Positions 1 through 64,000 of a stretch of DNA of 64,000 nucleotides are shown one piece after another; positions within the stretch are counted from its first letter, which is position 1; every line of letters starts with the position of its first letter. The stretch is from Pseudophaeobacter sp. EL27 (lineage in GTDB: Bacteria; Pseudomonadota; Alphaproteobacteria; Rhodobacterales; Rhodobacteraceae), in assembly GCF_900313025.1 (NCBI RefSeq), contig NZ_OMPQ01000015.1, positions 71,775-135,774 on the forward strand, given 5' to 3'. The translations under genes were made by a program, and so were the position numbers. The notes beneath the pieces are model-generated. The model did not search any database and was not told where the DNA came from. It saw nothing but the letters and a program-made list of their open reading frames with translations.

Positions 1-812
1 CCGGAAGCCCCGCGGATCTGGGTTAACCCCCGCATCTCTGAACTGATGCAAAAGGCCTCGACCCCGCCTGCCGCCGCACAGAGCGCAGCATTGTGTAATA
101 TGAACCGCCGCAATCCCCAGTCTGCTGCACCGCTATAGATGACCTCGCCCGCCAGAACAGTGAAGTCCGCCGCCATGGCGCCGCCCATGAAGGCCGCGAC
201 CTCAGCTTCGGCAGCCAGAGATTGGTCCGGGCTTCCCACCAGTCCCGGTGCCTTTGACAGCGTGATGCGCCCCCGCCAGGGCAGGGACGGTTGGCTCTGT
301 GCATCGCTCCAGGGATCGGGAAGATCATTGCCCGCCACCTTATCCATCAGGATAAAGGGGTAAAACATCACCCGCTTACCAGCGGCTTGCAACGCCTGGA
401 TCGCCTCAATGACCGCCGCATCAGCAGGCGTGCCCCCATAAAGCGCCCTCCCCTCATCATCCTCAGGCACCAGATCGGCACTGCTGCGCGTCTCGCCCGA
501 GACCCGCCAGGGCATCGGAATCCCCTCTGTCTGTTTCTGCTCCACCTTTGGTTTGATCTGACACTGCCCACAGCGCAGATCATTGCCAAACCAGGAGACA
601 ATCAGCGAGGCGGCGTCGCAGCTGGGCAGCTCGTTCGAAAGCGCCTCCAGAGAGGTTGCAAGATCGCTTTGACCTGAGGCGGTATGGCTGTTACCGCCCT
701 TTGCCTGCCCCGGCCCGATGCCATAGTGAACCGCAGTGGTTGCCAGCGCATATTCGCCCGTGCCCGGCATCAAGGCCACCCCCTGCACCAGCTGACCGAG
801 ATCAAAGGGGTA
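1..812 (-). pseudogene. GTA gp15 fragment (TIM-barrel part of host-specificity/tail-tip protein)
   Basis: Reading the minus strand from about 812 to the window edge gives one open frame with no start of its own. It contains VSWFGNDLRCGQC, LYGGTPADAAVIEAIQAL, KRVMFYPFILMDKVAGNDLP, LPWRGRITLSKAPG and EAFCISSEMRGLTQIRG. These match, from memory, the GTA TIM-barrel-like domain of gp15, the large tail-tip protein. The N-terminal part of gp15 and the whole gp9-gp14 region should lie upstream but are absent: the frame runs directly out of gp8-like sequence. The exact join near 812/813 is inferred. The reading frame continues beyond the window, so the downstream extent is unknown. Confidence 0.8.
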
Positions 813-982
813 ATCCGAGCGATCCAAGACCTCCTCAGCCCCAAGAACCGCATAGATCTGCGGCGGCTGCCAGTTGGCATGGCATCAAACAGATTGCTGC
901 CCAGGGCGGCCGTTACCGCAGTATCACTGGTCAGATGTTGAAAAACCGACTGCTGCGGGGCAGCGGCAAGCGCATAGGTCAT
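813..982 (-). pseudogene. GTA gp8 (DUF3168-type) remnant, frameshifted and truncated
   Basis: It starts with ATG overlapping the gp7 stop (ATGA), the spacing expected inside a GTA operon. The first roughly 38 residues (MTYALAAAPQQSVFQHL then GSNLFDAMPTG) look like the N-terminus of the gp8 DUF3168 head-completion/tail protein. Shortly after, near position 855-865, the homologous frame shifts by one base: PPQIYAVLGAEEVLDRSD is readable in the adjacent frame, which is the one that continues into the gp15-like sequence. The rest of gp8 is missing. This is therefore a dead gene fused by deletion to gp15. Confidence 0.65.
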
Positions 983-1326
983 GGGGCCAGCTCCTCGAGA
1001 CATTGACATGTAAGATAGCGCCTGCCCGGATCGGCCTCGCCAACCGCTTCGATGCGAAACAGCCGCTGACCTTGACGAAACCGCTGACCAGGGCGTGGAC
1101 GCGAGGCGCTGCCCTGTGGCATCGCCCGCAGGGTGATCCGGTAGCGCTGCAAGGAGAGGCTGGCGCCCTCCTGGCCAGAGGTGCGACCGGTTTGTGATTT
1201 CAGCTCAGCCCAGATCTCTCCCAGTGGCGCCCAGCTCTCGCTGTAGCCGCCGGATCCGTCGCTGACCCGCTGTGGATCTTCCAGCACCAACCGCCGGTTG
1301 GTTAGGGGCACTGCGCCGCCCATCAT
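979..1326 (-). CDS. GTA gp7, phage head-tail adaptor
   Basis: A 115-residue protein of the usual length for the small SPP1 gp16-like head-tail adaptor. Readable features are NRRLVLEDPQRVSDGSGGYS near the N-terminus and a basic, beta-rich body (LSLQRYRITLRAMPQG, RPGQRFRQGQRLFRIEAV). In a GTA particle it would join the head connector to the tail. It is the best preserved gene of the cluster: it has no internal stop, and its stop overlaps the gp8 start. Because its neighbours are broken it is unlikely to function in a particle made from this locus. Confidence 0.75.
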   Translation of the reverse strand: MMGGAVPLTNRRLVLEDPQRVSDGSGGYSESWAPLGEIWAELKSQTGRTSGQEGASLSLQRYRITLRAMPQGSASRPRPGQRFRQGQRLFRIEAVGEADPGRRYLTCQCLEELAP

Positions 1327-1927
1327 GACCCACCCCTGCCGAGAGCCGCAACAGGCGATACCGCTCGATCAGGCTGACAACCCCAAAGGGCATGCAGCCC
1401 CCATGCAGGGCTGTGTCATCGCGGTACTCGTAATAGTGGGCGGCAAGCATCAAAACCGCCTGAGCCAGATCATGGGGCAAGTCCTCCCAGCTAGCGGCAA
1501 AGCCTGCAGCTAAGGTGATTTCCAGCCGGGCTCCTTTTTGCAAAACAGGCAGGCTTGCTCCCCGTGGGTGCAGGCGTGGTTGCTGGCTGTCAGGCTCCAC
1601 CCAAATGGTATCGGGTGCTAAAACCGTTGTATCACCATCTGCATCAATCAGAGTTGCTGAGGTGAACGTAACAACCGGGGCAATCGGCACCGATGCCCGA
1701 TCCGGGTGACGCCATCCCGTGATCACCCAAAGAAAATCCCGCTGTAGCAGGACTTTGCCGGTTCGGCTTTCGATCGCCGCCAGGGCAGCCCGCAGAAAGC
1801 CGGTCAAAACACTGTCCTGCAGGTCATCTTCGCCAAAGCCGGTCCCCAACCGCAGATGTGCCTTAAAGGCCTCCAGCGGCAGGGCCGTGTCCGGCAGGGG
1901 TGTCACTTCGCTCAACATCATCATCAA
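1205..1927 (-). CDS. GTA gp6, head-tail connector (phiE125 gp8-like), C-terminus frameshifted
   Basis: Residues about 5-195 read as the head-tail connector: PLEAFKAHLRLGTGFGEDD, AALAAIESRTGKVLLQRDFLW and AVLMLAAHYYEYRD. The natural protein should end a few residues after MPFGVVSLIERYRLLRL at a TGA overlapping the gp7 ATG. Here the frame is one base off, so translation runs through the first 120 bases of gp7 and adds about 40 unrelated, Gly/Arg-rich residues. The likely indel is in the GGGG/GGG tract near 1330. Four consecutive ATG codons make the exact start ambiguous by a few residues. Confidence 0.65.
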   Translation of the reverse strand: MMMMLSEVTPLPDTALPLEAFKAHLRLGTGFGEDDLQDSVLTGFLRAALAAIESRTGKVLLQRDFLWVITGWRHPDRASVPIAPVVTFTSATLIDADGDTTVLAPDTIWVEPDSQQPRLHPRGASLPVLQKGARLEITLAAGFAASWEDLPHDLAQAVLMLAAHYYEYRDDTALHGGCMPFGVVSLIERYRLLRLSAGVGHDGRRSAPNQPAVGAGRSTAGQRRIRRLQRELGATGRDLG

Positions 1928-2047
1928 CTCCGCGGGCTCTGATCCCCAAGATGTCCCAATCAGGTTCAGCGGGCACGCAAGGCTCTCTGCCGCTCGGACG
2001 GAGGGGGAGCAGCTAGACGACAGAATGCCAGGGAATGCGTACCCGCC

Positions 2048-2071
2048 GGGGAGCCGGGCTGCCGGCTCCCC
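2048..2071. other. Perfect 10-bp inverted repeat between GTA capsid and gp6 remnants
   Basis: GGGGAGCCGG, a 4-base loop, then CCGGCTCCCC: a fully paired, very stable hairpin just downstream of the capsid stop. There is no T-run on either side, so it is a weak candidate for an intrinsic terminator. It could be an mRNA-stabilising or attenuating hairpin separating capsid from connector expression. Confidence 0.5.
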
Positions 2072-2085
2072 ATTCAGCCAAAACC

Positions 2086-2673
2086 TTAGCTCAGGCCGAA
2101 TTTCAGCAGTTTGATGGCAGCAAAATCGCTGACATCGCCGCCCACTCGTTTGGTGGCATAAAACAGCACATGGGGTTTGGCGCTAAAGGGATCCCGCAGC
2201 ACCCGCAGATCCGGGCGTTCCGCAATGGTGTAGCCCGCTGCAAAATCGCCAAAGGCCAGCGACAGGGAATCCGATGCCGCATCCGGCATGTCCTCGGCAA
2301 TCAGCACCGGATAGCCCAGCAGCCGCGCAGGCTCGCCAGCGGCCAGCCCGTCTGACCACAAGAAACGGCCATCTGCGTCCTTGAGTTTGCGCACCAGCCC
2401 GGCGGTTTTGGAGTTCATCACAAAGCTGGCATTGGCGCGATACTGCGCCCCAAGGGCATAGACCAGATCGATGATGGCATCCCCGTCACCAATGCCACCA
2501 TCCTCACCGGAGGGCACATAGCCCAGGCTGCCCCAGCTCCAGCTGTCATTCTCCACGGTGGGGTGGGTCAGAATACCGGTAGGTTTATCCATGCCATCGC
2601 CGTTCAGAAAGGCCGCAGCTTCGGCGCGCGAAAACTTGTCGGCGATCCGCCTGGCCAGCCAACCTTCGATGTC
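2086..2673 (-). pseudogene. GTA major capsid protein (gp5, HK97 fold), C-terminal half only
   Basis: The open frame carries the capsid C-terminal half: GWLARRIADKFSRAEAAAFL, NGDGMDKPTGILTH, SFVMNSKTAGLVRKLKDADG, LLGYPVLIAEDMPDA and the tail YATKRVGGDVSDFAAIKLLKF. A full HK97-type GTA capsid is about twice this length. The N-terminal half is missing because the upstream sequence is portal protein in a different frame. The internal ATG at 2592 could in principle start a 168-residue product, but it would lack the N-arm and E-loop needed for capsid assembly. Confidence 0.8.
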
Positions 2674-3647
2674 AGGGCCCTGATGGCCTCTTGATAGTTT
2701 GAATAAGCGGTATCACCAGGCAGGCCCAGCAGCATGGGCGGCACCCCAAAAGCCAGGGCAATTTCACGGGCCGCGGCTTCCTTGGTCTTTTGGAACTCCA
2801 TATCTGACGGGGAAAACCCCATGGGTTTCCAGTCCAACCCGCCCTCCAGAACCATAGGGCGTCCAGCGTTGCGCGCGCCTTGGAAATTGGCCTCGACCTC
2901 ATCGCTCAAGCAGCGGAACTGATCGTCTGACAGGGTGCCCTGGCTATCACTTCCGGCCCAGACCAGTGCGCCGGAGGGACGCGCGGCATTGTCCAATAAC
3001 CCCTTGGACCACTGCGAGGCAGCTGAATGCACATCCAGCGACAGCGCGGCCGCCTGAAGTGGGGCAAACCCGTAGTGATCATCCTGGGGATGGAAGTTCT
3101 TCAGGTGCAGCACCGCAGTGCGCCCACCGTCACAGGGAAAGCGGTGCTTGCGTCCTCCCACGGTGTAGTCATAGGCCTGCGGCCAGCCATCAGGGCCGGG
3201 GACAATCGACATTCGATCCGGGCGCAGCAGGTGCCGCTCAGAGGGCCAGCTCGCATCTTCGCTCACCGCTTCGACATAGGCATTGCCGGACAGCATCAGG
3301 TGGCCAAACAGCCCCTCAAAAAAATCCTGCCGTGTCTGCGCCCCATTGGGGCGGGTGATGAGCGCAAGCAGCGGGTGGGTATCAAAGCGCTGTGCTGCGT
3401 CCTGCACCACCAGCGGCAGGGCAGCTGCGGCCTCAATAACCATGCGAACGGCGCGGAACCCCACCGGATTGCCCTGATAGCCCAGACGCGTCAAAGAGAT
3501 GGCATCGCGGGCACTCAGTGAGAGCGCCCCGCCTCCCTGCCAGGCAAGACCACGTGCAGCGGCGCTGGCCTTGGTCTGCGGTGATTTGGCCGGGGCGGCC
3601 AGGGGCTCGCTGGGCTCTGTCTTGCGCCAAGGTAGGTCAAACCTCAT
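2604..3647 (-). pseudogene. GTA portal protein (gp3), C-terminus lost by deletion into capsid
   Basis: Residues about 40-320 are a recognisable HK97-type portal: VRMVIEAAAALPLVVQDAAQ, GNAYVEAVSEDASWPSERHL, LHLKNFHPQDDHYGF, ASQWSKGLLDNAARPSGALV and PPMLLGLPGDTAYSNYQEA. After NYQEA the portal sequence stops, about 60 residues short of a normal end. The next bases encode capsid in another frame, so the ORF ends with a nonsense tail (SKVGWPGGSPTSFRAPKLRPF, split across the junction). The C-terminal portal, the whole gp4 prohead protease and the N-terminal capsid are missing. The junction lies near 2680. Confidence 0.8.
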
Positions 3648-3821
3648 GGGCCGCTCCTTTGATCCATCATCCGGGCATCACGCCCTTTGCTGGAGAAAAG
3701 ATATGACGCTGAGATCTGAATATCCTCAAAGAGCGGCGTGCCGACCTATGGAAACAGCACCGTCAACGTATTGTATTCACTTCAACATTCATCCAACCCT
3801 GATGTTGCAGGCCACCATTTC

Positions 3822-4898
3822 CTAAACCATTCTCGCCCGTGGCAGGCGATTCTGCAGCGCCGGATCCAGAATGAGCTGGTGCAGGGCCCAGACCAATGCA
3901 TCAACCCGGTCCGGCGAGCCCTGCCCCTGAAACCCCTGTGGTGACATCTGGCACATTTGTTCTTCAAGCTCCGCCAGCCCCGGCAGATGATGTACCCGGC
4001 GCTGCTCATATAGTGCGGCAACGGGTTCTGCCCGCACCACCTTGCCCCGACTGGCATGAACCGCCTGAAAAGCCACCAGAGGATCCACCTGCCGCAGCAA
4101 GTTCTCAACAAGCGCCCCGCCCTGGTTCACCTCTGCCACAACCCGGTCCAATTCCGGCGCTGCCGCGACCTGGAGTTCGGCCAATTGAGCCGCCCGCCAG
4201 ATGGCGCCCTCAACATCGCTCAAAAGCACCCCATCCAGCTCCTGACGCCCAAGTCGGGTTCCGGCATATCGGGCACGGACCTCGCTCAGGAAGGAGGGCG
4301 CGAGATTGGCCCGGTTGGCCTCGGTTGCGGCGTGGCTTTGCACGGTGGATGGGGTTTGCAGCAGCTCGCGCAACACCGCAACATTGCGCGGTGTTGTTGT
4401 CACGCAGGCCCGAGGGTCCTCTCCCAACCGCAGCGAGAACTGCAACATGTCCCAAGCCTCCCGCGCTTGGCGCCACTTGGCCAGCTCATCTGCCCAGGCC
4501 GTATCAAACTGCGGCCCCCGCAGTGCCTCTGGATCATGGGCCGAAAAGGCCTGCGCCATGGCGCCATTGGCCCAGAGCAGTTTGCGCTCACCCGCCTTCC
4601 ATTGCGGCCTGCAATCCGGGGGCGAACAGGCCAGAATGCCGCTATCCCCCTGGACCATCACATCACGCACCTGGTCATAGGTCTCGCCTATCAGCGCCAG
4701 ACGTCGTCCACGACCCGGCGCCAGAGGCGTAGATCCTTCCACCTGGGCCCGGATCCATTCGGCACCTGCGCGGGTCTTACCCGCGCCGCGTCCGCCCAGG
4801 ATCACCCAGGTTCGCCAATCCCCCGACGGTGGCAGTTGGTGCCCATGTGCCCAGACCTCGAACAGATAGGGCAGACAGAGGATGGCATTGTCACTCAT
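3822..4898 (-). CDS. GTA terminase large subunit (gp2) with an internal deletion in the nuclease domain
   Basis: The ATPase half is intact: Walker A GGRGAGKT at about residues 35-42, Walker B DTAWADE at about 132-138 and the coupling motif CVTTTPRN near 165. The start was set at the ATG that overlaps the gp1 stop by a few bases; an in-frame ATG further upstream (4964) lies inside gp1. In the C-terminal nuclease the sequence jumps from PELDRVV directly to AEVNQGG near residue 250. Functional GTA terminases have between these blocks a segment starting AVDPP with the first catalytic Asp. The deletion is in frame, so a shortened (358-residue) protein may be made, but it should be nuclease-dead. 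Confidence 0.75.
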   Translation of the reverse strand: MSDNAILCLPYLFEVWAHGHQLPPSGDWRTWVILGGRGAGKTRAGAEWIRAQVEGSTPLAPGRGRRLALIGETYDQVRDVMVQGDSGILACSPPDCRPQWKAGERKLLWANGAMAQAFSAHDPEALRGPQFDTAWADELAKWRQAREAWDMLQFSLRLGEDPRACVTTTPRNVAVLRELLQTPSTVQSHAATEANRANLAPSFLSEVRARYAGTRLGRQELDGVLLSDVEGAIWRAAQLAELQVAAAPELDRVVAEVNQGGALVENLLRQVDPLVAFQAVHASRGKVVRAEPVAALYEQRRVHHLPGLAELEEQMCQMSPQGFQGQGSPDRVDALVWALHQLILDPALQNRLPRARMV

Positions 4899-5235
4899 CT
4901 CCTTGATCAGGGTTTTCTGAGCGCTCGGCGGCGCGCAGGCGATCCAGGCGGCAGCTGATTTCATTCCGGGCAGCGGCGAGATCTCGTTCGCGCGCATCTC
5001 CTGTTCCTGTGGGGCTGTGCTCGACAAGGGTTTTCTCCACTTTCTGGCAGTCTCTGATAAGCCCCTCAAGTTTTGCGATCCGGGGAAGTGATGTGGCCAA
5101 AGCCTCCTCGCCGGATGTGGCAATCAGTTGTTGGAGATCTTCGGCCTCCTGACGCAGGCGCAGAATTGATCGCTGGAGCGATTGAAACAGATCCTGCGTG
5201 GTTTGAGTTTGGAGGGTTGGCTCTGTCTGTGACAT
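4891..5235 (-). CDS. GTA gp1-like small terminase subunit
   Basis: A 114-residue, charged, largely helical/coiled-coil protein (QSLQRSILRLRQEAEDLQQL, then SLPRIAKLEGLIRDCQKVEK) directly upstream of, and overlapping, the large terminase. Position, size and composition match GTA gp1, which acts as the DNA-recognition (small terminase) partner during packaging. It is the first gene of the cluster, so the cluster promoter should lie in the following 300 bases upstream. I see no disabling mutation in it. Confidence 0.6.
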   Translation of the reverse strand: MSQTEPTLQTQTTQDLFQSLQRSILRLRQEAEDLQQLIATSGEEALATSLPRIAKLEGLIRDCQKVEKTLVEHSPTGTGDARERDLAAARNEISCRLDRLRAAERSENPDQGDE

Positions 5236-5494
5236 CTGAGCATGGGCCTTTCATCCAGAGGGGCCCCGGCACAACAAAAGACTAAGAGGATCAAGAGCAG
5301 GCGCTGAACCACCGGCTCAGCCGACAAGAGCTGATCATCGATCTTTTGCAGCTGCGGGGTAAGTTAGGTCAAGCGCCGGACAAAAGTCAAATGAGTAAGG
5401 GTTGCCAAACGACCGGGAACATGGGGAAATCTTAACCAACCTGAATTGGACAGACCCTGGGTCGCGACCTCGAGACAGGACCAAAACAGAAAAA
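5236..5494. other. Intergenic region upstream of the GTA remnant
   Basis: No ORF here has the codon pattern of the neighbours. It should contain the promoter for gp1 on the minus strand. I see no exact TTAA-N7-TTAA CtrA site and no clear GafA-type element that I could name. Confidence 0.4.
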
Positions 5495-5521
5495 CCCGCC
5501 CGGTCATTTGACACGGGCGGG
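5495..5521 (-). terminator. Intrinsic terminator of mltG
   Basis: CCCGCCCG and CGGGCGGG form an 8-bp GC stem with an 11-base loop. On the minus strand it is followed by TTTT and a second T-rich stretch. It sits about 35 bases after the mltG stop codon. Confidence 0.85.
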
Positions 5522-5556
5522 TTCAAGGATTTTCAGGGTCTTGCAGATCAGCGTGA

Positions 5557-6711
5557 TCAGTTGTTGTTACGCTGCGCTTCGATCTCGCGCCATTTTACAA
5601 CGTTGCGATTGTGCTGTTGCAGCGTTTCCGCAAAGGCGTGACCACCGGTACCATCTGCCACAAAGAACAGAAAATCGGTGGTATCCGGGTTCACAGCCGC
5701 CAAGAGGCTCGCCTGACCTGGGTTGGCGATAGGCGTTGGAGGCAGCCCTTCGATCACATAGGTATTCCAGGGTGTTACCTTGCGCAGTTCGCTTTGACGC
5801 AACCCGCGACCCAGCACACCTTCGCCCTTGGTGACACCATAGATCACGGTCGGATCCGTTTGCAGACGCATGCCGCGGTTCAGACGGTTGGTAAAGACAC
5901 TGGCCACCTGGCCGCGCTCCCGTGCAACACCGGTTTCCTTCTCGATGATCGAGGCAAGGATCAGCATCTCCTCTGGGGTCTGAACTGCCGCGTCTTCGCT
6001 GCGGTTTTCCCAAGCGGCACCAATCAGCAACTCCTGCCGGGCCTGCATCTGCGCCAGAATTTCAGCGCGAGGCTGGCCAGAGATGATCTCATAGCTGTCT
6101 GGTGCCAACATGCCCTCGGCAGGGCGCTCTCCGGGATCACCGGAAAGGATATCGATGATTTGCAGCGCATTCACCACCTGCCAACTGGTCACACCCTCTG
6201 CAAGGGCAACCCGAAAGCGGGTATCCGTAGCGGATTTCAGCTCGGTAAAGATCGCTGGAGCCTCGTCTACACCAAGCTCAAACTCAGCCCGTTCAACAAA
6301 CTTGCCAGAGGCCGGGTCCAGCTCACGCACTTCGGCGCGCAGCCGGGTCACGCCAACGCGGTAGACAACCTCGGTCCCGCAGGTGCTGGCCCCGCCCTGG
6401 GTGATCTGATCCAGAATGCTCTCCATCGAGGTGCCTGGACGGACCAGAAAGCTGCCGGCTTTAAGCTGGCTAGACTTTTCAGTGTACTTGGCGCTCAACC
6501 GAAATATCATGCCAGAGGCCACCGCCCCCTCCTGTTCAAGTTCAGCGCTCACCCGGGTCATGTTCGACCCGGGGCGCACCTGCAGACAGATCGCCGTCTC
6601 CAGCGGTCCTTCGGCGGTATACTGCGATTTGCCCCAGAGGATGAGGCCGCCCAACAGGAACAGCAGCACCACCAGAACAGTCAGCATGTTTGAGGCTAGG
6701 CTACGCCACAT
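5557..6711 (-). CDS. mltG: Endolytic murein transglycosylase MltG
   Basis: A 384-residue inner-membrane protein with one N-terminal transmembrane helix (about 8-27) and a periplasmic YceG domain. The family motif ILASIIEKETG carries the catalytic Glu (about residue 257). Other family landmarks are VFTNRLNRGMRLQTDPTVIY and the C-terminal TPWNTYVIEGLPPTPIANPG. MltG cleaves nascent glycan strands and sets their length. The start codon directly follows the fabF stop, so the two are co-transcribed, an arrangement typical of proteobacteria. Nothing looks unusual in the protein. Confidence 0.95.
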   Translation of the reverse strand: MWRSLASNMLTVLVVLLFLLGGLILWGKSQYTAEGPLETAICLQVRPGSNMTRVSAELEQEGAVASGMIFRLSAKYTEKSSQLKAGSFLVRPGTSMESILDQITQGGASTCGTEVVYRVGVTRLRAEVRELDPASGKFVERAEFELGVDEAPAIFTELKSATDTRFRVALAEGVTSWQVVNALQIIDILSGDPGERPAEGMLAPDSYEIISGQPRAEILAQMQARQELLIGAAWENRSEDAAVQTPEEMLILASIIEKETGVARERGQVASVFTNRLNRGMRLQTDPTVIYGVTKGEGVLGRGLRQSELRKVTPWNTYVIEGLPPTPIANPGQASLLAAVNPDTTDFLFFVADGTGGHAFAETLQQHNRNVVKWREIEAQRNNN

Positions 6712-7977
6712 TTATTTGGGCTTCCCAAAGACCACAGAGGCATTGGTGCCGCCAAAGCCAAAGGAATTGGACAGGGCCACATCAATCTTGCGCTCACGCT
6801 TGGCATTGGGTGCCAGATCGATGGGTGTTTCCACCGCCTGGTTGTCCAGATTGATGGTTGGCGGTGCAACCTGATCCCGAATCGCCAGGATCGAGAAGAT
6901 CGCCTCAATCGCGCCAGCGGCGCCCAAGAGGTGGCCAGTAGCCGATTTGGTCGAAGACATAGTGACCTCAGCCGCGTGATCGCCCAGCATGCGCTCAACC
7001 GCACCCAGCTCGATCGTATCGGCCATGGTCGAGGTGCCGTGAGCATTGATGTAATCGACGTCTTTGGGCTCAAGTCCAGCATTTTTCAGCGCCGCTCGCA
7101 TCGAACGTTCGCCGCCCTCGCCGCTCTCGGAGGGAGCTGTAATGTGATAGGCATCGCCCGACAGGCCATAGCCCAGAACCTCTGCGTAGATCTTGGCACC
7201 ACGGGCCTTGGCGTGTTCATAGTCTTCCAGCACCACAACACCGGCGCCTTCGCCCATGACAAATCCGTCGCGGTCGGTGTCATAGGGACGCGAGGCCGAT
7301 TTGGGATCATCGGCGCGTTTGGTCGACAGGGCCTTGCAGGCGTTAAAGCCAGCAATGCCAATCTCGCAGATTGCCGCTTCGGCGCCGCCAGCGATCATCA
7401 CATCAGCATCACCCGATTTGATCAGCCGGGCCGCATCACCAATGGCATGGGCACCTGTGGAGCAGGCCGTCACTACAGAATGGTTGGGGCCTTTGAAGCC
7501 AAAGCGGATCGACACCTGGCCAGAGATCAGGTTGATCAGGGCACCCGGAATAAAGAAGGGAGAAACCCGACGCGGGCCCTTTTCCTTGATCATCACGGCG
7601 GTGTCGGCAATCGAGCTCAGCCCGCCGATACCGGAACCGATCATCACGCCGGTGCGTTCCAGGCTTTCGGTATCTTCCGGCGTCCAATCCGCATCGCGCA
7701 CAGCCATTTCGGCGGCGGCGATCCCGTAGAGGATAAAGTCATCGATCTTTTTCTGATCTTTCTTGATCACCCAGTCATCCGGGTTGAAAGAGCCGTCTGT
7801 ACCGTCACCACGCGTGACTTCGCAGGCATAGGTGGTTGCAACACCACTGGCCTCTGCGTCAAACAGCGTGATCGGTCCGGCACCAGACTGGCCGTCCAGC
7901 AGGCTTGACCAGGTCTCTTCGACTCCGGTTGCCAATGGTGTCACCAATCCCAATCCGGTTACAACGACTCGACGCAT
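6712..7977 (-). CDS. fabF: Beta-ketoacyl-ACP synthase II
   Basis: 421 residues, a normal KAS II length. The thiolase-fold Cys-His-His triad is visible: Cys172 in VVTACSTGAHAIG, His313 in NAHGTSTMADT and His349 in SATGHLLGAAG. The glycine-rich C-terminal NSFGFGGTNASVVF is present. It condenses malonyl-ACP with acyl-ACP in the elongation cycle and controls the unsaturated chain ratio. It lies downstream of acpP, fabG and fabD in the same orientation but is separated from acpP by the hisA-like gene and its own 270-base leader. Confidence 0.96.
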   Translation of the reverse strand: MRRVVVTGLGLVTPLATGVEETWSSLLDGQSGAGPITLFDAEASGVATTYACEVTRGDGTDGSFNPDDWVIKKDQKKIDDFILYGIAAAEMAVRDADWTPEDTESLERTGVMIGSGIGGLSSIADTAVMIKEKGPRRVSPFFIPGALINLISGQVSIRFGFKGPNHSVVTACSTGAHAIGDAARLIKSGDADVMIAGGAEAAICEIGIAGFNACKALSTKRADDPKSASRPYDTDRDGFVMGEGAGVVVLEDYEHAKARGAKIYAEVLGYGLSGDAYHITAPSESGEGGERSMRAALKNAGLEPKDVDYINAHGTSTMADTIELGAVERMLGDHAAEVTMSSTKSATGHLLGAAGAIEAIFSILAIRDQVAPPTINLDNQAVETPIDLAPNAKRERKIDVALSNSFGFGGTNASVVFGKPK

Positions 7978-8251
7978 TCCTTGCTCTCCTCTGCCTCGGC
8001 AATTCGCTCACCCAGATAGCTTGGATTGCCCAAGAGGTGCAAGTGCGCCAATAGAACGCCCAGGCGGGAGTGTTAAAAAACAGGAGAAAGACCGCCGCTC
8101 AGAGCAGATCTATTGCAGATCTTTCATCTGCTTCGCGGCTTTGGGGCAGATTTCCCCCTGCCCCAAGCCAGTTTTGCAAAGCCGTCGCATTCCTCCCAAA
8201 TGGTTTAGCACAAAGACCCTGCCTAGCCCCCAGAACGAGAGCGGGCTCAGG
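7978..8251. other. Intergenic region between fabF and the hisA-like gene
   Basis: 274 bases without a plausible ORF; it should carry the fabF promoter on the minus strand. No recognisable operator or RNA motif was seen. Confidence 0.4.
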
Positions 8252-8995
8252 TCAAAGGAATTCAGCCACTTGCTCTGTCTGCGGCTGCGCCGTCTCCAGA
8301 GCCTCTTCCAGCGTCAGCGATTTACGGAACAGCGCCCGTCCCACCAATGCGCCAGAGATGTTATTGATGTATTTCAGTCGGGAGATGTCATCCACGCCAC
8401 GAACGACACCGCTGGCAATCACGGGCGAATGAGCGGCAGCGGCGAGACCAGAAATCAAACCCAATTGCGCCTCAACATCAGACATATCGCTGTCGATATC
8501 AGTCACAATGATTCCAGCAAAGGGGGCACTGCCAAAGGCTGCGATATAGGTTTCGGGCTCAAAGGCACCGGCCTTCAACCAACCCTCGGTCATCACCTGC
8601 CCCTGCCAAACATCCACTGCCAAGACAATTTGATCTGGGTGCTGCTTGGCCAATTCGCTCACAACTGTCGGATCCAGCGCTGCCAGGGTGCCCACCACAA
8701 CGCGGCCTGCGCCCTGGTCAATCCAGGCCTCAACGCTTTCACGGCTGCGCATGCCACCCCCCAACTGCACCGGAATACCAGCGGTCCGGATGATCTCCTT
8801 GACCAGATCCGCATTGCAGTCATCACCTTTGACCGCATTGAAATCGGTCAGATGCATCCATTCAGCACCGGAGGCGGCGAACTCCTTGGCCTTTTCAACC
8901 GGATCCACATGCCAGACCAGCGGCTCATCCAGGCGCCCCTTTTCCAAGGTGACACAATGCCCGTCCAGCAGTTCCATTGTTGGATAAATCTGCAT
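8252..8995 (-). CDS. HisA-like (ProFAR isomerase family) paralogue in the fatty-acid locus
   Basis: 247 residues of a HisA/HisF-type TIM barrel. Phosphate-binding loops are recognisable (VQLGGGMRS near 77-84 and IASGVVRGVDDI in the C-terminal half), as is VTDIDSDMSD. Compared with HisA, the first catalytic Asp at position 8 (in the usual AIDL) is Glu here (PTMELLDG). The second Asp (about 128, LAVDVWQG) is kept. The C-terminal phosphate loop is also degenerate (GV in place of GG). It lies between acpP and fabF, not in a his operon. It may be a repurposed enzyme rather than the histidine-biosynthesis HisA, so no gene symbol is given. Confidence 0.75.
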   Translation of the reverse strand: MQIYPTMELLDGHCVTLEKGRLDEPLVWHVDPVEKAKEFAASGAEWMHLTDFNAVKGDDCNADLVKEIIRTAGIPVQLGGGMRSRESVEAWIDQGAGRVVVGTLAALDPTVVSELAKQHPDQIVLAVDVWQGQVMTEGWLKAGAFEPETYIAAFGSAPFAGIIVTDIDSDMSDVEAQLGLISGLAAAAHSPVIASGVVRGVDDISRLKYINNISGALVGRALFRKSLTLEEALETAQPQTEQVAEFL

Positions 8996-9093
8996 CCCGA
9001 AATTCCTCCTGATTGCTCAACCTCTGCATGATAGCACATATCATCACAGCATAGGCCGAGCCTTCCCCAGAACAGTCAGGCATGCGAGACGCA

Positions 9094-9125
9094 AAACGGC
9101 GCTTCCCTAGTGGAAAACGCCGTTT
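9094..9125 (-). terminator. Terminator downstream of acpP
   Basis: AAACGGCG and CGCCGTTT form an 8-bp stem with a 16-base loop. On the minus strand the stem ends in TTTTGC, about 30 bases after the acpP stop. Confidence 0.7.
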
Positions 9126-9152
9126 CGATAATCACATTGCTGTGATGGAGAC

Positions 9153-9386
9153 TTAGGAAGCTTCGGTGATGAACTTCACTGCGTCGCCAAATGTCTGGAT
9201 GGTTTCGGCCGCATCATCAGGGATCTCGATGCCGAACTCTTCTTCAAATGCCATGACCAGCTCAACAGTGTCGAGGCTGTCTGCACCCAAATCGTCGATG
9301 AAGGACGCGTTTTCGGTCACTTTTTCTTCTTCAACACCCAGGTGCTCTACAACGATCTTTTTTACGCGGTCTGCGACGTCGCTCAT
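9153..9386 (-). CDS. acpP: Acyl carrier protein
   Basis: A 77-residue, very acidic four-helix protein. The phosphopantetheine attachment site is [12 protein letters not shown] with Ser37, followed by the conserved recognition helix [18 protein letters not shown]. It carries growing acyl chains in the cytosol for the FabD, FabG and FabF enzymes encoded on both sides. It has its own terminator and a long upstream leader, consistent with an independent, strong promoter as is usual for acpP. Confidence 0.97.
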
Positions 9387-9797
9387 GTCATTTCCTCGTT
9401 CTTCAGGGCAGTTTGCCCGGTTTTGCCCGTACCCGCTTGGGGTGGCATTGTTTTGCCCGATGCGGGCGGTTCTGCTCCCAAACGCGAGAGCTACCCGATC
9501 GCCGCCCTTTGGTAAGGGAAACGTCAGGACGAATATGGGCCGCCTATAGCACAGACCAGCGCAGAGGCAAATGGTTTCGCACCATCAGCCGCCCTTGTCT
9601 GTCCCCTGCCGTGACCGACCCAGTCGAGCAGATGGCGCCGCACAGCCCCAAGGACAAGGGGCAGCGCGGGCTATTTCTTAGACCCAGTTGATATCAATGT
9701 GATATTTCAAAAGATCTGGGACATTCTGTGCTTTGGACTATCCGATTCTGCAATGTTTTTTGCGCGAGCTCCCGGAATTATCAAAACCAGATTCCCC
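9387..9797. other. Long acpP leader / fabG trailer region
   Basis: 411 bases with no supported gene. The part next to acpP should hold its promoter. The part next to fabG is AT-richer and contains the 10-base palindrome TTGATATCAA (9688-9697), which is too short to assign to a regulator. Confidence 0.4.
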
Positions 9798-10535
9798 TTA
9801 CAGCATCGCCATACCGCCGTTCACATGTAGGGTGCTCCCGGTCACATAGGCCGCCTCGGGGCTGGCCAGATAGAGCACTGCAGCGGCGATTTCTTTCGAA
9901 TCCCCCATGCGAGCAGCCGGGATCTGGGTCAGGATCGCATCTTTCTGGGTATCGTTCAGCTTCTCGGTCATGGCAGTGGCGATAAAGCCCGGCGCAACCG
10001 CGTTGACGGTAATGCCCCGATTGGCGACCTCATAGGCGATGGATTTTGACATGCCGATCATCCCAGCCTTGGAGGCCGCGTAGTTGCCCTGACCGGGGTT
10101 GCCGGTGGCGCCAACGATGGAAGAGATATTGATGATGCGGCCCCAGCGCGCTTTCATCATGCCACGCATCACCCCACGGCACAGGCGCATGGTCGAGGTG
10201 AGGTTCACGTCCAAAACGCTCTGCCACTCCTCATCCTTCATCCGCATAAACAGATTGTCCTTGGTGATCCCGGCATTGTTCACCAGGATATCAACCGAGC
10301 CCATGGCTTCGGCCGCCTGTTTTGGCAGGGCCTCAACCGCCTCTGCGTCACTCAGGTTGCAGGTGAGCACATGAGCGCGTTCGCCAAGCTCAGCTGCCAG
10401 TTCCTGCAGCGGGGCCTCACGGGTGCCGGAGAGCGCTACGGTCGCTCCCGCTGCATGTAGAGCACGGGCGATATCGCCGCCGATGCCACCAGAAGCCCCG
10501 GTGATCAGGGCATTTTTGCCAGTCAAATCAAACAT
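9798..10535 (-). CDS. fabG: 3-oxoacyl-ACP reductase FabG
   Basis: 245-residue short-chain dehydrogenase, NADPH dependent. Glycine-rich nucleotide loop TGASGGIGG (12-20), NNAG motif (86-89) and the catalytic Ser-Tyr-Lys set (Ser139, Tyr152, Lys156 in NYAASKAGMIGMSK). The frame is open 40 codons further upstream, but that extension is not FabG-like and begins opposite the fabD end. MFDLTGKNALITG is the family N-terminus, so the ATG at 10535 was chosen. It reduces 3-oxoacyl-ACP in chain elongation and follows fabD by about 80 bases. Confidence 0.95.
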   Translation of the reverse strand: MFDLTGKNALITGASGGIGGDIARALHAAGATVALSGTREAPLQELAAELGERAHVLTCNLSDAEAVEALPKQAAEAMGSVDILVNNAGITKDNLFMRMKDEEWQSVLDVNLTSTMRLCRGVMRGMMKARWGRIINISSIVGATGNPGQGNYAASKAGMIGMSKSIAYEVANRGITVNAVAPGFIATAMTEKLNDTQKDAILTQIPAARMGDSKEIAAAVLYLASPEAAYVTGSTLHVNGGMAML

Positions 10536-10614
10536 ATCTATTCCTCTGTTTCCAAGTGCTTGGCCTTCTGAGCTGCCTTCAGCTTCAGGCCGCACCTCTA
10601 TTGCTTGCGCGAGA

Positions 10615-11550
10615 TCAGGACTCTTTGACGGCAGCAACCGCCTCAGGAGTGCCAAACTGGCGGCTGGACAGGCTGCGGTCGATCTTGCGGATCATGCCCG
10701 AAAGCGCCTTGCCGGAGCCAATTTCCCAAAACTCCGTGACGCCCTTGGAGGCCATCACCTGGACGCTCTCACGCCAGCGCACCGACCCCGTGACCTGTTC
10801 GACCAAGAGCTGGCGGATTTCGGCAGGATCGCTCACCACATCGGCCCGCACATTGGCGATCAATGGCACGGCGGGGGCTTTGATCTCTACTGCGGCCAGG
10901 GCCTCAGCCATGACATCTGCGGCGGGCTGCATCAGTGCACAGTGAAACGGCGCCGAGACCGGCAACATCACTGCGCGTTTGGCACCGCGCCCCTTTGCGA
11001 TTTCGGCAGCGCGTTCCACGGCGGCCTTGTGACCTGACACAACCACCTGGGTGGGATCATTGTCATTGGCGGCCTGCACCACTTCGCCTGTCGCGGCAGC
11101 CTCAGCGGCGACCTCTTTGACGGTGGCAAAATCCAGCCCCAGCAGGGCGGCCATGGCGCCGACACCAACCGGCACCGCGCTTTGCATTGCTTCGCCCCGC
11201 GTGCGCAGCAGACGGGCGGTATCTGTGACAGAAATCGCACCCGCTGCGGCCAGAGCTGAATATTCACCCAGCGAATGCCCGGCGACAAAACCCGCGTGAT
11301 CAATTGCAATCCCTTCGGCCTCCAGCGCACGCATCGCCGCCAATGAGGTCGCCATCAAGGCAGGTTGGGCATTCTGGGTCAGGGTCAGGGTCTCGATATC
11401 GCCTTCCCAGATCAACTTGCTGAGGTTTTCCCCCAGAGCCGCATCGACCTCATCAAAAACAGCCTTTGCGGCCGGATAAGTCTCTGCCAATGCCTGGCCC
11501 ATTCCGATGGCCTGGGCGCCCTGCCCGGGAAATACAAATGCGATCGTCAT
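10615..11550 (-). CDS. fabD: Malonyl-CoA:ACP transacylase FabD
   Basis: 311 residues, normal for FabD. The N-terminal FVFPGQGAQAIGMG, the nucleophile elbow GHSLGEYSAL (Ser93) and the catalytic His203 in VSAPFHCALMQ are present. It loads malonyl groups onto AcpP to start elongation. It heads the fabD-fabG unit; the 245 bases upstream should contain the promoter. Nothing is atypical apart from a short C-terminal tail. Confidence 0.95.
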   Translation of the reverse strand: MTIAFVFPGQGAQAIGMGQALAETYPAAKAVFDEVDAALGENLSKLIWEGDIETLTLTQNAQPALMATSLAAMRALEAEGIAIDHAGFVAGHSLGEYSALAAAGAISVTDTARLLRTRGEAMQSAVPVGVGAMAALLGLDFATVKEVAAEAAATGEVVQAANDNDPTQVVVSGHKAAVERAAEIAKGRGAKRAVMLPVSAPFHCALMQPAADVMAEALAAVEIKAPAVPLIANVRADVVSDPAEIRQLLVEQVTGSVRWRESVQVMASKGVTEFWEIGSGKALSGMIRKIDRSLSSRQFGTPEAVAAVKES

Positions 11551-11795
11551 TAAGGGTCACTTCCTTCGCTGTCGTTTTCTCCGGTTTAGCCTCAGCTGAC
11601 CCAACGTACAAGTGAACTGAACAGAGCCGCCCTATGCCCCTTTCCCAGGGGGCCAAGGATATCTGAGGAGACAGACGGCACCCGCTGTGCAGCGCCGCGC
11701 ACAAACCCTGTTCACATGTGGACATAGCCTGCCATTGCATGACCCGAACGCATGACTAGATTGGCCAGTATCCATCTGTACAAGGAACCAGCCCC

Positions 11796-13073
11796 GTGTC
11801 CGCCCAAAACACCACCTCCAGCTACGGCAGTGTCACCAAGAGTTTTCATTGGCTCACCGCGCTTTTGCTGATCTCCGCCTTTCTGCTCGGCCTAAATGCC
11901 ACCGACCTCGCTCATGAGATCCAGAGTCCCGGTTTTGATGGCTCTGCCGAGACCCTGTCGCGGGCCGTGCTGCTGTTCTCGATTCACAAAACCGTCGGTG
12001 TTGCGGCCTTCTTCACTGGGTTGGCCCGGATCATCTGGGCGCTGAGCCAGCCCAAACCAGGCCTGCTGCATCCTGAAAACAAACCCGAAGCCCTGGCCGC
12101 AGAGGTGGTTCACTGGGTACTTTATGGCGCCATGGTCGCAACTCCTTTGACCGGCTGGATCCACCACGCCGCCAGCACCGGCTTTGCCCCGATCTGGTGG
12201 CCCTTTGGTCAGGAGCTGCCCTTTGTGGCCAAGTCTGAGGCCACCGCCGGGCTGTTTGGTGCGCTGCATTGGATCTCCACCAAGGCCCTGCTGGTTACCG
12301 TTGGACTGCATGTGGCAGGCGCCCTGAAACATGTGGTGATCGACCGCGATGCCACCCTGCGCCGTATGTTGCCCAAGTCCGGTGACCTGCCAACACCACC
12401 GGCGCAAAAGCACAGCCCGGTTCCAGCCTTTGTCGCCGCAGCGATCTGGGTCGCTGTCCTGTCGGCTGGCGTGATGATGGCGCAGGACCCTCACGATCAC
12501 GGCTCTCACAGTCATGCGGAGGCAAGCCCCGCCGCAACACAGACCAGCCAGGATGCGGGTTCCGCTGAAACCAGCCAACAGGCCTCCGCAGGCAACTGGG
12601 TGGTACAAGAGGGGAACCTTGGCCTGACTATCCAGCAGATGGGCAGCGGCGTCAGCGGCTCCTTTGCCAACTGGCAGGCTGAGATCACCTTTGACAACCC
12701 CGATGCCCCTGGCCCTGCTGGCAAGGTAGCCGTCGAGATCGACATAACATCGCTGACCCTGGGCACCGTCACAGACCAGGCCATGGGAGCGGATTATTTT
12801 GACGCCACGACTTATCCAACGGCGCGGTTCGATGCCGAACTGGAAAAGCTCGCAACCGGGTATCAGGCTGTCGGGACCCTCACCATCCGGGACAAAACCG
12901 TCCCACTCACCCTGCCCTTTACCCTCAGTCTTGATGGCGATCGGGCCGAGATGAGCGGCCAGACCAGCGTCAACCGGCTCGACTTCGACATTGGCAAAGG
13001 TACGCAGGAGGAGGGCACTCTGGGCTTTACTGTGGTTCTGGACGTGGCCTTGACGGCGCAACAGTCGCGCTAA
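11796..13073 (+). CDS. Cytochrome b561 - YceI fusion protein
   Basis: 425 residues, starting with GTG. Residues about 8-190 form a four-helix cytochrome b561/CybB-type domain with His ligands in KSFHWLTALLL, FSIHKTVGVAAFF and GLHVAGALKHVV. A fifth hydrophobic segment (about 205-225, VPAFVAAAIWVAVLSAGVMM) is followed by a His-rich linker (DPHDHGSHSHAE). Residues about 265-425 are a YceI lipid-binding lipocalin-like domain (SFANWQAEITFDNPDA, ATTYPTARFDAELEKLATG, LTIRDKTVPLTLPF). It is likely an inner-membrane haem protein with a periplasmic YceI domain; its role in quinone or isoprenoid handling is inference. It converges on lysE across a shared terminator. Confidence 0.88.
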   Translation: MSAQNTTSSYGSVTKSFHWLTALLLISAFLLGLNATDLAHEIQSPGFDGSAETLSRAVLLFSIHKTVGVAAFFTGLARIIWALSQPKPGLLHPENKPEALAAEVVHWVLYGAMVATPLTGWIHHAASTGFAPIWWPFGQELPFVAKSEATAGLFGALHWISTKALLVTVGLHVAGALKHVVIDRDATLRRMLPKSGDLPTPPAQKHSPVPAFVAAAIWVAVLSAGVMMAQDPHDHGSHSHAEASPAATQTSQDAGSAETSQQASAGNWVVQEGNLGLTIQQMGSGVSGSFANWQAEITFDNPDAPGPAGKVAVEIDITSLTLGTVTDQAMGADYFDATTYPTARFDAELEKLATGYQAVGTLTIRDKTVPLTLPFTLSLDGDRAEMSGQTSVNRLDFDIGKGTQEEGTLGFTVVLDVALTAQQSR

Positions 13074-13099
13074 AAGCAAAGGCTCTGCTGCACAGCGAA

Positions 13100-13147
13100 A
13101 AAACGAAACGGCCTCCCCGAGCGAACTTGGGGAGGCCGTTTCGTTTT
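13100..13147. terminator. Bidirectional terminator between cytb561-YceI and lysE-type gene
   Basis: A 19-bp perfect inverted repeat (AAAACGAAACGGCCTCCCC and its complement) around a 10-base loop, with T-runs on both strands. It serves both converging genes. Confidence 0.93.
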
Positions 13148-13164
13148 GATAAACTGAATACCCT

Positions 13165-13788
13165 TTAACCTTCGGCAAGTGCCGGTGGTTTGGCCAAAAG
13201 CAACAGGACCCCAAACAGGATCATCCCAACCCCGGAGCCGCGCTGGAACCAATGCAACTTGGCCGCGGCTGTGCGGGCTGCAAAATGACCGATCATCGCA
13301 TAGGTCAGGATCGCTGTGGCCTCGAGCACAAGGAAGATACCACCCAGGGTCAGGTAGCTCAGCGCGTAGGCATCAACATCCACAAACTGGGGAAAGAAGG
13401 CCGCAAAGATCAGGATCGCTTTGGGGTTTCCAACCGCCACCAGGGCCTCGCGGCGAAAGCTGTCGCGCAGCCGCACCGGGCTGGCCGATACATCTGCCCC
13501 TTGGGTGGCTGCCGCGTTTTTCAGCAGTTTAACACCCAGCCAGATCAGATAGCAGGCTCCCAAAATCTTGACTGCAGTAAAAACCAACGCCGAGGTCGAC
13601 AGAACAAGACCCAGCCCCAGGGCGCTCAACGCAATCATCGGCACAAAGACCAACAACCGCGCCAGCCCGGCAAGCAGTGCAAACCCCGGTCCATGTTGCG
13701 CCCCATTGCTGAGCGCCAACAGGTTGCTGGGGCCAAAAGCCAGGTTCAACGCAAAACAGGCGGGAATAAAAAGTAACAATTCGGCCAT
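13165..13788 (-). CDS. LysE/RhtB-family amino-acid exporter
   Basis: 207 residues with about six hydrophobic segments. The N-terminal FAFGPSNLLALSNGAQHGPG region matches the family signature GPxxxxxxxxGxxxG, and NPKAILIFAAFFPQFVD is the conserved third-helix motif. Members export amino acids such as lysine, homoserine or threonine, or their derivatives. The substrate cannot be assigned from sequence. It is a single-gene unit with a start at ATG preceded by GAGCTGCC. Confidence 0.88.
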   Translation of the reverse strand: MAELLLFIPACFALNLAFGPSNLLALSNGAQHGPGFALLAGLARLLVFVPMIALSALGLGLVLSTSALVFTAVKILGACYLIWLGVKLLKNAAATQGADVSASPVRLRDSFRREALVAVGNPKAILIFAAFFPQFVDVDAYALSYLTLGGIFLVLEATAILTYAMIGHFAARTAAAKLHWFQRGSGVGMILFGVLLLLAKPPALAEG

Positions 13789-13900
13789 GAGGCAGCTCCC
13801 AATACATATGTTATCAGGGCATCCCCTGGCTCCTCCTTCCCTCCTACAACGCCCTAAATGTTCTGGCGAGAGGGGTTTTGGGGTGGGGGTACAAACAAAA

Positions 13901-13927
13901 GGCCGCCTCCCAGATTGGGAAACGGCC
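13901..13927 (-). terminator. Terminator downstream of yceI
   Basis: GGCCG/CGGCC with an inner TCCC/GGGA pairing, followed on the minus strand by TTTTGTTTGT. It lies about 57 bases after the yceI stop. Confidence 0.75.
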
Positions 13928-13983
13928 CTTTTTTCCTTCAGTGTCGTGTTACGCAGTCGAAACCCGTAAAACGCTCCAGAAGA

Positions 13984-14559
13984 TTACTCGGCTTTCATTG
14001 CCTCGATGGAGATCATCAGCGGCACTTCATCGCTGACATAGGGGGCAAATTTGCCCAGACCAAAGTCAGAGCGCACCAGGGTGGTGCTGGCATCAAAACC
14101 GGCCCATGGCTTACCCGCCATTGGGTGATCACCCGTCTGGTTCAGCTTTGCGTCCAGAACGATGGATTTGGTCACACCATTCAGCGTCAGATCACCGGTG
14201 ATGTTGGCGGTACCTTCGCCGGTCACGTCGATCTTGGTGGAGGTGAATGTAACCTGCTCGTCGCCATTGGCCTCAAAGAAATCTTTGGACATGAAGTGAT
14301 CAAACCGCGCCTGCCAACCTGTCAACATCGAGCTCAGCGGCATGGAGACGGAAACCGTAGAGTTTGCAGGGGTCTCCTGATCAAACATGATCTCACCTTC
14401 AAAACCGGAGAACATGCCCCAGGTGGTGGAGAATCCGAGGTGGTTGTAGTTGAACACAACCTGGCTGTGGCTGGCGTCCAGCACGTATTTCTCGGGAGCC
14501 GCGAAGGCTGCGGTGGTGCTCAGGCCGACAAGTGCTACAGCTGCAAGGATCTTTTTCAT
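13984..14559 (-). CDS. Periplasmic YceI-family lipid-binding protein
   Basis: 191 residues. The Sec signal peptide is MKKILAAVALVGLSTTAAFA with cleavage after AFA, then a full YceI domain: YVLDASHSQVVFNYNHLGFS, GEIMFDQETPANSTVSVSMP, FFEANGDEQVTFTSTKI and LNGVTKSIVLDAKLN. YceI proteins fold as an extended lipocalin-like barrel that binds long isoprenoids. It is near the cytb561-YceI fusion but on the opposite strand, so the window holds two YceI domains in different formats, one soluble and one membrane-tethered. Confidence 0.93.
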   Translation of the reverse strand: MKKILAAVALVGLSTTAAFAAPEKYVLDASHSQVVFNYNHLGFSTTWGMFSGFEGEIMFDQETPANSTVSVSMPLSSMLTGWQARFDHFMSKDFFEANGDEQVTFTSTKIDVTGEGTANITGDLTLNGVTKSIVLDAKLNQTGDHPMAGKPWAGFDASTTLVRSDFGLGKFAPYVSDEVPLMISIEAMKAE

Positions 14560-14683
14560 TCGTTTCGCTCCGTTGGAGAAGAGTAGAGTTCAAGGTTTCT
14601 TGATCGTGTCGGCTATACCTGTGCCCTGTGGAGAGAAAATGAAACCGGCATTTTCCAACACTATCTGTTGAGAAAAGAACAAA

Positions 14684-14707
14684 GGCCCTGCGCGGTGACG
14701 CAGAGCC
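14684..14707 (-). terminator. Hairpin terminator after the hypothetical membrane protein
   Basis: GGCCCTGCG pairs with CGCAGAGCC with one mismatch, followed on the minus strand by a short T-run. It sits about 60 bases past the stop of the next gene. Confidence 0.6.
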
Positions 14708-14767
14708 CTTAATTTATTCAGGATCGGAGGTACCTTGGTCAATTCCGCTCACGCGGACGTGATCAGA

Positions 14768-15334
14768 TTAGCTGAACAATTGCACCGCACCGCTCAACTG
14801 ATCGCGCAATTGACTGCGCGCTGCCGAGCTCCCGAGAGGCACCTCGATCAACAGGCTGCCGTCGTTTTCAAACAATTGCACTGCACCGTCTTTCAGCCGT
14901 GCGCCGCCAATGGTGTCGTAACTGCGGCGCAGAACCGTTTTGGGTTGCCCATGGGCATCACGGCGCAGCACCCGCAACTCACGGCGCACCGGGTCAAAAC
15001 AGGCTTCTGGCTGATTGCGCAGATCCCGCAATGTCATCAGCACCAGCCCCAGAACAAAGAACAACACCGACACCCCAACCTTCATCAGGTTCAGCTCGGG
15101 ATCAGCCACGCTACTAGGAAACAGCCAAAGCCCGCTGGCACTGACCATCATTGCAAGCCCCAGGCCGCGCAGCAAAACTGTACGCAACCGCCAGTTTGCT
15201 TCAAAGCTCAATACCAGGGGCATGGCCGTGCTCAGGTTGCCACCGGTCAGCGCCTCTCCAACAAATCTGCTGCGATGTTGTTGCCCATAGGGGGGAAGAG
15301 CTGCTTCGCTGGATATGGTCATGATCTGCCTCAA
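14768..15334 (-). CDS. Hypothetical two-helix membrane protein with a C-terminal PH-like beta domain
   Basis: 188 residues, function not recognised. The first 45 residues are soluble. Two hydrophobic helices follow (VLLRGLGLAMMVSASGLWLF near 53-75 and VGVSVLFFVLGLVLMTL near 85-102). The C-terminal part alternates basic and hydrophobic residues (FDPVRRELRVLRRDAHG, AVQLFENDGSLLIEVPLGSS), like a small beta domain that would face the cytoplasm. A close-to-perfect CtrA-type site lies 31-45 bases before its start, so cell-cycle-type control is plausible. Confidence 0.65.
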   Translation of the reverse strand: MRQIMTISSEAALPPYGQQHRSRFVGEALTGGNLSTAMPLVLSFEANWRLRTVLLRGLGLAMMVSASGLWLFPSSVADPELNLMKVGVSVLFFVLGLVLMTLRDLRNQPEACFDPVRRELRVLRRDAHGQPKTVLRRSYDTIGGARLKDGAVQLFENDGSLLIEVPLGSSAARSQLRDQLSGAVQLFS

Positions 15335-15364
15335 TCTGCCGAACCGTCACCAATGAGGTGCGGA

Positions 15365-15379
15365 TTAACTTTTTGTTAA
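15365..15379. promoter_or_regulatory. CtrA-type binding site TTAA-N7-TTAA
   Basis: TTAACTTTTTGTTAA is an exact match to the full alphaproteobacterial CtrA consensus, TTAA-N7-TTAA. It is 31-45 bases upstream of the hypothetical membrane gene and about 305 bases upstream of rpsF on the other strand. Binding is inferred. Confidence 0.6.
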
Positions 15380-15684
15380 CCAAGATTGACGCGAAGAATG
15401 AGGCAACAATGGGGCGGACTGGCAAGAATTGTTGATATCCCCGTGTTTTTCGTGACTTATAGCATCCAATACAGCCTCAAACCGGCCCTAAAATTGACCA
15501 ATCCTCCCCCTTTGCTCGCTAGGGTGGAGTACACCGGTCCTTTTGCCTTGCTCTTTGCGCCAGAGCCGCTATATGAGGCCATCCTTCCGCGACACATTCG
15601 ATCCGCGCAGACTCTCGTGACAGGGCAGCGGAAGGTTCAACCGCCCGGTCTATGAAATGCGCCTTGAAACAAACTGGAGTTCGC
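15380..15684. other. Leader of the rpsF operon
   Basis: About 300 bases without a supported ORF before the ribosomal protein operon. It should hold its promoter and 5' UTR. I could not identify a defined ribosomal-protein leader structure. Confidence 0.4.
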
Positions 15685-16038
15685 ATGCCCCTCTATGAGC
15701 ATGTTATGATTGCGCGTCAGGATCTGTCCAACTCGCAAGCTGAAGGTCTCGTCGAACATTTTGGTGCCGTATTGGCTGACAACGAAGGTAAACTCGTTGA
15801 CAGTGAATACTGGGGCGTCAAAACGATGGCCTATAAGATCAACAAAAACCGCAAGGGCCACTATGCCTTCCTGCGCACCGATGCATCTGCAGCGGCTGTT
15901 CAGGAAATGGAACGCCTGATGCGCCTGCATGATGACGTGATGCGCGTTCTGACCATCAAGGTCGACGAGCACGCCGAAGGACCTTCGGTCCAGATGCAGA
16001 AACGTGACGAACGCGACACCCGTCGCGAGCGCCGCTGA
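15685..16038 (+). CDS. rpsF: 30S ribosomal protein bS6
   Basis: 117 residues starting MPLYEHVMIARQDLS, the normal bS6 N-terminus. The frame is open 11 codons upstream, but the ATG at 15685 with the preceding GGAG is the family start. WGVKTMAYKINKNRKGHYAF is the conserved central strand, and the C-terminus is Arg-rich. bS6 pairs with bS18, encoded next, on the small-subunit platform. First gene of rpsF-rpsR-rplI. Confidence 0.96.
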   Translation: MPLYEHVMIARQDLSNSQAEGLVEHFGAVLADNEGKLVDSEYWGVKTMAYKINKNRKGHYAFLRTDASAAAVQEMERLMRLHDDVMRVLTIKVDEHAEGPSVQMQKRDERDTRRERR

Positions 16039-16065
16039 TCTAGCTTGAGAAAAGGACGCTAAACC

Positions 16066-16293
16066 ATGGCAGCCAAACCATTTTTCCGCCGTCGTAAAGT
16101 CTGCCCCTTCTCGGGCGACAATGCGCCAAAGATCGATTACAAAGACACCCGTCTTCTGCAGCGCTACATCTCTGAGCGTGGCAAGATCGTACCTTCGCGT
16201 ATCACCGCCGTTTCGGCAAAGAAGCAGCGTGAACTGGCCCGTGCTATCAAGCGCGCCCGCTTCCTCGCCCTGCTGCCCTATGCTGTTAAGTAA
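16066..16293 (+). CDS. rpsR: 30S ribosomal protein bS18
   Basis: 75 residues with the bS18 core [40 protein letters not shown] and the C-terminal [16 protein letters not shown]. It binds bS6 and 16S rRNA on the subunit platform. It lies 27 bases after rpsF, with AAAGGAC before the ATG, and 13 bases before rplI, so the three form one operon. Confidence 0.97.
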
Positions 16294-16306
16294 GGAGACC
16301 TGAGCA

Positions 16307-16924
16307 ATGCAAGTTATCCTTCTTGAGCGCGTAGCCAAACTGGGCCAGATGGGCGACGTTGTAGACGTCAAACCCGGTTTTGCCCGCAACTTCCTGCTGC
16401 CCCAGGCGAAAGCCAAGGTCGCATCGGAAGCCAACCTGGCCGCCTTTGAGGCCCAGAAAGCGCAGCTGGAAGCACGCAATCTGGAAACCAAAGCAGAAGC
16501 AGAAGCACTGGCCGAAAAGCTGGACGGTCAGCAGTTCGTCGTGATTCGCTCCGCTTCGGATGCTGGTGCCCTCTACGGTTCCGTCACACCACGTGACGCC
16601 GCTGAAGCCGCCACCGAAGCCGGGTTCTCGGTCGACAAAAAGCAGGTTGCTCTGATCGATCCGATCAAAGACCTCGGCCTGCACACTGTTGTGGTCAAAC
16701 TGCACCCAGAAGTCGAAGCTCAGATCAAGATGAACGTAGCCCGTTCTGAAGAAGAAGCTGAGCTGCAGGCCTCTGGCAAATCGATCCAGGAGCTCGCTGC
16801 CGAAGAGGAAGCCGCTGCTGAATTCGAAATCGCAGAACTGTTTGACGATATCGGCGCAGCCGCATCCGACGACGACGAGGGCGACGCTCCCGCAGCTGCC
16901 TCTGACGAAGAGCCCGCTGCCTGA
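16307..16924 (+). CDS. rplI: 50S ribosomal protein bL9 with a long acidic tail
   Basis: 205 residues, against about 150 in Escherichia coli. Residues 1-150 are standard bL9: the N-domain [19 protein letters not shown], the [15 protein letters not shown] region, the connecting helix and the C-domain ([30 protein letters not shown]). The last 45 or so residues are Ala/Glu/Asp-rich with no basic residues ([16 protein letters not shown], then SDDDEG). Similar acidic extensions are known in other Alphaproteobacteria and are not expected to bind RNA. Strong AGGAGA ribosome-binding site and a terminator 30 bases downstream. Confidence 0.96.
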
Positions 16925-16953
16925 TCTCCCTTCGATCAGACGACAAATGATTC

Positions 16954-16984
16954 AAAAGGCCACGCCCTCGCGGTGTGGCCTTTT
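16954..16984 (+). terminator. Terminator of the rpsF-rpsR-rplI operon
   Basis: AAAAGGCCACGCC and GGTGTGGCCTTTT form a 13-bp stem with one wobble pair and a 5-base loop, ending in a T-run. Confidence 0.92.
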
Positions 16985-17062
16985 GTCCGTCAGGGCTAGC
17001 CCAATCCTTTGTTCGGTCCTATTTTGGTGTTGCGACATCTTTGGATTTAAGGAGCAAAGCAT

Positions 17063-17431
17063 ATGAATAACCGAGTTTTGACAGGTCTTTGTGGTGGCTT
17101 CCTTTTGCTGGCAGTCTCTGCCTGTAACACTGTTCCGCTGGAGGCCCCGCTACAGGTCAGCGGCTCGCCAGCCTCAAATTTCGCGGGCGATGAGGCCCAG
17201 TGCCGCGCAGAAGCACGGCGTGTGGGACAGGGGCATATCGGCAAGACTGCGGCTATTGGTGGCGCAGGTGGGGCCATTGGCGGTGCTGTAGAGAGCGGCG
17301 ACAAGGCCCTGGCGGGTGCCATCGTTGGCGCCGCTGTTGGCGCTGCAATTGGCGATGCCCAGGTTAAGGAAGCGCAGCGCAACTACCTGGTTCAATGCAT
17401 GCAACAGCGCGGCCATGCCGTGACCGGTTAA
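17063..17431 (+). CDS. Glycine-zipper outer-membrane lipoprotein
   Basis: 122 residues. A lipoprotein signal ends in the lipobox LAVSAC (Cys21). The mature part has a glycine-zipper segment (AAIGGAGGAIGGAVESGD then GAIVGAAVGAAIGD, about 63-98) of the type found in SlyB/17-kDa antigen-like lipoproteins, followed by a short Cys-containing tail (YLVQCMQQRGH). Such proteins are anchored in the outer membrane and are linked to envelope integrity. It appears to be a single-gene unit with AAGGAG before the start. Confidence 0.85.
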   Translation: MNNRVLTGLCGGFLLLAVSACNTVPLEAPLQVSGSPASNFAGDEAQCRAEARRVGQGHIGKTAAIGGAGGAIGGAVESGDKALAGAIVGAAVGAAIGDAQVKEAQRNYLVQCMQQRGHAVTG

Positions 17432-17551
17432 TCTCGACAGGCTTGCCCCTGCAATCTCCCCAGCCAGCGGCAGTCAGAAACTCGCCGCCCCAAAAGCCCC
17501 GCGCACCTGGAATGGGCCAATGCCCTTTTCCGGCCCCTAAGCAGGTTTCCC

Positions 17552-18031
17552 ATGTCTCGACGTCAATTCCTCGCTCTTTGCCTTGCCCTGCCACTTGCAC
17601 TGCCCGCCTGCGGCTCGGCGGGCGGAGACACACTGGATGAGAACGCAGCCTTTGACCCGCCGCTTTATCCCAATGAGACCCCCGACCTGCGCCGCAGCAT
17701 CAACCATTGGGCCGACCACTACGACATCCCTCGCCTCCTGGTGCACCGGCTGGCCGTCCGCGAAAGCACCCATCGCCCCTGGGCCATCAACCGGCCCTAT
17801 TATGGCTTGTTGCAGATTCTGCCTGCCACAGCCCGCTCCATGGGGTTTTCCGGCAAGCCCTCGGATCTGCTGGATGCCGATACAAATCTTGAGTTTTCAG
17901 TAAAATACCTGCGCGGTGCCTGGCTCTTATCGGACGGCGACTACGACACTGCGGTCAAACACTATTCCCGCGGCTACTATTACGAGGCCAAAAGGCGCGG
18001 CATGCTCAAGGAAACCGGGTTGGCGAACTAA
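17552..18031 (+). CDS. Lytic transglycosylase (SLT) lipoprotein
   Basis: 159 residues. Lipobox LALPAC (Cys20). The SLT/goose-lysozyme-like fold is indicated by LVHRLAVREST (catalytic Glu about residue 72), YYGLLQILPATARSMGF and LEFSVKYLRGAW, followed by HYSRGYY. It would cleave peptidoglycan glycans from the outer-membrane face. It is compact, with almost no sequence beyond the catalytic domain. The next gene, a periplasmic nucleotidase, starts 100 bases downstream and may be separate. Confidence 0.87.
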   Translation: MSRRQFLALCLALPLALPACGSAGGDTLDENAAFDPPLYPNETPDLRRSINHWADHYDIPRLLVHRLAVRESTHRPWAINRPYYGLLQILPATARSMGFSGKPSDLLDADTNLEFSVKYLRGAWLLSDGDYDTAVKHYSRGYYYEAKRRGMLKETGLAN

Positions 18032-18130
18032 CCCGCACAATCCTTTGGGGAAAATTGGTCGGGACTCCTGTCATTTTGATGTTATCGTTACCGGATATCC
18101 AAGCAGCAAATTTACACTGGGAGTTTCACC

Positions 18131-20089
18131 ATGCCGATCTCACTTGACCGCCGGTCCTTTCTCGCGGGCAGCGCCGGCCTCATCGCGCTGCATCCGTTTT
18201 CGCTCCAGGCGGGCTCAAACCAGGTCCATCTGCGCCTGATGGAAACAACCGACCTGCATGTGCATGTCTTTCCCTATGACTATTACGCCGACAAACCCCG
18301 CGACACGGTGGGGCTGGCCCGTACCGCCGCGATCGTCAATGAGATCCGGGCTGAGGCCAGCAATGCTTTGCTGCTGGATAATGGTGACTTTTTGCAGGGC
18401 AACCCGATGGGGGATTACATCGCCTATGAGCGCGGCATGCGCGACGGCGATCTGCATCCGGTGATTGCGGCGATGAATGCTGTGGGCTTTGATGCCTCCA
18501 CCTTAGGCAATCATGAGTTCAATTACGGCCTTGATTTCCTGATGAAATCCCTTGCCGGAGCGGATTTTCCGGTGGTCTGCGCCAATATCGCCAAAGAGAG
18601 TGGTGCAGCGCCGCGCGACGACAAGACCCTGCTGCTGCCCTATGTGCTGATGGACCGCGAGCTGACAGATGGTGCGGGACAAAAGCATGCCATCAAGATT
18701 GGCCTCATCGGCTTTGTGCCGCCACAGGTGATGAACTGGGATCGCCGCCATCTGGAGGGCAATGTTGAGGCCCGCGACATTCTGCAATGCGCCCGTGCCT
18801 ATGTGCCGGAAATGAAGGAAAAGGGCGCCGATATCATCATCGCCCTGTCGCACTCGGGCATTGGTGAGGCACAGGAGCGCGAGGGCATGGAGAATGCCTC
18901 GCTGGTGCTGGCCGGCGTTGATGGTATTGATGCCATCATGACCGGGCACAGCCATCTGGTCTTCCCCTCGTCCAAGTATGACGGGCTCGACGGGATTGAC
19001 GTTGCCAAGGGCACGCTGCAGGGCAAACCTGCCACCATGGGCGGCTATTGGGGCAGCCACCTGGGGCTGATTGATCTGATGCTGGAACGGGACGCAGGCG
19101 GCTGGCGCGTTGTTGGCCATGCCTCAGAGGCGCGGCCGATTTCCAAACGCAATGAGGATCGCTCAATCACCGCCCTGGTGGAGAGCGATGCAAAGGTTTT
19201 GGCCTCTGCCGCGCAGGAGCACGAGGAAACCCTGGCCTATGTGCGCCGCGCGGTAGGCAAAACAGACGCTCCGCTGCACAGCTACTTTGCCCTGGTTGCA
19301 GATGATCCCTCGGTGCAGATCGTCTCCATCGCTCAGAGCTGGTACATCGCTCAGATGCTGAAGGGCACCGAATATGAGGGCCTGCCCATTCTGTCTGCCG
19401 CAGCCCCCTTCAAGGCCGGTGGCCGTGGTGGGCCAGAGTATTTCACTGATGTGCCAAAGGGCGATGTGGCGATCAAGAATGTCTCGGATCTATACCTCTA
19501 CCCCAATACCGCACGGGCGGTTTTGGTCAGCGGCGCTCAGGTCAAGGACTGGCTGGAACGCTCGGCTGGCATGTTCAATCAGGTTGATCCTGGCAAGGCA
19601 GATCAGTTGCTGCTCAATCCAGAATTCCCCAGCTACAACTTTGATGTGATGGATGGGGTGAGCTACCAGATCGACCTGAGCCAGCCGTCAAAGTACAGCA
19701 GCAAGGGGGCCCTGGAGAACCCAGAGGCAAATCGCATCGTCAATTTGACCTATAACGGCGCGCCCATTGATGCCGAGGCAAAATTCATCATCGCCACCAA
19801 CAATTACCGTGCCTCTGGTGGCGGCGATTTCCCTGGCGCCAAGGGCGATACCATCGTGTTTGAAGGTCCGGACACCAACCGCGATGTCATCGTGCGCTAC
19901 ATCGTCGAGAAAGGCACCATCAGCCCCCGTGCGGATGCCAACTGGAGCTTTGCCCCCCTGCCCGGCACCAGTGTCCTGTTTGACACCGGGCCAAAGGCCA
20001 GCGATTACGCCAGCGAGGTTCAGGGCGTCGATATCACCCCCGCCGGAGAGGGCCCCGACGGTTTTGCCCGCTTCCGCATTGATCTTTGA
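18131..20089 (+). CDS. cpdB: 2',3'-cyclic-nucleotide 2'-phosphodiesterase / 3'-nucleotidase (CpdB-like)
   Basis: 652 residues. A Tat-type signal (DRRSFLAGSAGLIALHPF, twin Arg) targets it to the periplasm. N-terminal calcineurin-like metallophosphatase motifs are complete: METTDLHVHVFPYDYY, LLLDNGDFLQGNP, STLGNHEFNYGLDF, ALSHSGIG and MTGHSHLVFP. The C-terminal 5'-nucleotidase substrate-binding domain follows (AAPFKAGGRGGPEYFTDVP, DLYLYPNTARAVLVSG, IIATNNYRASGGGDFPG). It degrades extracellular cyclic nucleotides and nucleotides for phosphate and nucleoside salvage. Length and domain order are normal for CpdB. Confidence 0.92.
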   Translation: MPISLDRRSFLAGSAGLIALHPFSLQAGSNQVHLRLMETTDLHVHVFPYDYYADKPRDTVGLARTAAIVNEIRAEASNALLLDNGDFLQGNPMGDYIAYERGMRDGDLHPVIAAMNAVGFDASTLGNHEFNYGLDFLMKSLAGADFPVVCANIAKESGAAPRDDKTLLLPYVLMDRELTDGAGQKHAIKIGLIGFVPPQVMNWDRRHLEGNVEARDILQCARAYVPEMKEKGADIIIALSHSGIGEAQEREGMENASLVLAGVDGIDAIMTGHSHLVFPSSKYDGLDGIDVAKGTLQGKPATMGGYWGSHLGLIDLMLERDAGGWRVVGHASEARPISKRNEDRSITALVESDAKVLASAAQEHEETLAYVRRAVGKTDAPLHSYFALVADDPSVQIVSIAQSWYIAQMLKGTEYEGLPILSAAAPFKAGGRGGPEYFTDVPKGDVAIKNVSDLYLYPNTARAVLVSGAQVKDWLERSAGMFNQVDPGKADQLLLNPEFPSYNFDVMDGVSYQIDLSQPSKYSSKGALENPEANRIVNLTYNGAPIDAEAKFIIATNNYRASGGGDFPGAKGDTIVFEGPDTNRDVIVRYIVEKGTISPRADANWSFAPLPGTSVLFDTGPKASDYASEVQGVDITPAGEGPDGFARFRIDL

Positions 20090-20120
20090 TCTCGACTCCA
20101 TCTTTGATGGATGAGAGACA

Positions 20121-20149
20121 AAGGGGCCCGCTGACATGGCGGGCCCCTT
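20121..20149. terminator. Bidirectional terminator between cpdB and the chemoreceptor gene
   Basis: AAGGGGCCCGC and GCGGGCCCCTT form a perfect 11-bp stem with a 7-base loop between two converging genes. Confidence 0.9.
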
Positions 20150-20172
20150 CTTACATACTGCTGATCCTGGTA

Positions 20173-22587
20173 TCAGAAATCATCCCACCGGACCTGATCA
20201 TCTGTACCGGTTGCAGCCATCACCGGTTCAGCCTTTACGGGCTCATCCCAGCTCTCGCCCTCACCGCTTGGATGGGCTTCAAAGGCGGTCTGCGGGGCAG
20301 AAGTATTGGCAAGGGGGGAGACAGTCGCGGCACCGTCGATCTCAAAGTTCCCCATCAGTTCGACCAGCTTGCCGGCATCCGTTTTCAGCAACATGCTAGC
20401 GGCGGTGGATTCCTCCACCATGGCGGCATTCTGCTGTGTCACCTGATCCAGCTGCATCATGCCGGAATTGATCTCATTGAGGCCCGTTGATTGCTCAACC
20501 GCACCTTCGGCAATGCCAGAAACCTGTTTGGAGATCCGGCTGACCTGTTGAACGATGGTTTGCAAGGCGCCACCTGCCCGGCCAACCAGATCAACGCCGC
20601 GGCCAACCTGCTTGCCACTGTCTTCGATCAAGGTCTTGATTTCCATCGCCGCGTCAGAAGAACGCTGTGCCAGGGCACGTACCTCGCTCGCCACCACGGC
20701 AAACCCACGACCGGCTTCTCCGGCACGGGCGGCTTCGACACCGGCATTCAGCGCCAACAGGTTGGTCTGGAAAGCGATATCATCAATCACCGAGATGATT
20801 TGCGAAATACTCTCAGAGGAGCTCTCGATCTCGGTCATCGCCGCAACAGCCTTTTGCACCACCACATCGCTGGTCTCGGCCTCAACGCGTGCTTCTTCCA
20901 TGGTCTGCTCAACTGCCTTTGCACCCTCGGCTGCGGATTTGACCGAGGCCGTCAGCTCATCCAGGGCCGCCGCAGTTTCTTCCAGCGTTGCAGCCTGGCT
21001 TTCGGTGCGGCTCGACAGATCCTGCGAAGCCTGACTGATCTCAGCCGCGCCATTGCCGATACTGCTGGAGGTGTCCATCACATGGCCAACAATGCCCTTC
21101 AGGTTCTGTACGGTGTTGTTGAAATCTCCGCGCAGCTTTTCATAGTCTTCGGGGAACTGTTCCTCGATCTGCGCCTGCAGATTGCCTTTGGACAGTTGTG
21201 ACAATTCCTGGCTCAACCGTTCCACCACATGGTTCAGCTCAGCATCGCGGCCTTCGGCCTTTTTCTGCTCCAGGGCCTGCATCTCAACCAGGGCATCGCG
21301 GAAAACGTCCAGGGCGCGGGCCATTTGGCCAACTTCGTCACCACGCTCCTGGCCCTGAATTTCGACGGTGTTGTCGCCGTCAGCGAGACCTTTCATCGAT
21401 ACGGTGATCCGATTGACAGCGCGGGCCAGACTGGTCCCGACAATCAAGGCAAAGGCACTGCCCAACACGATGGCGACCAGGATTGCAGCTGGGATCATTG
21501 TCTGCGCTTGGGCCGAGATCGCGGCATTTTCAGCGCGACGCGCCTGCATCAGAGCAAGCTCTTCAGCCTTGAAGGCAGAGATGATCTCGGAGAATTCAGC
21601 AAAGAACGCCGCTCCGCGCCCTTCACCCACAAAATCCGCCATATCATCCATTGTTTTGGCATCGCCAATTTCTCGGCGCAGCTGAAGCAGCGGTTCCACG
21701 GCCTGTTCACGCCAGTCGGCGATGATCTTGGCCATCTTTTCCGCCCGGATCTCCTGCATCATGCTCTCGACCGACTTAACTTCCAACTCAGCGACCAGCC
21801 GTTCGAACTCAGCCGCATTGGCGTTGAAAGAGTCCAATAGCGTGTTTTCGCCGACCAGAAGGAACCCACGCATTCCAGCCTGCAAATCTACAGCGATGGT
21901 CTGTAGGTCTTTGGCGTCACTGATAATTGAGTGGGAACGCTCCACCGCTTCGAGGGAGCTATTCATAAACTCTGGGCTGGCAATGCCGGTTTTCACCAGG
22001 GTCATAAATGCCTGTCGGCGATTGCTCAGGTTCACTTCTTCTTCTTCGATGAAACTCTCAATCTCCGTGCGGAAGGCATCAAAAAACTCTGTGCCTTTGG
22101 CCTTCCTCACTTCGGCCGCCATGTCATTCATGGTCATTGCATCACCAATGTCCCGGCGAAGCTGAATGGCGTGCTCAGCAACCTCGGTCTGCCAGGCGCG
22201 CAGGATGTTCTCCGCCTGCGTTAGCTGCTCCACCATCTGAGGTTCATCGCTGACGGTCTGATACAATTCCTCAAAGGCGACAAAGGTCTCTGCCACACCA
22301 TTTTCATAGGGTTCCAGATATTGTTCTTGGCCAGCCAAAAGATAGCCGCGCAGGCCCGCTTCCATTTCGAAGGCAGATGAGGTGAGATGCGCTACCTCGT
22401 CCAAGATGTGCTGTGTGTGGTCAACCTTATGTGAGGTCTCTTCCATCAGTTTGAGATCAAAGACCGTCAGTGCACCAACGCCCCCGATCAGAATCAATGG
22501 GAACAACGCAGCAGACATGACTTTTGTCTTGGTCTTTACACTGGAAAGAGAAAATCTCCGTACCTTATTCGCAGAAATACCGGTCAT
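20173..22587 (-). CDS. Methyl-accepting chemotaxis protein with two tandem CHASE3-like sensor domains
   Basis: 804 residues. TM1 is near 24-43. The periplasmic region (about 45-360) has two similar halves: [20 protein letters not shown] and [15 protein letters not shown] in the first, [20 protein letters not shown] and [15 protein letters not shown] in the second, i.e. a duplicated CHASE3-type helical sensor. TM2 is near 365-388, then HAMP (about 390-445) and an MCP signalling domain (tip [20 protein letters not shown]). The C-terminus ends VRWDDF, resembling a tethering pentapeptide for CheR/CheB. The ligand is unknown. It is not next to a che operon. Confidence 0.93.
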
Positions 22588-22734
22588 CGTTACATCCTGT
22601 GAGAATCAATATCTCTCTCAGAATGAGACAAAAGACTTACCATACTATTAGTTGTATTAGTCGATTTACATTTCAATTCCTGAATTCATCTCAGGAAAAG
22701 CCAACGCAACCAAAACTTCAAAGTCTCAAAAAAA

Positions 22735-22757
22735 GGGGCCGCCCAAAAGGCGACCCC
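22735..22757 (-). terminator. Terminator of tig
   Basis: GGGGCCGCC pairs with GGCGACCCC (one mismatch) around a CAAAA loop, followed on the minus strand by seven T residues. Confidence 0.85.
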
Positions 22758-22779
22758 GAAAAACATAATTAAAGGAAGA

Positions 22780-24111
22780 TTATTCTTCTTCCAGAGCCTC
22801 AACAGCTTTCTGAAGATCCTCTTTCGAGACTTCTTTCTCCGCAACTGTTGCCGATTCAAACAGGTGATCGATGACTTTGTCTTCAAACAGAGGCGCGCGC
22901 AATTGCTGTTGCATTTGAGCGTTCTGCTGGATGAATTCAAAGAACTGACGTTCCTGACCAGGGTACTGACGCGCCTGTGCCATGATGGCCTGGGTCATTT
23001 CAGCATCGGTCACTTCGACTTCTGCTTTCTGACCCAGCTCTGCCAGCAGCAGGCCTAGGCGCACACGGCGCTCAGCCAGCTTGGTGTGCTCTTCGGTGGT
23101 TTCGATTTCACCGTGGTCGTGACCTTCAACCTCTGGGTGATCCTCGTGCCACAGCTGGTGCGAGATCTGCTTGGCTTCGGCTTCGACCAGCGAAGGAGGC
23201 AGGTCAAAGGAAACCAGCTCGTCCAGCTTGTCCAGCGTCGCACGCTTCATCACAGCGCGGGCAGCACCGGCGTATTCGGATTCGAGACGCTCACGGATCT
23301 GGCCCTTCAGACCATCAAGATCTTCGGCGCCGAATTTCTTCGCCATCTCGTCGTTGATCTCGGCAGCTTTGGGTGCCTTGACCTCTTTGATGGTGCAGGA
23401 GAAGACAGCTTCTTTGCCCGCCAGGTGCTCGGCCTGATACTCTTCGGGGAAGGTCACGGAGACGTCTTTTTCGTCGCCGGCCTTCACGCCAACCAGCTGC
23501 TCTTCGAAACCAGGGATGAAGGAGTTGGAGCCCAGAACCAGTGGGTAGTCGTCAGCCGCGCCGCCTTCAAAGGCTTCGCCGTCCACTTTACCCAGGAAGT
23601 CGATGACGACCTGATCGCCATCTTCAGAAGCAGCTGCTTCGTCACGGGCTTCAAATTCCTGGGCGTTCTCAGCCAGGTTTTCCAGAGCTTCGGTGACAGC
23701 TTCGTCTTCTGCTTTCACAACCAGCTTTTCGAGGGTCACGCCGGACAGGTCAACCGCAGGAATTTCTGGCAGGGCTTCATAGGACATATCAACGCTGACG
23801 TCGTCGCCCTCTTTCCAGTCTTCGTTGGTCATTTTGACGTCGGGCTGCATTGCAGGGCGGTCGCCGGATTTTTCAAAGTGCTCGTTCATGGCACCGTCGA
23901 TGGTTTCCTGCATCGCTTCGCCAATCATGCGCTGGCCGAACTGCTTTTTCAGCAGCGCCATCGGCACCTTGCCTTTGCGGAAACCCTTCATTTCGATTTC
24001 CGGCTGGGCCTCTGTCAGCTTTTCATTGACCTTGGCGTCCAGTTCGGCAGCGGTGACCGTGATGGCGTAGCCGCGTTTCAGACCTTCGTTCAGTGTCTCG
24101 GTGACCTGCAT
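22780..24111 (-). CDS. tig: Trigger factor (ribosome-associated chaperone/prolyl isomerase)
   Basis: 443 residues. The ribosome-binding signature [20 protein letters not shown] is in the N-domain. The FKBP-type PPIase domain follows ([55 protein letters not shown], about 150-245), and then the helical C-domain. The frame is open upstream of [15 protein letters not shown], but that is the family N-terminus, so the ATG at 24111 was chosen. It folds nascent chains at the exit tunnel. The clpP-clpX genes often found downstream of tig are not here. Confidence 0.96.
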
Positions 24112-24268
24112 GTTATACCCCATAGAGATTCGGGACGCGCGCGCGCAGGCACCGCCCCCAGACAATTTGAGGCCTTCTATTGTTACTGGCGGCGCGGTGC
24201 AAGAGCCATTGCCGGTTTCCCCCTCTCAAAGCAGCAATTCCAGCGCATTTTTTGGCTCACCCACAAAA

Positions 24269-24297
24269 AAGCACGCCCCCAAACAGGGGACGTGCTT
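24269..24297 (-). terminator. Terminator of the porin gene
   Basis: AAGCACG-CCCC pairs with GGGG-A-CGTGCTT around a short loop. On the minus strand it is followed by TTTT. Confidence 0.8.
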
Positions 24298-24328
24298 CTT
24301 GTTTTGAAAACCGAGGGGAAATCTGTCT

Positions 24329-25447
24329 TCAGAACTTCCAGCGAGCGCCGGCCAGGATCACATTGGCATCCTGGTAGGTGGTCGCCGATGTGTCAGCGTA
24401 GGAATATTCGCGATAAGCGATATAGGTCTCAAGATTGAAACGGTCGATCTTCTGGACCGCGCCAATGCCCCAGCTTTCCGAGGAGTCGCCTGCGGTGACC
24501 AGATCGGAGCCATCGTAGTAGTCCACCGAGAAGGAGGTCGAACCGGCGGCGATCAGGTTTGCCGAATAGCCAAGCTTGGCATAGGCATAGTTGCCGGAGA
24601 TATCGCGGTCGCCACCAGCAATTGCCAATGAAATCCCGGTATCTTTGTGCAAAAGCGCAATCGAACCGGAAATATCACGACGGTCCTGGGAGCCGGTTTG
24701 CTCGGTCCAGGCGGCACCCAAACCAGCATCCAGCGCAAAGGCACCCAGGTCGTCGTTGCTGTAGCGTACAGCGACATCGTAGGTTTCGCGATCGTTGTTG
24801 TCCGCCAAGATATCGGTGCCGTAAGACGCCGAGAAGGTGAACCCACCGAAGTTGTTGCTGTCATAGCGAACGCGGCCCAGACGGCTGCCGTCGATATCGG
24901 TGAAAGCATCACCAATCGCAACAGTGCTCAGCGCACCAGTGCCATCACGGAAGAAGAAACCACCGCCGATATCCGGAACCGAGTTGCTGGCGGCAAGGCC
25001 AGTGCCGGAGAAGTCAGCGCCGGTGATGCCATCGGTTGCCATAGAGCCCTGACCAGCAGAGAACGTACCGTACTTGGCAGTTTCAAACTGGAAATCAACA
25101 TGACGCAGGTTGGTCCGGCGCCAATTGGTCAAATCACCTTTGGTGGTTTGATCCGTGCCGTCAGACGCGCGCAGACCAAAGGCTGTTTCAAAGTTAAACT
25201 TCAGGGTGTTTTCGCCAAAGGCCTGCTCGACCCAAAAACCGATCCGCGAGTTTGACGAGGAGTTGTCAACAGCGCGGTTGTAGTCTTCGACGCCATCGTC
25301 AAAAGACTGGTAGGATGGGTTGAACTGACCGTACCAGCGGAAGCTACCGCCATTGTCATTGGTATAGGTGGGGCCCGCAAATGCCGGCGCGGCCAGCAAA
25401 GCAGCGGCAACGGCTGCACTGCTGCGCAATACGAGTTTGGTGCTCAT
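24329..25447 (-). CDS. Outer-membrane porin (Gram-negative porin, Porin_4-like)
   Basis: 372 residues. Sec signal cleaved near APAFAGPTY. The mature protein has alternating amphipathic strands with Gly/Tyr/Asp-rich turns (GGSFRWYGQFNPSYQSFDDG, SSNSRIGFWVEQAFGEN, TAKYGTFSAGQGSMATDGI) and ends ILAGARWKF with the C-terminal Phe required for BAM assembly. It resembles the trimeric general porins of Rhodobacterales. It is monocistronic, with a 350-base upstream region containing a CRP/FNR-type palindrome, so expression is probably responsive to nutrients or respiration. Confidence 0.9.
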   Translation of the reverse strand: MSTKLVLRSSAAVAAALLAAPAFAGPTYTNDNGGSFRWYGQFNPSYQSFDDGVEDYNRAVDNSSSNSRIGFWVEQAFGENTLKFNFETAFGLRASDGTDQTTKGDLTNWRRTNLRHVDFQFETAKYGTFSAGQGSMATDGITGADFSGTGLAASNSVPDIGGGFFFRDGTGALSTVAIGDAFTDIDGSRLGRVRYDSNNFGGFTFSASYGTDILADNNDRETYDVAVRYSNDDLGAFALDAGLGAAWTEQTGSQDRRDISGSIALLHKDTGISLAIAGGDRDISGNYAYAKLGYSANLIAAGSTSFSVDYYDGSDLVTAGDSSESWGIGAVQKIDRFNLETYIAYREYSYADTSATTYQDANVILAGARWKF

Positions 25448-25802
25448 GGATCTGAGTCTCCTGGTTGAGTATTGGTGGTCCGTATTCCCCCCATCCCAGG
25501 GATCCGTTCCTGTTTAGCGTTATATCAATCAGATTTTGGGGGGCGCAGTCTTGAAATTTATTCCGCTCTGCCAGGGGGGCAAAAACTGACAAAAAAGTGT
25601 TCTTTTGCGACGCTAGCGGGCGGCTTTTCGTAAAGCCGGAAAAAAGTTACGTGACCTAGTTCACGTAGCGCCTGCGCTCAGAGCAAAGCTGCCTTGCAGT
25701 CAGCGAAACTCACCGCAATTGGAGAACTTTTTTTGACCCATCGGATTCGTTTTTTCCTTCATTAACAGAAAGAAATACGCAGCATTTCTGTTCACTTTCT
25801 TG
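25448..25802. other. Porin upstream region
   Basis: 355 bases with no gene. The half nearest the porin is its promoter/5' leader. It contains a short hairpin CGGCTTTTCGTAAAGCCG (25621-25638) and the palindrome described separately. An AT-rich segment around 25726-25770 separates it from the lysis cassette. Confidence 0.45.
25648..25667. promoter_or_regulatory. CRP/FNR-family-type operator upstream of the porin
   Basis: TACGTGA-N6-TCACGTA is a perfect 7-bp inverted repeat with the half-site GTGA-N6-TCAC spacing used by CRP/FNR-superfamily regulators. It is about 200 bases before the porin start. The cognate regulator is not identifiable here. Confidence 0.5.
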
Positions 25803-26087
25803 TCAGTTACCACCTACCGGCAGCCCTAGCTCTAAATTGGGGCCCAGTTCAGGTTTGACAAGTATTTCCGCCAAAGTCGCCAGCCTGGCATTGGCACAGG
25901 CCCGCCCCTGCGCCTCGGCAACGATCGCTCTGGCCAGCTCGCCCTCAGTGCGTGGCAATGGCCCCTCATATCCGGAACAGGGCCTCAGCAGGTCTGGCGG
26001 AACGGCGACTGGTGAAAGTATCGCTTCAGGGAGAGTGCGGGTACAGGCGCTCAGCAGTATGGCCAAGCAAAGGTGACAAAGGCGCAT
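25803..26087 (-). CDS. Rz1-like outer-membrane spanin lipoprotein
   Basis: About 94 residues from the ATG giving MRLCHLCLAILLSACTRTLP. The lipobox LLSAC (Cys15) is followed by a Pro-containing periplasmic stretch (PEAILSPVAVPPDLLRPC). Its first 60 or so bases overlap the end of the i-spanin gene in another frame, the nested arrangement typical of Rz/Rz1. It would span the periplasm with the Rz partner and fuse the two membranes in the last step of lysis. The frame is open nine codons further upstream; that start is less likely because it places charged residues before the signal. Confidence 0.65.
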   Translation of the reverse strand: MRLCHLCLAILLSACTRTLPEAILSPVAVPPDLLRPCSGYEGPLPRTEGELARAIVAEAQGRACANARLATLAEILVKPELGPNLELGLPVGGN

Positions 26088-26361
26088 CCTGGCCCTCCAT
26101 CTGTTGCAGATCATTTGTGATCAAAATCCAGCGCCGTTCTTCCTCTGCGGCGCGGGCCAAATGGGCGCGGTGAACACGTGCGGCCTCTTCTGCGCGTTCC
26201 AGTTCCACCAGCGCCGCAGTCAGTTGTCGTTGGGCCTGCTCCAGTTTAGCGGCCAATTGCCCCCGGTCGCCAAGCAGCTTCATGCCGCCAAAGACCAAAA
26301 GGGAACAGGCCAGCCCAACTGCCAGCATTGGCAGGTTGCGCAGCAGCCAAACCAGGCTCAT
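26026..26361 (-). CDS. Rz-like inner-membrane spanin
   Basis: 111 residues from the ATG that overlaps the endolysin stop (ATGA). One N-terminal transmembrane helix (NLPMLAVGLACSLLVFGGM) is followed by a long coiled coil (GQLAAKLEQAQRQLTAALVE, then RAEEAARVHRAHLARAAEEE) and a short C-terminal tail ending PHSP. This is the architecture of a phage i-spanin, and it overlaps an Rz1-type lipoprotein gene at its 3' end. It is part of a three-gene lysis cassette with the upstream holin-endolysin. Confidence 0.7.
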   Translation of the reverse strand: MSLVWLLRNLPMLAVGLACSLLVFGGMKLLGDRGQLAAKLEQAQRQLTAALVELERAEEAARVHRAHLARAAEEERRWILITNDLQQMEGQDAPLSPLLGHTAERLYPHSP

Positions 26362-27083
26362 GTGGTCTCTTTCAAAGCTGCATGACACATCTGCATCTCT
26401 GAATACCGGCGCTGAGTCAGGCCCCGCCAGACCCGACCGCCCGCCCGGTTCCAGCGCTTCAGCTCATTGCAGGCCCCCACCAGATCTCCTGCATTGGCGC
26501 GACGCACCAATGTAGAGGCGCAAGCGGCCTTGGCCCCAACATTATAGGTCCAGGACACCAGCGCGATTTTCATCCCCAGCGGCACAGTGGCCATGAGACA
26601 TTGATCAAGGGCGGTTTCGTATACCGCGATCTCAGCCGCCAATATCTGGTCGCACTCCGCTTTGCTGTAGCGATCTCCTGGCGCCACCTGTTTGGTTTTG
26701 CCGTAACACACGGTCCAAACGCCAACGACATCGCGGTAGGCCTCCTGTCGCAATCCTTCCCAGCCGCCAATAAAGGCCAGGGCTGTGGAAAGCGCTATCC
26801 CGCTGCCTGCGACAATTCCCAAACTGCGGCTCTTGAGAGCACCTCGCTGGTCTCGGCGAAACTGACTCAAATCCGCAAGCCCTATCTGAAATACTATCCG
26901 TGCCGGGATGGCCAGGGTTTGAAACAGCGCAAAAGCGGCCGCAAAATAAACCGGCGACCAACCGACCATATCAGGGCTGAATGTGGCAAAGAAAAACCCA
27001 AGCAGCGCCAGCAACCCTGCGAGAACAAACCACATACTGGCCGCCCTGGTTATTACCGCTTTCCAGTTAGAAACAAGCGTCAT
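26358..27083 (-). CDS. Holin-SAR endolysin fusion (phage lysozyme, R21-like)
   Basis: 241 residues. The N-terminal part (about 1-70) has two transmembrane helices after VSNWKAVITRAAS (AASMWFVLAGLLALLGFFF and PVYFAAAFALFQTLAIP), like small phage holin/DUF7940-type proteins. A third weakly hydrophobic segment (SLGIVAGSGIALSTALAF) resembles a signal-arrest-release anchor directly before the lysozyme. The catalytic Glu109-Asp118-Thr124 arrangement of T4/P21-type lysozymes is exact (FIGGWEGLRQEAYRDVVGVW). It degrades peptidoglycan. No phage structural genes are adjacent; the nearest are the GTA remnants at the other end of the window. Confidence 0.75.
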   Translation of the reverse strand: MTLVSNWKAVITRAASMWFVLAGLLALLGFFFATFSPDMVGWSPVYFAAAFALFQTLAIPARIVFQIGLADLSQFRRDQRGALKSRSLGIVAGSGIALSTALAFIGGWEGLRQEAYRDVVGVWTVCYGKTKQVAPGDRYSKAECDQILAAEIAVYETALDQCLMATVPLGMKIALVSWTYNVGAKAACASTLVRRANAGDLVGACNELKRWNRAGGRVWRGLTQRRYSEMQMCHAALKETT

Positions 27084-27370
27084 GATGCGTCTCCTACGAC
27101 CCCGAAGTCAGAAGCCAGGCAGCCTAAAAGAGAAGTTTTGAGGTCAGGTAAGCCCTACGCGCGCGACGCAACAGCAGGGCATAGAACGACGAGATCGGAG
27201 GCGGCACCACAGGCAATATCACCAGTTCCGCGATTTTAGGGCTGGGCAAATAGAAACACGTCGCCTCGATGGGCGTAGTTATACAAAACTATGGCAACAC
27301 TTTTTTGTTTGCGTATCACGAGAGGTACCTTCAAGCTACACCACTTGAGGGTAACGGAAAACTGGCACCG
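27084..27370. other. Divergent promoter region between lysis cassette and histidine kinase
   Basis: Contains the promoters of the lysis cassette (minus) and the kinase (plus). The kinase frame is open back to 27269. No exact CtrA or LexA-type site was seen. Confidence 0.4.
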
Positions 27371-29518
27371 ATGCAGAATATCAATAGCCTTGATAAGGCC
27401 ACCAGCTATAGTCAGGGCGTGCGTAAAACGCTGCGGGTTGTCCTCGATTTTCTGTCCGCCATCGCCGCCTTACTGGTGGTGCAAAATCTTGTTCGCGACG
27501 GTCAATTTGGGGCGAGTATTGTTGCAACAATCTTGCTGCTTGTTGTTCTCTGTGTTCTTCCTGCCGTCTTCTTACGAAGGGACATTTATCTGCCATTGCG
27601 GGGTGGCATGATCGTAACGGGCTTGGTCACCGCCAATTTTATCGGTATTGCCAATCTTGGGCTAGGCGCTGCCGGATTTGTTGGCTTTCCCTTTTACATG
27701 GCCCTCTGTGCCGCATTGTTCAACCGAAAACTGACACTCTTCTTCTTTGCGGTTTTTAGCTGCGCCATTGCAGCCATCGCCGCTTTGTTCATTCAGGGCG
27801 GTTTATCCTCTCCAGACCCCCGAATCGGCGAGTGGAATCAAAACACAACAAACTGGGTCATCATGTTGGCCTCGCTCATGGCCAGCAACTTTCTGGTTAT
27901 TATACTGGTCTCCAACCTCAGTCGTTATTGGAAAGAAACAGACAATGTTGCGGCAAACCAAGCCCTACAGTTTGAAACTCTGGTCGAATATGCCCCCGAT
28001 GCAATTGTGATCTATGACATCGACAAGAACCATTTCACTTCCGCCAACACCCGTGCCGAGGAGCTGTTTGGCCACAGCCGGGAAAAGTTGGTCAACGGGC
28101 TCAGCCTGGCAGAACTCAGCCCAGAGAGACAGCCATCAGGAGAGCTAAGTGCGTCTCTGGCGCGCAAACACCTGGAGGCCGCTCTTGATGGTGAGTTCCC
28201 CATATTTCACTGGCGTCATCTCAATGCCGAAGGCAACGAAATTGACTGCGAGATATCGCTCACCCGCATGCCCCCCTTTAGTCAAAAACTCATCCGGGCA
28301 AATATCGCTGATATCGCCAACCGGCTTGCAGATCAGAAACACCGCGAGGAATTGCAGTCGCAACTGTCTGCTTCTCAGCGGCTCGAAACAATTGGCCAGC
28401 TGACGGGTGGGGTTGCCCATGACTTCAACAATCTCCTCGCAGTAACCCTCGGCAATCTTGAACTGTTGCTAGAGGAAGCCGATGAAGAAAGGCGTGTGGA
28501 ATATGTGACCTCCTGCATCAATGCGACGCTGCGCGGTGCTGATCTGACACGCAGCATGTTGAGCTATGCCCGGCGTGCTCCGCTGCATCCCGAGGTGATA
28601 AACCTGAACAAACTTGTGCTGGAAACAAAGAACTGGGCCGGACGCACCCTGCCCTCTCATATTCAGGTCGAAACCTCACTTCTGGCCCAGCTATGGGATG
28701 TTGAGGTCGACCCCGGCGTCGCCGAAAGCGCGCTGTTGAACCTCATCCTGAACGCCCGTGATGCTATGCCTGACCACGGCAAACTGACCATTGAAACCGC
28801 AAATATCCGGATCGATGAAAGCTATCAGGACAGCCGTAACGAGGCTCTGGAGCCGGGGCGGTATGTCATGATCGCGGTGTCAGATACTGGCGAAGGCATC
28901 AATTCCGAAATTCTGGACAAGATCTTTGACCCGTTTTTCTCCACCAAACCCTCCAGCGAAGGCTCGGGTCTGGGGCTTTCTATGGTGCTAGGTTTTATGC
29001 GCCAATCCGAGGGTACTGCCCAAGTCTACTCAGAGCCTGGCGTGGGAACCACTTTCAAGCTCTACTTTCCAGCCCTCTCCCCCGCTCGGCCCCCAAAACC
29101 TGAGGGAAGTGCCGCCTCGGAATCGACCTCATCCCAAGGAAAACGCATTCTCATCGCTGAGGACGAAGATGAGGTTTTAACGGTTCTGAAAACCACCTTG
29201 GAAAAAGCAGGGTATCTGGTAACCCGCGCCAGCAGCGGAGATGAGGCAAAAGAGCTCTTTGAAGCCGACCCAGGATTTGACCTACTCCTGACGGATATCG
29301 TCATGCCAGGTCAGCTCAAGGGAACAAGCCTGGCAACTGCTCTTCGCGCCATCAACAATGATCTTTCAGTTGTCTTTATGTCGGGCTATGCGGCCGAGGC
29401 AACCGTGCATGGCAACGGATTGCGCCCCGAAGATATTCGGCTGATGAAACCCATCATGCGGCGGGACCTGTTGGCGGCAGTTGCCACCGCCATCGGGACA
29501 CCAGAAAAGACGGCATAG
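27371..29518 (+). CDS. Membrane-bound hybrid sensor histidine kinase (MASE-like TM region, PAS, HisKA, HATPase, REC)
   Basis: About 715 residues. Six hydrophobic helices in the first 190 or so residues form an integral membrane sensor. A PAS domain (LVEYAPDAIVIYDIDK) follows, then the dimerisation/phosphoacceptor helix with His in LTGGVAHDFNNLLAVTLGNL, the ATPase with N box LNLILNARDAMPD and G boxes (VSDTGEGI, GSGLGLSM), and a C-terminal receiver with Asp in LLLTDIVMPG. The signal is unknown, and no separate response regulator is adjacent. An alternative start 34 codons upstream is open, but it adds sequence with no helix or domain. Confidence 0.9.
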   Translation: MQNINSLDKATSYSQGVRKTLRVVLDFLSAIAALLVVQNLVRDGQFGASIVATILLLVVLCVLPAVFLRRDIYLPLRGGMIVTGLVTANFIGIANLGLGAAGFVGFPFYMALCAALFNRKLTLFFFAVFSCAIAAIAALFIQGGLSSPDPRIGEWNQNTTNWVIMLASLMASNFLVIILVSNLSRYWKETDNVAANQALQFETLVEYAPDAIVIYDIDKNHFTSANTRAEELFGHSREKLVNGLSLAELSPERQPSGELSASLARKHLEAALDGEFPIFHWRHLNAEGNEIDCEISLTRMPPFSQKLIRANIADIANRLADQKHREELQSQLSASQRLETIGQLTGGVAHDFNNLLAVTLGNLELLLEEADEERRVEYVTSCINATLRGADLTRSMLSYARRAPLHPEVINLNKLVLETKNWAGRTLPSHIQVETSLLAQLWDVEVDPGVAESALLNLILNARDAMPDHGKLTIETANIRIDESYQDSRNEALEPGRYVMIAVSDTGEGINSEILDKIFDPFFSTKPSSEGSGLGLSMVLGFMRQSEGTAQVYSEPGVGTTFKLYFPALSPARPPKPEGSAASESTSSQGKRILIAEDEDEVLTVLKTTLEKAGYLVTRASSGDEAKELFEADPGFDLLLTDIVMPGQLKGTSLATALRAINNDLSVVFMSGYAAEATVHGNGLRPEDIRLMKPIMRRDLLAAVATAIGTPEKTA

Positions 29519-29582
29519 GGGCGGCGGTCGCCCAGTCTAGCATCTGAGATCTGCCTGCCTCAGCACATCTGTGCCCCCTGAC

Positions 29583-30710
29583 CTATGCGACAGCGCAATC
29601 CGCCAGCGCGTCCTGAAGAACCGCAAGCACCGCCGATATGGGCACATCCGCTGTCACAAACGCATCGCCAATGCCACGCGCCAGGATAAAGCGCAACTGA
29701 CCATCCACGACCTTCTTGTCCTGTCCCATCAACTCCAACAGTGTTTCGGCATCAGGCAATGTGCCCTCGATGTCCGACAGATCCGTTTTCATCCCCATGG
29801 ATTTTAGATGAGCACGCACCCGGCTTGGATCTTCCTGGCTGCACAGCCCCAAACGCGCGGACAGCTCAAAGGCCAGCGCACAGCCAATGGCAACGCCTTC
29901 CCCATGCAACAGACGGTCCGAATAGCCGGTCGCGGCTTCCAGAGCATGGCCAAAGGTATGGCCAAGGTTCAACAGGGCACGGTCGCCCTGTTCGGTCTCG
30001 TCACGCACCACGATATCGGCCTTCATCTGCACCGATCGCGCCACAGCCTCTACCCGCGCTTCCATATCGCCAGAGGCCAGCTTTGGCCCCATATCTTCGA
30101 GCCAGGCAAAGAACTCCGCCTCGCCCAGCATGCCGTATTTCACCACTTCGCCGTAGCCTGCCAGGAAATCGCGCGCGGTCAGTGTGCCCAGCACCTCGGT
30201 ATCGGCCAGCACCAGTGTTGGCTGATGAAAAGCGCCGATCAGGTTTTTGCCCTGTGGCGCATTGATCCCGGTCTTGCCCCCGACCGAGCTATCAACCTGC
30301 GCCAGCAACGAGGTGGGGATTTGAACAAAGCGCACACCACGGCGCAGTACCGAGGCCGCAAAGCCCACCAGATCGCCAATCACCCCGCCGCCAAAGGCCA
30401 CGACCACATCGTTGCGCTCTACCTTTTGATCCAGCAGCCATTCCACCGTGCGGGTAAACTGCGGCCAGCCCTTGGTGCTTTCCCCGGCAGGCAAGGCGAG
30501 GGAGACCATCTCTATTCCCGCCGCGCCCAGGCCTTGACGCAGGCTCTCCAGGTGCAGATCTGCGACGGTTTCATCCGTCACCACCGCAACGCGGGGCCGT
30601 TTGAGAAAGGGGGCAATCCGCGTCCCGGCGCTTTGCAGCAGTCCCGGCCCGATCACCACGTCATAGGCGCGTCCCTCCAGGGGCACATGCACGATCCGTT
30701 CCATATTCAA
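29583..30710 (-). CDS. aroB: 3-dehydroquinate synthase
   Basis: 375 residues. NAD-binding VVAFGGGVIGDLVGFAASV, the RGVRFVQIPTSLLAQVDSSV motif with GGKTGIN, and zinc ligands in NLGHTFGHALEA and LHGEGVAIG. It makes 3-dehydroquinate from DAHP, the second shikimate-pathway step. Its ATG overlaps the aroK stop by four bases (ATGA), indicating translational coupling. Length and motifs are normal. Confidence 0.97.
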   Translation of the reverse strand: MNMERIVHVPLEGRAYDVVIGPGLLQSAGTRIAPFLKRPRVAVVTDETVADLHLESLRQGLGAAGIEMVSLALPAGESTKGWPQFTRTVEWLLDQKVERNDVVVAFGGGVIGDLVGFAASVLRRGVRFVQIPTSLLAQVDSSVGGKTGINAPQGKNLIGAFHQPTLVLADTEVLGTLTARDFLAGYGEVVKYGMLGEAEFFAWLEDMGPKLASGDMEARVEAVARSVQMKADIVVRDETEQGDRALLNLGHTFGHALEAATGYSDRLLHGEGVAIGCALAFELSARLGLCSQEDPSRVRAHLKSMGMKTDLSDIEGTLPDAETLLELMGQDKKVVDGQLRFILARGIGDAFVTADVPISAVLAVLQDALADCAVA

Positions 30711-31294
30711 CTCTCCAATACGTCGGGGCGAGACCGCAAGGCCTCCAGCACCCGGTCAACCATCTCTTCAATCGAGGCCTGCCCATCAGAGGCCACCGTC
30801 AGATCCGCCTTGGCATAAAGCGGCACGCGCTGCTCATAAAGCTCCGCCAACGTTGCACGAGGATCAGCGGTCTTGAGCAGCGGGCGGGTATCCCGATGAC
30901 GGACTCGATTCCACAGCACCCCCAGATCGGCCTGTAGCCAAATCGAGGCCCCGTTTTCAGTAATCGTCTCGCGGTTCTCCTGCGCCAGAAAGGCACCGCC
31001 CCCAGTGGAGAGCACACCGCATTCCTCGGTCAGCAGCCGCGCAATCACCTGACGTTCCTTCAGTCGGAAAAAGGGTTCGCCATCGCGGGCAAAAATCTCG
31101 GGGATGGTCATATTGGCGGCAGTCTCGATCTCATGATCGCTGTCCAGGAACGGTACCTGAAGACGAGCAGCAAGGGCGCGCCCAACAGCGGTCTTACCTG
31201 CCCCCATCATCCCCACCATGACAATGGTCTTTTTCAGCCGTCCTGGCCTCGGAAGTGAGGTGTCCACCTCGGTTATTTGCTCTTTTTCGCTCAT
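30707..31294 (-). CDS. aroK: Shikimate kinase
   Basis: 195 residues with a 20-residue N-terminal extension before the kinase fold. Walker A GMMGAGKTAVG (28-38), shikimate-binding FLDSDHEIE, the FRLKERQ segment with its conserved Arg, and the GVLSTGGGAF motif. It phosphorylates shikimate using ATP. It forms an operon with aroB, the usual arrangement in proteobacteria. Confidence 0.97.
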   Translation of the reverse strand: MSEKEQITEVDTSLPRPGRLKKTIVMVGMMGAGKTAVGRALAARLQVPFLDSDHEIETAANMTIPEIFARDGEPFFRLKERQVIARLLTEECGVLSTGGGAFLAQENRETITENGASIWLQADLGVLWNRVRHRDTRPLLKTADPRATLAELYEQRVPLYAKADLTVASDGQASIEEMVDRVLEALRSRPDVLES

Positions 31295-31375
31295 TCTTCA
31301 GTGAATGACGTGATATTGCAAAAAAGGCCATATATAACTTGAGCAAAATACAAAGAAGCAGGCAGCGGGTGCGCA

Positions 31376-31525
31376 ATGGTGCGATTGATCAAATATCTAG
31401 TTATTTTTGCCGTTCTGGCGGCGCTAGGCCTGGTGGCCTATGCCTATATCGGCCCCTGGTTCGGGGCAGATTTTAGCGTACCAGTGCAAGAGATCCGAAA
31501 ACCGGTGTTGCTAGATGCGAACTAG
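31376..31525 (+). CDS. Small single-span membrane peptide upstream of the xerD operon
   Basis: A 49-codon ORF, MVRLIKYLVIFAVLAALGLV then AYAYIGPWFGADFS and a C-terminus ending VLLDAN. One transmembrane helix occupies most of the first 25 residues, with positive charges at the N-terminus, so the short C-terminus would face the periplasm. Its last 11 bases overlap the next gene. The head-to-tail overlap with a secreted protein gene and then xerD suggests a conserved three-gene unit in this clade. Function unknown. Confidence 0.7.
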   Translation: MVRLIKYLVIFAVLAALGLVAYAYIGPWFGADFSVPVQEIRKPVLLDAN

Positions 31526-33176
31526 GCAGGACAGGAAAATCAGTCTTAAGGCGACGGTTTCCGCGTTATTATTCAGCGCATTATGCGCCACCCCCAGTCT
31601 TGCACAGGCTCCCCTCACGGTGATCGACTGGCTGGGCCAGCCGGACAATTCTGCCCCCTTGCCCAGCACCGTTTTACTGGAACCCCCTGTCACTGGAAGT
31701 GCAGCGCGTCCCCAGATTACCGTGACACCACTCCAGGCGCTCTTGCCGCCCATCGGATTGGTGTCCCCTTCGGCCACTGGCCTGCCAATTGATCTGTGGC
31801 GCGGCAGCACTCCAGAAGACATAGCCGGTCTCATCCGCCAGGTTTCAGTGCAAGGCAACCCGGCGATGCAGTCGCTGCTGTTTACCCTGCTGCTCTCAGA
31901 AAGCCGACCACTCGCGGCCAAGGGCGATGTTATCCTCTTGGCGCGTCTGGACCGGCTGATCACCCTGGGCGCCTCTGATCCCGCACAGGCCTTGGTGGAA
32001 CAGGCCGGCCCCTCCAGCACCCCAGCCCGGTTCCGGCGCTGGTTTTTTACCGCCCTGCTGAGCGGCGATGAAGATCGCGCCTGCGCCGCGCTGACAGCCG
32101 CGCCCTTTCTTGCGCCCGACTACCGCGCCCGTGTTTTCTGCTCTGCCCGCCGAGGGGATTGGCCGACAGCGGCTTTGATGCTCGAATCGGCCCATGCATT
32201 GGAGATCTTGCCAAAGGCGCAGTTGGACCTGCTGGATCGGTTCCTGAACCCAGACATCTTTGAACTCGCACCGCCCCTGCCCCTGCCCGACAACCCCGAT
32301 CCTTTGACCTTCCGCCTCTATGAGGCCATTGGTGAGCGTCTGCCCACAGCACCACTGCCACGGGCATTTTCCGCAGCAGACCTGCGCGACGTGGCGGGTT
32401 GGAAAGCGCAGCTCGAAGCCGCCGAACGTCTGACCCGCGCCGGTGCTTTGAACCCCAACCAGCTCTTGGGTCTTTATACAGATCGCAGCCCGGCGGCCTC
32501 TGGCGGGATTTGGGACCGTGTTGAAGCGCTGCAACGTTTTGAGGCCGCCCTGAACAGCGCCAGCAGTGCAGAGGTTGCCAATGCGTTGCCAGCTGTCTGG
32601 CAGGCGATGCAGCAGGCCGGGCTTGAGGTTGGCTTTGCTGATCTGTTCTCCTCCCAATTGGCCCGCTTTGATCTGACGGGTGCAGCAGCTGAGCTGTCCT
32701 GGCGCATTCGTCTCTTGGCGCCGACCTATGAAATCGCCTCCCACAGCCCGCCCAGCGACAGTCAGGAGAACATCTTTCTGGCAGCGCTGGCGCAGGGGAC
32801 CCCAGGGGAACCTGGATCCAATTTGAGCGCCCCACAAACACAACCAGCCGACGGTCAAACCAATGCTGGCGCTGGGTCTGAAACCGGTGCAGCCTCCCCA
32901 GCTGCCAGTGCGGTGTTACGCGAAGGGGGCACCCCATTGATGCAGTCGATCATTCAGGGTTTTGAGGATGGTGCTGAGGTCCCCATCAAGATCCGCAGCT
33001 TGTTGGACAATGGTCAACTGGGAGAGGCCATTTTACGGACCATGGATCTTTTTGCGCGCGGAGCACAGGGCAATCTTGGCGATCTGAGCAAATCTCTGGC
33101 GGCGCTGCGCGCTGTGGGGCTGGAAGATACCGCCAGGCGGGCAACCCTGCAGTTGATGCTGCTGGAGCGCGGTTAG
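31515..33176 (+). CDS. Conserved secreted protein of unknown function upstream of xerD
   Basis: 553 residues. A Sec signal is cleaved near ATPSLAQAP. The mature part is almost entirely helical, with repeated Ala/Leu helical pairs that resemble TPR/solenoid packing (LLSESRPLAAKGDVILLARL, FRRWFFTALLSGDEDRACAA, YRARVFCSARRGDWPTAALM), and a low-complexity Gln/Ala/Gly linker near 430-465. I recognise no catalytic motif. Its stop is immediately followed by the xerD ATG, so the two are translationally coupled. A periplasmic scaffold role is a guess. Confidence 0.75.
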   Translation: MRTRQDRKISLKATVSALLFSALCATPSLAQAPLTVIDWLGQPDNSAPLPSTVLLEPPVTGSAARPQITVTPLQALLPPIGLVSPSATGLPIDLWRGSTPEDIAGLIRQVSVQGNPAMQSLLFTLLLSESRPLAAKGDVILLARLDRLITLGASDPAQALVEQAGPSSTPARFRRWFFTALLSGDEDRACAALTAAPFLAPDYRARVFCSARRGDWPTAALMLESAHALEILPKAQLDLLDRFLNPDIFELAPPLPLPDNPDPLTFRLYEAIGERLPTAPLPRAFSAADLRDVAGWKAQLEAAERLTRAGALNPNQLLGLYTDRSPAASGGIWDRVEALQRFEAALNSASSAEVANALPAVWQAMQQAGLEVGFADLFSSQLARFDLTGAAAELSWRIRLLAPTYEIASHSPPSDSQENIFLAALAQGTPGEPGSNLSAPQTQPADGQTNAGAGSETGAASPAASAVLREGGTPLMQSIIQGFEDGAEVPIKIRSLLDNGQLGEAILRTMDLFARGAQGNLGDLSKSLAALRAVGLEDTARRATLQLMLLERG

Positions 33177-34163
33177 ATGGCCGCACCGCGTGATGATCTG
33201 CAATGGATCTCCACCTTTCTGGAGGCCCAGGCTGCCGAGGCCGGGGCCGCGCGCAATACCCTGCTGGCCTATGGGCGCGATCTCAAGGATGTCGCGGGCT
33301 GGCTGGACCATCGCAACAACGCCTTTGGCCAGGCCGCGCGGGACGATATTGAGGCCTACCTGATCGGCTGTGATGCTGAGGGGCTGTCCCGCGCCACCCG
33401 GGCGCGACGGCTCTCTGCCATTCGCCAGCTCTATCATTTTGCCTTTGAGGAAGGCTGGCGCGCCGATAATCCTGCCATCCAGATCAAAGGACCGGGGCGC
33501 GCCAAGAAGCTGCCAAAAACGCTGGAGGTCATCGAGGTCGACCGCCTGCTGGAGGCCGCGCGTCAAACCGGGCGCCACCCTGCGGATCGGCTGCGCAATA
33601 CCTGCCTGATGGAGCTGCTCTATGCCACCGGCATGCGGGTGAGCGAGCTGATGTCACTGCCAGTGGCGTCCGCCCGCGGGGATCCCAACATGCTGTTGGT
33701 ACTAGGTAAGGGCGGCAAGGAACGCATGGTTCCACTGTCGCCCCCTGCCCGTGATGCACTGCGGGTCTGGCTTACGCTTCGCGATGAGATTGACGGTGAA
33801 CGCCAGGCCAAGGGACAGCCGGGATCAAGGTTCCTGTTCCCCTCACGCGGCAAAGAAGGGCATCTCACACGCCATTGGTTCTACCTGCTAATCAAGGATT
33901 TGGCAGTCACTGGCGGGGTGGATCCGCAAAAGGTGACGCCGCACACCCTGCGCCATGCCTTTGCCACCCATCTTTTGGCCAATGGTGCCGATCTGCGAGC
34001 CATTCAGGCGCTTCTGGGTCACGCGGATATCGCCACCACGGAAATCTACACCCATGTGCTGGACGCGCGTCTCAGCGAGTTAGTGCTGGAACATCACCCC
34101 CTATCGCGGCCGGGTGAGGCCCGCCAAAGCCTGAACAAAGACAGTGAAAACCCAAAGGACTAG
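33177..34163 (+). CDS. xerD: Site-specific tyrosine recombinase XerD
   Basis: 328 residues. The N-terminal SAM-like DNA-binding domain (NTLLAYGRDLKDVAGWL) is followed by the catalytic domain with the full set: Arg154 (ATGMRVSELM), Lys178 region (GKGGKERMVPL), His256-Arg259 (HTLRHAFATHLL), His282 (LLGHADIATTEIY) and nucleophile Tyr291. It acts with XerC at dif to resolve chromosome dimers at the divisome. It is slightly longer than the 298-residue E. coli protein because of an inserted loop near 205-218 and a C-terminal tail. The aroK/aroB neighbourhood is typical of the chromosomal xerD of this clade, not of an integrase. Confidence 0.93.
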   Translation: MAAPRDDLQWISTFLEAQAAEAGAARNTLLAYGRDLKDVAGWLDHRNNAFGQAARDDIEAYLIGCDAEGLSRATRARRLSAIRQLYHFAFEEGWRADNPAIQIKGPGRAKKLPKTLEVIEVDRLLEAARQTGRHPADRLRNTCLMELLYATGMRVSELMSLPVASARGDPNMLLVLGKGGKERMVPLSPPARDALRVWLTLRDEIDGERQAKGQPGSRFLFPSRGKEGHLTRHWFYLLIKDLAVTGGVDPQKVTPHTLRHAFATHLLANGADLRAIQALLGHADIATTEIYTHVLDARLSELVLEHHPLSRPGEARQSLNKDSENPKD

Positions 34164-34272
34164 AACGGGTCGTTCCCGTTCTGATATCTCTGCTCCTTTA
34201 CGCAAGCACCCTTGTCTGACACTGCGCCACAGCCCATAACCAATAGCAACACAAACTGAATTTGGACCCACT

Positions 34273-35583
34273 ATGGACACCGCTCAAACCGTTTTGGACA
34301 GCGCCTTCTGGATCTCTGCAGGGGCAATTCTGCTGCTCTTGGTCCTGTCCGCCTTTTTCTCTGGCTCGGAAACAGCCCTGACGGCAGCTTCACGCGGGAA
34401 ACTGCGCAGCCAGGCCGACAAAGGATCGCGCGGAGCACAGCGCGCGCTGGATGTCACCGAGGATAGCGAACGGCTGATCGGATCAGTCTTGCTGGGCAAC
34501 AACCTGGTGAACATCCTGGCGACCTCGCTTGCCACCGCATTGCTGACCCGCACCTTTGGCGAAAGCGGCGTGGCCTTTGCCACCCTGGTCATGACCCTCT
34601 TGGTACTGATCTTTGCCGAGGTGCTGCCAAAGACCTATGCGATCTCCAACGCCGAAAAAGCCGCTTCTGCGGTGGCTCCTATCATTGGGATTTTGGTGAC
34701 CATTCTTGCCCCGATTGTGGCCGCTGTGCGCTTTCTGGTCCGTGGCATCCTGCGACTTTTTGGGGTTAAAATCGACCCCGACAGCCATATCATGGCGATG
34801 CGCGAAGAAATCGCCGGAGCGTTGCAGCTGGGCCATTCTGAAGGCGTGGTGGAGAAAGAAGATCGCGACCGGATCCTCGGCGCGCTGGATCTCTCTGACC
34901 GCTTTGTCGAAGAAATCATGCTGCATCGCTCGCATATTCAGATGATTGATGCCAATGCCGAACCAGCCGATATTCTGGAACAGTGCCTGACCTCGCCCCA
35001 TACCCGCCTGCCGGTCTTCAAGGATGAGCCAGAGAACATCATCGGCATTGTCCACGCCAAGGATCTGCTGCGTGAGATGTATGCCCAGATTGGTGGCCCC
35101 GAAGGGGACGCCAGCGCCCTGCGCAAGTTCGAGATCACCTCGGTGGCCAAGCCGCCATATTTTGTCCCTGAAACCACCACTCTGGACGATCAGATGCGAC
35201 AATTCCTGCGGATGCGCAGCCATTTTGCCCTGGTGGTGGATGAATATGGCGCCCTGCAGGGGTTGATCACGCTGGAAGATATCCTTGAGGAAATTGTTGG
35301 TGAAATCACCGATGAATTTGACCCCGCAGAGCAGTCTCTGGTCAAAAAGGATGCCGATGGCAACTATTCCGTCGAAGGCGCCACCACCATTCGCGACCTG
35401 AACCGGGCCACCGACTGGAATCTGCCCGATGAAGAGGCCAATACCATCGCCGGGCTGGTCATTCATGAGGCCCAGATGATCCCGACCACGGGTCAGGTTT
35501 TCTCCTTCCATGGTTTCCGCTTTGAGGTCACGGCCCGCGAAGGCAACCGGATCACCGCCTTCAAGGTACGCCCCCTGTCATGA
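34273..35583 (+). CDS. CorC/HlyC-type CNNM transporter-like protein (DUF21-CBS-CorC_HlyC)
   Basis: 436 residues. The N-terminal DUF21/CNNM membrane domain starts LLVLSAFFSGSETALTAASR and contains EVLPKTYAISNAEKAAS. It is followed by a CBS pair (LPVFKDEPENIIGIVHAKDL; HFALVVDEYGALQGLITLED) and a C-terminal CorC_HlyC domain (SVEGATTIRDLNRATDW). Such proteins are linked to Mg/Co efflux or resistance; the old name haemolysin is misleading. Its stop overlaps the start of the next gene (ATGA), so the two are coupled. Confidence 0.9.
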   Translation: MDTAQTVLDSAFWISAGAILLLLVLSAFFSGSETALTAASRGKLRSQADKGSRGAQRALDVTEDSERLIGSVLLGNNLVNILATSLATALLTRTFGESGVAFATLVMTLLVLIFAEVLPKTYAISNAEKAASAVAPIIGILVTILAPIVAAVRFLVRGILRLFGVKIDPDSHIMAMREEIAGALQLGHSEGVVEKEDRDRILGALDLSDRFVEEIMLHRSHIQMIDANAEPADILEQCLTSPHTRLPVFKDEPENIIGIVHAKDLLREMYAQIGGPEGDASALRKFEITSVAKPPYFVPETTTLDDQMRQFLRMRSHFALVVDEYGALQGLITLEDILEEIVGEITDEFDPAEQSLVKKDADGNYSVEGATTIRDLNRATDWNLPDEEANTIAGLVIHEAQMIPTTGQVFSFHGFRFEVTAREGNRITAFKVRPLS

Positions 35584-37202
35584 GCCGGGCCTATGCATGG
35601 TTCGACCAGATCGTTCTGGACCTGCTACGCCAGCTGCGCTGGAGTTTTCTGCCGCCACTCCTGATCTATTTTGCCTATGGTGTTCAGGGCATTACCTCGG
35701 TTGTGGCCACCTTTTTCGTAAAGGAGTATCTGGATCTGGAGGCCGCCTTTCTGGCCGGGCTTGCCTTTTGGGTGGGGCTACCCTGGGCGTTGAAGATGCC
35801 ACTCGGGCATCTGGTGGACCTGATCTGGCGGTGGAAATACCTGTTGATCGTGCTGGGCGCCGGGCTGATGGGCACCAGCTATGGCATCATCGCCAGCCTG
35901 CTGATCATGCCCGAGGCAATGGTCCAGATCATGCCCGCCAACAGTTGGTATGTCACTGCCGCTCTGCTCGCCCCTTGCGGGTTTGTGCTGCAGGATGTGG
36001 TTGCCGATGCCATGTCGGTCGAGGCCATCCCCCATTGCAAAACCGATGGCAGCGCCTTTTCTGAAGCCAAAAACCGTACCATGCATACCACCATGCAGAT
36101 GCTGGGCCGGATCACCCTGATTGGCGGCTTCAGCGCAGCAGCAGCCCTGAATGTCTGGTTGTTTGACGGTGCAGAGGCGCTGGCTCAGGCCGAGAAAGGC
36201 GCGCTTTATGCCGATGTCTATCTGCTGGCCCTCATGGTGCCTCTGCTGTCACTGACCGGCATAGCCGTGGCGCTGTTTCAACGCCTGCACCTGGGAAGCA
36301 AGCTGCGTAAAATGGGGCTCAGCCCAAGCGAGATCCAAAGCCGCCTGACGCTGCCACGGGATCCGGTTTTGCTGAATTGGTGGTTTTTTATCGGCGGTGG
36401 CGTCTTTGTGGCGCTGTCGCTTGGCGTAGGCCTCAGCGAGGTTGAACAGGCGCAGGAGCTGGTCTTTGTCGGTTCGATGGCCATTGTTCTGCTGTTGATG
36501 CACCAGTTAATCAAAAGCCTGACAAAGCAACAGGCCCGCGCCTTGATTGGCACCGCGATCATCATCTTCACCTATCGCGCCACACCATTGAATGGCGCCG
36601 CCGCCACCTGGTTCGAGATCGACACGCTGGGCTTTGACCAACAGTTCCTGTCGGTGCTGTCGCTGATCTCATCCTTGCTGACCCTGTTTGGCATGGTGCT
36701 CCTGCGTCCGCTGATTGCCAATAACACCATCGCCTGGATCATCACCTTCCTGGCTCTGACCGAAGCCCTGCTAAGCCTGCCCAATATTGGCCTGTACTAC
36801 GGGCTGCACAATTGGACAGCTCCGCTCACCGGTGGGCTGGTTGATGCACGGTTTATCGCTTTGGTGGATACGGCTGTGGAATCCCCCCTGGGGCAAATCG
36901 CCATGATCCCCATGCTGGCCTGGATTGCCCGCAACGCCCCCAGCAACCTGAAGGCAACCTTCTTTGCGGTCATGGCCTCCTTCACCAACCTGGCACTCTC
37001 AGCCTCTAGCCTCGGGACAAAATACCTCAACCAGGTCTTTGTGGTCACCCGCGAAGTCACTGACGCCAGTGGCCAGATCACCACCCCAGCGGATTACAGC
37101 AACCTTGGAGCACTGCTGATCACAGCGGCGCTGCTGAAACTTGCGATTCCACTGGTGACGATCCTCTTGGTACAAATCAGTCCGCTGCGCAGTACCGACT
37201 AA
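35580..37202 (+). CDS. MFS-type transporter, BT1-like
   Basis: 540 residues with about 12 hydrophobic segments. Early signature motifs such as PWALKMPLGHLVDLIWRWKY and the long hydrophilic loop near 215-260 are compatible with the BT1/folate-biopterin branch of the major facilitator superfamily. FVLQDVVADAMSVEA resembles the conserved helix 4-5 DALV motif of BT1 carriers. The substrate is unknown. It is translationally coupled to the CorC-type gene by a 4-base overlap. Confidence 0.72.
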   Translation: MSRAYAWFDQIVLDLLRQLRWSFLPPLLIYFAYGVQGITSVVATFFVKEYLDLEAAFLAGLAFWVGLPWALKMPLGHLVDLIWRWKYLLIVLGAGLMGTSYGIIASLLIMPEAMVQIMPANSWYVTAALLAPCGFVLQDVVADAMSVEAIPHCKTDGSAFSEAKNRTMHTTMQMLGRITLIGGFSAAAALNVWLFDGAEALAQAEKGALYADVYLLALMVPLLSLTGIAVALFQRLHLGSKLRKMGLSPSEIQSRLTLPRDPVLLNWWFFIGGGVFVALSLGVGLSEVEQAQELVFVGSMAIVLLLMHQLIKSLTKQQARALIGTAIIIFTYRATPLNGAAATWFEIDTLGFDQQFLSVLSLISSLLTLFGMVLLRPLIANNTIAWIITFLALTEALLSLPNIGLYYGLHNWTAPLTGGLVDARFIALVDTAVESPLGQIAMIPMLAWIARNAPSNLKATFFAVMASFTNLALSASSLGTKYLNQVFVVTREVTDASGQITTPADYSNLGALLITAALLKLAIPLVTILLVQISPLRSTD

Positions 37203-37223
37203 CCGGCTCTGAGCCTACTTCCT

Positions 37224-37255
37224 CGTCGTTTCCCTCGTTTCGCCTGGGAACGACG
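37224..37255 (+). terminator. Hairpin after the MFS-type gene
   Basis: CGTCGTTTCCC pairs with GGGAACGACG (one bulge) around an 11-base loop. A T-run begins 11 bases further on, so this is an imperfect terminator. Confidence 0.55.
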
Positions 37256-37330
37256 GGGAGTGTCGCTTTTTTACTGGACTACTGTTCACTTCTGTCCAGA
37301 ATAAAGAAAACACATCCAGGGAGAAGCCTC

Positions 37331-39748
37331 ATGAAGACCACCACCCGTGTGGCCGTGATCGGCGGCGGTGTCGTCGGCTGTTCGGTCCTTTACCACCTGA
37401 CCAAACTGGGCTGGAGCGACGTGATGCTGCTCGAGCGCTCAGAGCTCACCTCTGGTTCCACCTGGCACGCTGCCGGCGGCTTTCACACCCTCAATGGTGA
37501 CACCAATATGGCGGCGCTGCAGGGCTACACCATCAAGCTCTACCGCGAGCTGGAAGAGATCACCGGCATGTCCTGCGGGCTGCACCACGTGGGCGGCGTC
37601 ACCCTCGCCGACAACAAAGAACGCTTTGACATGCTCAAGGCGGAACGTGCCAAGCACCGATTTATGGGGCTGGAGACCGAAATCGTTTCCCCCGAAGAGA
37701 TCAAGAAAATCGCGCCCGTGACCAATATTGATGGCATTATCGGCGGGCTTTACGATCCGCTGGATGGCCATCTTGACCCCTCTGGCACCACCCATGCCTA
37801 TGCCAAAGCAGCCCGCATGGGCGGCGCCACGATCGAGACCCATTGCAAAGTTCTGGAAACCAACCAGCGCCCCGATGGCAGCTGGGACGTGGTGACAGAT
37901 AAGGGCACCATTCACGCTGAACATATCGTCAATGCTGGCGGTCTCTGGGCGCGCGAAGTCGGCGCTATGGCAGGGATCTATTTCCCGCTGCACCCGATGG
38001 AACACCAATATATCGTCACCGACGAAGTCCCGATGATTGCCGAAATCATCGACGCAGGCGGCGAACATCCCCATGTGATGGATCCGGCAGGTGAAAGCTA
38101 TCTGCGCCAGGAAGGCCGTGGGCTCTGCATTGGTTTTTATGAACAGCCCTGCAAACCCTGGGCGGTGAATGGCACCCCCTGGGACTTTGGTCACGAACTC
38201 TTGGGCGATGACTTTGACAAAATCGAAGACTCCATTGATTTTGCCTATAAACGCTTCCCTGCCCTCGAGGCCGCCGGGGTGAAATCGGTGATCCACGGAC
38301 CCTTCACATTTGCCCCCGATGGCAACCCGCTGGTGGGGCCGGTCCCGGGCGTGCGCAACTACTGGTCGGCCTGCGGTGTCATGGCTGGCTTCAGCCAGGG
38401 TGGCGGCGTCGGGTTGATGCTGGCGCAATGGATGATTGAGGGCGAACCTGAACGCGATACCATGGCGCTGGACTGCGCCCGCTATGGCGACTGGATCACC
38501 CCTGGCTATACCCTGCCAAAGGTTATCGAAAACTATCAGACCCGGTTTTCGGTCTCCTACCCCAACGAAGAACTCCCCGCCGCCCGTCCTTTCCGCACCA
38601 CGCCAATGTATGATGTCTTTGACAGCATGGGCGCCGTTTGGGGGCAGCAATACGGGCTGGAAGTGCCCAACTACTTCGCCACAGGAGATGAGCCGCGCTA
38701 CGAGACCCCCTCCTTCCGCCGCTCCAACGCTTTTGAGGCCACCGCCCGCGAAGTCCAAGCGGTCCGCAACGGCGTTGGCATCAACGAGGTGCATAACTTT
38801 GGCAAATACCGGATCACAGGCGCAGGGGCGCGCGCCTGGCTGGACCGTATCATGGCAGGCCGCATCCCTCAACCAGGACGGATCAGCCTCACACCAATGC
38901 TCTCGCCCAAAGGCCGCCTGATTGGTGACTTCACCGTCTCCTGCCTCAGCGAGGAAGAGTTCCAGCTCACCGCCTCTTACGGGGCACAGGCCTATCATAT
39001 GCGCTGGTTCCTTCAGCATCAGGATCCCGGCGTGGGGATCGAGAATATCTCCGACAGGCTGAATGGCTTCCAGATTGCCGGCCCCAGGGCCGCAGAGGTC
39101 CTGCAGGCCTGCACCCTCCAGGATATCTCTGAGATGCGGTTTATGGATGTGCGGCGCATGACCGTGGGTATGGTCGAATGCCTGGTGCAACGGGTCAGCT
39201 ACACTGGGGACCTTGGCTACGAGATCTACTGCGACCTGCCCAGCCAGCGCGCGCTGTGGGATATTCTATGGCAGGCCGGCCAACCCCACGGTATGATGCC
39301 CTTTGGCATGCGGGCGATGATGTCGCTTCGGCTAGATAAGTTCTTTGGCTCCTGGATGAATGAGTTCTCACCAGATTACACCGCAGCAGAAACCGGCCTG
39401 GACCGTTTTATCTCCTTCAAGAAAAACACCGATTTCATTGGCCGATCCGCTGCAGAGGCTGAGCGCGAACAGGGCACAGCCCGTAAACTCTGCGCCTTTG
39501 AAGTCGCGGCAACAGATGCAGATGTGGTCGCCTATGAGCCCATTTCGATCAACGGGGAGGTTGTCGGCTTCTGCACCTCTGGCGGCTACTCCCACCATGC
39601 GCAGAAATCCATCGCTCTTGGCTTTGTTCCCACTCAGGACGCCCAGCCCGGGCTGGAGGTCGAGATCGAAATCCTTGGTGAGATGCATAAGGCCCGACTG
39701 ATCACAGAGCCCCTGTTTGACGCTGAGGGCACCCGCATGCGCGGTTAA
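37331..39748 (+). CDS. FAD-dependent dimethylglycine/sarcosine dehydrogenase-like oxidoreductase with GcvT domain
   Basis: 805 residues. N-terminal Rossmann motif VAVIGGGVVGCSVLYHLTKL with SGSTWHAAGG (the covalent-FAD-type His region), a DAO domain to about 370 (TFAPDGNPLVGPVPGVRNYW), an FAO_M linker, then a GcvT/aminomethyltransferase fold (about 430-700, with QRVSYTGDLGYEIYCDLP) and GcvT C-terminal barrel. The family oxidatively demethylates N-methylated glycines and passes the one-carbon unit to tetrahydrofolate. The exact substrate is uncertain. It stands alone, with a terminator downstream. Confidence 0.85.
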   Translation: MKTTTRVAVIGGGVVGCSVLYHLTKLGWSDVMLLERSELTSGSTWHAAGGFHTLNGDTNMAALQGYTIKLYRELEEITGMSCGLHHVGGVTLADNKERFDMLKAERAKHRFMGLETEIVSPEEIKKIAPVTNIDGIIGGLYDPLDGHLDPSGTTHAYAKAARMGGATIETHCKVLETNQRPDGSWDVVTDKGTIHAEHIVNAGGLWAREVGAMAGIYFPLHPMEHQYIVTDEVPMIAEIIDAGGEHPHVMDPAGESYLRQEGRGLCIGFYEQPCKPWAVNGTPWDFGHELLGDDFDKIEDSIDFAYKRFPALEAAGVKSVIHGPFTFAPDGNPLVGPVPGVRNYWSACGVMAGFSQGGGVGLMLAQWMIEGEPERDTMALDCARYGDWITPGYTLPKVIENYQTRFSVSYPNEELPAARPFRTTPMYDVFDSMGAVWGQQYGLEVPNYFATGDEPRYETPSFRRSNAFEATAREVQAVRNGVGINEVHNFGKYRITGAGARAWLDRIMAGRIPQPGRISLTPMLSPKGRLIGDFTVSCLSEEEFQLTASYGAQAYHMRWFLQHQDPGVGIENISDRLNGFQIAGPRAAEVLQACTLQDISEMRFMDVRRMTVGMVECLVQRVSYTGDLGYEIYCDLPSQRALWDILWQAGQPHGMMPFGMRAMMSLRLDKFFGSWMNEFSPDYTAAETGLDRFISFKKNTDFIGRSAAEAEREQGTARKLCAFEVAATDADVVAYEPISINGEVVGFCTSGGYSHHAQKSIALGFVPTQDAQPGLEVEIEILGEMHKARLITEPLFDAEGTRMRG

Positions 39749-39767
39749 CCCAGCCAGCTCTCCAATT

Positions 39768-39800
39768 AATCAACGCCCCATATGTTTGGGGGCGTTGATT
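39768..39800 (+). terminator. Terminator of the DMGDH-like gene
   Basis: AATCAACGCCCC and GGGGCGTTGATT form a perfect 12-bp stem with a 9-base loop, followed by ACTTTCT. Confidence 0.75.
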
Positions 39801-39955
39801 ACTTTCTGTCTCCCACCTTTTACGCTCCACCTTTTTTCTTTGACAGGCTGAGTGTCACCAGGGAGCCACTTTACTCTGGCCTTCCGCTTTCACTTTTCCC
39901 AAAATATTCCCGCCGGAGGCATCCAACCTCTCCTTTCTCAGCGCGGGACCAATTT

Positions 39956-40537
39956 ATGAGCACCATCGCAATCCTCCTCCTCGCAGCCGGAGCCTCTTCA
40001 CGCATGGTGGGCCGTGACAAGCTGATGGAAGAGATCGATGGGCTGCCCCTGCTGTCCCTGATCTGCAGCCGCGCATCGCAAACCGGGCTGCCCTGCTATG
40101 TGACGGTTCCCAGCCTCTGCCACCCGCGGGTCTCAGTGACCGGAACCGCCCATGTCATTGCAGTGCCAGAGGCCTCAGAGGGCATGGCCGCCTCGATCCG
40201 CACCGGGGTTGCTGCCCTGCCGGCAGAGATCGAGGCCGTGATGATCCTGCCCTGCGACATGCCCGAGCTGCAAACGCAGGATCTCTTACACCTTGCAGCC
40301 CATTACCATGGTCCTGACAATACGGTGCTGCGCGCCACGTCAAGCAACGGCACCCCAGGCCATCCGGTCCTGTTTCCCCGCCGCTGTTTTCCAGCCCTAA
40401 GCCAGATCACCGGAGATCAGGGCGCCCGCGCCGTGTTGCAAAACCAAGAGGTGCAATTGGTGGCCCTACCCGGCCAAAGAGCGGTGACTGATCTGGACAC
40501 CCCAGACGCCTGGGCGCGCTGGCGTGCGGGCAGATAG
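39956..40537 (+). CDS. MobA/MocA-like nucleotidyltransferase
   Basis: 193 residues. The family N-terminus is IAILLLAAGASSRMVGRDKL, with the G-X-G-like AAGASSRM nucleotide loop. VMILPCDMPELQTQDLLHL carries the metal-binding Asp, and SNGTPGHPVLFPRRCFPAL is the product-binding segment. These point to a molybdopterin cytidylyl/guanylyltransferase-type enzyme. The frame is open for 58 codons upstream, but that sequence is not protein-like and spans the preceding terminator, so the ATG at 39956 was chosen. No molybdoenzyme is adjacent. Confidence 0.85.
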   Translation: MSTIAILLLAAGASSRMVGRDKLMEEIDGLPLLSLICSRASQTGLPCYVTVPSLCHPRVSVTGTAHVIAVPEASEGMAASIRTGVAALPAEIEAVMILPCDMPELQTQDLLHLAAHYHGPDNTVLRATSSNGTPGHPVLFPRRCFPALSQITGDQGARAVLQNQEVQLVALPGQRAVTDLDTPDAWARWRAGR

Positions 40538-40561
40538 GGTAATCAGACCCGAGAGGAAAAC

Positions 40562-40596
40562 AAAACTGGGCGACACCCTGCGGTGCCGCCCAGTTT
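40562..40596. terminator. Bidirectional terminator between MobA-like and RTX/Hint genes
   Basis: AAAACTGGGCGACACC pairs with GGTGCCGCCCAGTTTT with one mismatch. T-runs flank it on both strands between converging genes. Confidence 0.9.
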
Positions 40597-40644
40597 TCTA
40601 TTCGGTCCTAAATCGCCACAGTCATGCAGCAGGCCAGTGCAGGC

Positions 40645-43600
40645 TTAATGCACCAAGAGGCGCGCCTCATGACGTTTCAGCGACCGGCGCGCAGAGCTAT
40701 AGGCTTCTCGGCCGACCTCGGACTTCAGCTCAGGGAAGATCTCATAGACCTCGTTGCGCTGCGCGTTATCAAGGCCCCGCAGGGACTGATCGCCAGGCTG
40801 GAAGCTTTCAGTCCAGGCACCATCCGAGAGCACCACCTCGTGCTGATCGAACATGAAGTGGATATAGGTGACCGAGCTGGTCTCAACAGCGTCCACACCT
40901 GCCAGGCCAGTCAGATGTTTGGCGGCAACCAGGACTTCGCGATCTTCAAAGTAGAGAGCGGTCTTGTCATTGGCCACCAGTACGCGGTGGTTCGGGCTAA
41001 CCATCATATCGCGCTCAGGCAGACCATTGCCCAGAGCACCTTCGCGGATCAGGATCGGCTGCAGATGCTCTGCGGCCTTCAGATCTGCCGTGGCAAGGTT
41101 ATGTTTGCCCAACCAGCGAATGGACTGGATACCATTGTCCCGGGTGATGATCCGATCGCCAACCGCCAGATCCTCAACGCGGCGCTCGCCCTCGGGGGTG
41201 GCGATCAGCGTGCCAGGGGTAAAGCAGGGAACGATGACGTTTTCGATCTCAAAGAAGTCAGCCGTACCCGTAACTTCGCCAGCGGAGTTCAGGAAAGACA
41301 CAGTCCCGTTTTCAGCATTGGTAGGATCATATTCCACCACAAGGCTGCCGCCAGGGTTCTGCTCTTCGGCAACGCCGCGCAGATCCAGCACGTCGACATC
41401 GCTGTCGTCATCATCTTCGCCGCCATAGACGGTATCGTTCTGGCTGATCCCGGAGATGGTGTCCGAACCAGTCCCGCCCCGAGCAAAGTCGGTGCCATCG
41501 CCTGCCCCCAGATCGATCTCATCCAGACCTGCACCACCGTCCAGCTCATCGTCACCCTGACCGCCCAGGATGGTGTCGTCGCCCTCGCCACCGGTCACGG
41601 TGTCATCATCGATGCCTGCATCGATCATATCGTTGCCGATACCACCAGAGATAAGGTCATCATCATCCTGGCCATAGATCACATCATCGCCAGCGCCGCC
41701 GTCGATGGTATCCATGCCATTAGTGGGATCCGGATCCACCGGACGCCCGTCCGATCCATCATCCGTGATGTTGAGCCCGTCAGGGAAGATCGGGTCCAGA
41801 CCGCCATAAATGGTATCGGAGCCTGCGCCCCCCATCAGGCTGTCAGAACCTTCACCACCGGTGATCACATCGTCTTCGGTGCCGCCGTCGATGGTATCGT
41901 CGTCGATGCCGCCATCGATGGTATCCGAACCCGCACCGCCAGTGATCAGGTCGTTGTCGTCGCCGGTGAGAATGATATCGTTGCCGGCACCGCCATCTAC
42001 AGTGTCACGGTCATCCAGCGGATCTGCATCTGCAGGCACGGCTGGAATGGATGGCGTGGTACCATCATATCCGGGGAAACCGCGATCCGGCAGCGGCACG
42101 GCGTTATCTGAAGAGGTGTCGATGACATCATCACCTTCACCACCCTCGACGCTGTCAGAGCCCTCACCGCCATCGATAGTGTCGTCACCGTCACCACCAA
42201 TCAGCGAGTCCTCGCCGTCGTTGCCATCAATGATGTCATTACCTTCGCCACCATCAATAGTGTCATCGCCGGGAATGCTGGTCACCGGGGTGCCAAGGGC
42301 GTCAAAGAAGACATCGCTGACAACAACGCTGCTGTTGATTGTGCCGTCCTGCGTATGGGTGATCACAATCGACGACACCGGGCCGGGAATTGTCACCAAC
42401 ATCGAGGTGTCTGGGTTGTCATCGCTGGTAAAAGTATCATCTTCACGCGCCGAGGCGGTATCATAGCCCGAAACTGCATCGGTGTCTTCCATGGTCAAAC
42501 CAGGGCCACCCGCAAGGTTCACCACGACCGGGTTTCCGGCGGCGTCAAAAGCCGTGATGGTGACCGCGCTGTCGGCGTCAATATCGCTGACACGGAAGGA
42601 CACATCGCCAACCGCATCCGAGAAATCCAGCTGATAGTCAACGGTGCTGCCATCTGAGCTGACATCGGAGTTCAGACCGCTTGTCGGATCTGCCGAAATG
42701 CCGCCTGTGTTGATATTGCCAACAAACTGCGGCACGTCAGAGAACTCGTTACCGGTGTCACCGGAACTGCCGGAGACCGAAAAATCAACGGTAATAGATC
42801 CGGTATCCTGTGAGAAACCGCCGCTCAGATCGTCGCCTGCATCCACAGGATCGCCACCATCGGGATCAGGTGCAAGGTCCCACTGGAACACTTCACGGGT
42901 GCCACCACCGCCAACGCCGGGCACGTCCGTGTCACCGGAGAGCACATCATCGCCGACGCCACCTTCCAGGCTGTCGGCACCGCCGCCGCCATGCACGGTA
43001 TCGTCGCCTTCGCCCGCCAGCACGGTGTCATCACCGGTACCTGCGTTGACCAGATCATCATCTTCGCCATCTGCGGGGTTGTTCGCATCATCATTGTCGA
43101 TGCGGTCGCCTTCAGGATCACCCAGATAGGAGGTGTCGATCAGATCATCACCAGCGGTGCCTTCGACGATCCCGTCCAGACCACCACCGCTCACTGTGAC
43201 AACATTGTCGTCCAGCACGGCAACATAGTCGATGCCGCCATCAAAGGTATTGCCGCCATCTCCATCAGCGCCAATAACAAAGCTGTCTTCGCCATCTGCT
43301 GCCACATCCATGGTCATGCCATCGATATCATCGCCAGTGGTATAGCTGGTGCCCTGGGTTGTGTTCTCCACAAGCAAAGTGACGCCACCTGGGCTCCACC
43401 CATAGGAAACAGTCACCACATCCCCGGCAGCAAAGAACCCCGTACCAGTCTCAAAGGCCACCTCATTGCCGCCATCGGCATGGGTCAACTGAACCGAGCC
43501 ATCTTCGGTGACGCGGACTACAAAATTCTCACCGTCGCTGTCGCCTTCCGTCTCCAGACCGCGGCTGACAACGGTTTGATCCCCGACACCCGGGTAAGAG

Positions 43601-43851
43601 TTGGCCTTGAACGAGGTAATGAGCGTACCGGTGGCCAGATCAAAGGGATCATCATTATCGCCTGCCACGGTGAATTGGCTGCCATCACCATTGCCCAGCA
43701 TCCAACCACCAGCGTAAGAGGCGCCGCCAGATCCAACGCCATCCTGAGCGATGCCATCGCCAAGACCGCTGTCGTCCTCGGTATATCCATCGCGGAAATC
43801 CCAAAGACCAATCAGATTAGCCGAATACGGGTTGTCAAAATTGTCAGCCAT
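40645..43851 (-). CDS. Secreted RTX (haemolysin-type calcium-binding) protein with C-terminal Hint domain
   Basis: 1068 residues. There is no Sec signal; the N-terminus is acidic. A LamG/concanavalin-like region occupies about 10-225 (NLIGLWDFRDGYTEDDSG). RTX nonapeptide blocks follow (GGGGADSLEGGVGDD; GGEGSDSVEGGEGDD; GGAGSDTIDGGIDDD) with a beta domain between them, and then a Hint domain from Cys876 (CFTPGTLIATPEGERRVEDL, VSPNHRVLVANDKTALYF) of about 140 residues. RTX repeats bind calcium and imply type I secretion. The Hint domain may self-process or attach the protein covalently. No T1SS genes are nearby. Ribosome-binding site AGGAGA before the ATG. Confidence 0.88.
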   Translation of the reverse strand: MADNFDNPYSANLIGLWDFRDGYTEDDSGLGDGIAQDGVGSGGASYAGGWMLGNGDGSQFTVAGDNDDPFDLATGTLITSFKANSYPGVGDQTVVSRGLETEGDSDGENFVVRVTEDGSVQLTHADGGNEVAFETGTGFFAAGDVVTVSYGWSPGGVTLLVENTTQGTSYTTGDDIDGMTMDVAADGEDSFVIGADGDGGNTFDGGIDYVAVLDDNVVTVSGGGLDGIVEGTAGDDLIDTSYLGDPEGDRIDNDDANNPADGEDDDLVNAGTGDDTVLAGEGDDTVHGGGGADSLEGGVGDDVLSGDTDVPGVGGGGTREVFQWDLAPDPDGGDPVDAGDDLSGGFSQDTGSITVDFSVSGSSGDTGNEFSDVPQFVGNINTGGISADPTSGLNSDVSSDGSTVDYQLDFSDAVGDVSFRVSDIDADSAVTITAFDAAGNPVVVNLAGGPGLTMEDTDAVSGYDTASAREDDTFTSDDNPDTSMLVTIPGPVSSIVITHTQDGTINSSVVVSDVFFDALGTPVTSIPGDDTIDGGEGNDIIDGNDGEDSLIGGDGDDTIDGGEGSDSVEGGEGDDVIDTSSDNAVPLPDRGFPGYDGTTPSIPAVPADADPLDDRDTVDGGAGNDIILTGDDNDLITGGAGSDTIDGGIDDDTIDGGTEDDVITGGEGSDSLMGGAGSDTIYGGLDPIFPDGLNITDDGSDGRPVDPDPTNGMDTIDGGAGDDVIYGQDDDDLISGGIGNDMIDAGIDDDTVTGGEGDDTILGGQGDDELDGGAGLDEIDLGAGDGTDFARGGTGSDTISGISQNDTVYGGEDDDDSDVDVLDLRGVAEEQNPGGSLVVEYDPTNAENGTVSFLNSAGEVTGTADFFEIENVIVPCFTPGTLIATPEGERRVEDLAVGDRIITRDNGIQSIRWLGKHNLATADLKAAEHLQPILIREGALGNGLPERDMMVSPNHRVLVANDKTALYFEDREVLVAAKHLTGLAGVDAVETSSVTYIHFMFDQHEVVLSDGAWTESFQPGDQSLRGLDNAQRNEVYEIFPELKSEVGREAYSSARRSLKRHEARLLVH

Positions 43852-44990
43852 CTCGTTCTCCTCATCGGCCTAGGGCCGTTCAATCCGCCTCTTAGATCGA
43901 AGCGCCCAAAACCGAATTTCCAGGTCAGCCAAATGCGTTGCCGCAAAGGCCTAACCATAATACCAACCCAAAATGAGAAGAGGCACAGTCTCGCTAGTCA
44001 CACACCATCGTGCAGCAACAGCGCACCAGCGCAGGCCACGACAACAGTCGGACAGGTCAAGTTCCTAGGACTTGGAACAGAGGTGAGTGCATTTCATATC
44101 AGCAAATGCTAGGCAGCAGCGCTTTTTGTCCTCGGACCGACCAAAGAATTTGTTACCCCCCAGATGGGCAAGTTAACAAATACTTTATGGAGGTAGGTCA
44201 ACAAAGCGAAAAAACTTTCAGAAATTTTAAGAAATCCTCATTTTGAGGCCCCAGTCCCCCTGTTTTGATCGCTGCCAGAGTAAGGACCAAGGGGCATTGT
44301 TATGGTAACTACAGCAATAGTTTTGCAGGGCGCCCATATATTCCACGGGGGAAACAAAGAGCCGAATTTGCGCTGCTCCCTGTTTCCAAACCAGCAACAG
44401 ACACGGAGTGCCGACCAGTGGGAAATTGACGCAGATCAACCAGAGTTAGTTCTAATCACCGCCAAAAACTCAGGATCAATCCCCCCAATATTCGAGGACT
44501 GCTTCAGTAACCGCAACAGTTTGGGAAAGAATCGCCCAAAGGCCCGTACAATTTGGGGAGAGAACCCAACCAAAAGGCTAGTCTAGAATGAGCATTCGTA
44601 GCTCTTGCAACCCGCAAGTGAGGCATCTTCTCTGAGCGACAATGGAAGGCAAAGACCCTTCATGACCGCAACGCCGAAGGTTTCTGGGGCGTGCAAGACG
44701 AAAAGAACTGCCCGTTGTCATAAAACACCGCAACGAGATCGCTCTTTTTCCAATGGCATGGGCAATCGCACTAAGGGTGTCAGCAAGTCAGAGTAAGTGC
44801 GCAGCGCCGCCAGAAGGGCCATGAATGCCTGTGGTGCGAGGGGGCTTTTCGGAGCCCCTATTAACCAACAGGAGATAGAGGTGACGCTGGCAGGGCCTAT
44901 CGCAAAGGCCGCCGCATTACAGGAATAGACTACACAAATGCGCGGCTCGCTGGGGCGCAGGTTTCGTACACCGCCCCACGAATGTAAAAT
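43852..44990. other. Gene-poor 1.1-kb region
   Basis: No ORF here has convincing coding character on either strand; the longest candidates are under 100 codons and have atypical composition. It includes an upstream region for the RTX/Hint gene, a near-CtrA element TTAACAAATACTTTA (44173-44187), and a small stem-loop GGGGCT/AGCCCC (44841-44858). It may be decayed sequence. I see nothing that can be named. Confidence 0.4.
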
Positions 44991-44991
44991 G

Positions 44992-45012
44992 GGCGGCGAT
45001 GCCAAGGCCGCC
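44992..45012 (-). terminator. Terminator of the potABCD-like operon
   Basis: GGCGGC and GCCGCC form a stem with a 9-base loop, followed on the minus strand by CATTTTAC. It is 20-40 bases after the substrate-binding protein stop. Confidence 0.6.
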
Positions 45013-45033
45013 ACCCATATGTTTCCAGCAAGC

Positions 45034-46071
45034 TTACTTCTTCAAGTTAACCCAGATCTTATCATAGATCGCCTGAGTTGCTTCATCACAGACTTCGATA
45101 AAGACCCCGGCACCAGCACTAGCGGGCGGATTGCCCTCTGGCAGGTTCGCCAGTTCAGGGTCCAGGAAGGGCGCGACACCAGACAGGCCGGATCCGTAGC
45201 GCGCATAGTTGGACACTGCGGCAATGTTTTCTGGCTCAAGCAGGAAATCCATGAACTTTAGCGCGTTTTCACGGTTGGGCGCGTCTTTCAGCAGCACCAC
45301 ATTGTCCATCCAGACAACGTAACCCTGGGTCGGGAATGCATAGCTCAAGGTGTCGCGTTCTTCACGGGCCTTGGCGGCAAAGCCATCATAGATCTGACCA
45401 ACGGCTGCGTCACCCGACACCAGAACCTCTTTGGCAGTATCCGAGTTGAACGACGCCCAATGCCCCTTGGCCTCTTGGAGCATCGCGTTCAACTCTGTCA
45501 GCTTTGCGCGATCGGTCGAGCATTGCTCCATGCCAAGATGCAACGCCGCCATCGCCATGACTTCGCCCTGGCTGTCCAGCATATTGATCTTGCCCGAAAG
45601 CTCTGCGGGTGGGTTGAACAGGATATCTGTTGTGTTGATATCTCCAGCAAACACGGCGGAATCCACCGCAAATGACGTCGATCCCCACTGGTATGGGATC
45701 GAATGCGCCCAGCCTGGATCAAACGACGGATTTGCCCACTCAGGTGCGATATTGCCTTTGTTGGCAAGTTCTCCGTCACCGATGCGGTCCAGCAGGCCTT
45801 CTGCTGCCATGATCGAAACCATGTAGTCGCCGGGGACTGCAACGTCATAGGTGCCGATAGCTCCGGCTTTCAAGGAGGCAAGCATTGCTTCGTTGGAATC
45901 GTAGGTATCCATGGTAACTTCGATACCGGTTTGCGCTGTGAACTTGTCCATCAGCTCTTGTGGCATGTATTCGAACCAGTGGTAGACAACCAGTTTGCCC
46001 TCGGCGCTGACAGCATTGGCGGCCAGTGCCATCCCCATCGCGGTGACCGTCGTCTTTAGCATGGTATTCAT
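45034..46071 (-). CDS. Polyamine-type ABC transporter substrate-binding protein (PotD family)
   Basis: 345 residues. The Sec signal ends near AVSAEGK. The mature protein is a cluster-D/PotD-type binding protein: LVVYHWFEYMPQELMDKFTA, MDTYDSNEAMLASLKAG and YDVAVPGDYMVSIMAAEGLL. It captures a spermidine/putrescine-like cation in the periplasm. The polyamine-ligand acidic residues cannot be assigned without alignment, so other amines are possible. Last gene of the ABC operon. Confidence 0.85.
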   Translation of the reverse strand: MNTMLKTTVTAMGMALAANAVSAEGKLVVYHWFEYMPQELMDKFTAQTGIEVTMDTYDSNEAMLASLKAGAIGTYDVAVPGDYMVSIMAAEGLLDRIGDGELANKGNIAPEWANPSFDPGWAHSIPYQWGSTSFAVDSAVFAGDINTTDILFNPPAELSGKINMLDSQGEVMAMAALHLGMEQCSTDRAKLTELNAMLQEAKGHWASFNSDTAKEVLVSGDAAVGQIYDGFAAKAREERDTLSYAFPTQGYVVWMDNVVLLKDAPNRENALKFMDFLLEPENIAAVSNYARYGSGLSGVAPFLDPELANLPEGNPPASAGAGVFIEVCDEATQAIYDKIWVNLKK

Positions 46072-46091
46072 GGGTTGAGTTCCTCTGTTGG

Positions 46092-46901
46092 TTACTTTGT
46101 TTTATCGGTTTTCGAGACGAAGTAGCTGATTGTGACCATTATGATTGAGACGCTCAGCAGCATGGTCGAGATCGCCATAATGTTTGGCTTGAGGCCTTGT
46201 TTGACCGAGCCAAAAATCGCCGTGGGCAGGGTCTCGATGCCAGCGCCCTTGACGAAGTTGGTGATGATGAAGTCATCAAGAGAGACGATGAAGGCGAGCA
46301 GGAAGCCGGAGATGATACCGGGCATCATCAGGGGCATCAGGATCCTGGTAAAAGCCTGTCTTTTGGTGGCGTAAAGATCCATCGCCGCCTGTTCATAGCT
46401 GTCCTCAATTCCTTGCATTCGGGCCGAAATCGGCAGGTAAGCAAAGGGAATACAAAAGGCGATATGCGCCAACAGGATCGTCATCAGGCCGCGACCAAAA
46501 CCAATCGAATTGAAAAAGATCAGCGTGGCGACAGCCGTCACGATTTCAGGCACCATCAGCGGCAGGGAGATCAGGCCAAAACTCACCCTGCGCAGGCGGA
46601 ACTTGCCCCCCCGAACAATCGCGGTCGCCGCCAGCGTGGCAATTGCCGTTGACACGGTGGCCGCAATGATTGCGATGACAAAGCTGTTGCGCGCGGCCAG
46701 TTTGAACTTGCCGCTTTCCGGGCCGGTGAACACATCAACGTACCAGTGCAGCGACAGCCCTTCCCAAACGGTGATCGATTTTGAGGCGTTAAAGGAATAG
46801 ACCGTTACGACGACCAGTGGGGCGTAGAGGATGATCAGGCAAAGAATGGTGATGGCCCGAAACCCTTTATAATTGCGAACATCTGCTGTTGAGCGCGCCA
46901 T
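46092..46901 (-). CDS. Polyamine-type ABC transporter permease (PotC family)
   Basis: 269 residues with about six transmembrane segments and the inner-membrane EAA-type loop [19 protein letters not shown]. The start is the ATG that overlaps the TAA of the upstream permease gene by one base; an upstream open extension is inside that gene. It forms the channel with the PotB-type permease and is energised by the PotA-type ATPase. Confidence 0.88.
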
Positions 46902-47830
46902 TATCCTGCCTCCTTTTCTGCCTTGGCTTGCTGTCGGGCAAAGATCAGCAGGATGATGAGAACCATGGTCAACAGGATCATGGAGGCCGCTGCCCCAAAG
47001 GGCCAATTGCCGGCGTTGCCCTTAAATTGCTCTTCGATCAGCGAGCCAATCATGAAGTTTTTGGCACCCCCAAGAAGATCAGGGGCGAGGAAAGAGCCAA
47101 GCGAGGGCACAAAAACAAGGATGCAGCCCGCGATGACACCAGGTTTGACCGCGGGCAGCAGGATACGACGCAGCGTGGTCGCCTTGCTGGCATAGAGATC
47201 CGCTGCCGCTTCGGAGAGCGTGAAGTTGTAGCGCTCGACCGCTGCGTAGATCGGCAACACCATGAAGGGCAGGTAGGAATAGAACAAACCCAGCTGGACC
47301 GCGAAATTGGTGTTGATGATCCGGATCGGATCATCGATCAACCCGATGTTCATCAGGAAACCATTCAACGGGCCTTCGTCACGCAGCAAGAACTTCATCG
47401 ACACCGTCCGGATCAACAGGTTCACCCAATAGGGGATGGTGATCAGGAAGACCCAAATGGGGCGCACGTTTTCGGCACGGGTCGCGATGAAATAGGCCGT
47501 TGGGAAGCCAATGACCAAACTCAGGAGCGTTGCTGCTCCGGCCTGCCAGATCGAGCGCCAGAAGATTGTGATATAGGTCCATTCCACGCTACAGGCTTCG
47601 TCGCCAAACAGGCCGCGATCACAGAAAAACTGCTCATAGGAGGCCAGACTAAACTCCCAAACAACGCCGCCGCGGAACTCTTTAGTCAGGAACGAATAGA
47701 CTAACATCATCCCGACCGGCACCAGTGAGAGCACCAGTAATACGACCCAAGAAGGCAGCAACAACCAATTGCGGGCCTCTGCATAGGTGTCCGTTGTTGC
47801 GCTGCCGCCGCTTGCTGCACCGCTAGCCAT
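46901..47830 (-). CDS. Polyamine-type ABC transporter permease (PotB family)
   Basis: 309 residues with about six transmembrane helices. The coupling-helix EAA loop is seen in [21 protein letters not shown] hydrophilic periplasmic loop (about 65-95) contains [14 protein letters not shown]. The stop of the ATPase gene overlaps its start, and its own stop overlaps the next permease, so translation is coupled throughout. Confidence 0.88.
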
Positions 47831-48921
47831 CAGTCTACCAGGAGGCGTGCCGCCCCCAGCTCCATGTTGACGAAGACATCATTACCCGGCTCAAATATGC
47901 GTTTGTTGCCGCGATCCGAATTGGAGGTGCGAACAGTAAAGTTCGGCCCATCCGCCAGATCGATGATCGTGGTGATATCCGTGCCGGCAAATACGTTCTC
48001 AAGCACCTTGCCTTTGAGGCTTTCGCTTTCCGTTGGCTCATCCGAGATAAACAGCCGTTCTGGGCGCACCGACATATGCACCTTGGCGCCGGTACCAATG
48101 CCATCAACAGCATTGCAGGTCAGTTCATGGCCACCGCCGAGGTGGCAAATCGCCCGACCGTTGTTGATCGCATCAACGGAGACCTCCAGAAGATTTGTTT
48201 CGCCGATGAAATCCGCAACAAACATGTTGCGTGGGCTTTCATAGATGTCGCGGGCCCCTCCCAGTTGCTGCAGCTCACCGGCAGACATAACCGCGATGCG
48301 GTCAGACATCGTCAGGGCTTCTTCCTGATCATGGGTCACAAAGATAAATGTGATCCCGGTTTCACGCTGCAAATGCTTGAGTTCCAACTGCATCGCCTGG
48401 CGCAGTTTCAGATCCAACGCCGACAGCGGCTCATCCAACAGCAGCACCTTGGGCTGCGGCGCCAGCGCGCGCGCCAGTGCCACCCGCTGCTGTTGGCCCC
48501 CCGAAAGCTGCGAGGGTTTGCGCGCCGAGAACTGCGACAGCTGCACCAATTCGAGCATTTCCCCCGCCCGCTTACGTGCCTTGCCCTTGGATTTACCGCG
48601 CATTTCCAGACCAAAAGCCACATTGTCCAGAATGGTCATATGCGGAAACAGCGCATAGTTCTGAAACACGGTGTTCACCGGTCGCTGATGCGGTGGCAGG
48701 GTCTCGATCTCCTCTCCGTAGAGATAGATTCCGCCCTCCGTCACATCCTCAAAACCAGCAATCATCCGCAAAAGCGTGGTCTTGCCGCACCCGGATGGGC
48801 CCAACAGGGTGAAAAACTCGTTGTCCATGATGGACAGTGATATTTTCTTTAAGGCTGTAAAATCGCCGTAGCGCTTCACAGCATCGCGCACATCAATCGC
48901 GACTTCGGGATCGTGAGACAA
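47830..48921 (-). CDS. Polyamine-type ABC transporter ATPase (PotA family)
   Basis: 363 residues. Walker A LLGPSGCGKTTLLRMIAGF, Q-loop FQNYALFPHMTI, signature LSGGQQQRVALARALA, Walker B KVLLLDEPLSALD and switch His (FVTHDQEEAL). A C-terminal TOBE-type regulatory domain (about 280-360) follows. First gene of the operon; a LysR-type palindrome lies 85-99 bases upstream. Together with the three downstream genes it encodes a complete importer for a polyamine-like substrate. Confidence 0.93.
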   Translation of the reverse strand: MSHDPEVAIDVRDAVKRYGDFTALKKISLSIMDNEFFTLLGPSGCGKTTLLRMIAGFEDVTEGGIYLYGEEIETLPPHQRPVNTVFQNYALFPHMTILDNVAFGLEMRGKSKGKARKRAGEMLELVQLSQFSARKPSQLSGGQQQRVALARALAPQPKVLLLDEPLSALDLKLRQAMQLELKHLQRETGITFIFVTHDQEEALTMSDRIAVMSAGELQQLGGARDIYESPRNMFVADFIGETNLLEVSVDAINNGRAICHLGGGHELTCNAVDGIGTGAKVHMSVRPERLFISDEPTESESLKGKVLENVFAGTDITTIIDLADGPNFTVRTSNSDRGNKRIFEPGNDVFVNMELGAARLLVD

Positions 48922-49388
48922 AGCGTCCTCCCTGGAAACAGTTCAGTTACAAGGAGCATAGGGGGCCTGTTTACCCGCGTTAATGACGGAGTCCCTCAGC
49001 GTTCATTAGCCTAAGCCTAACGAAATTTTTTAATTATATTTCAATATGTTGAAATTCATTCACCCATGAATTGCCATTGTATAGTGATTGCTTCGGCGCG
49101 GCCTAACCGGCGACAGGCAAAACATATCTCTACCGCGATCGGCGCACCTGGTCTTTGCCGTCAGGGCCTAACAAGCTGATGGAGGCGCGCAGATCAGCAC
49201 ATTGAATTTGGCGACGCACCGACAGTCGTAAAATGCCATCTGGCCGACATCGCAGTCGCAAAAAGTGAGTTGCAACTGCGCCCGGGACCGCTGCTTTGCC
49301 CCACGCGTATCCCTTTCCTAGCCACTCATAAAGAGACAGGTGCGACACCGGAATTGTCCCCACAGGAGGGTTAGACGCGGCACAGATT
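48922..49388. other. Upstream region of the ABC operon
   Basis: 467 bases with no supported gene; the AT-rich promoter segment near 49025-49065 follows the operator-like palindrome. A minus-strand open frame at 49130-49411 does not look like a real protein. Confidence 0.45.
49006..49020. promoter_or_regulatory. LysR-type operator 4 (ABC operon)
   Basis: TTAGCCTAAGCCTAA fits T-N11-A and agrees with the regulon palindrome at 13 of 17 positions when one flanking base on each side is counted. It is 85-99 bases upstream of the PotA-type start. Confidence 0.55.
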
Positions 49389-50537
49389 TCACCCCTCCAG
49401 GTCTTCGACAATCCGCAGCATCATCCTGTCACAGGCAGCCAGCTGCGCTTCCTCGACATACTCGTCAGGTTTATGCCCCTGCCCCTCCATCGAGCCCGGA
49501 CCACAAACGACCGTCGGAATCCCGAGATTGGAAAAAAAGCCGGCTTCGGTGCCAAAGGCCACTTTGGTGATGTCCTGTTGTTCTGCAAGCCGCTGAGCCA
49601 GTGTTACAACCGGCGCGTCCCTAGGCACATCCAGGCCCGGATAGGCATTGTAACGGTTCAGCTTGATCGCAGCCCCGGGAAACAGATCGCGATACCGCCC
49701 GGCCACAGCCACTGCAGCCTCTGTCAGGCGCGCCATAATCTCCTCTGGGTCGTCTGCGGCCAAATGTCTGTATTCAAACGTTACATCGGCACTATCGGCC
49801 ACAATGTTGAGCGCCATACCACCGCTGAGCGTTCCAACATGCAGCGTTGTATAGGCGACACTGTACCCCTCGTCCCGCTGTCCCTCTTTCGCATACCAGT
49901 CCTGGATCCCGCGCAGCTCAGAGACAAAATCAGTCGCCAAATGCAGCGCGTTGACAAACCTGGGCGCCAGAGCGGAATGGCCGTTCTGCCCATTGCAGCT
50001 TGCCCGGATCGCCGCTTTACCCTTGTGCCCAATAGCGACACGCATCTCAGTCGGCTCGCCAACAAAACAGGCGCGCGGTGTTCCCAATAACGGAGATAAC
50101 GCCGCAAGCATTTGCTGAATGCCGACGCAGCCGATTTCCTCGTCATAAGAGAAAACCAGCTTGAGTGGTTCTTTCAAACGACGTGTCGCGGCCATATCTG
50201 CGGCGGTCAACATCGCCGCCAGATAGCCCTTCATATCGGTGGTGCCACGGCCAAAAATCTTGCCATCTTCTTTGGTCATCCGAAAGGCGTCGCGGCTCCA
50301 ATCCTGGCACTCGACAGGCACCACGTCTGTGTGGCTTGACAGCATTATGCCGCCCTCACCAGCGCCGATTTCGGCATATAGCCCCGCCTTCTGACCACAG
50401 GGCGAGGGCAAGCGGCGCAGCCGAAAGCCGCGAGTCTTGAGATAGGTCTCAATAAAGGAAATGATGTCCAAATTCGAACGCGCGCTGACCGAGTTAAACC
50501 CGATCAGACGCGCAAGATTGTCGATAGTCTGCGTCAT
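49389..50537 (-). CDS. M20-family deacetylase (acetylornithine deacetylase/ArgE-like)
   Basis: 382 residues. M20 metallopeptidase fold: SSHTDVVP (zinc His/Asp), GRGTTDMKGYLAA, SYDEEIGCVG (catalytic Glu) and a dimerisation lid with NGQNGHSALAP. ArgE-type enzymes hydrolyse N-acetylornithine or related N-acyl amino acids. It follows the TMADH-like gene by 10 bases, so here it more likely removes an acyl group from a catabolic intermediate than serves arginine biosynthesis. A dedicated symbol is withheld. Confidence 0.85.
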   Translation of the reverse strand: MTQTIDNLARLIGFNSVSARSNLDIISFIETYLKTRGFRLRRLPSPCGQKAGLYAEIGAGEGGIMLSSHTDVVPVECQDWSRDAFRMTKEDGKIFGRGTTDMKGYLAAMLTAADMAATRRLKEPLKLVFSYDEEIGCVGIQQMLAALSPLLGTPRACFVGEPTEMRVAIGHKGKAAIRASCNGQNGHSALAPRFVNALHLATDFVSELRGIQDWYAKEGQRDEGYSVAYTTLHVGTLSGGMALNIVADSADVTFEYRHLAADDPEEIMARLTEAAVAVAGRYRDLFPGAAIKLNRYNAYPGLDVPRDAPVVTLAQRLAEQQDITKVAFGTEAGFFSNLGIPTVVCGPGSMEGQGHKPDEYVEEAQLAACDRMMLRIVEDLEG

Positions 50538-50547
50538 GTATTGATGC

Positions 50548-52617
50548 TCAATCTACGGCCAGTTCAGTGATTTCCCGGCGGAATGGCAGCGCATCCCCAA
50601 TATCCGGTTCGTCCAACTCACGAGCATAGCGGTGACCAGCATAGGTTGCCCAGGCGATTGGGCCAGGCGCATTGGCGTCACCGATCAGCTTGACGGATTT
50701 GATGCCCGCGTCAGCCCATTCTGCTTCGCGTGCCTTAAGATCGTTGTATACACCGTTGTTTTCTTGGCGGGCAGCCACAATCACTACGGCGTCAGCTTCG
50801 TGTCTCTGGGGACGATCAGTGTAGACGCAATTGCTGACCACGTGATCCGGGTGGATTTCCTTTACACCGCGATTGAGCACAATATCAACGCCAGCTTCAA
50901 CCAGACGGGGGTGAATTGCGATCTGTTCCAGCGTGTTGTTGGTCCAGTCGCTGACATAGGCGGAGGGGGTGATCAAGGTGACCTCAGCGCCGTTTTTGGC
51001 CATCAGTTCCGCCAAAACGCCACCCATGTAGTAATGATCGTCGTCAAACACGATGACCTTGCCCGTTGGAATGGTTCCGTCCATCAGGTCATCAGGCGTA
51101 TAGATCTTGGCCCCCTCAGCAATGGGCATGGGCACCACATGCTGGCGCGCAACCCCATCGCGACGCCATTTCGATCCGGTCGCCAGACAGATGTTCTGGA
51201 ACCCAAATTCTAGAATGCTCTCCGCATCCAGCGCGCTGTCGAAATAGGTTTCAACATTGGATTTCTGGCTGATCTGATACTCACGGTATTCCAGAACCCG
51301 CCCCCAGGCGCTGAGCCCCGGCAGCTGGCGTTCACGCGCAACGCGCCCGCCCAGCGTGGTTGTGGCCTCGGCAATTGCCACGTCATAGCCGCGTTCAGAC
51401 AAGGCCCGAGCGGCTTCCAGCCCGGCGGGGCCGGATCCCACGACCAGCACGTTTTCGCTGTCGCCTTTGGTGTTCATCTTCTCAGGGTGCCAACCTTTGC
51501 GCCATTCTTCCATGAAGGTCGGATTCTGGGTGCACCGGCTGATCGACATGGTCATGTCACCGGTGATGCAGATATTGCAGCCGATGCATTCGCGGATATC
51601 TTCTATCCGGCCTTCTTCGATCTTCTTGGGCAGGAAAGGATCTGCGATAGAAGGACGCGCGCAGCCGATCATATCCAGCACACCGGTCCTAATCTGTTTG
51701 ACCATGACATCCGGCGAGGTGAACCGCCCTACCCCGACGATGGGCTTGTCTGTGAGCTCATGAATGCCACGCACCAGCTGCTCTTGTGCGGCTTCTTCTT
51801 TGAAACGCGAGGGGCCAGAACAATCTTCCCAGGTGCCCTGTGCCAAATCCCAAAGATCAGGCAGATCCCGGTTCATTTCGATGTAATCGCGCACCTCGGC
51901 GTTGGAGAACCCCAGCTCGCCAATGGTTTCATCCAGCGACACCCGCAAGGCGATCCCCATGGTGTCGCCCACCGCATCCTTGATATCGGCAATGACCTCT
52001 TGCGAAAAACGCGCCCGGTTTTCCAGACTGCCGCCATATTCATCGGTCCGCTGGTTGGTAGCGCGGCTCAGGAAATGCTGGAAAATACCAAACCCATGCG
52101 CGCCGTAGAGATTGATCAGATCAAACCCTGCCTTTTTTGAGCGCTTTGCAGCATTCACAAACCACCGCCGTAGATTGACGATATCTGTCTTGTCCAATGA
52201 GCGTGCCTGCACCGGGTCATTGGTGAAGGTGCGGATCGGCATCGCAGAGGGCGCCAGTGGCACCTCCTTTGAGTAGAGGTTCGGGCCGTTGATACCCGAA
52301 TAGGCCAATTGGATGCCGGCCAGGGCACCGTGGGTCTTCATCCGTTCGGACATCTTGCGCAGCTGCGGAATATCCTTGTCTTCCCAAAGACGTAGCTCGA
52401 TGAAGGGGGTGATTTCTGAAGTGTGGTGCATCTCGCATTGTTCAGTGAAAATCACCCCCCAGCCGCCTTCTGCCTTGATGCCACGCATGGCTGCTGCAGC
52501 CGAGGGATCGCGGTAGCCACCACCGTTGCAATGCGGGACCTGATAGAAACGGTTTTTGGCCGTAACGGGACCGATCTGCATCGGCTCGAATAGGATATCG
52601 TAGCGGGGATCGCGCAA
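50548..52617 (-). CDS. FMN/FAD, 4Fe-4S oxidoreductase of the trimethylamine dehydrogenase/N-demethylase family
   Basis: 689 residues with a TTG start. AGGAGG lies 6 bases before TTG, and LRDPRYDILFEPMQIGPV is the family N-terminus. An upstream ATG at 52725 would add 36 unrelated residues and swallow the operator. Old-yellow-type FMN barrel (NRFYQVPHCNGGGYRDPS; GGSLENRARF), Cys cluster in CIGCNICITGDMTMSISRC for 4Fe-4S, then FAD/NADH half (VLVVGSGPAGLEAARALSER). Relatives demethylate trimethylamine, dimethylglycine or N-methylproline. The substrate here is unknown. Confidence 0.85.
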   Translation of the reverse strand: MRDPRYDILFEPMQIGPVTAKNRFYQVPHCNGGGYRDPSAAAAMRGIKAEGGWGVIFTEQCEMHHTSEITPFIELRLWEDKDIPQLRKMSERMKTHGALAGIQLAYSGINGPNLYSKEVPLAPSAMPIRTFTNDPVQARSLDKTDIVNLRRWFVNAAKRSKKAGFDLINLYGAHGFGIFQHFLSRATNQRTDEYGGSLENRARFSQEVIADIKDAVGDTMGIALRVSLDETIGELGFSNAEVRDYIEMNRDLPDLWDLAQGTWEDCSGPSRFKEEAAQEQLVRGIHELTDKPIVGVGRFTSPDVMVKQIRTGVLDMIGCARPSIADPFLPKKIEEGRIEDIRECIGCNICITGDMTMSISRCTQNPTFMEEWRKGWHPEKMNTKGDSENVLVVGSGPAGLEAARALSERGYDVAIAEATTTLGGRVARERQLPGLSAWGRVLEYREYQISQKSNVETYFDSALDAESILEFGFQNICLATGSKWRRDGVARQHVVPMPIAEGAKIYTPDDLMDGTIPTGKVIVFDDDHYYMGGVLAELMAKNGAEVTLITPSAYVSDWTNNTLEQIAIHPRLVEAGVDIVLNRGVKEIHPDHVVSNCVYTDRPQRHEADAVVIVAARQENNGVYNDLKAREAEWADAGIKSVKLIGDANAPGPIAWATYAGHRYARELDEPDIGDALPFRREITELAVD

Positions 52618-52697
52618 TTTTGCCTCCTCAGGTCTTAGGGTCCACCCAGAATACTTGCTGAACCCTCCACCGAAAGATGCCGTTGCAAAAGCGTTGA

Positions 52698-52712
52698 TTA
52701 GGATGTCCCTAA
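52698..52712. promoter_or_regulatory. LysR-type operator 3 (TMADH-like unit)
   Basis: TTAGG-N5-CCTAA, a T-N11-A palindrome, 81-95 bases upstream of the TTG start. Its outer bases agree with the other three sites; the centre differs. Confidence 0.5.
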
Positions 52713-52739
52713 GAGGATTGCCCACCCGCTGTGCAGCCC

Positions 52740-53663
52740 TCAGCCGTCAAGACCCGGAAACCCCGTTCTGATCAGCTCTTCGCTACAATGTTTGGCAAAG
52801 GCGCGCACCACGCTGGAGGAATCCGCATCATTGGACATCAAAAGCCCCATCCGCATTGGCCTCACATCGCCAACAAGTGGGATGAACTTCAACGGTTTTC
52901 CATCCGGAGCACGATCATTCACCGGGCGCACATTAGCGATGGAATAGCCAAAACCATTGGCCACCAGGCTGCGCATGACCGCCATGTCTTTTGTACGTTC
53001 TGCGACATTGGGCACCGCGTTGATCTTTGCGAAGAAAGACAAAAAGTAGTCCGAACTAAACGGTAAATCCAACAGGACCATCGGATAGTCGTTCAGCTCG
53101 GCCACGGAGACTGCAGGCAAATGTGAGAGCGGATGGGCGACATCCACAATCGCAAAGGGGGGCAGCTCCAGCAGGGATGTGAACTGCAGATCCGCAGGCA
53201 AATTCAGATCATAGGTCAGTGCCACGTCGATTTCGGCCCGCCGCAACAGGCTGAAAATCTCAGATTGGTTCGCCTCTTTTTGATGCACATTGACCTCAGG
53301 AAAGGCCTGCTCGAAACTCCGGCGCACCGTTGGCAGAAGAACCTGGGCAAATGTGATCAGACAGCCTACCGAAAGACGCCCGCGCACCACACCGGAGATA
53401 TCGCCCGCCAGCGCCATCATCCCCTCGGCCTCTTTCAGAACGAGTTTGGCCTGCTCCAGCATGATGCGGCCTGCTTGGGACAATGACAGACCCTGCGCAT
53501 GCTGGCGCACAAATAGCGGCATGCCGAACTCTTTTTCCAGCTGATTGATCGCCGAGGAAATGGAGGGCGACGACACATTCACCTGCTCCGACGCAAGCGC
53601 AATGCTGCCAGCTTCACCAACAGCAACAAAATACTCCAATTGTCTGAGAGTGTATCTCAGCAT
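52740..53663 (-). CDS. LysR-family transcriptional regulator (probable local regulator)
   Basis: 307 residues. The N-terminal winged HTH is YTLRQLEYFVAVGEAGSIAL then SPSISSAINQLEKEFGMPLF. A linker helix and a type 2 periplasmic-binding effector domain follow (about 90-300; GRLSVGCLITFAQVLLPTVR). It lies in the catabolic cluster in the same orientation, 28 bases after the aldehyde dehydrogenase, so it is probably co-transcribed rather than divergent. It is the only LysR gene in the window and the natural candidate to bind the four palindromes. Confidence 0.9.
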   Translation of the reverse strand: MLRYTLRQLEYFVAVGEAGSIALASEQVNVSSPSISSAINQLEKEFGMPLFVRQHAQGLSLSQAGRIMLEQAKLVLKEAEGMMALAGDISGVVRGRLSVGCLITFAQVLLPTVRRSFEQAFPEVNVHQKEANQSEIFSLLRRAEIDVALTYDLNLPADLQFTSLLELPPFAIVDVAHPLSHLPAVSVAELNDYPMVLLDLPFSSDYFLSFFAKINAVPNVAERTKDMAVMRSLVANGFGYSIANVRPVNDRAPDGKPLKFIPLVGDVRPMRMGLLMSNDADSSSVVRAFAKHCSEELIRTGFPGLDG

Positions 53664-53691
53664 CGCCCATCCTTTGGCCCAAGAGCGCTCA

Positions 53692-55191
53692 TCAAGGTTT
53701 GTACTTTATCCAGGTTGTCTTCAAAGCGGTATACTTTTCAAGTGAGTGCAGTGACAAGTCACGACCGAACCCGGATTGTTTCATGCCGCCAAACGGGGTC
53801 ATTGCCGACAGGGCATCCACTGTATTCACAGAAACCGTTCCCACATGCAGCTTATCCGATACCCGACAAGCACGGCTCAGGTTGTCCGTCCAGACCGAGG
53901 CGGCAAGACCATAGATCGAGTCATTAGCCATTTCGACCGCCTCTTGCTCACTGTCGAAGGGGATCACCGCCAGAACCGGGCCAAAAATCTCGTCTCGTGC
54001 CAGTGGGTCGCCATGTTTCACATCATCAAAAATGGTTGGTTGCACAAAACACCCTTTGCCATTGACCGTGACCTGTTCCCCCCCGGCGACGAGGTTTGCG
54101 GTGGATTTCCCACTCTCAACAAAGCGCATAATGCCTGCGGTCTGCTTTTCGTCAACAATTGCACCCATCTTTGACTTCGGGTCCAGTGGGTCGCCCGGCT
54201 GTGTGGCATTTGCTCGTTCGATCAGCTTCTCGACAAAGGAATCTTTGATGGATCGCTCAACATAAAGCCGCGAATTTGCGGAACAGACCTCACCCTGATT
54301 GAAGAAAATTCCAAAGGCCGCCATATCTGCCGCAGCCTCCAGATCCTCGCAATCGGCAAAGACAAGGTTCGGGCTTTTGCCGCCCGTTTCCGGCCAGACC
54401 TGTTTCAGGTTTGATTGGCCAGAATACTGCATGAACCTTTTGCCAATGCCCGTAGAGCCCGTGAAGGTCAGACAATCAACGTCCATATGAAGGCCCAGAG
54501 CCTGGCCTGCGGTGGCGCCAAAGCCAGGCACCACATTCAGCACGCCATCAGGCAGACCTGCTTCAGCGGCCAGCTCGGCCAGTCGCAGCGCCGAAAGCGG
54601 CGATTGTTCAGCTGGTTTCAGCACCACCGAATTGCCTGCCGCCAGCGCAGCCGCTGCCTTCCATGTGGCCATGTCCAATGGGAAATTCCACGGCGTCACC
54701 GCGCCAACTACACCCAAAGGTACGCGGCTGATCAGCGCCAGATCGCCGGGTCCGGTGGGGGCGACCTCGTCATAGACCTTGTCGATGGCCTCGGCGTACC
54801 ATTGGAAAAAATGCGCCGAACCCGGGGCATCAATGGTCACCGCGTCGCTCACCAGTTTCCCCATGTCCAGACTGTCCAGCAGCGCCATTTCCTCAAGGTT
54901 TTCACGGATGAGTGCCGCCAGCTTCAGCAGGATCTCCTTGCGATCACCCGGTGCCATGCGTGACCAACGCCCATCCTCAAAGGCACGCCGTCCTGCCGAA
55001 ACCGCAAGATCGATATCAGCGGCGTCGCATTCGGCAACCGAAGTCAAGATTTCCCCATTCGCGGGATTGATGCTGTCGAAGGTTTTTCCCGAAATTGCGT
55101 CGACAAACTTCCCGTCGACAAAGGCCTGCCCCCGGAGAGAAATGCTCTCCGCGCGGGTTTTCCAATCCTGATAGCTATAGCCCATCACCAT
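53692..55191 (-). CDS. NAD(P)-dependent aldehyde dehydrogenase (amino-aldehyde type, PuuC-like)
   Basis: 499 residues. Catalytic Glu in VWPETGGKSPNLVFAD, catalytic Cys in FFNQGEVCSANSRLYVE, and the ALDH motif GVVGAVTPWNFPLDMATWKA. Similar proteins oxidise gamma-glutamyl-aminobutyraldehyde or betaine aldehyde. In this cluster it would oxidise an aldehyde released by amine oxidation or N-demethylation. It is 12 bases downstream of the DUF1028 gene. Confidence 0.9.
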   Translation of the reverse strand: MVMGYSYQDWKTRAESISLRGQAFVDGKFVDAISGKTFDSINPANGEILTSVAECDAADIDLAVSAGRRAFEDGRWSRMAPGDRKEILLKLAALIRENLEEMALLDSLDMGKLVSDAVTIDAPGSAHFFQWYAEAIDKVYDEVAPTGPGDLALISRVPLGVVGAVTPWNFPLDMATWKAAAALAAGNSVVLKPAEQSPLSALRLAELAAEAGLPDGVLNVVPGFGATAGQALGLHMDVDCLTFTGSTGIGKRFMQYSGQSNLKQVWPETGGKSPNLVFADCEDLEAAADMAAFGIFFNQGEVCSANSRLYVERSIKDSFVEKLIERANATQPGDPLDPKSKMGAIVDEKQTAGIMRFVESGKSTANLVAGGEQVTVNGKGCFVQPTIFDDVKHGDPLARDEIFGPVLAVIPFDSEQEAVEMANDSIYGLAASVWTDNLSRACRVSDKLHVGTVSVNTVDALSAMTPFGGMKQSGFGRDLSLHSLEKYTALKTTWIKYKP

Positions 55192-55203
55192 GTCCTCTTT
55201 GCT

Positions 55204-55878
55204 TCACTCGTCGCCCGGCACGCCGTAAGACGGGGCTTCTCTTGGATCCAACGCCCGTTGAACGTAGGCCTCCATTTGCGGTTTGTAGACGTCCCAAGCC
55301 TGCGCCAAGGCCTCGATCGGGCAGTCCAGTGTCCAGTCACAGCGCAGGTCGACCAGGGGCCAGCTCTGCTTGTCCACAACCTTCATACCTGCGGAATGGA
55401 TTGGCCCCGCCTCGCCGCCTGCCTCCAGCCCCGCGCGCATGGCAGCAAGCAGACGATCACCAAGATGGCCTGAGGCACTGACGAACCCATCGACAATCGC
55501 CTGGGGCACTGCGTCATTTGCCAGCAGGTTGCCACCCGAGGCGACATGATCGCCACTGGCCTGCGTCCAGATACCAAGGGAATTTGGCCCAGAATGAATG
55601 GCGGTGTTGCCCGCCTGATCCACTGCCAGAACCTGGCGGTAGTCGATGAACGTCCCCTGTTTCACCACCTCGTCGATGGCCTCAGCTGCAGTGCGCCCCT
55701 GCGCCATGAAATCAAGGGCAAGAGGGCCAAGTGACGGATCGGTGATATTTTGTGACGCAACCGCCCCAACCCCTGCACGCGCGAAAGAGCAACGCGCAGC
55801 GACTGCCGGGGAGGAGGATGAGATTGCGAGGCCGAACATACCTGTTTCAGCGCAACGGGCGACCAGAGAAAATGTCAT
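55204..55878 (-). CDS. DUF1028 (Ntn-hydrolase-like) protein
   Basis: 224 residues. The N-terminus MTFSLVARCAETGMFGLAIS and the motif VASQNITDPSLGPLALDFMA are those of the DUF1028 family, which has an N-terminal-nucleophile hydrolase-like fold. The biochemical role is unknown. It starts 4 bases after the RidA stop. Its repeated association with RidA-type proteins in catabolic clusters suggests a hydrolytic step on an amide or imide. Confidence 0.85.
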   Translation of the reverse strand: MTFSLVARCAETGMFGLAISSSSPAVAARCSFARAGVGAVASQNITDPSLGPLALDFMAQGRTAAEAIDEVVKQGTFIDYRQVLAVDQAGNTAIHSGPNSLGIWTQASGDHVASGGNLLANDAVPQAIVDGFVSASGHLGDRLLAAMRAGLEAGGEAGPIHSAGMKVVDKQSWPLVDLRCDWTLDCPIEALAQAWDVYKPQMEAYVQRALDPREAPSYGVPGDE

Positions 55879-55882
55879 GGCC

Positions 55883-56299
55883 TCAGTCCGGGATCACGGC
55901 GGTGCCGTCGATTTCGACCAGCCATTCAGGACGCGCCAGCGCCTGCACAACCAGCCCGGTCGAACAGGGGTACACCCCTTTGATATATTCCCCCATGGTG
56001 CGGTAAACAGCTTCGCGATGACGCACATCGGTGATGTAGACCACGATTTTCACCAGGTGTTCCATCGTCCCGCCGGCCTCTTCGATCAGCTGGCGAATGT
56101 TCTGCATCACCTTATGGGTCTGCTCTACCGGGTCGTGGCTGTCGATATTGACGGCGTCGTCCAGGTTCTGCGGGCATTGCCCACGCAGATAGACGGTTTT
56201 GCCGCCCTGTGTGACCACGGCCTGACACAGATCGTTGTCGAGATTTTGTTCAGGGTAGGTTTCCCCAGTGTTGAACTTGCGAATTCGGGTATGGGCCAT
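55883..56299 (-). CDS. RidA/YjgF-family enamine/imine deaminase
   Basis: 138 residues. The family core is present: RGQCPQNLDD, MQNIRQLIEEAGGTMEHLVK and a C-terminal ALARPEWLVEIDGTAVIP. The conserved Arg that anchors the carboxylate in active RidA enzymes is likely in the VQALARPEWLVEIDG segment, as in the family motif RxxLPxxxxVEIExIA. It hydrolyses reactive enamines/imines, consistent with amine oxidation by its neighbours. Confidence 0.88.
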   Translation of the reverse strand: MAHTRIRKFNTGETYPEQNLDNDLCQAVVTQGGKTVYLRGQCPQNLDDAVNIDSHDPVEQTHKVMQNIRQLIEEAGGTMEHLVKIVVYITDVRHREAVYRTMGEYIKGVYPCSTGLVVQALARPEWLVEIDGTAVIPD

Positions 56300-56346
56300 G
56301 TCGGTCTCCGTCAGATTGGAATTATGTGAGAGCTACGCTGCGGATC

Positions 56347-56381
56347 TCTCAGCGCATTTTCTGAGCACAGCTGCGCTGAGA
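56347..56381. other. Perfect 10-bp inverted repeat between hydroxylase and ridA genes
   Basis: TCTCAGCGCA and TGCGCTGAGA flank a 15-base loop. No T-run follows on the minus strand, so this is a processing or attenuating hairpin rather than a clear terminator. Confidence 0.5.
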
Positions 56382-56401
56382 TGCGTGATGCTGATGCTAG
56401 A

Positions 56402-57934
56402 TCACCCCACAGCGGTCTCAGGTGTCAGATTGTCAAAGTTGCTGGAAAACCAGTTTGAAATCGCTGAATCCCCAACGGCGGATACCTCTTGAGCCTCCAC
56501 TTTGTCGGACAGGTTGGCAGCATCCTTTACAAAGGCGAGCGGCCTCTCCCAGTCGAAATTCCGGTACAGGGCTGCAAGATGCGCAAAAGAGGGGGATTGC
56601 GAAAAGGTCTGAAAGGACAGGTGATGTCCCGCATATTCAGAATTCAGAAGATCCCGTGCAAAGGCCAGGAGTTTTCTGCGATCTTCAACCAGCCAATCGC
56701 CACCAACCCCGTAGAACTTGTCCAGCCAGGGTTTGGTTTCCGGATTACCAAAGGACGCGGCATCCGGCGTCACACTGATCTGCCCCCCACACAGCTCACG
56801 TGCGATATGCATCATTTGGGGGAGTTGCGAACAGGCTGTGACCCGCCCCGCATAGAGCAGCGATTGATTGGGCATCATCAGCCCGGCAGGTGATTTCTCG
56901 GCCAGGGCGATGGCGGCAGTAAGATGGGCATTGATGCTTTCACGATAGCACGCCAGCGTCGAGAGTTTCTCCTGCACTCCCTGCAGGCGATCCAGCCCGG
57001 TCTGGCGGATGTTGAACAGCGCCGCACCAATCATCATGTCTGTGTATTTCAAAATGCGCTGAACAAAAGAAAAGGCCGTGTAACGGTGCAGTGACGCTCG
57101 GATGAACTTGGCGGCCTTGGTGCTGCGATAGAACAGGACATCTTCCCAGGGGATCAGCACATCGTCAAAAACCACCAATGAGTCGATCTCATCAAATTTG
57201 TTGGCCAGCGGGTAGTCTTCAGCCGAGGCCCGCCCAGCAAAGCCTGAACGGCAAATGAACTTGAGACCTGCGGCATTCAAATCGCAGATAAAGCCAAAGG
57301 CGTATTCTGATTTCTCTTCCCTGCCCCAATTGGCAATGGTCGGTTTGGTCACAGCCCGATTGGCATAGGCGCCGGCGGTTTCAAACTTTGCCCCCCGCAC
57401 AACAATCCCTGCATCGGTTTCCTTGACGACGTGAAGCAGCATTTCGGGATTTTGGTCCTGAGGAACCTTCATGCGGTCTCCCTTAGGGTCGGCATTTGCC
57501 GAAACCAGAAAACTGTCTTCCCGTTTGGCCTTTTCTATGTGGGCTTGGATGTTCACCGCAAAAGCGGGCTCGATTTCACTCAGCTCCTCTTTGGCGTCAT
57601 AAAGAGACCAAAGCTCCCCCACGATATCATCCCCCGTTCGGGTCAGAACACCACCCGCCTTGTTCATGAGGTGGTCACTGGCACGGCGCTTGGCCCACCA
57701 GTCGGCCTGGCTAAAGGGCATTTTGTGAGCGATCGCAGTATCTTCTCCCTCCTCCTTAAAGGTAAGGATAGCGGCGCTTTCGCCCTGGTGCTGGAGATCA
57801 TAGAGGTCGGCACGCAGATCAATCAGGGGCCTAAATTGCGGATGAAGGGTAACATCTTGGACGCGATCCCCGTTGATGTAGATTTCGCGACTCCCGCGGA
57901 TTGACTCACGGTACTGGTCCCCGGTGCGGATCAT
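56402..57934 (-). CDS. 4-hydroxyphenylacetate 3-hydroxylase (HpaB)-family flavin monooxygenase
   Basis: 510 residues. HpaB/PvcC fold: the N-terminus DQYRESIRGSREIYINGDRV, the central VVRGAKFETAGAYANRAVTK, FDEIDSLVVFDDVLIPWEDV and ELCGGQISVTPDAASF in the C-terminal helical bundle. Such enzymes use reduced FADH2 from a separate reductase; no HpaC-like gene is present. The substrate is not recognisable. A perfect palindrome lies 112-126 bases upstream. Head of the HpaB-RidA-DUF1028-ALDH-LysR unit. Confidence 0.85.
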   Translation of the reverse strand: MIRTGDQYRESIRGSREIYINGDRVQDVTLHPQFRPLIDLRADLYDLQHQGESAAILTFKEEGEDTAIAHKMPFSQADWWAKRRASDHLMNKAGGVLTRTGDDIVGELWSLYDAKEELSEIEPAFAVNIQAHIEKAKREDSFLVSANADPKGDRMKVPQDQNPEMLLHVVKETDAGIVVRGAKFETAGAYANRAVTKPTIANWGREEKSEYAFGFICDLNAAGLKFICRSGFAGRASAEDYPLANKFDEIDSLVVFDDVLIPWEDVLFYRSTKAAKFIRASLHRYTAFSFVQRILKYTDMMIGAALFNIRQTGLDRLQGVQEKLSTLACYRESINAHLTAAIALAEKSPAGLMMPNQSLLYAGRVTACSQLPQMMHIARELCGGQISVTPDAASFGNPETKPWLDKFYGVGGDWLVEDRRKLLAFARDLLNSEYAGHHLSFQTFSQSPSFAHLAALYRNFDWERPLAFVKDAANLSDKVEAQEVSAVGDSAISNWFSSNFDNLTPETAVG

Positions 57935-58186
57935 GATGTAGTCCTTTCTCCAAACCGGGTCACGAAATCAGATGTGAAGCCTGCGTCCTCTGGTAGATGG
58001 CATGCCGAAATCAAATCCTGAAAGAACAGCTTCTCTCATCGCTGCTTAGCCTGAGGCTAAGGGGAACAGGGGCTCAGCCGCGCGGCCTGTGTTGCTGAAG
58101 ACTATCCCAATCGTACGGCAATTCTGCAGTCCGATTGGAGCGGTATCACGCCCACATCCCCCTGCGCAATCACAGGGCGTGCCGGG
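57935..58186. other. Promoter region of the hydroxylase operon
   Basis: Contains the LysR-type operator described separately. No gene. Confidence 0.45.
58045..58061. promoter_or_regulatory. LysR-type operator 2 (hydroxylase operon), perfect palindrome
   Basis: CTTAGCCTGAGGCTAAG: two 8-bp arms around a single base, with an internal T-N11-A. It is the best copy of the four related sites. Confidence 0.65.
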
Positions 58187-59464
58187 TTACCGCGCGGCCG
58201 TGGTTATCTTTGCAGCCTCGCCATCATACTGGCCATAGGCCCGCTGAATTGCGATCTGATCGCCGACATATTTGGCGTCATGCCAGATCCCCCAGAGGAA
58301 ACTCGACCCCCGGCGCGATTGCCAGGGCAATCCAAGGAAATAGATACCGGGTTCGGCGGCAACACCGCGCTGATGAATCGGCTTGCCGGATTCTTCAAAG
58401 GTGTCTGCTTTCAACCAGTTGAAATCCTGACGGAAACCCGTGGCCCAGATGACCGAAGTGATCCCGGCCTCGGCGAGGTTCAACTCGCTTACTGGGTTTG
58501 TCACACTGTCCGGAGTGGCCAGGAGTTCGCGGGCTTCGGGCTCTCGCGGCAGATCAACCCCGGTCCGTTCAACATAGGCATCAGCCATGTCCAGAAACGC
58601 CAGATAGCCCCGATCACCCTCTGCAATACTCTCCGCAAGATCTGGCGCAAATTTCAGCACGCCCTCTTTATAGGACTGCGTCATGCCAAACAGATTGACC
58701 CCCTCTTTCGCCAAACGCCGGAAATCCACTGTTTCACCGCCGCGTGCTCCGCTGACACAGATGGCAAAACGCTCGGTTCCCGGCGCCATCGAGGGCGCGT
58801 CCCACAGGCCAAGCACCCCCAGCCACCAAACATTGTCGCGACCACGATAACGGCGCGGAGGACGGTCATGGGGGCTCACCGACAAATAGACTTCCTTGCC
58901 GTCACGGCGCAGCTCATCGGCAATCTGCACACCGGAGGATCCGGTCCCCACTACCAGGACATTGCCTTGCGGCAGCTGAGCCGAATTGTGGTAATGGAAG
59001 GAATGCAGCTGGACGATGCCTTCCTCTTTTGGAATCACCGGTGGAATGACAGGAACCTGGAAAGCCCCGGTGGCGACGACAATCCGCTTAGCCTCGATCT
59101 GGCCTTCGGATGTATCAACCAGAAATCCCTGCTCGCCTGGTTTCTTTTCGGCGTTCAGAACCTCGACGCCAGTCCGGACCGGCGCATCAATCATCTCTGC
59201 ATAATCAGAGAGATATTGCGCCATGCGATCTTTGGGCACAAAGGCATCCGGGTGAGAATCTTCGAACTTGAGGTTCGGGAACCGATCATGCCAGGCTGGA
59301 CCATTCGCCACCATGGTGTCCCAACGTCCCGTGCGCCATGCTTCCGCGATACGTTTCTTCTCCAGAATGATGTGGTCAACACCATGGCTGGAAAGGTGCT
59401 CGCTCATCGCGATGCCAGCCTGCCCTCCGCCAACAACAAGTGTATCGGTTTTCTCAATCGGCAT
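58187..59464 (-). CDS. FAD/NADPH monooxygenase (CzcO/FMO-like)
   Basis: 425 residues. FAD-binding TLVVGGGQAGIAMSEHLSSH at the N-terminus, NADPH-binding NVLVVGTGSSGVQIADELRR near 165-185 and the ATGF-type motif VIWATGFRQDFNWLK near 355. The YLGLPW-like IYFLGLPWQSRRGSSFLWGI at the C-terminus is typical of this flavin monooxygenase branch, which hydroxylates N or S atoms or inserts oxygen next to a carbonyl. A related palindrome lies 101-115 bases upstream. Confidence 0.88.
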   Translation of the reverse strand: MPIEKTDTLVVGGGQAGIAMSEHLSSHGVDHIILEKKRIAEAWRTGRWDTMVANGPAWHDRFPNLKFEDSHPDAFVPKDRMAQYLSDYAEMIDAPVRTGVEVLNAEKKPGEQGFLVDTSEGQIEAKRIVVATGAFQVPVIPPVIPKEEGIVQLHSFHYHNSAQLPQGNVLVVGTGSSGVQIADELRRDGKEVYLSVSPHDRPPRRYRGRDNVWWLGVLGLWDAPSMAPGTERFAICVSGARGGETVDFRRLAKEGVNLFGMTQSYKEGVLKFAPDLAESIAEGDRGYLAFLDMADAYVERTGVDLPREPEARELLATPDSVTNPVSELNLAEAGITSVIWATGFRQDFNWLKADTFEESGKPIHQRGVAAEPGIYFLGLPWQSRRGSSFLWGIWHDAKYVGDQIAIQRAYGQYDGEAAKITTAAR

Positions 59465-59563
59465 GTTCGGTTCCTCGGTCTCGATTTACGTATTCGCAAC
59501 GTCTCTGGAGGCCAGCCTACCGAGGCGTGAGTTTTGTCGAAAATACCGTTTCTGAAACCGTTG

Positions 59564-59580
59564 CTTTGCCTGAGGCTAAT
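59564..59580. promoter_or_regulatory. LysR-type operator 1 (FAD monooxygenase)
   Basis: CTTTGCCTGAGGCTAAT is identical to operator 2 at 15 of 17 positions. It is 101-115 bases before the monooxygenase start (core 59565-59579). Confidence 0.6.
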
Positions 59581-60086
59581 CAAGCCATTGCCGGATACCA
59601 GCCCTCTTCGCGAGGGTGGCACGGGTTCGCATAACTCGATCCGCCGTGATATATGGGAATGTGAGTTTCGTGATGAGATGCAAAACCTCACGCCGTTTGG
59701 GGGGCAGGTTTACAGTGGTCACACAGAGGCTTTGGGGGCAACAAGCCGCAAAAATAGAGCCTGAAAAACGCCAACTCTGAACCGTGCAGAACCAGATGCA
59801 GCACCAAACCCACCTGGTCGTTCAGGATGTTTGCGGATCTTTCTTACCAAAGTAAGATTATGGCGGAGGGAAAGGTCTGGGGGTGGACACCCTCCATCCT
59901 TTAGTCACTGTAATCATTGGCACCAATCAGGGTTCGAAAGCCTTCCGGTTCGAACGGTCCTGACAGCCAACCGTTTTACGTCGCCGGCAAGGGATACAAC
60001 CTCATCGTAACCCCACCCTGACCGTCTTCTTCAACTTCCAAGACATGATTCACCATCACATCATCTGGATCGCCCCGCTCTGTAAG
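59581..60086. other. Gene-free stretch between catabolic cluster and accessory region
   Basis: About 500 bases without a believable ORF. A small GGAGGG/CCCTCC stem is present near 59864-59894. The stretch resembles eroded sequence at the edge of a mobile region; I see no tRNA or attachment repeat. Confidence 0.4.
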
Positions 60087-60365
60087 TTAATCGATCGCCG
60101 ACAACAGGTAGGCCTTCGACTGCTCACGGGAGGTGCAGGGAATAATAATGATGCCCGGATGAATTTCTTCTCGAGCGACCAATGCTCGAAAATCCCTTGC
60201 ATTCTCGGTCACGATCACGAGGTTTTCGCGCGTTGCCCTCGCCAAGACGGCATGATCTGGTTCCGCCATGCCTCCTTGGTTTCACGGATGAACCGCGAAG
60301 TGCCCGATTTTGATCAGTTCGAGCGCCATCTTCGTCGATAAGCACTCGTCAATAAATAACTGCAA
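60087..60365 (-). pseudogene. DUF5615-type PIN-like toxin, interrupted by a TGA codon
   Basis: From a TTG preceded by AGAGGAAA the frame reads MQLFIDECLSTKMALELIK and IGHFAVHP, then a TGA (60282-60284), then resumes with NQGGMAEPDHAVLARATREN, LVIVTENARDFRALVAREEI and HPGIIIIP. This is the small PIN-like fold with Asp residues in FIDE, EPDH and TENARDF. The stop sits where homologues have a charged residue, so a single point mutation broke the gene. It directly follows the DUF433 gene, the usual order for this antitoxin-toxin-like pair. Confidence 0.7.
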
Positions 60366-60389
60366 GCTCGCGCGCTTTCCTCTTTCACT

Positions 60390-60992
60390 TCAGCGCCACG
60401 GCTTTCCAGCTCTAGGCCTTCCGCGAACGGGATGGCTATTTGCGTAAGTCAGCGCGACCTCGAAGACTTCTTTGGGGACTTCACCATCGTAGTCCTCGAC
60501 GAGATCGCCAAATGTGTCACCGGCATCAACACGGCCTTTAACAGAGCGGCATGTAATCCGCGTCCCCTTGATGATGGGCGCGCCACCAAGTATTTCAGGA
60601 TCGCTCGTCAGATACTTATTCATTGCGGCCATGTAGGAACGAGCAAGCGACCATTCCGTGCCGGCGATGGCGTCAAGATTAAGCATAAGGCCTTCACCCA
60701 AGTCGGCCACCCCGAAAGAGCCCTCAAGCCTGCGAGATGTCCGAAGGAACCGCCACAGACGCTTCTTGAAGGTCTTGTTCGGGGAAATGTTCGCGCAGTT
60801 TTTAAGGGCTGCTGAATAGACGACGGTTTCCGCTGGCACGTGAAATACCTCACGCTTGACCAGATACCCCGTGTGTTTCTTCTTGTGCACGATACCTTCT
60901 TCGCACGACTTCTCCACCTTGCGGACTGAAACACCTGCAAGATGGTCGGCCTCGTTCACAGTGAGATCTTCGATGTGTGCTGTCGATGCCAC
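60390..60992 (-). CDS. DUF433-domain antitoxin-like protein with N-terminal HTH
   Basis: 200 residues. The N-terminal part reads as a helix-turn-helix (VNEADHLAGVSVRKVEKSCE) and the C-terminal 75 residues as DUF433 (YLTSDPEILGGAPIIKGTRI and VLDL-like spacing to VALTYANSHPV). DUF433 proteins usually precede DUF5615 PIN-like proteins. The gene begins with GTG. With its partner broken by a stop codon, the module is probably inactive, and the DUF433 protein may remain as an orphan regulator. Confidence 0.7.
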   Translation of the reverse strand: MASTAHIEDLTVNEADHLAGVSVRKVEKSCEEGIVHKKKHTGYLVKREVFHVPAETVVYSAALKNCANISPNKTFKKRLWRFLRTSRRLEGSFGVADLGEGLMLNLDAIAGTEWSLARSYMAAMNKYLTSDPEILGGAPIIKGTRITCRSVKGRVDAGDTFGDLVEDYDGEVPKEVFEVALTYANSHPVRGRPRAGKPWR

Positions 60993-61054
60993 AATCTTTC
61001 CCTACGAGGGGAGGATATAAGATCTGGGGCACTCATGCCAACGCTGAGGCGCCC

Positions 61055-61567
61055 TCAAACCGCCCGCAGTTGATCCGCTCCGACCGCCACGCGGGTCTGA
61101 CCACCCATGATCTCCATCAGGACCCAGATGCGCCGATCGGGCGCGATCTTTTCGAACTCCGCCACAAAATTGGCAAAGGGCCCCTTGGTCAGGGTCACCT
61201 GATCACCGGGCTTCAAGAGCTTAGGCGGCAGCAATTTGCCCTTCGCGTCACTGCGCAGCATCAGCTGTGAGACCAGATCCAGAGGCACCACCGTTGGCTC
61301 CTTGCCAAAGCTCACCAGCTGCGTGATCCCGTAGGTCGAATTCACCGTGCGCCAGAACCCGCGGGCTACATCGAAGGTCACGAAGATGTAGCCCGGAAAC
61401 AGTGGCCGCATGGAGGTGACGAACCTGCCATTTCGCTGTCGCGTCTCCTCTTCCATTGGCAGAAAGGTATTGAAGCCTTGGCGCTTGAGGTTCTTATCCG
61501 CGATGTTGGCACAATTCGGCTTCAGTTGCGCCAAAAACCAGCTTGTGCCGCGATCGTGGAATGTCAT
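61055..61567 (-). CDS. NusG-family antitermination paralogue (RfaH/LoaP-like)
   Basis: 170 residues. NGN domain: SWFLAQLKPNCANIADKNLK, QGFNTFLPMEEETRQRNGRF and LFPGYIFVTFDV; KOW domain: LKPGDQVTLTKGPFANFVAE and QTRVAVGADQL. It is shorter than housekeeping NusG and, unlike it, is not in the secE-nusG-rplK locus. Such paralogues help RNA polymerase through a dedicated, often capsule- or surface-related operon. No long operon follows it here. Confidence 0.85.
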   Translation of the reverse strand: MTFHDRGTSWFLAQLKPNCANIADKNLKRQGFNTFLPMEEETRQRNGRFVTSMRPLFPGYIFVTFDVARGFWRTVNSTYGITQLVSFGKEPTVVPLDLVSQLMLRSDAKGKLLPPKLLKPGDQVTLTKGPFANFVAEFEKIAPDRRIWVLMEIMGGQTRVAVGADQLRAV

Positions 61568-61732
61568 CTTGTAACCTCATTAAAACTCTATCGCTCACAT
61601 ATCGCTCGAATTTGAACGGGTGCAAGTAAGGTTTTCCGGATGTGATGTGATATCTTGATGAAGATGCTGGCGCGAACACCCCTCAAGGCGTTGATATGAT
61701 GGTATAATCCAAAACTTTCAGTTTGATACATT
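61568..61732. other. Divergent promoter region of NusG-like and recombinase genes
   Basis: 165 bases, AT-richer than the flanks. No operator was recognised. Confidence 0.4.
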
Positions 61733-63333
61733 TTGCCATCCAAGCAAACGTCCGACCAGTTTGAACACGGATCGGAGGCTGAGTTGGACGGGAGTGGCGA
61801 GGTAAAAAAGTTTTGGGCGGCGCAGTATGTGCGCATGTCCACCGAGCACCAGCAGTACTCGACCCATAACCAATCCGATAAAATCCGCGAGTATGCCGAA
61901 AAGCGCAACATTGAGATCGTTAAAACCTATGCGGATGATGGCAAAAGCGGGCTTTCGATCGGCGGTTGGGTCTCCCTACAGCAGCTGATCGCGGATGTCG
62001 AAAACAGCGTGGCCGATTTAAATGTCATTCTGGTTTATGACGTTGGTCGCTGGGGCCGGTTCCAGGACGCGGACGAGAGCGCCTATTACGAATACATCTG
62101 CAAGCGCGCGGGGATCAACGTCGCCTTTTGCGCTGAGCAATTCGAATACGCTGGCTCGCCCGTCTCGACCATCGTCAAGGGCGTCAAACGCGCCATGGCC
62201 GGGAATGCAGCCGCGAACTTTCGGTAAAGCTCTTCGCTGGCCAGTGCCGCTTGATTGCGTTGGGCGTCCGCCAGGGCGGCGCGGCAGGCTTTGGTCTGCG
62301 CCGGGTGCTGGTAGATGAGCGCGGCAACACAAAAGCCGAGTTGAAACGCGGCGAGCACAAATCACTGCAGACCGACCGTGTCATCCTGATGCCCGGCCCC
62401 GACGAGGAAGTGGCCTGGGTCAACAAGATGTATCGCTGGCTGCTCGAGGAGGATCTGTCCTTCCGCGAGATCGCCGACCGCCTGAATGAAGAAGGTGTCA
62501 CCACCGATTTGGACGGGACATGGAATTCCGGCACCGTACGGACGGTTCTGACCAATGAGAAGTACATTGGCAACAACGTTTACAACCGGTCCTCTTTCAA
62601 GCTGAAGAAGCTGCATGTGGAAAACCCGCCTGAGATGTGGGTGCGCAAGGAAGGTGCGTTCGAGGGGATCGTGCCGCTCGAGTTTTTCCTGGCCGCGCAG
62701 GAGATCATCACGGCGCGGTCCGCCCGCCTGTCTGACGAAGAACTGCTGGATCACCTAAAACGGCTTTACGCCGATGTGGGCCAGCTTTCTGGGGTGCTGA
62801 TCGATCAGACGTCCGACATGCCCTCATCATCGGCTTATCGAAACCGGTTCGGGTCGCTGGCGCGGGCCTATGAGATGATTGGCTATCGCTCGGACCGCGA
62901 TCAGGAACGCATTGCGCTCAACAAGCGTCTGCGCGCCATGCACCCGGAAATCATCGCCCGCACTGAGGCCGCGATTGCAGATGTGGGTGGCACGGTCGCG
63001 CGCGATCCCAAGACCGACCTGCTGACCATAAGTGACGAGTTGGTCGTGAGCCTAGTGCTGGCGCGTTGCCAGCCAATGGCGGACGGGCGGCTGCCTTGGC
63101 GCATTCGCTTTGATCCAATGCGCTATCAGGCGGACGTCACGCTGGCCGTACGTCTCGATCCAGAAAACCACGACGAGCTCGATTACTACCTGCTGCCCTG
63201 GCTCGACCTGCCCCGGCAAGAAATCAGGCTGTGCAATCGCTCCAGCATCGCCTTTGAGGCCTTCCGGTTTGAAGATCTGGACTTTTTCTACGGCATGGCC
63301 GCGCGCGTTCGCATTCGCCGGAAATGGGGGTGA
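61733..63333 (+). pseudogene. Large serine recombinase, split by a single-base frameshift
   Basis: The first frame encodes the resolvase catalytic domain: AAQYVRMSTEHQQYSTHNQS with Ser nucleophile, YDVGRWGRFQDADESAYY. It ends at a stop at 62225-62227. One base missing in the GGG tract near 62201-62204 restores AGECSRELSVKLFAGQCRLI and the frame of the second part, which carries the Recombinase domain (LNEEGVTTDLDGTWNSGTVR, LTNEKYIGNNVYNRSSFKLK) and a C-terminal coil. Together they would make about 530 residues. The start at TTG is uncertain. It sits next to a ParB/RepB-like gene, a pairing seen in other Alphaproteobacteria. Confidence 0.8.
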
Positions 63334-63402
63334 CGCAGGGAGTTTAAGAAACAAACGCAAGTACAAAATATGAACAATCCAATCAAACACGGGAGCCCCC
63401 CA

Positions 63403-64000
63403 ATGATGACTGACACACCCGAGAGCGTCACGCTCGTCCCCATCGACCGGATCGAAATCCTGAACTCGCGAGACCGCAACATGAAGATCTTTGAGGAGAT
63501 CGTCGAAAACATCCGCACCATTGGCCTGAAAAAGCCGATCACCGTGACCGAACGCGAAGGTGCCGATGGGACAACCGCCTATTTGCTGGTCTGCGGCGAA
63601 GGCCGCCTCAATGCCTTTCGCCTGCTTGGCGAGAGCCACATCCCGGCGCTGGTGGTCAATGTGACCGACGAAGACGCCTTCATCATGTCGCTGGCTGAGA
63701 ACATTGCCCGCAAAGGGCACCGACCGCTGGAAATCCTCGCCGACATTGAACTGTTGCTGGCGCGCGAATACAGCATTGACGACATTATTCAGCGCACTGG
63801 GCTGTCCGAGAAATACGTGCGCGACATCGTCTTCCTGCTGGAAAAGGGAGAGGAGCGCCTGATTGAGGCGGTCCAAAACGGGACAATCCCGCTGACGACA
63901 GCCCTCGAGATCGCCCGCGCCAAACATGACGACGAAAGCCTCGGCGACATGCTGGAAGAAGCCTATAAAACCGGCCAGCTCAAAGGCCACCAGATCACCG
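63403..64000 (+). CDS. ParB/RepB-like partition-type protein, partial at window end
   Basis: Open frame from ATG to the window edge, at least 199 codons. GGGAG lies 7 bases before this ATG; another in-frame ATG at 63370 is 11 codons earlier. The ParB N-terminal nuclease-like region has VPIDRIEILNSRDRNMKIFE, LLVCGEGRLNAFRLLGESHI and the LAENIAR segment (MSLAENIARKGHRPLEILAD), followed by an HTH (LAREYSIDDIIQRTGLSEKY). This is the RepB/ParB organisation. It begins 70 bases after the recombinase and probably shares its transcript. Confidence 0.8.
   Translation, partial: MMTDTPESVTLVPIDRIEILNSRDRNMKIFEEIVENIRTIGLKKPITVTEREGADGTTAYLLVCGEGRLNAFRLLGESHIPALVVNVTDEDAFIMSLAENIARKGHRPLEILADIELLLAREYSIDDIIQRTGLSEKYVRDIVFLLEKGEERLIEAVQNGTIPLTTALEIARAKHDDESLGDMLEEAYKTGQLKGHQIT

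Follow-up and report, generated by a model that had tools for sequence, protein, structure and literature searches.

The operators of BenM, CatM and CbnR combine a T-N11-A recognition site with a second, promoter-proximal site. For histamine catabolism, the closest described system is the HinK regulon of Pseudomonas (hinDAC and hinFLHG in P. aeruginosa PAO1 and P. putida U). In the accessible text of one study, HinK reportedly requires imidazole-4-acetate and binds the promoters of hinD and hinF, an operator motif is conserved in two promoters, the regulator controls itself, and an aldehyde dehydrogenase, a peptidic-bond hydrolase and several hypothetical proteins are co-induced (PMC8231116). 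A second report, likewise available in part, describes binding of HinK to T-N11-A boxes (PMC10912698). Histamine dehydrogenase (HDH), in the available excerpts of a further study, appears as a stand-alone enzyme used in food tests, with no regulon given (PMC10180351). Outside Pseudomonas, our literature searches uncovered no description of such a regulon.

Here, we analyzed a cluster whose four operators lie in a region of 10.7 kb within a 64 kb stretch of DNA (the window). Like the HinK regulon as described in part in PMC8231116, it unites a LysR regulator, proposed to govern histamine catabolism, with an aldehyde dehydrogenase (ALDH), a candidate peptidic-bond hydrolase and several hypothetical proteins. 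It differs in having an HDH instead of the aminotransferase HinC and a Pot-type ABC transporter instead of the APC permease HinA, in adding a flavin monooxygenase-like protein (FMO), and in gathering four units in one locus. The proposed units, which would correspond to operons, are FMO, HpaB-RidA-DUF1028-ALDH-LysR, HDH-M20 and the transporter (Table 1). The window LysR is 31–32% identical to the LysRs of Pseudomonas loci L086 and L105, whose HpaB promoters bear another palindrome, CACAAATAA-N6-TTATTTGTG. We read the locus as a HinK-like LysR regulon with a well-defined operator of its own.

Table 1. Operators and genes of the cluster, and the LysR of the sister cluster.
Feature	Coordinates	Strand	Characteristics	Candidate role
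Operator 1 (FMO)	59539..59579	-	box 1 TTAGCCTCAGGCAAA 59565-59579; box 2 59539-59553	
Operator 2 (HpaB operon)	58020..58060	-	box 1 TTAGCCTCAGGCTAA 58046-58060; box 2 58020-58034	
Operator 3 (HDH)	52672..52712	-	box 1 TTAGGGACATCCTAA 52698-52712; box 2 52672-52686	
Operator 4 (ABC transporter)	48980..49020	-	box 1 TTAGGCTTAGGCTAA 49006-49020; box 2 48980-48994	
FMO, flavin monooxygenase-like	58187..59464	-	nearest MSMEG_0569 model, 363 bits, below 498 cut-off	candidate imidazole-4-acetate monooxygenase
HpaB-type oxygenase	56402..57934	-	Pfam HpaB_N + HpaB; heads HpaB-RidA-DUF1028-ALDH-LysR	candidate imidazole-4-acetate oxygenase, HinF-like
RidA-family protein	55883..56299	-	Pfam PF01042	
DUF1028 protein	55204..55878	-	Pfam PF06267; matches PDB 2imh, a function-less entry	
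Aldehyde dehydrogenase (ALDH)	53692..55191	-	Pfam PF00171; best NCBIfam PuuC, below cut-off	candidate imidazole-acetaldehyde dehydrogenase, HinD-like
LysR regulator	52740..53663	-	HTH_1 + LysR_substrate; best PDB 3fzv, 6m5f, E 4e-49	proposed activator
Histamine dehydrogenase (HDH)	50548..52617	-	TTG start 52617; PDB 6de6 1267 bits, 3k30 826 bits	
M20 hydrolase	49389..50537	-	Pfam M20; above cut-off of NCBIfam acetylornithine deacetylase models	candidate last-step amide hydrolase, HinG-like
PotA-like ABC ATPase, opens transporter unit	47830..48921	-	above TIGR01187 cut-off	
ABC permease 1, PotB-like by position	46901..47830	-	Pfam BPD_transp_1; 86% match in L032	
ABC permease 2, PotC-like by position	46092..47006 (start approximate)	-	ORF; Pfam BPD_transp_1	
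PotD-like solute-binding protein	45034..46071	-	Pfam SBP_bac_8; below equivalog cut-off	candidate binder of histamine or similar amine
Sister LysR	G000:C14:571729-572616		53% identical to window LysR	

Architecture and conservation of the operator

A preliminary description of this DNA had noted one palindrome of T-N11-A geometry, repeated at similar spacing before four units of a catabolic cluster. Read directly from the sequence, all four palindromes are present (at 49005, 52698, 58045 and 59564), and geometry and spacing agree: as in LysR-type operators, the T-N11-A palindromes are centered 88–119 bp 5' of the start codons, rather than of transcription starts (FMO, 108; HpaB, 119; HDH, 88 from the TTG at 52617; PotA, 92). 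What the sites have in common is TTAG-N7-CTAA, with one half altered to CAAA at the FMO site, but they are not copies of one 17-mer. With up to three mismatches, CTTAGCCTGAGGCTAAG gave four strand-matches in the window, at two places (58045 and 59564), against 0.09 expected, a number reached in 0 of 100 shuffles; the sites at 49005 and 52698 lie beyond three mismatches, and loose matches to the 15-mer (up to three mismatches) are hardly commoner in the genome (20+32) than those to a reversed control (20+25). The palindrome also proved to be half of the element. A second box (approximately GAAA-N7-TTTC), missed before, lies in fixed register with its center 26 bp downstream of the first, which gives an operator of about 41 bp. 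This arrangement resembles the two-site operators of BenM, CatM and CbnR in its recognition box and promoter-proximal second box, and differs in the TTAG-N7-CTAA sequence and the 26 bp distance; binding by a tetramer is putative.

To score such sites, a weight matrix was trained on 17 sites, all from other genomes: 15 exact TTAG-N7-CTAA sites upstream of cluster genes, plus the FMO sites of relative loci L031 and L032, which are of the CAAA type. Neither the LysR site of L038 nor the second site of L076 was included, nor were Q-type sites. This relatives-only matrix places the four sites at ranks 1–4 in the window (FMO, 44.3 bits; ABC, 36.9; HpaB, 34.1; HDH, 32.8), followed at 15.7 bits by one of these palindromes reversed. 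They stay on top when L031 and L032 are removed (32.1, 31.8, 30.1 and 22.3; next 7.3) and when the matrix is built from HpaB promoters alone (29.8, 23.5, 18.8 and 11.8; next 6.7). Maxima in a simulated 4.6 Mb null were 18.5, 14.1 and 14.9, and the HDH site, the weakest of the four, falls below the null maximum of 14.9 with the strictest, HpaB-only matrix (11.8).

The preliminary description had proposed a comparison of orthologous promoters and a genome-wide motif scan as checks. Equivalent sites are found before FMO in L031 and L032, before HDH in L032, L038, L058 and L091, and before PotA in L032; a box 1 site also precedes HpaB in 10 of the relative loci used for training. Across 12 comparisons of matching promoters, the boxes are kept (76% identity for box 1 as a whole, 67% for the middle and 60% for box 2) and the flanks are 27% identical; at the eight terminal positions of box 1 all 96 of 96 cases match, which largely reflects how the sites were picked. 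FMO promoters were read in 39 loci, drawn from the longer FMO match list plus another 10 matches, and the operator is missing from eight of them. Omitting L157 and L166 (own genome) and L176 (genome of training locus L032) leaves 36 promoters outside the training set: 25 bear TTAG-N7-CNAA within 300 bp, all 25 with A29, T38 and T39 of the second box in register, and 19 carry the exact TTAG-N7-CTAA, against 0.15 expected. Together, matrix ranks, matching promoters and non-training FMO promoters give strong cross-genome support to a shared operator before the four units.

The scan found 11 occurrences of TTAG-N7-CTAA in the whole genome (4.55 Mb), three of them inside the 10.7 kb region, which had been chosen beforehand by the preliminary description (binomial P ~2e-6). 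A search of 197 other family genomes turned up no exact copy of the 15-mer. One near-match, at C4:215014, falls within a reading frame. In relatives, TTAG-N7-CTAA was counted 32 times in 1.41 Mb, and 12 permuted half-sites gave 0–42; raw counts there are unexceptional, and the positions alone are exceptional.

The LysR regulator and its sister

The sequence data support the cluster's own LysR as the proposed activator at all four operators. Its two LysR-type domains score above cut-off (PF00126, 64.9 bits; PF03466, 110 bits), and three features argue for it as the binder: lysR is the fifth gene of the HpaB-RidA-DUF1028-ALDH-LysR unit, itself headed by an operator; each of the 10 LysRs in its supported clade, counting its own, stands in a locus with the box, in a tree that omits two distant rows (L077 and L094_17863); and its best PDB matches (171 bits) are 3fzv and 6m5f, whose chains we take to be HinK. 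The LysR of Pseudomonas L086 matches these entries with 583 bits and falls in a different, starred part of the tree. Box and LysR subclade are not related one-to-one, since TTAG boxes also precede FMO, PotA-like or other genes in loci whose more distant LysR has a Q-type helix. Separately, a link between recognition helix (VSS/VSP versus ISQ) and box was considered and rejected, because the Q-type loci L040, L047, L052, L056, L057, L061, L065 and L089 contain TTAG-N7-CTAA; the box needs a single change on the LysR tree, so that the helix–box correlation counts once. Loci L050 and L080 encode LysRs with similar recognition helices, and TTAG-N7-CTAA is absent from both.

The same genome contains a fifth operator, 436 kb away, before the FMO2 gene of a sister cluster that itself encodes a LysR. 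At 16.7 bits, in a simulated null that reaches at least 16 twice, this site persuades by its place and not by its score. The four operators could be real and yet respond also, or mainly, to a different LysR. The foremost candidate is this sister, with which the window LysR has the recognition-helix motif VSSPSIS in common; the two clusters would then form one cross-wired regulon, and the earlier proposal that the own LysR controls all four units would be too narrow. The like operator before the FMO2 unit fits such sharing, but the middle element of the sister operator differs, its score lies well below the 32.8–44.3 bits of the window's sites, and several relatives' clusters contain their own LysR (e.g. 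L032, L038 and L058), so we regard this arrangement as unlikely, if worth keeping in mind.

Given the observed sites, their spacing and conservation, and the identity of HDH by sequence, we hold it very probable that a single 41-bp operator is present in four copies, through which a LysR activator controls histamine uptake and catabolism. Box 1 would be the high-affinity recognition site, and the gene-proximal box 2 the activation site, reached by a LysR tetramer upon inducer binding. As lysR lies inside one of the units it is proposed to control, it would activate its own expression. If HinK is a guide, imidazole-4-acetate is most likely the inducer.

Histamine dehydrogenase and the predicted pathway

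The protein first described as TMADH-like is not closest to trimethylamine dehydrogenase (549 bits); it matches Rhizobium HDH (PDB 6DE6) with 1267 bits. Of 19 active-site and tunnel residues checked, as named in the available part of PMC10180351, 18 are identical to the Rhizobium enzyme, the sole difference being tunnel residue Leu567, replaced by Ala. As in the HDHs of Rhizobium sp. (6DE6) and Nocardioides simplex (3K30), to which it is a full-length family match, the named active-site residues are kept, including the Tyr171/His174/Asp265 triad and Cys30, which we read as the FMN link. By sequence, the protein is a histamine dehydrogenase with a TTG start at 52617, and the "catabolic cluster" can be sharpened to one that most likely serves histamine catabolism. 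Homarine, an earlier candidate substrate, was abandoned after this identification.

The HpaB, RidA, DUF1028, M20, ALDH and LysR genes have their counterparts in a Pseudomonas locus whose LysR is of the HinK type. In L086, a 68% identical HpaB heads RidA-DUF1028-M20 next to this LysR, and the window shares the set of HpaB-RidA-DUF1028-M20 plus ALDH with L086/L105. By analogy, HpaB, RidA, DUF1028, M20 and ALDH probably correspond to hinF, L, H, G and D, an assignment based on gene order and on the annotations of PA5390 ("probable peptidic bond hydrolase") and PA0219 ("probable aldehyde dehydrogenase") in the accessible text of PMC8231116. In the predicted pathway, HDH and ALDH would convert histamine in two steps to imidazole-4-acetate, whose ring would then be opened by an oxygenase of the HpaB type and/or FMO; RidA, DUF1028 and M20, in an order that is likewise predicted, may carry the product towards aspartate.

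HDH belongs to the trimethylamine dehydrogenase family, the transporter is polyamine-like, and Rhizobium HDH has been engineered to cut its activity on biogenic amines such as agmatine, according to the available part of PMC10180351. The cluster might accordingly degrade another imidazole or amine (agmatine, putrescine or N-methylated amines), histamine being neither natural inducer nor substrate, but the bit scores, the 18 conserved residues and an enzyme set matching the Pseudomonas locus with a HinK-type LysR make this improbable. Conservation of the palindromes for some other reason (another regulator, RNA structure or descent alone) can be largely dismissed: some loci with another LysR type do use a different box 1 before HpaB, but the boxes are kept between flanks near chance identity, the same element precedes four non-homologous genes, and the genome background of TTAG-N7-CTAA is low.

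Oxygenases across the family

In the family surveys, no more than 8 and 5 candidates were scored per genome, which makes absences soft. FMO is present in at least 67 and HpaB in at least seven of 198 family genomes. A close HDH (≥76%, a cut set after seeing the gap between 76 and 66%) occurs in at least 30, and HDH matches at a looser E-value in at least 55. Among the matches listed, 29 of the 30 close-HDH genomes contain FMO, 26 of them within 10 kb, and the only one without it has HpaB. RidA directly follows FMO (gap ≤94 bp) in 23 of the 26 loci with a downstream RidA on the same strand, among 39 loci examined.

Known HpaB-type oxygenases need a flavin reductase; a reductase query from L026 found none in the 64 kb window. 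Among relatives with HpaB, 20 of 80 loci encode a flavin reductase joined to a sensor domain like that of HinK, so that a single ligand may control transcription as well as the provision of reduced flavin. Literature searches found nothing on DUF1028, nothing related by title to reductase-LysR fusions and nothing of use on RidA with HpaB. We tentatively suggest, at somewhat less than even chance, that FMO is an unrecognised one-component imidazole-4-acetate monooxygenase replacing the two-component, HpaB-type (HinF-like) enzyme in much of the family.

Roughly one in three of the 198 family genomes searched has the FMO of this pathway, among the matches listed. For histamine use in this bacterial family, the analysis provides a predicted operator, regulator and inducer; an anonymous cluster becomes a testable pathway, in which FMO and DUF1028 are flagged as proteins of unknown role.

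The four sites and a second box

The four palindromes of the preliminary description were all confirmed, and its main claim, that they form a shared LysR-type operator, was right and can be extended to a putative two-box operator of a histamine regulon. Each precedes one unit of a cluster whose genes all lie on the minus strand (see table). Its 17-mer, allowing up to 3 mismatches, gave four strand-matches at two of the four sites (0.09 expected). The genome scan that it proposed placed 3 of the 11 genomic TTAG-N7-CTAA sites in the cluster; loose matching was uninformative.

Features of the window and of related loci (G000, own genome, 4.55 Mb; C8 and C14, its contigs; L148, sister cluster; other L numbers, loci of relatives)
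Feature	Location	Strand	Content
Window	G000:C14:71775-135774		
Unit 1	palindrome at window 59564	minus	flavin monooxygenase-like gene (FMO)
Unit 2	palindrome at window 58045	minus	HpaB-RidA-DUF1028-ALDH-LysR
Unit 3	palindrome at window 52698	minus	HDH-M20
Unit 4	palindrome at window 49005	minus	Pot-type ABC transporter
Region beside cluster	window 61055-63333		NusG-like gene and serine recombinase; resolvase and recombinase domains in two separate reading frames
1068-aa protein	window 40645-43851		Hint domain, ten RTX-type calcium-binding stretches
Sister unit	L148:2460-8126 = G000:C14:566959-572625		putative operator, FMO2, two Rieske oxygenases, RidA, DUF1028, LysR
Third LysR relative	G000:C8:449597-450385		34% identical to the window's LysR
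Reductase fusion	L026:3055-4266		flavin reductase fused to LysR_substrate domain without HTH; HpaB in same locus
Further fusion	L091:11545-12687		
Further fusion	L034:14351-15475		

Once promoters were aligned on this first box, a second element (approximately GAAA-N7-TTTC) appeared in fixed register. A matrix of 52 columns, trained on 17 sites in relatives, returned the four sites as its top matches in the window (44.3, 36.9, 34.1 and 32.8), all oriented toward their own genes; rank five (15.7) was the reverse of the 49006 site, and rank six scored 13.7. Simulated 4.6 Mb null maxima for three matrices were 18.5, 14.1 and 14.9. The second-box part alone ranked three of the sites 1-3 and the remaining one 5 in the window, and the same four ranked top there after the closest relatives were dropped or with a matrix from HpaB promoters only. 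Comparison of orthologous promoters, also proposed earlier, showed both boxes to be kept: across 12 matching-promoter comparisons, identity was 76% in box 1, 67% in the middle, 60% in box 2 and 27% in the flanks.

Distribution in relatives and at FMO genes

Loci of relatives were collected by HpaB alignment, keeping the best 80 matches. Within these, TTAGSCTNAGSCTAA had 2, 10, 7 and 52 matches at 0, 1, 2 and 3 mismatches, against 0, 0, 2 and 39 for its permuted control. There were 32 TTAG-N7-CTAA sites in their 1.41 Mb, none within a query-matched gene and 27 at most 400 bp upstream of one; downstream genes include PotA-like ATPases at just 42-45% identity. Since 12 permuted half-sites reached 0-42 raw matches each versus these 32, the motif's signal is position, not count. 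An open palindrome search of the 80 HpaB promoters (4-base arms, spacers 0-16) found GAAA-N7-TTTC most often (14 loci), with TTAG-N7-CTAA next (11 loci).

Among the eight other TTAG-N7-CTAA sites in the own genome, one had a matrix score of 16.7, and the loci of the remaining seven gave none above zero. The scoring site lies 86-89 bp upstream of a second FMO (FMO2), 57% identical to that of the window. The sister cluster there shares RidA (87% identity), DUF1028 (78%) and LysR (53%), followed by a short M20-like stretch; HpaB, ALDH and HDH had no match across the 14 kb read. Of the family genomes, 67 of 198 carry FMO relatives, as do 9 of the 12 from the genus. The matrix scored at least 10 in 30 of 39 scanned FMO promoters (including two own-genome genes and one training locus) and 9.7 in one; eight had no operator match. 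Anchoring on box 1 alone, TTAG-N7-CNAA was present in 25 of the 36 FMO promoters unused in training, and in these the box-2 bases A29, T38 and T39 were invariant (25/25), with T40 in 23 and T35 in 22.

LysR lineage and the first box

The best PDB matches of the window's LysR are 3fzv and 6m5f, whose entries give no function name and which we take to be HinK (PA0218), the Pseudomonas LysR of histamine catabolism. In a tree of 58 LysRs it belongs to a starred group whose 10 members all come from box-bearing loci. Some loci with other LysRs have a different first box upstream of HpaB and a similar second box; some also carry TTAG boxes upstream of other genes. In the HpaB promoters of L039, L045, L059 and L082, CTTC-N9-GAAG or TTCGG-N5-CCGAA stands first and GAAA-N7-TTTC second, at 26 bp spacing. 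Where both boxes are exact palindromes, the centres lie 26 bp apart in five of six pairs, one being a TTAG pair; the sixth (L052) has 59. Because other-LysR loci keep a similar second box and this distance, the operator frame looks older than the first-box sequence it carries today. A single event accounts for the change of box with LysR lineage, and by itself it is weak evidence.

Probable histamine catabolism and its candidate oxygenases

The cluster flavoprotein is, by sequence, a histamine dehydrogenase (HDH), with 1267 bits against 6DE6, 826 against 3K30 and 549 against trimethylamine dehydrogenase. The alignment starts at the TTG at 52617, 18 of the 19 residues named in PMC10180351 are conserved, and the gene is single-copy in its genome (next best match 31%). 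The Pseudomonas locus L086 holds HpaB-RidA-DUF1028-M20, LysR (583 bits to 3fzv/6m5f) and ALDH, a gene set consistent with hinFLHG and hinK-hinD as PMC8231116 lists them. In L086 and L105, also from Pseudomonas, the palindrome CACAAATAA-N6-TTATTTGTG is centred 85 and 88 bp upstream of HpaB, a possible HinK operator.

HpaB is present, own genome included, in 1 of 12 genus and 7 of 198 family genomes, which makes this cluster accessory; beside it lie NusG-like, resolvase and recombinase genes. Close HDH (at least 76% identity) occurs in 30 family genomes (28 full length, 2 partial), of which 29 have FMO, 26 within 10 kb (hypergeometric P 3.5e-15, relatedness ignored). The sole exception has HpaB, and the window holds both. 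FMO and HpaB look interchangeable, and either may be the imidazole-4-acetate oxygenase. The reductase fusion, its domains confirmed by Pfam in L026, was also found by alignment to L026 (at least 300 residues) in 20 of the best 80 loci. The fused domain of L026 best matches the LysR chains 3fzv/6m5f, which suggests a ligand-gated flavin reductase.

Judged from sequence, the two-box putative LysR operator would serve a histamine regulon of a kind already known. In the literature searched, where no earlier description of them was found, this operator, its breadth and its link to FMO are new.
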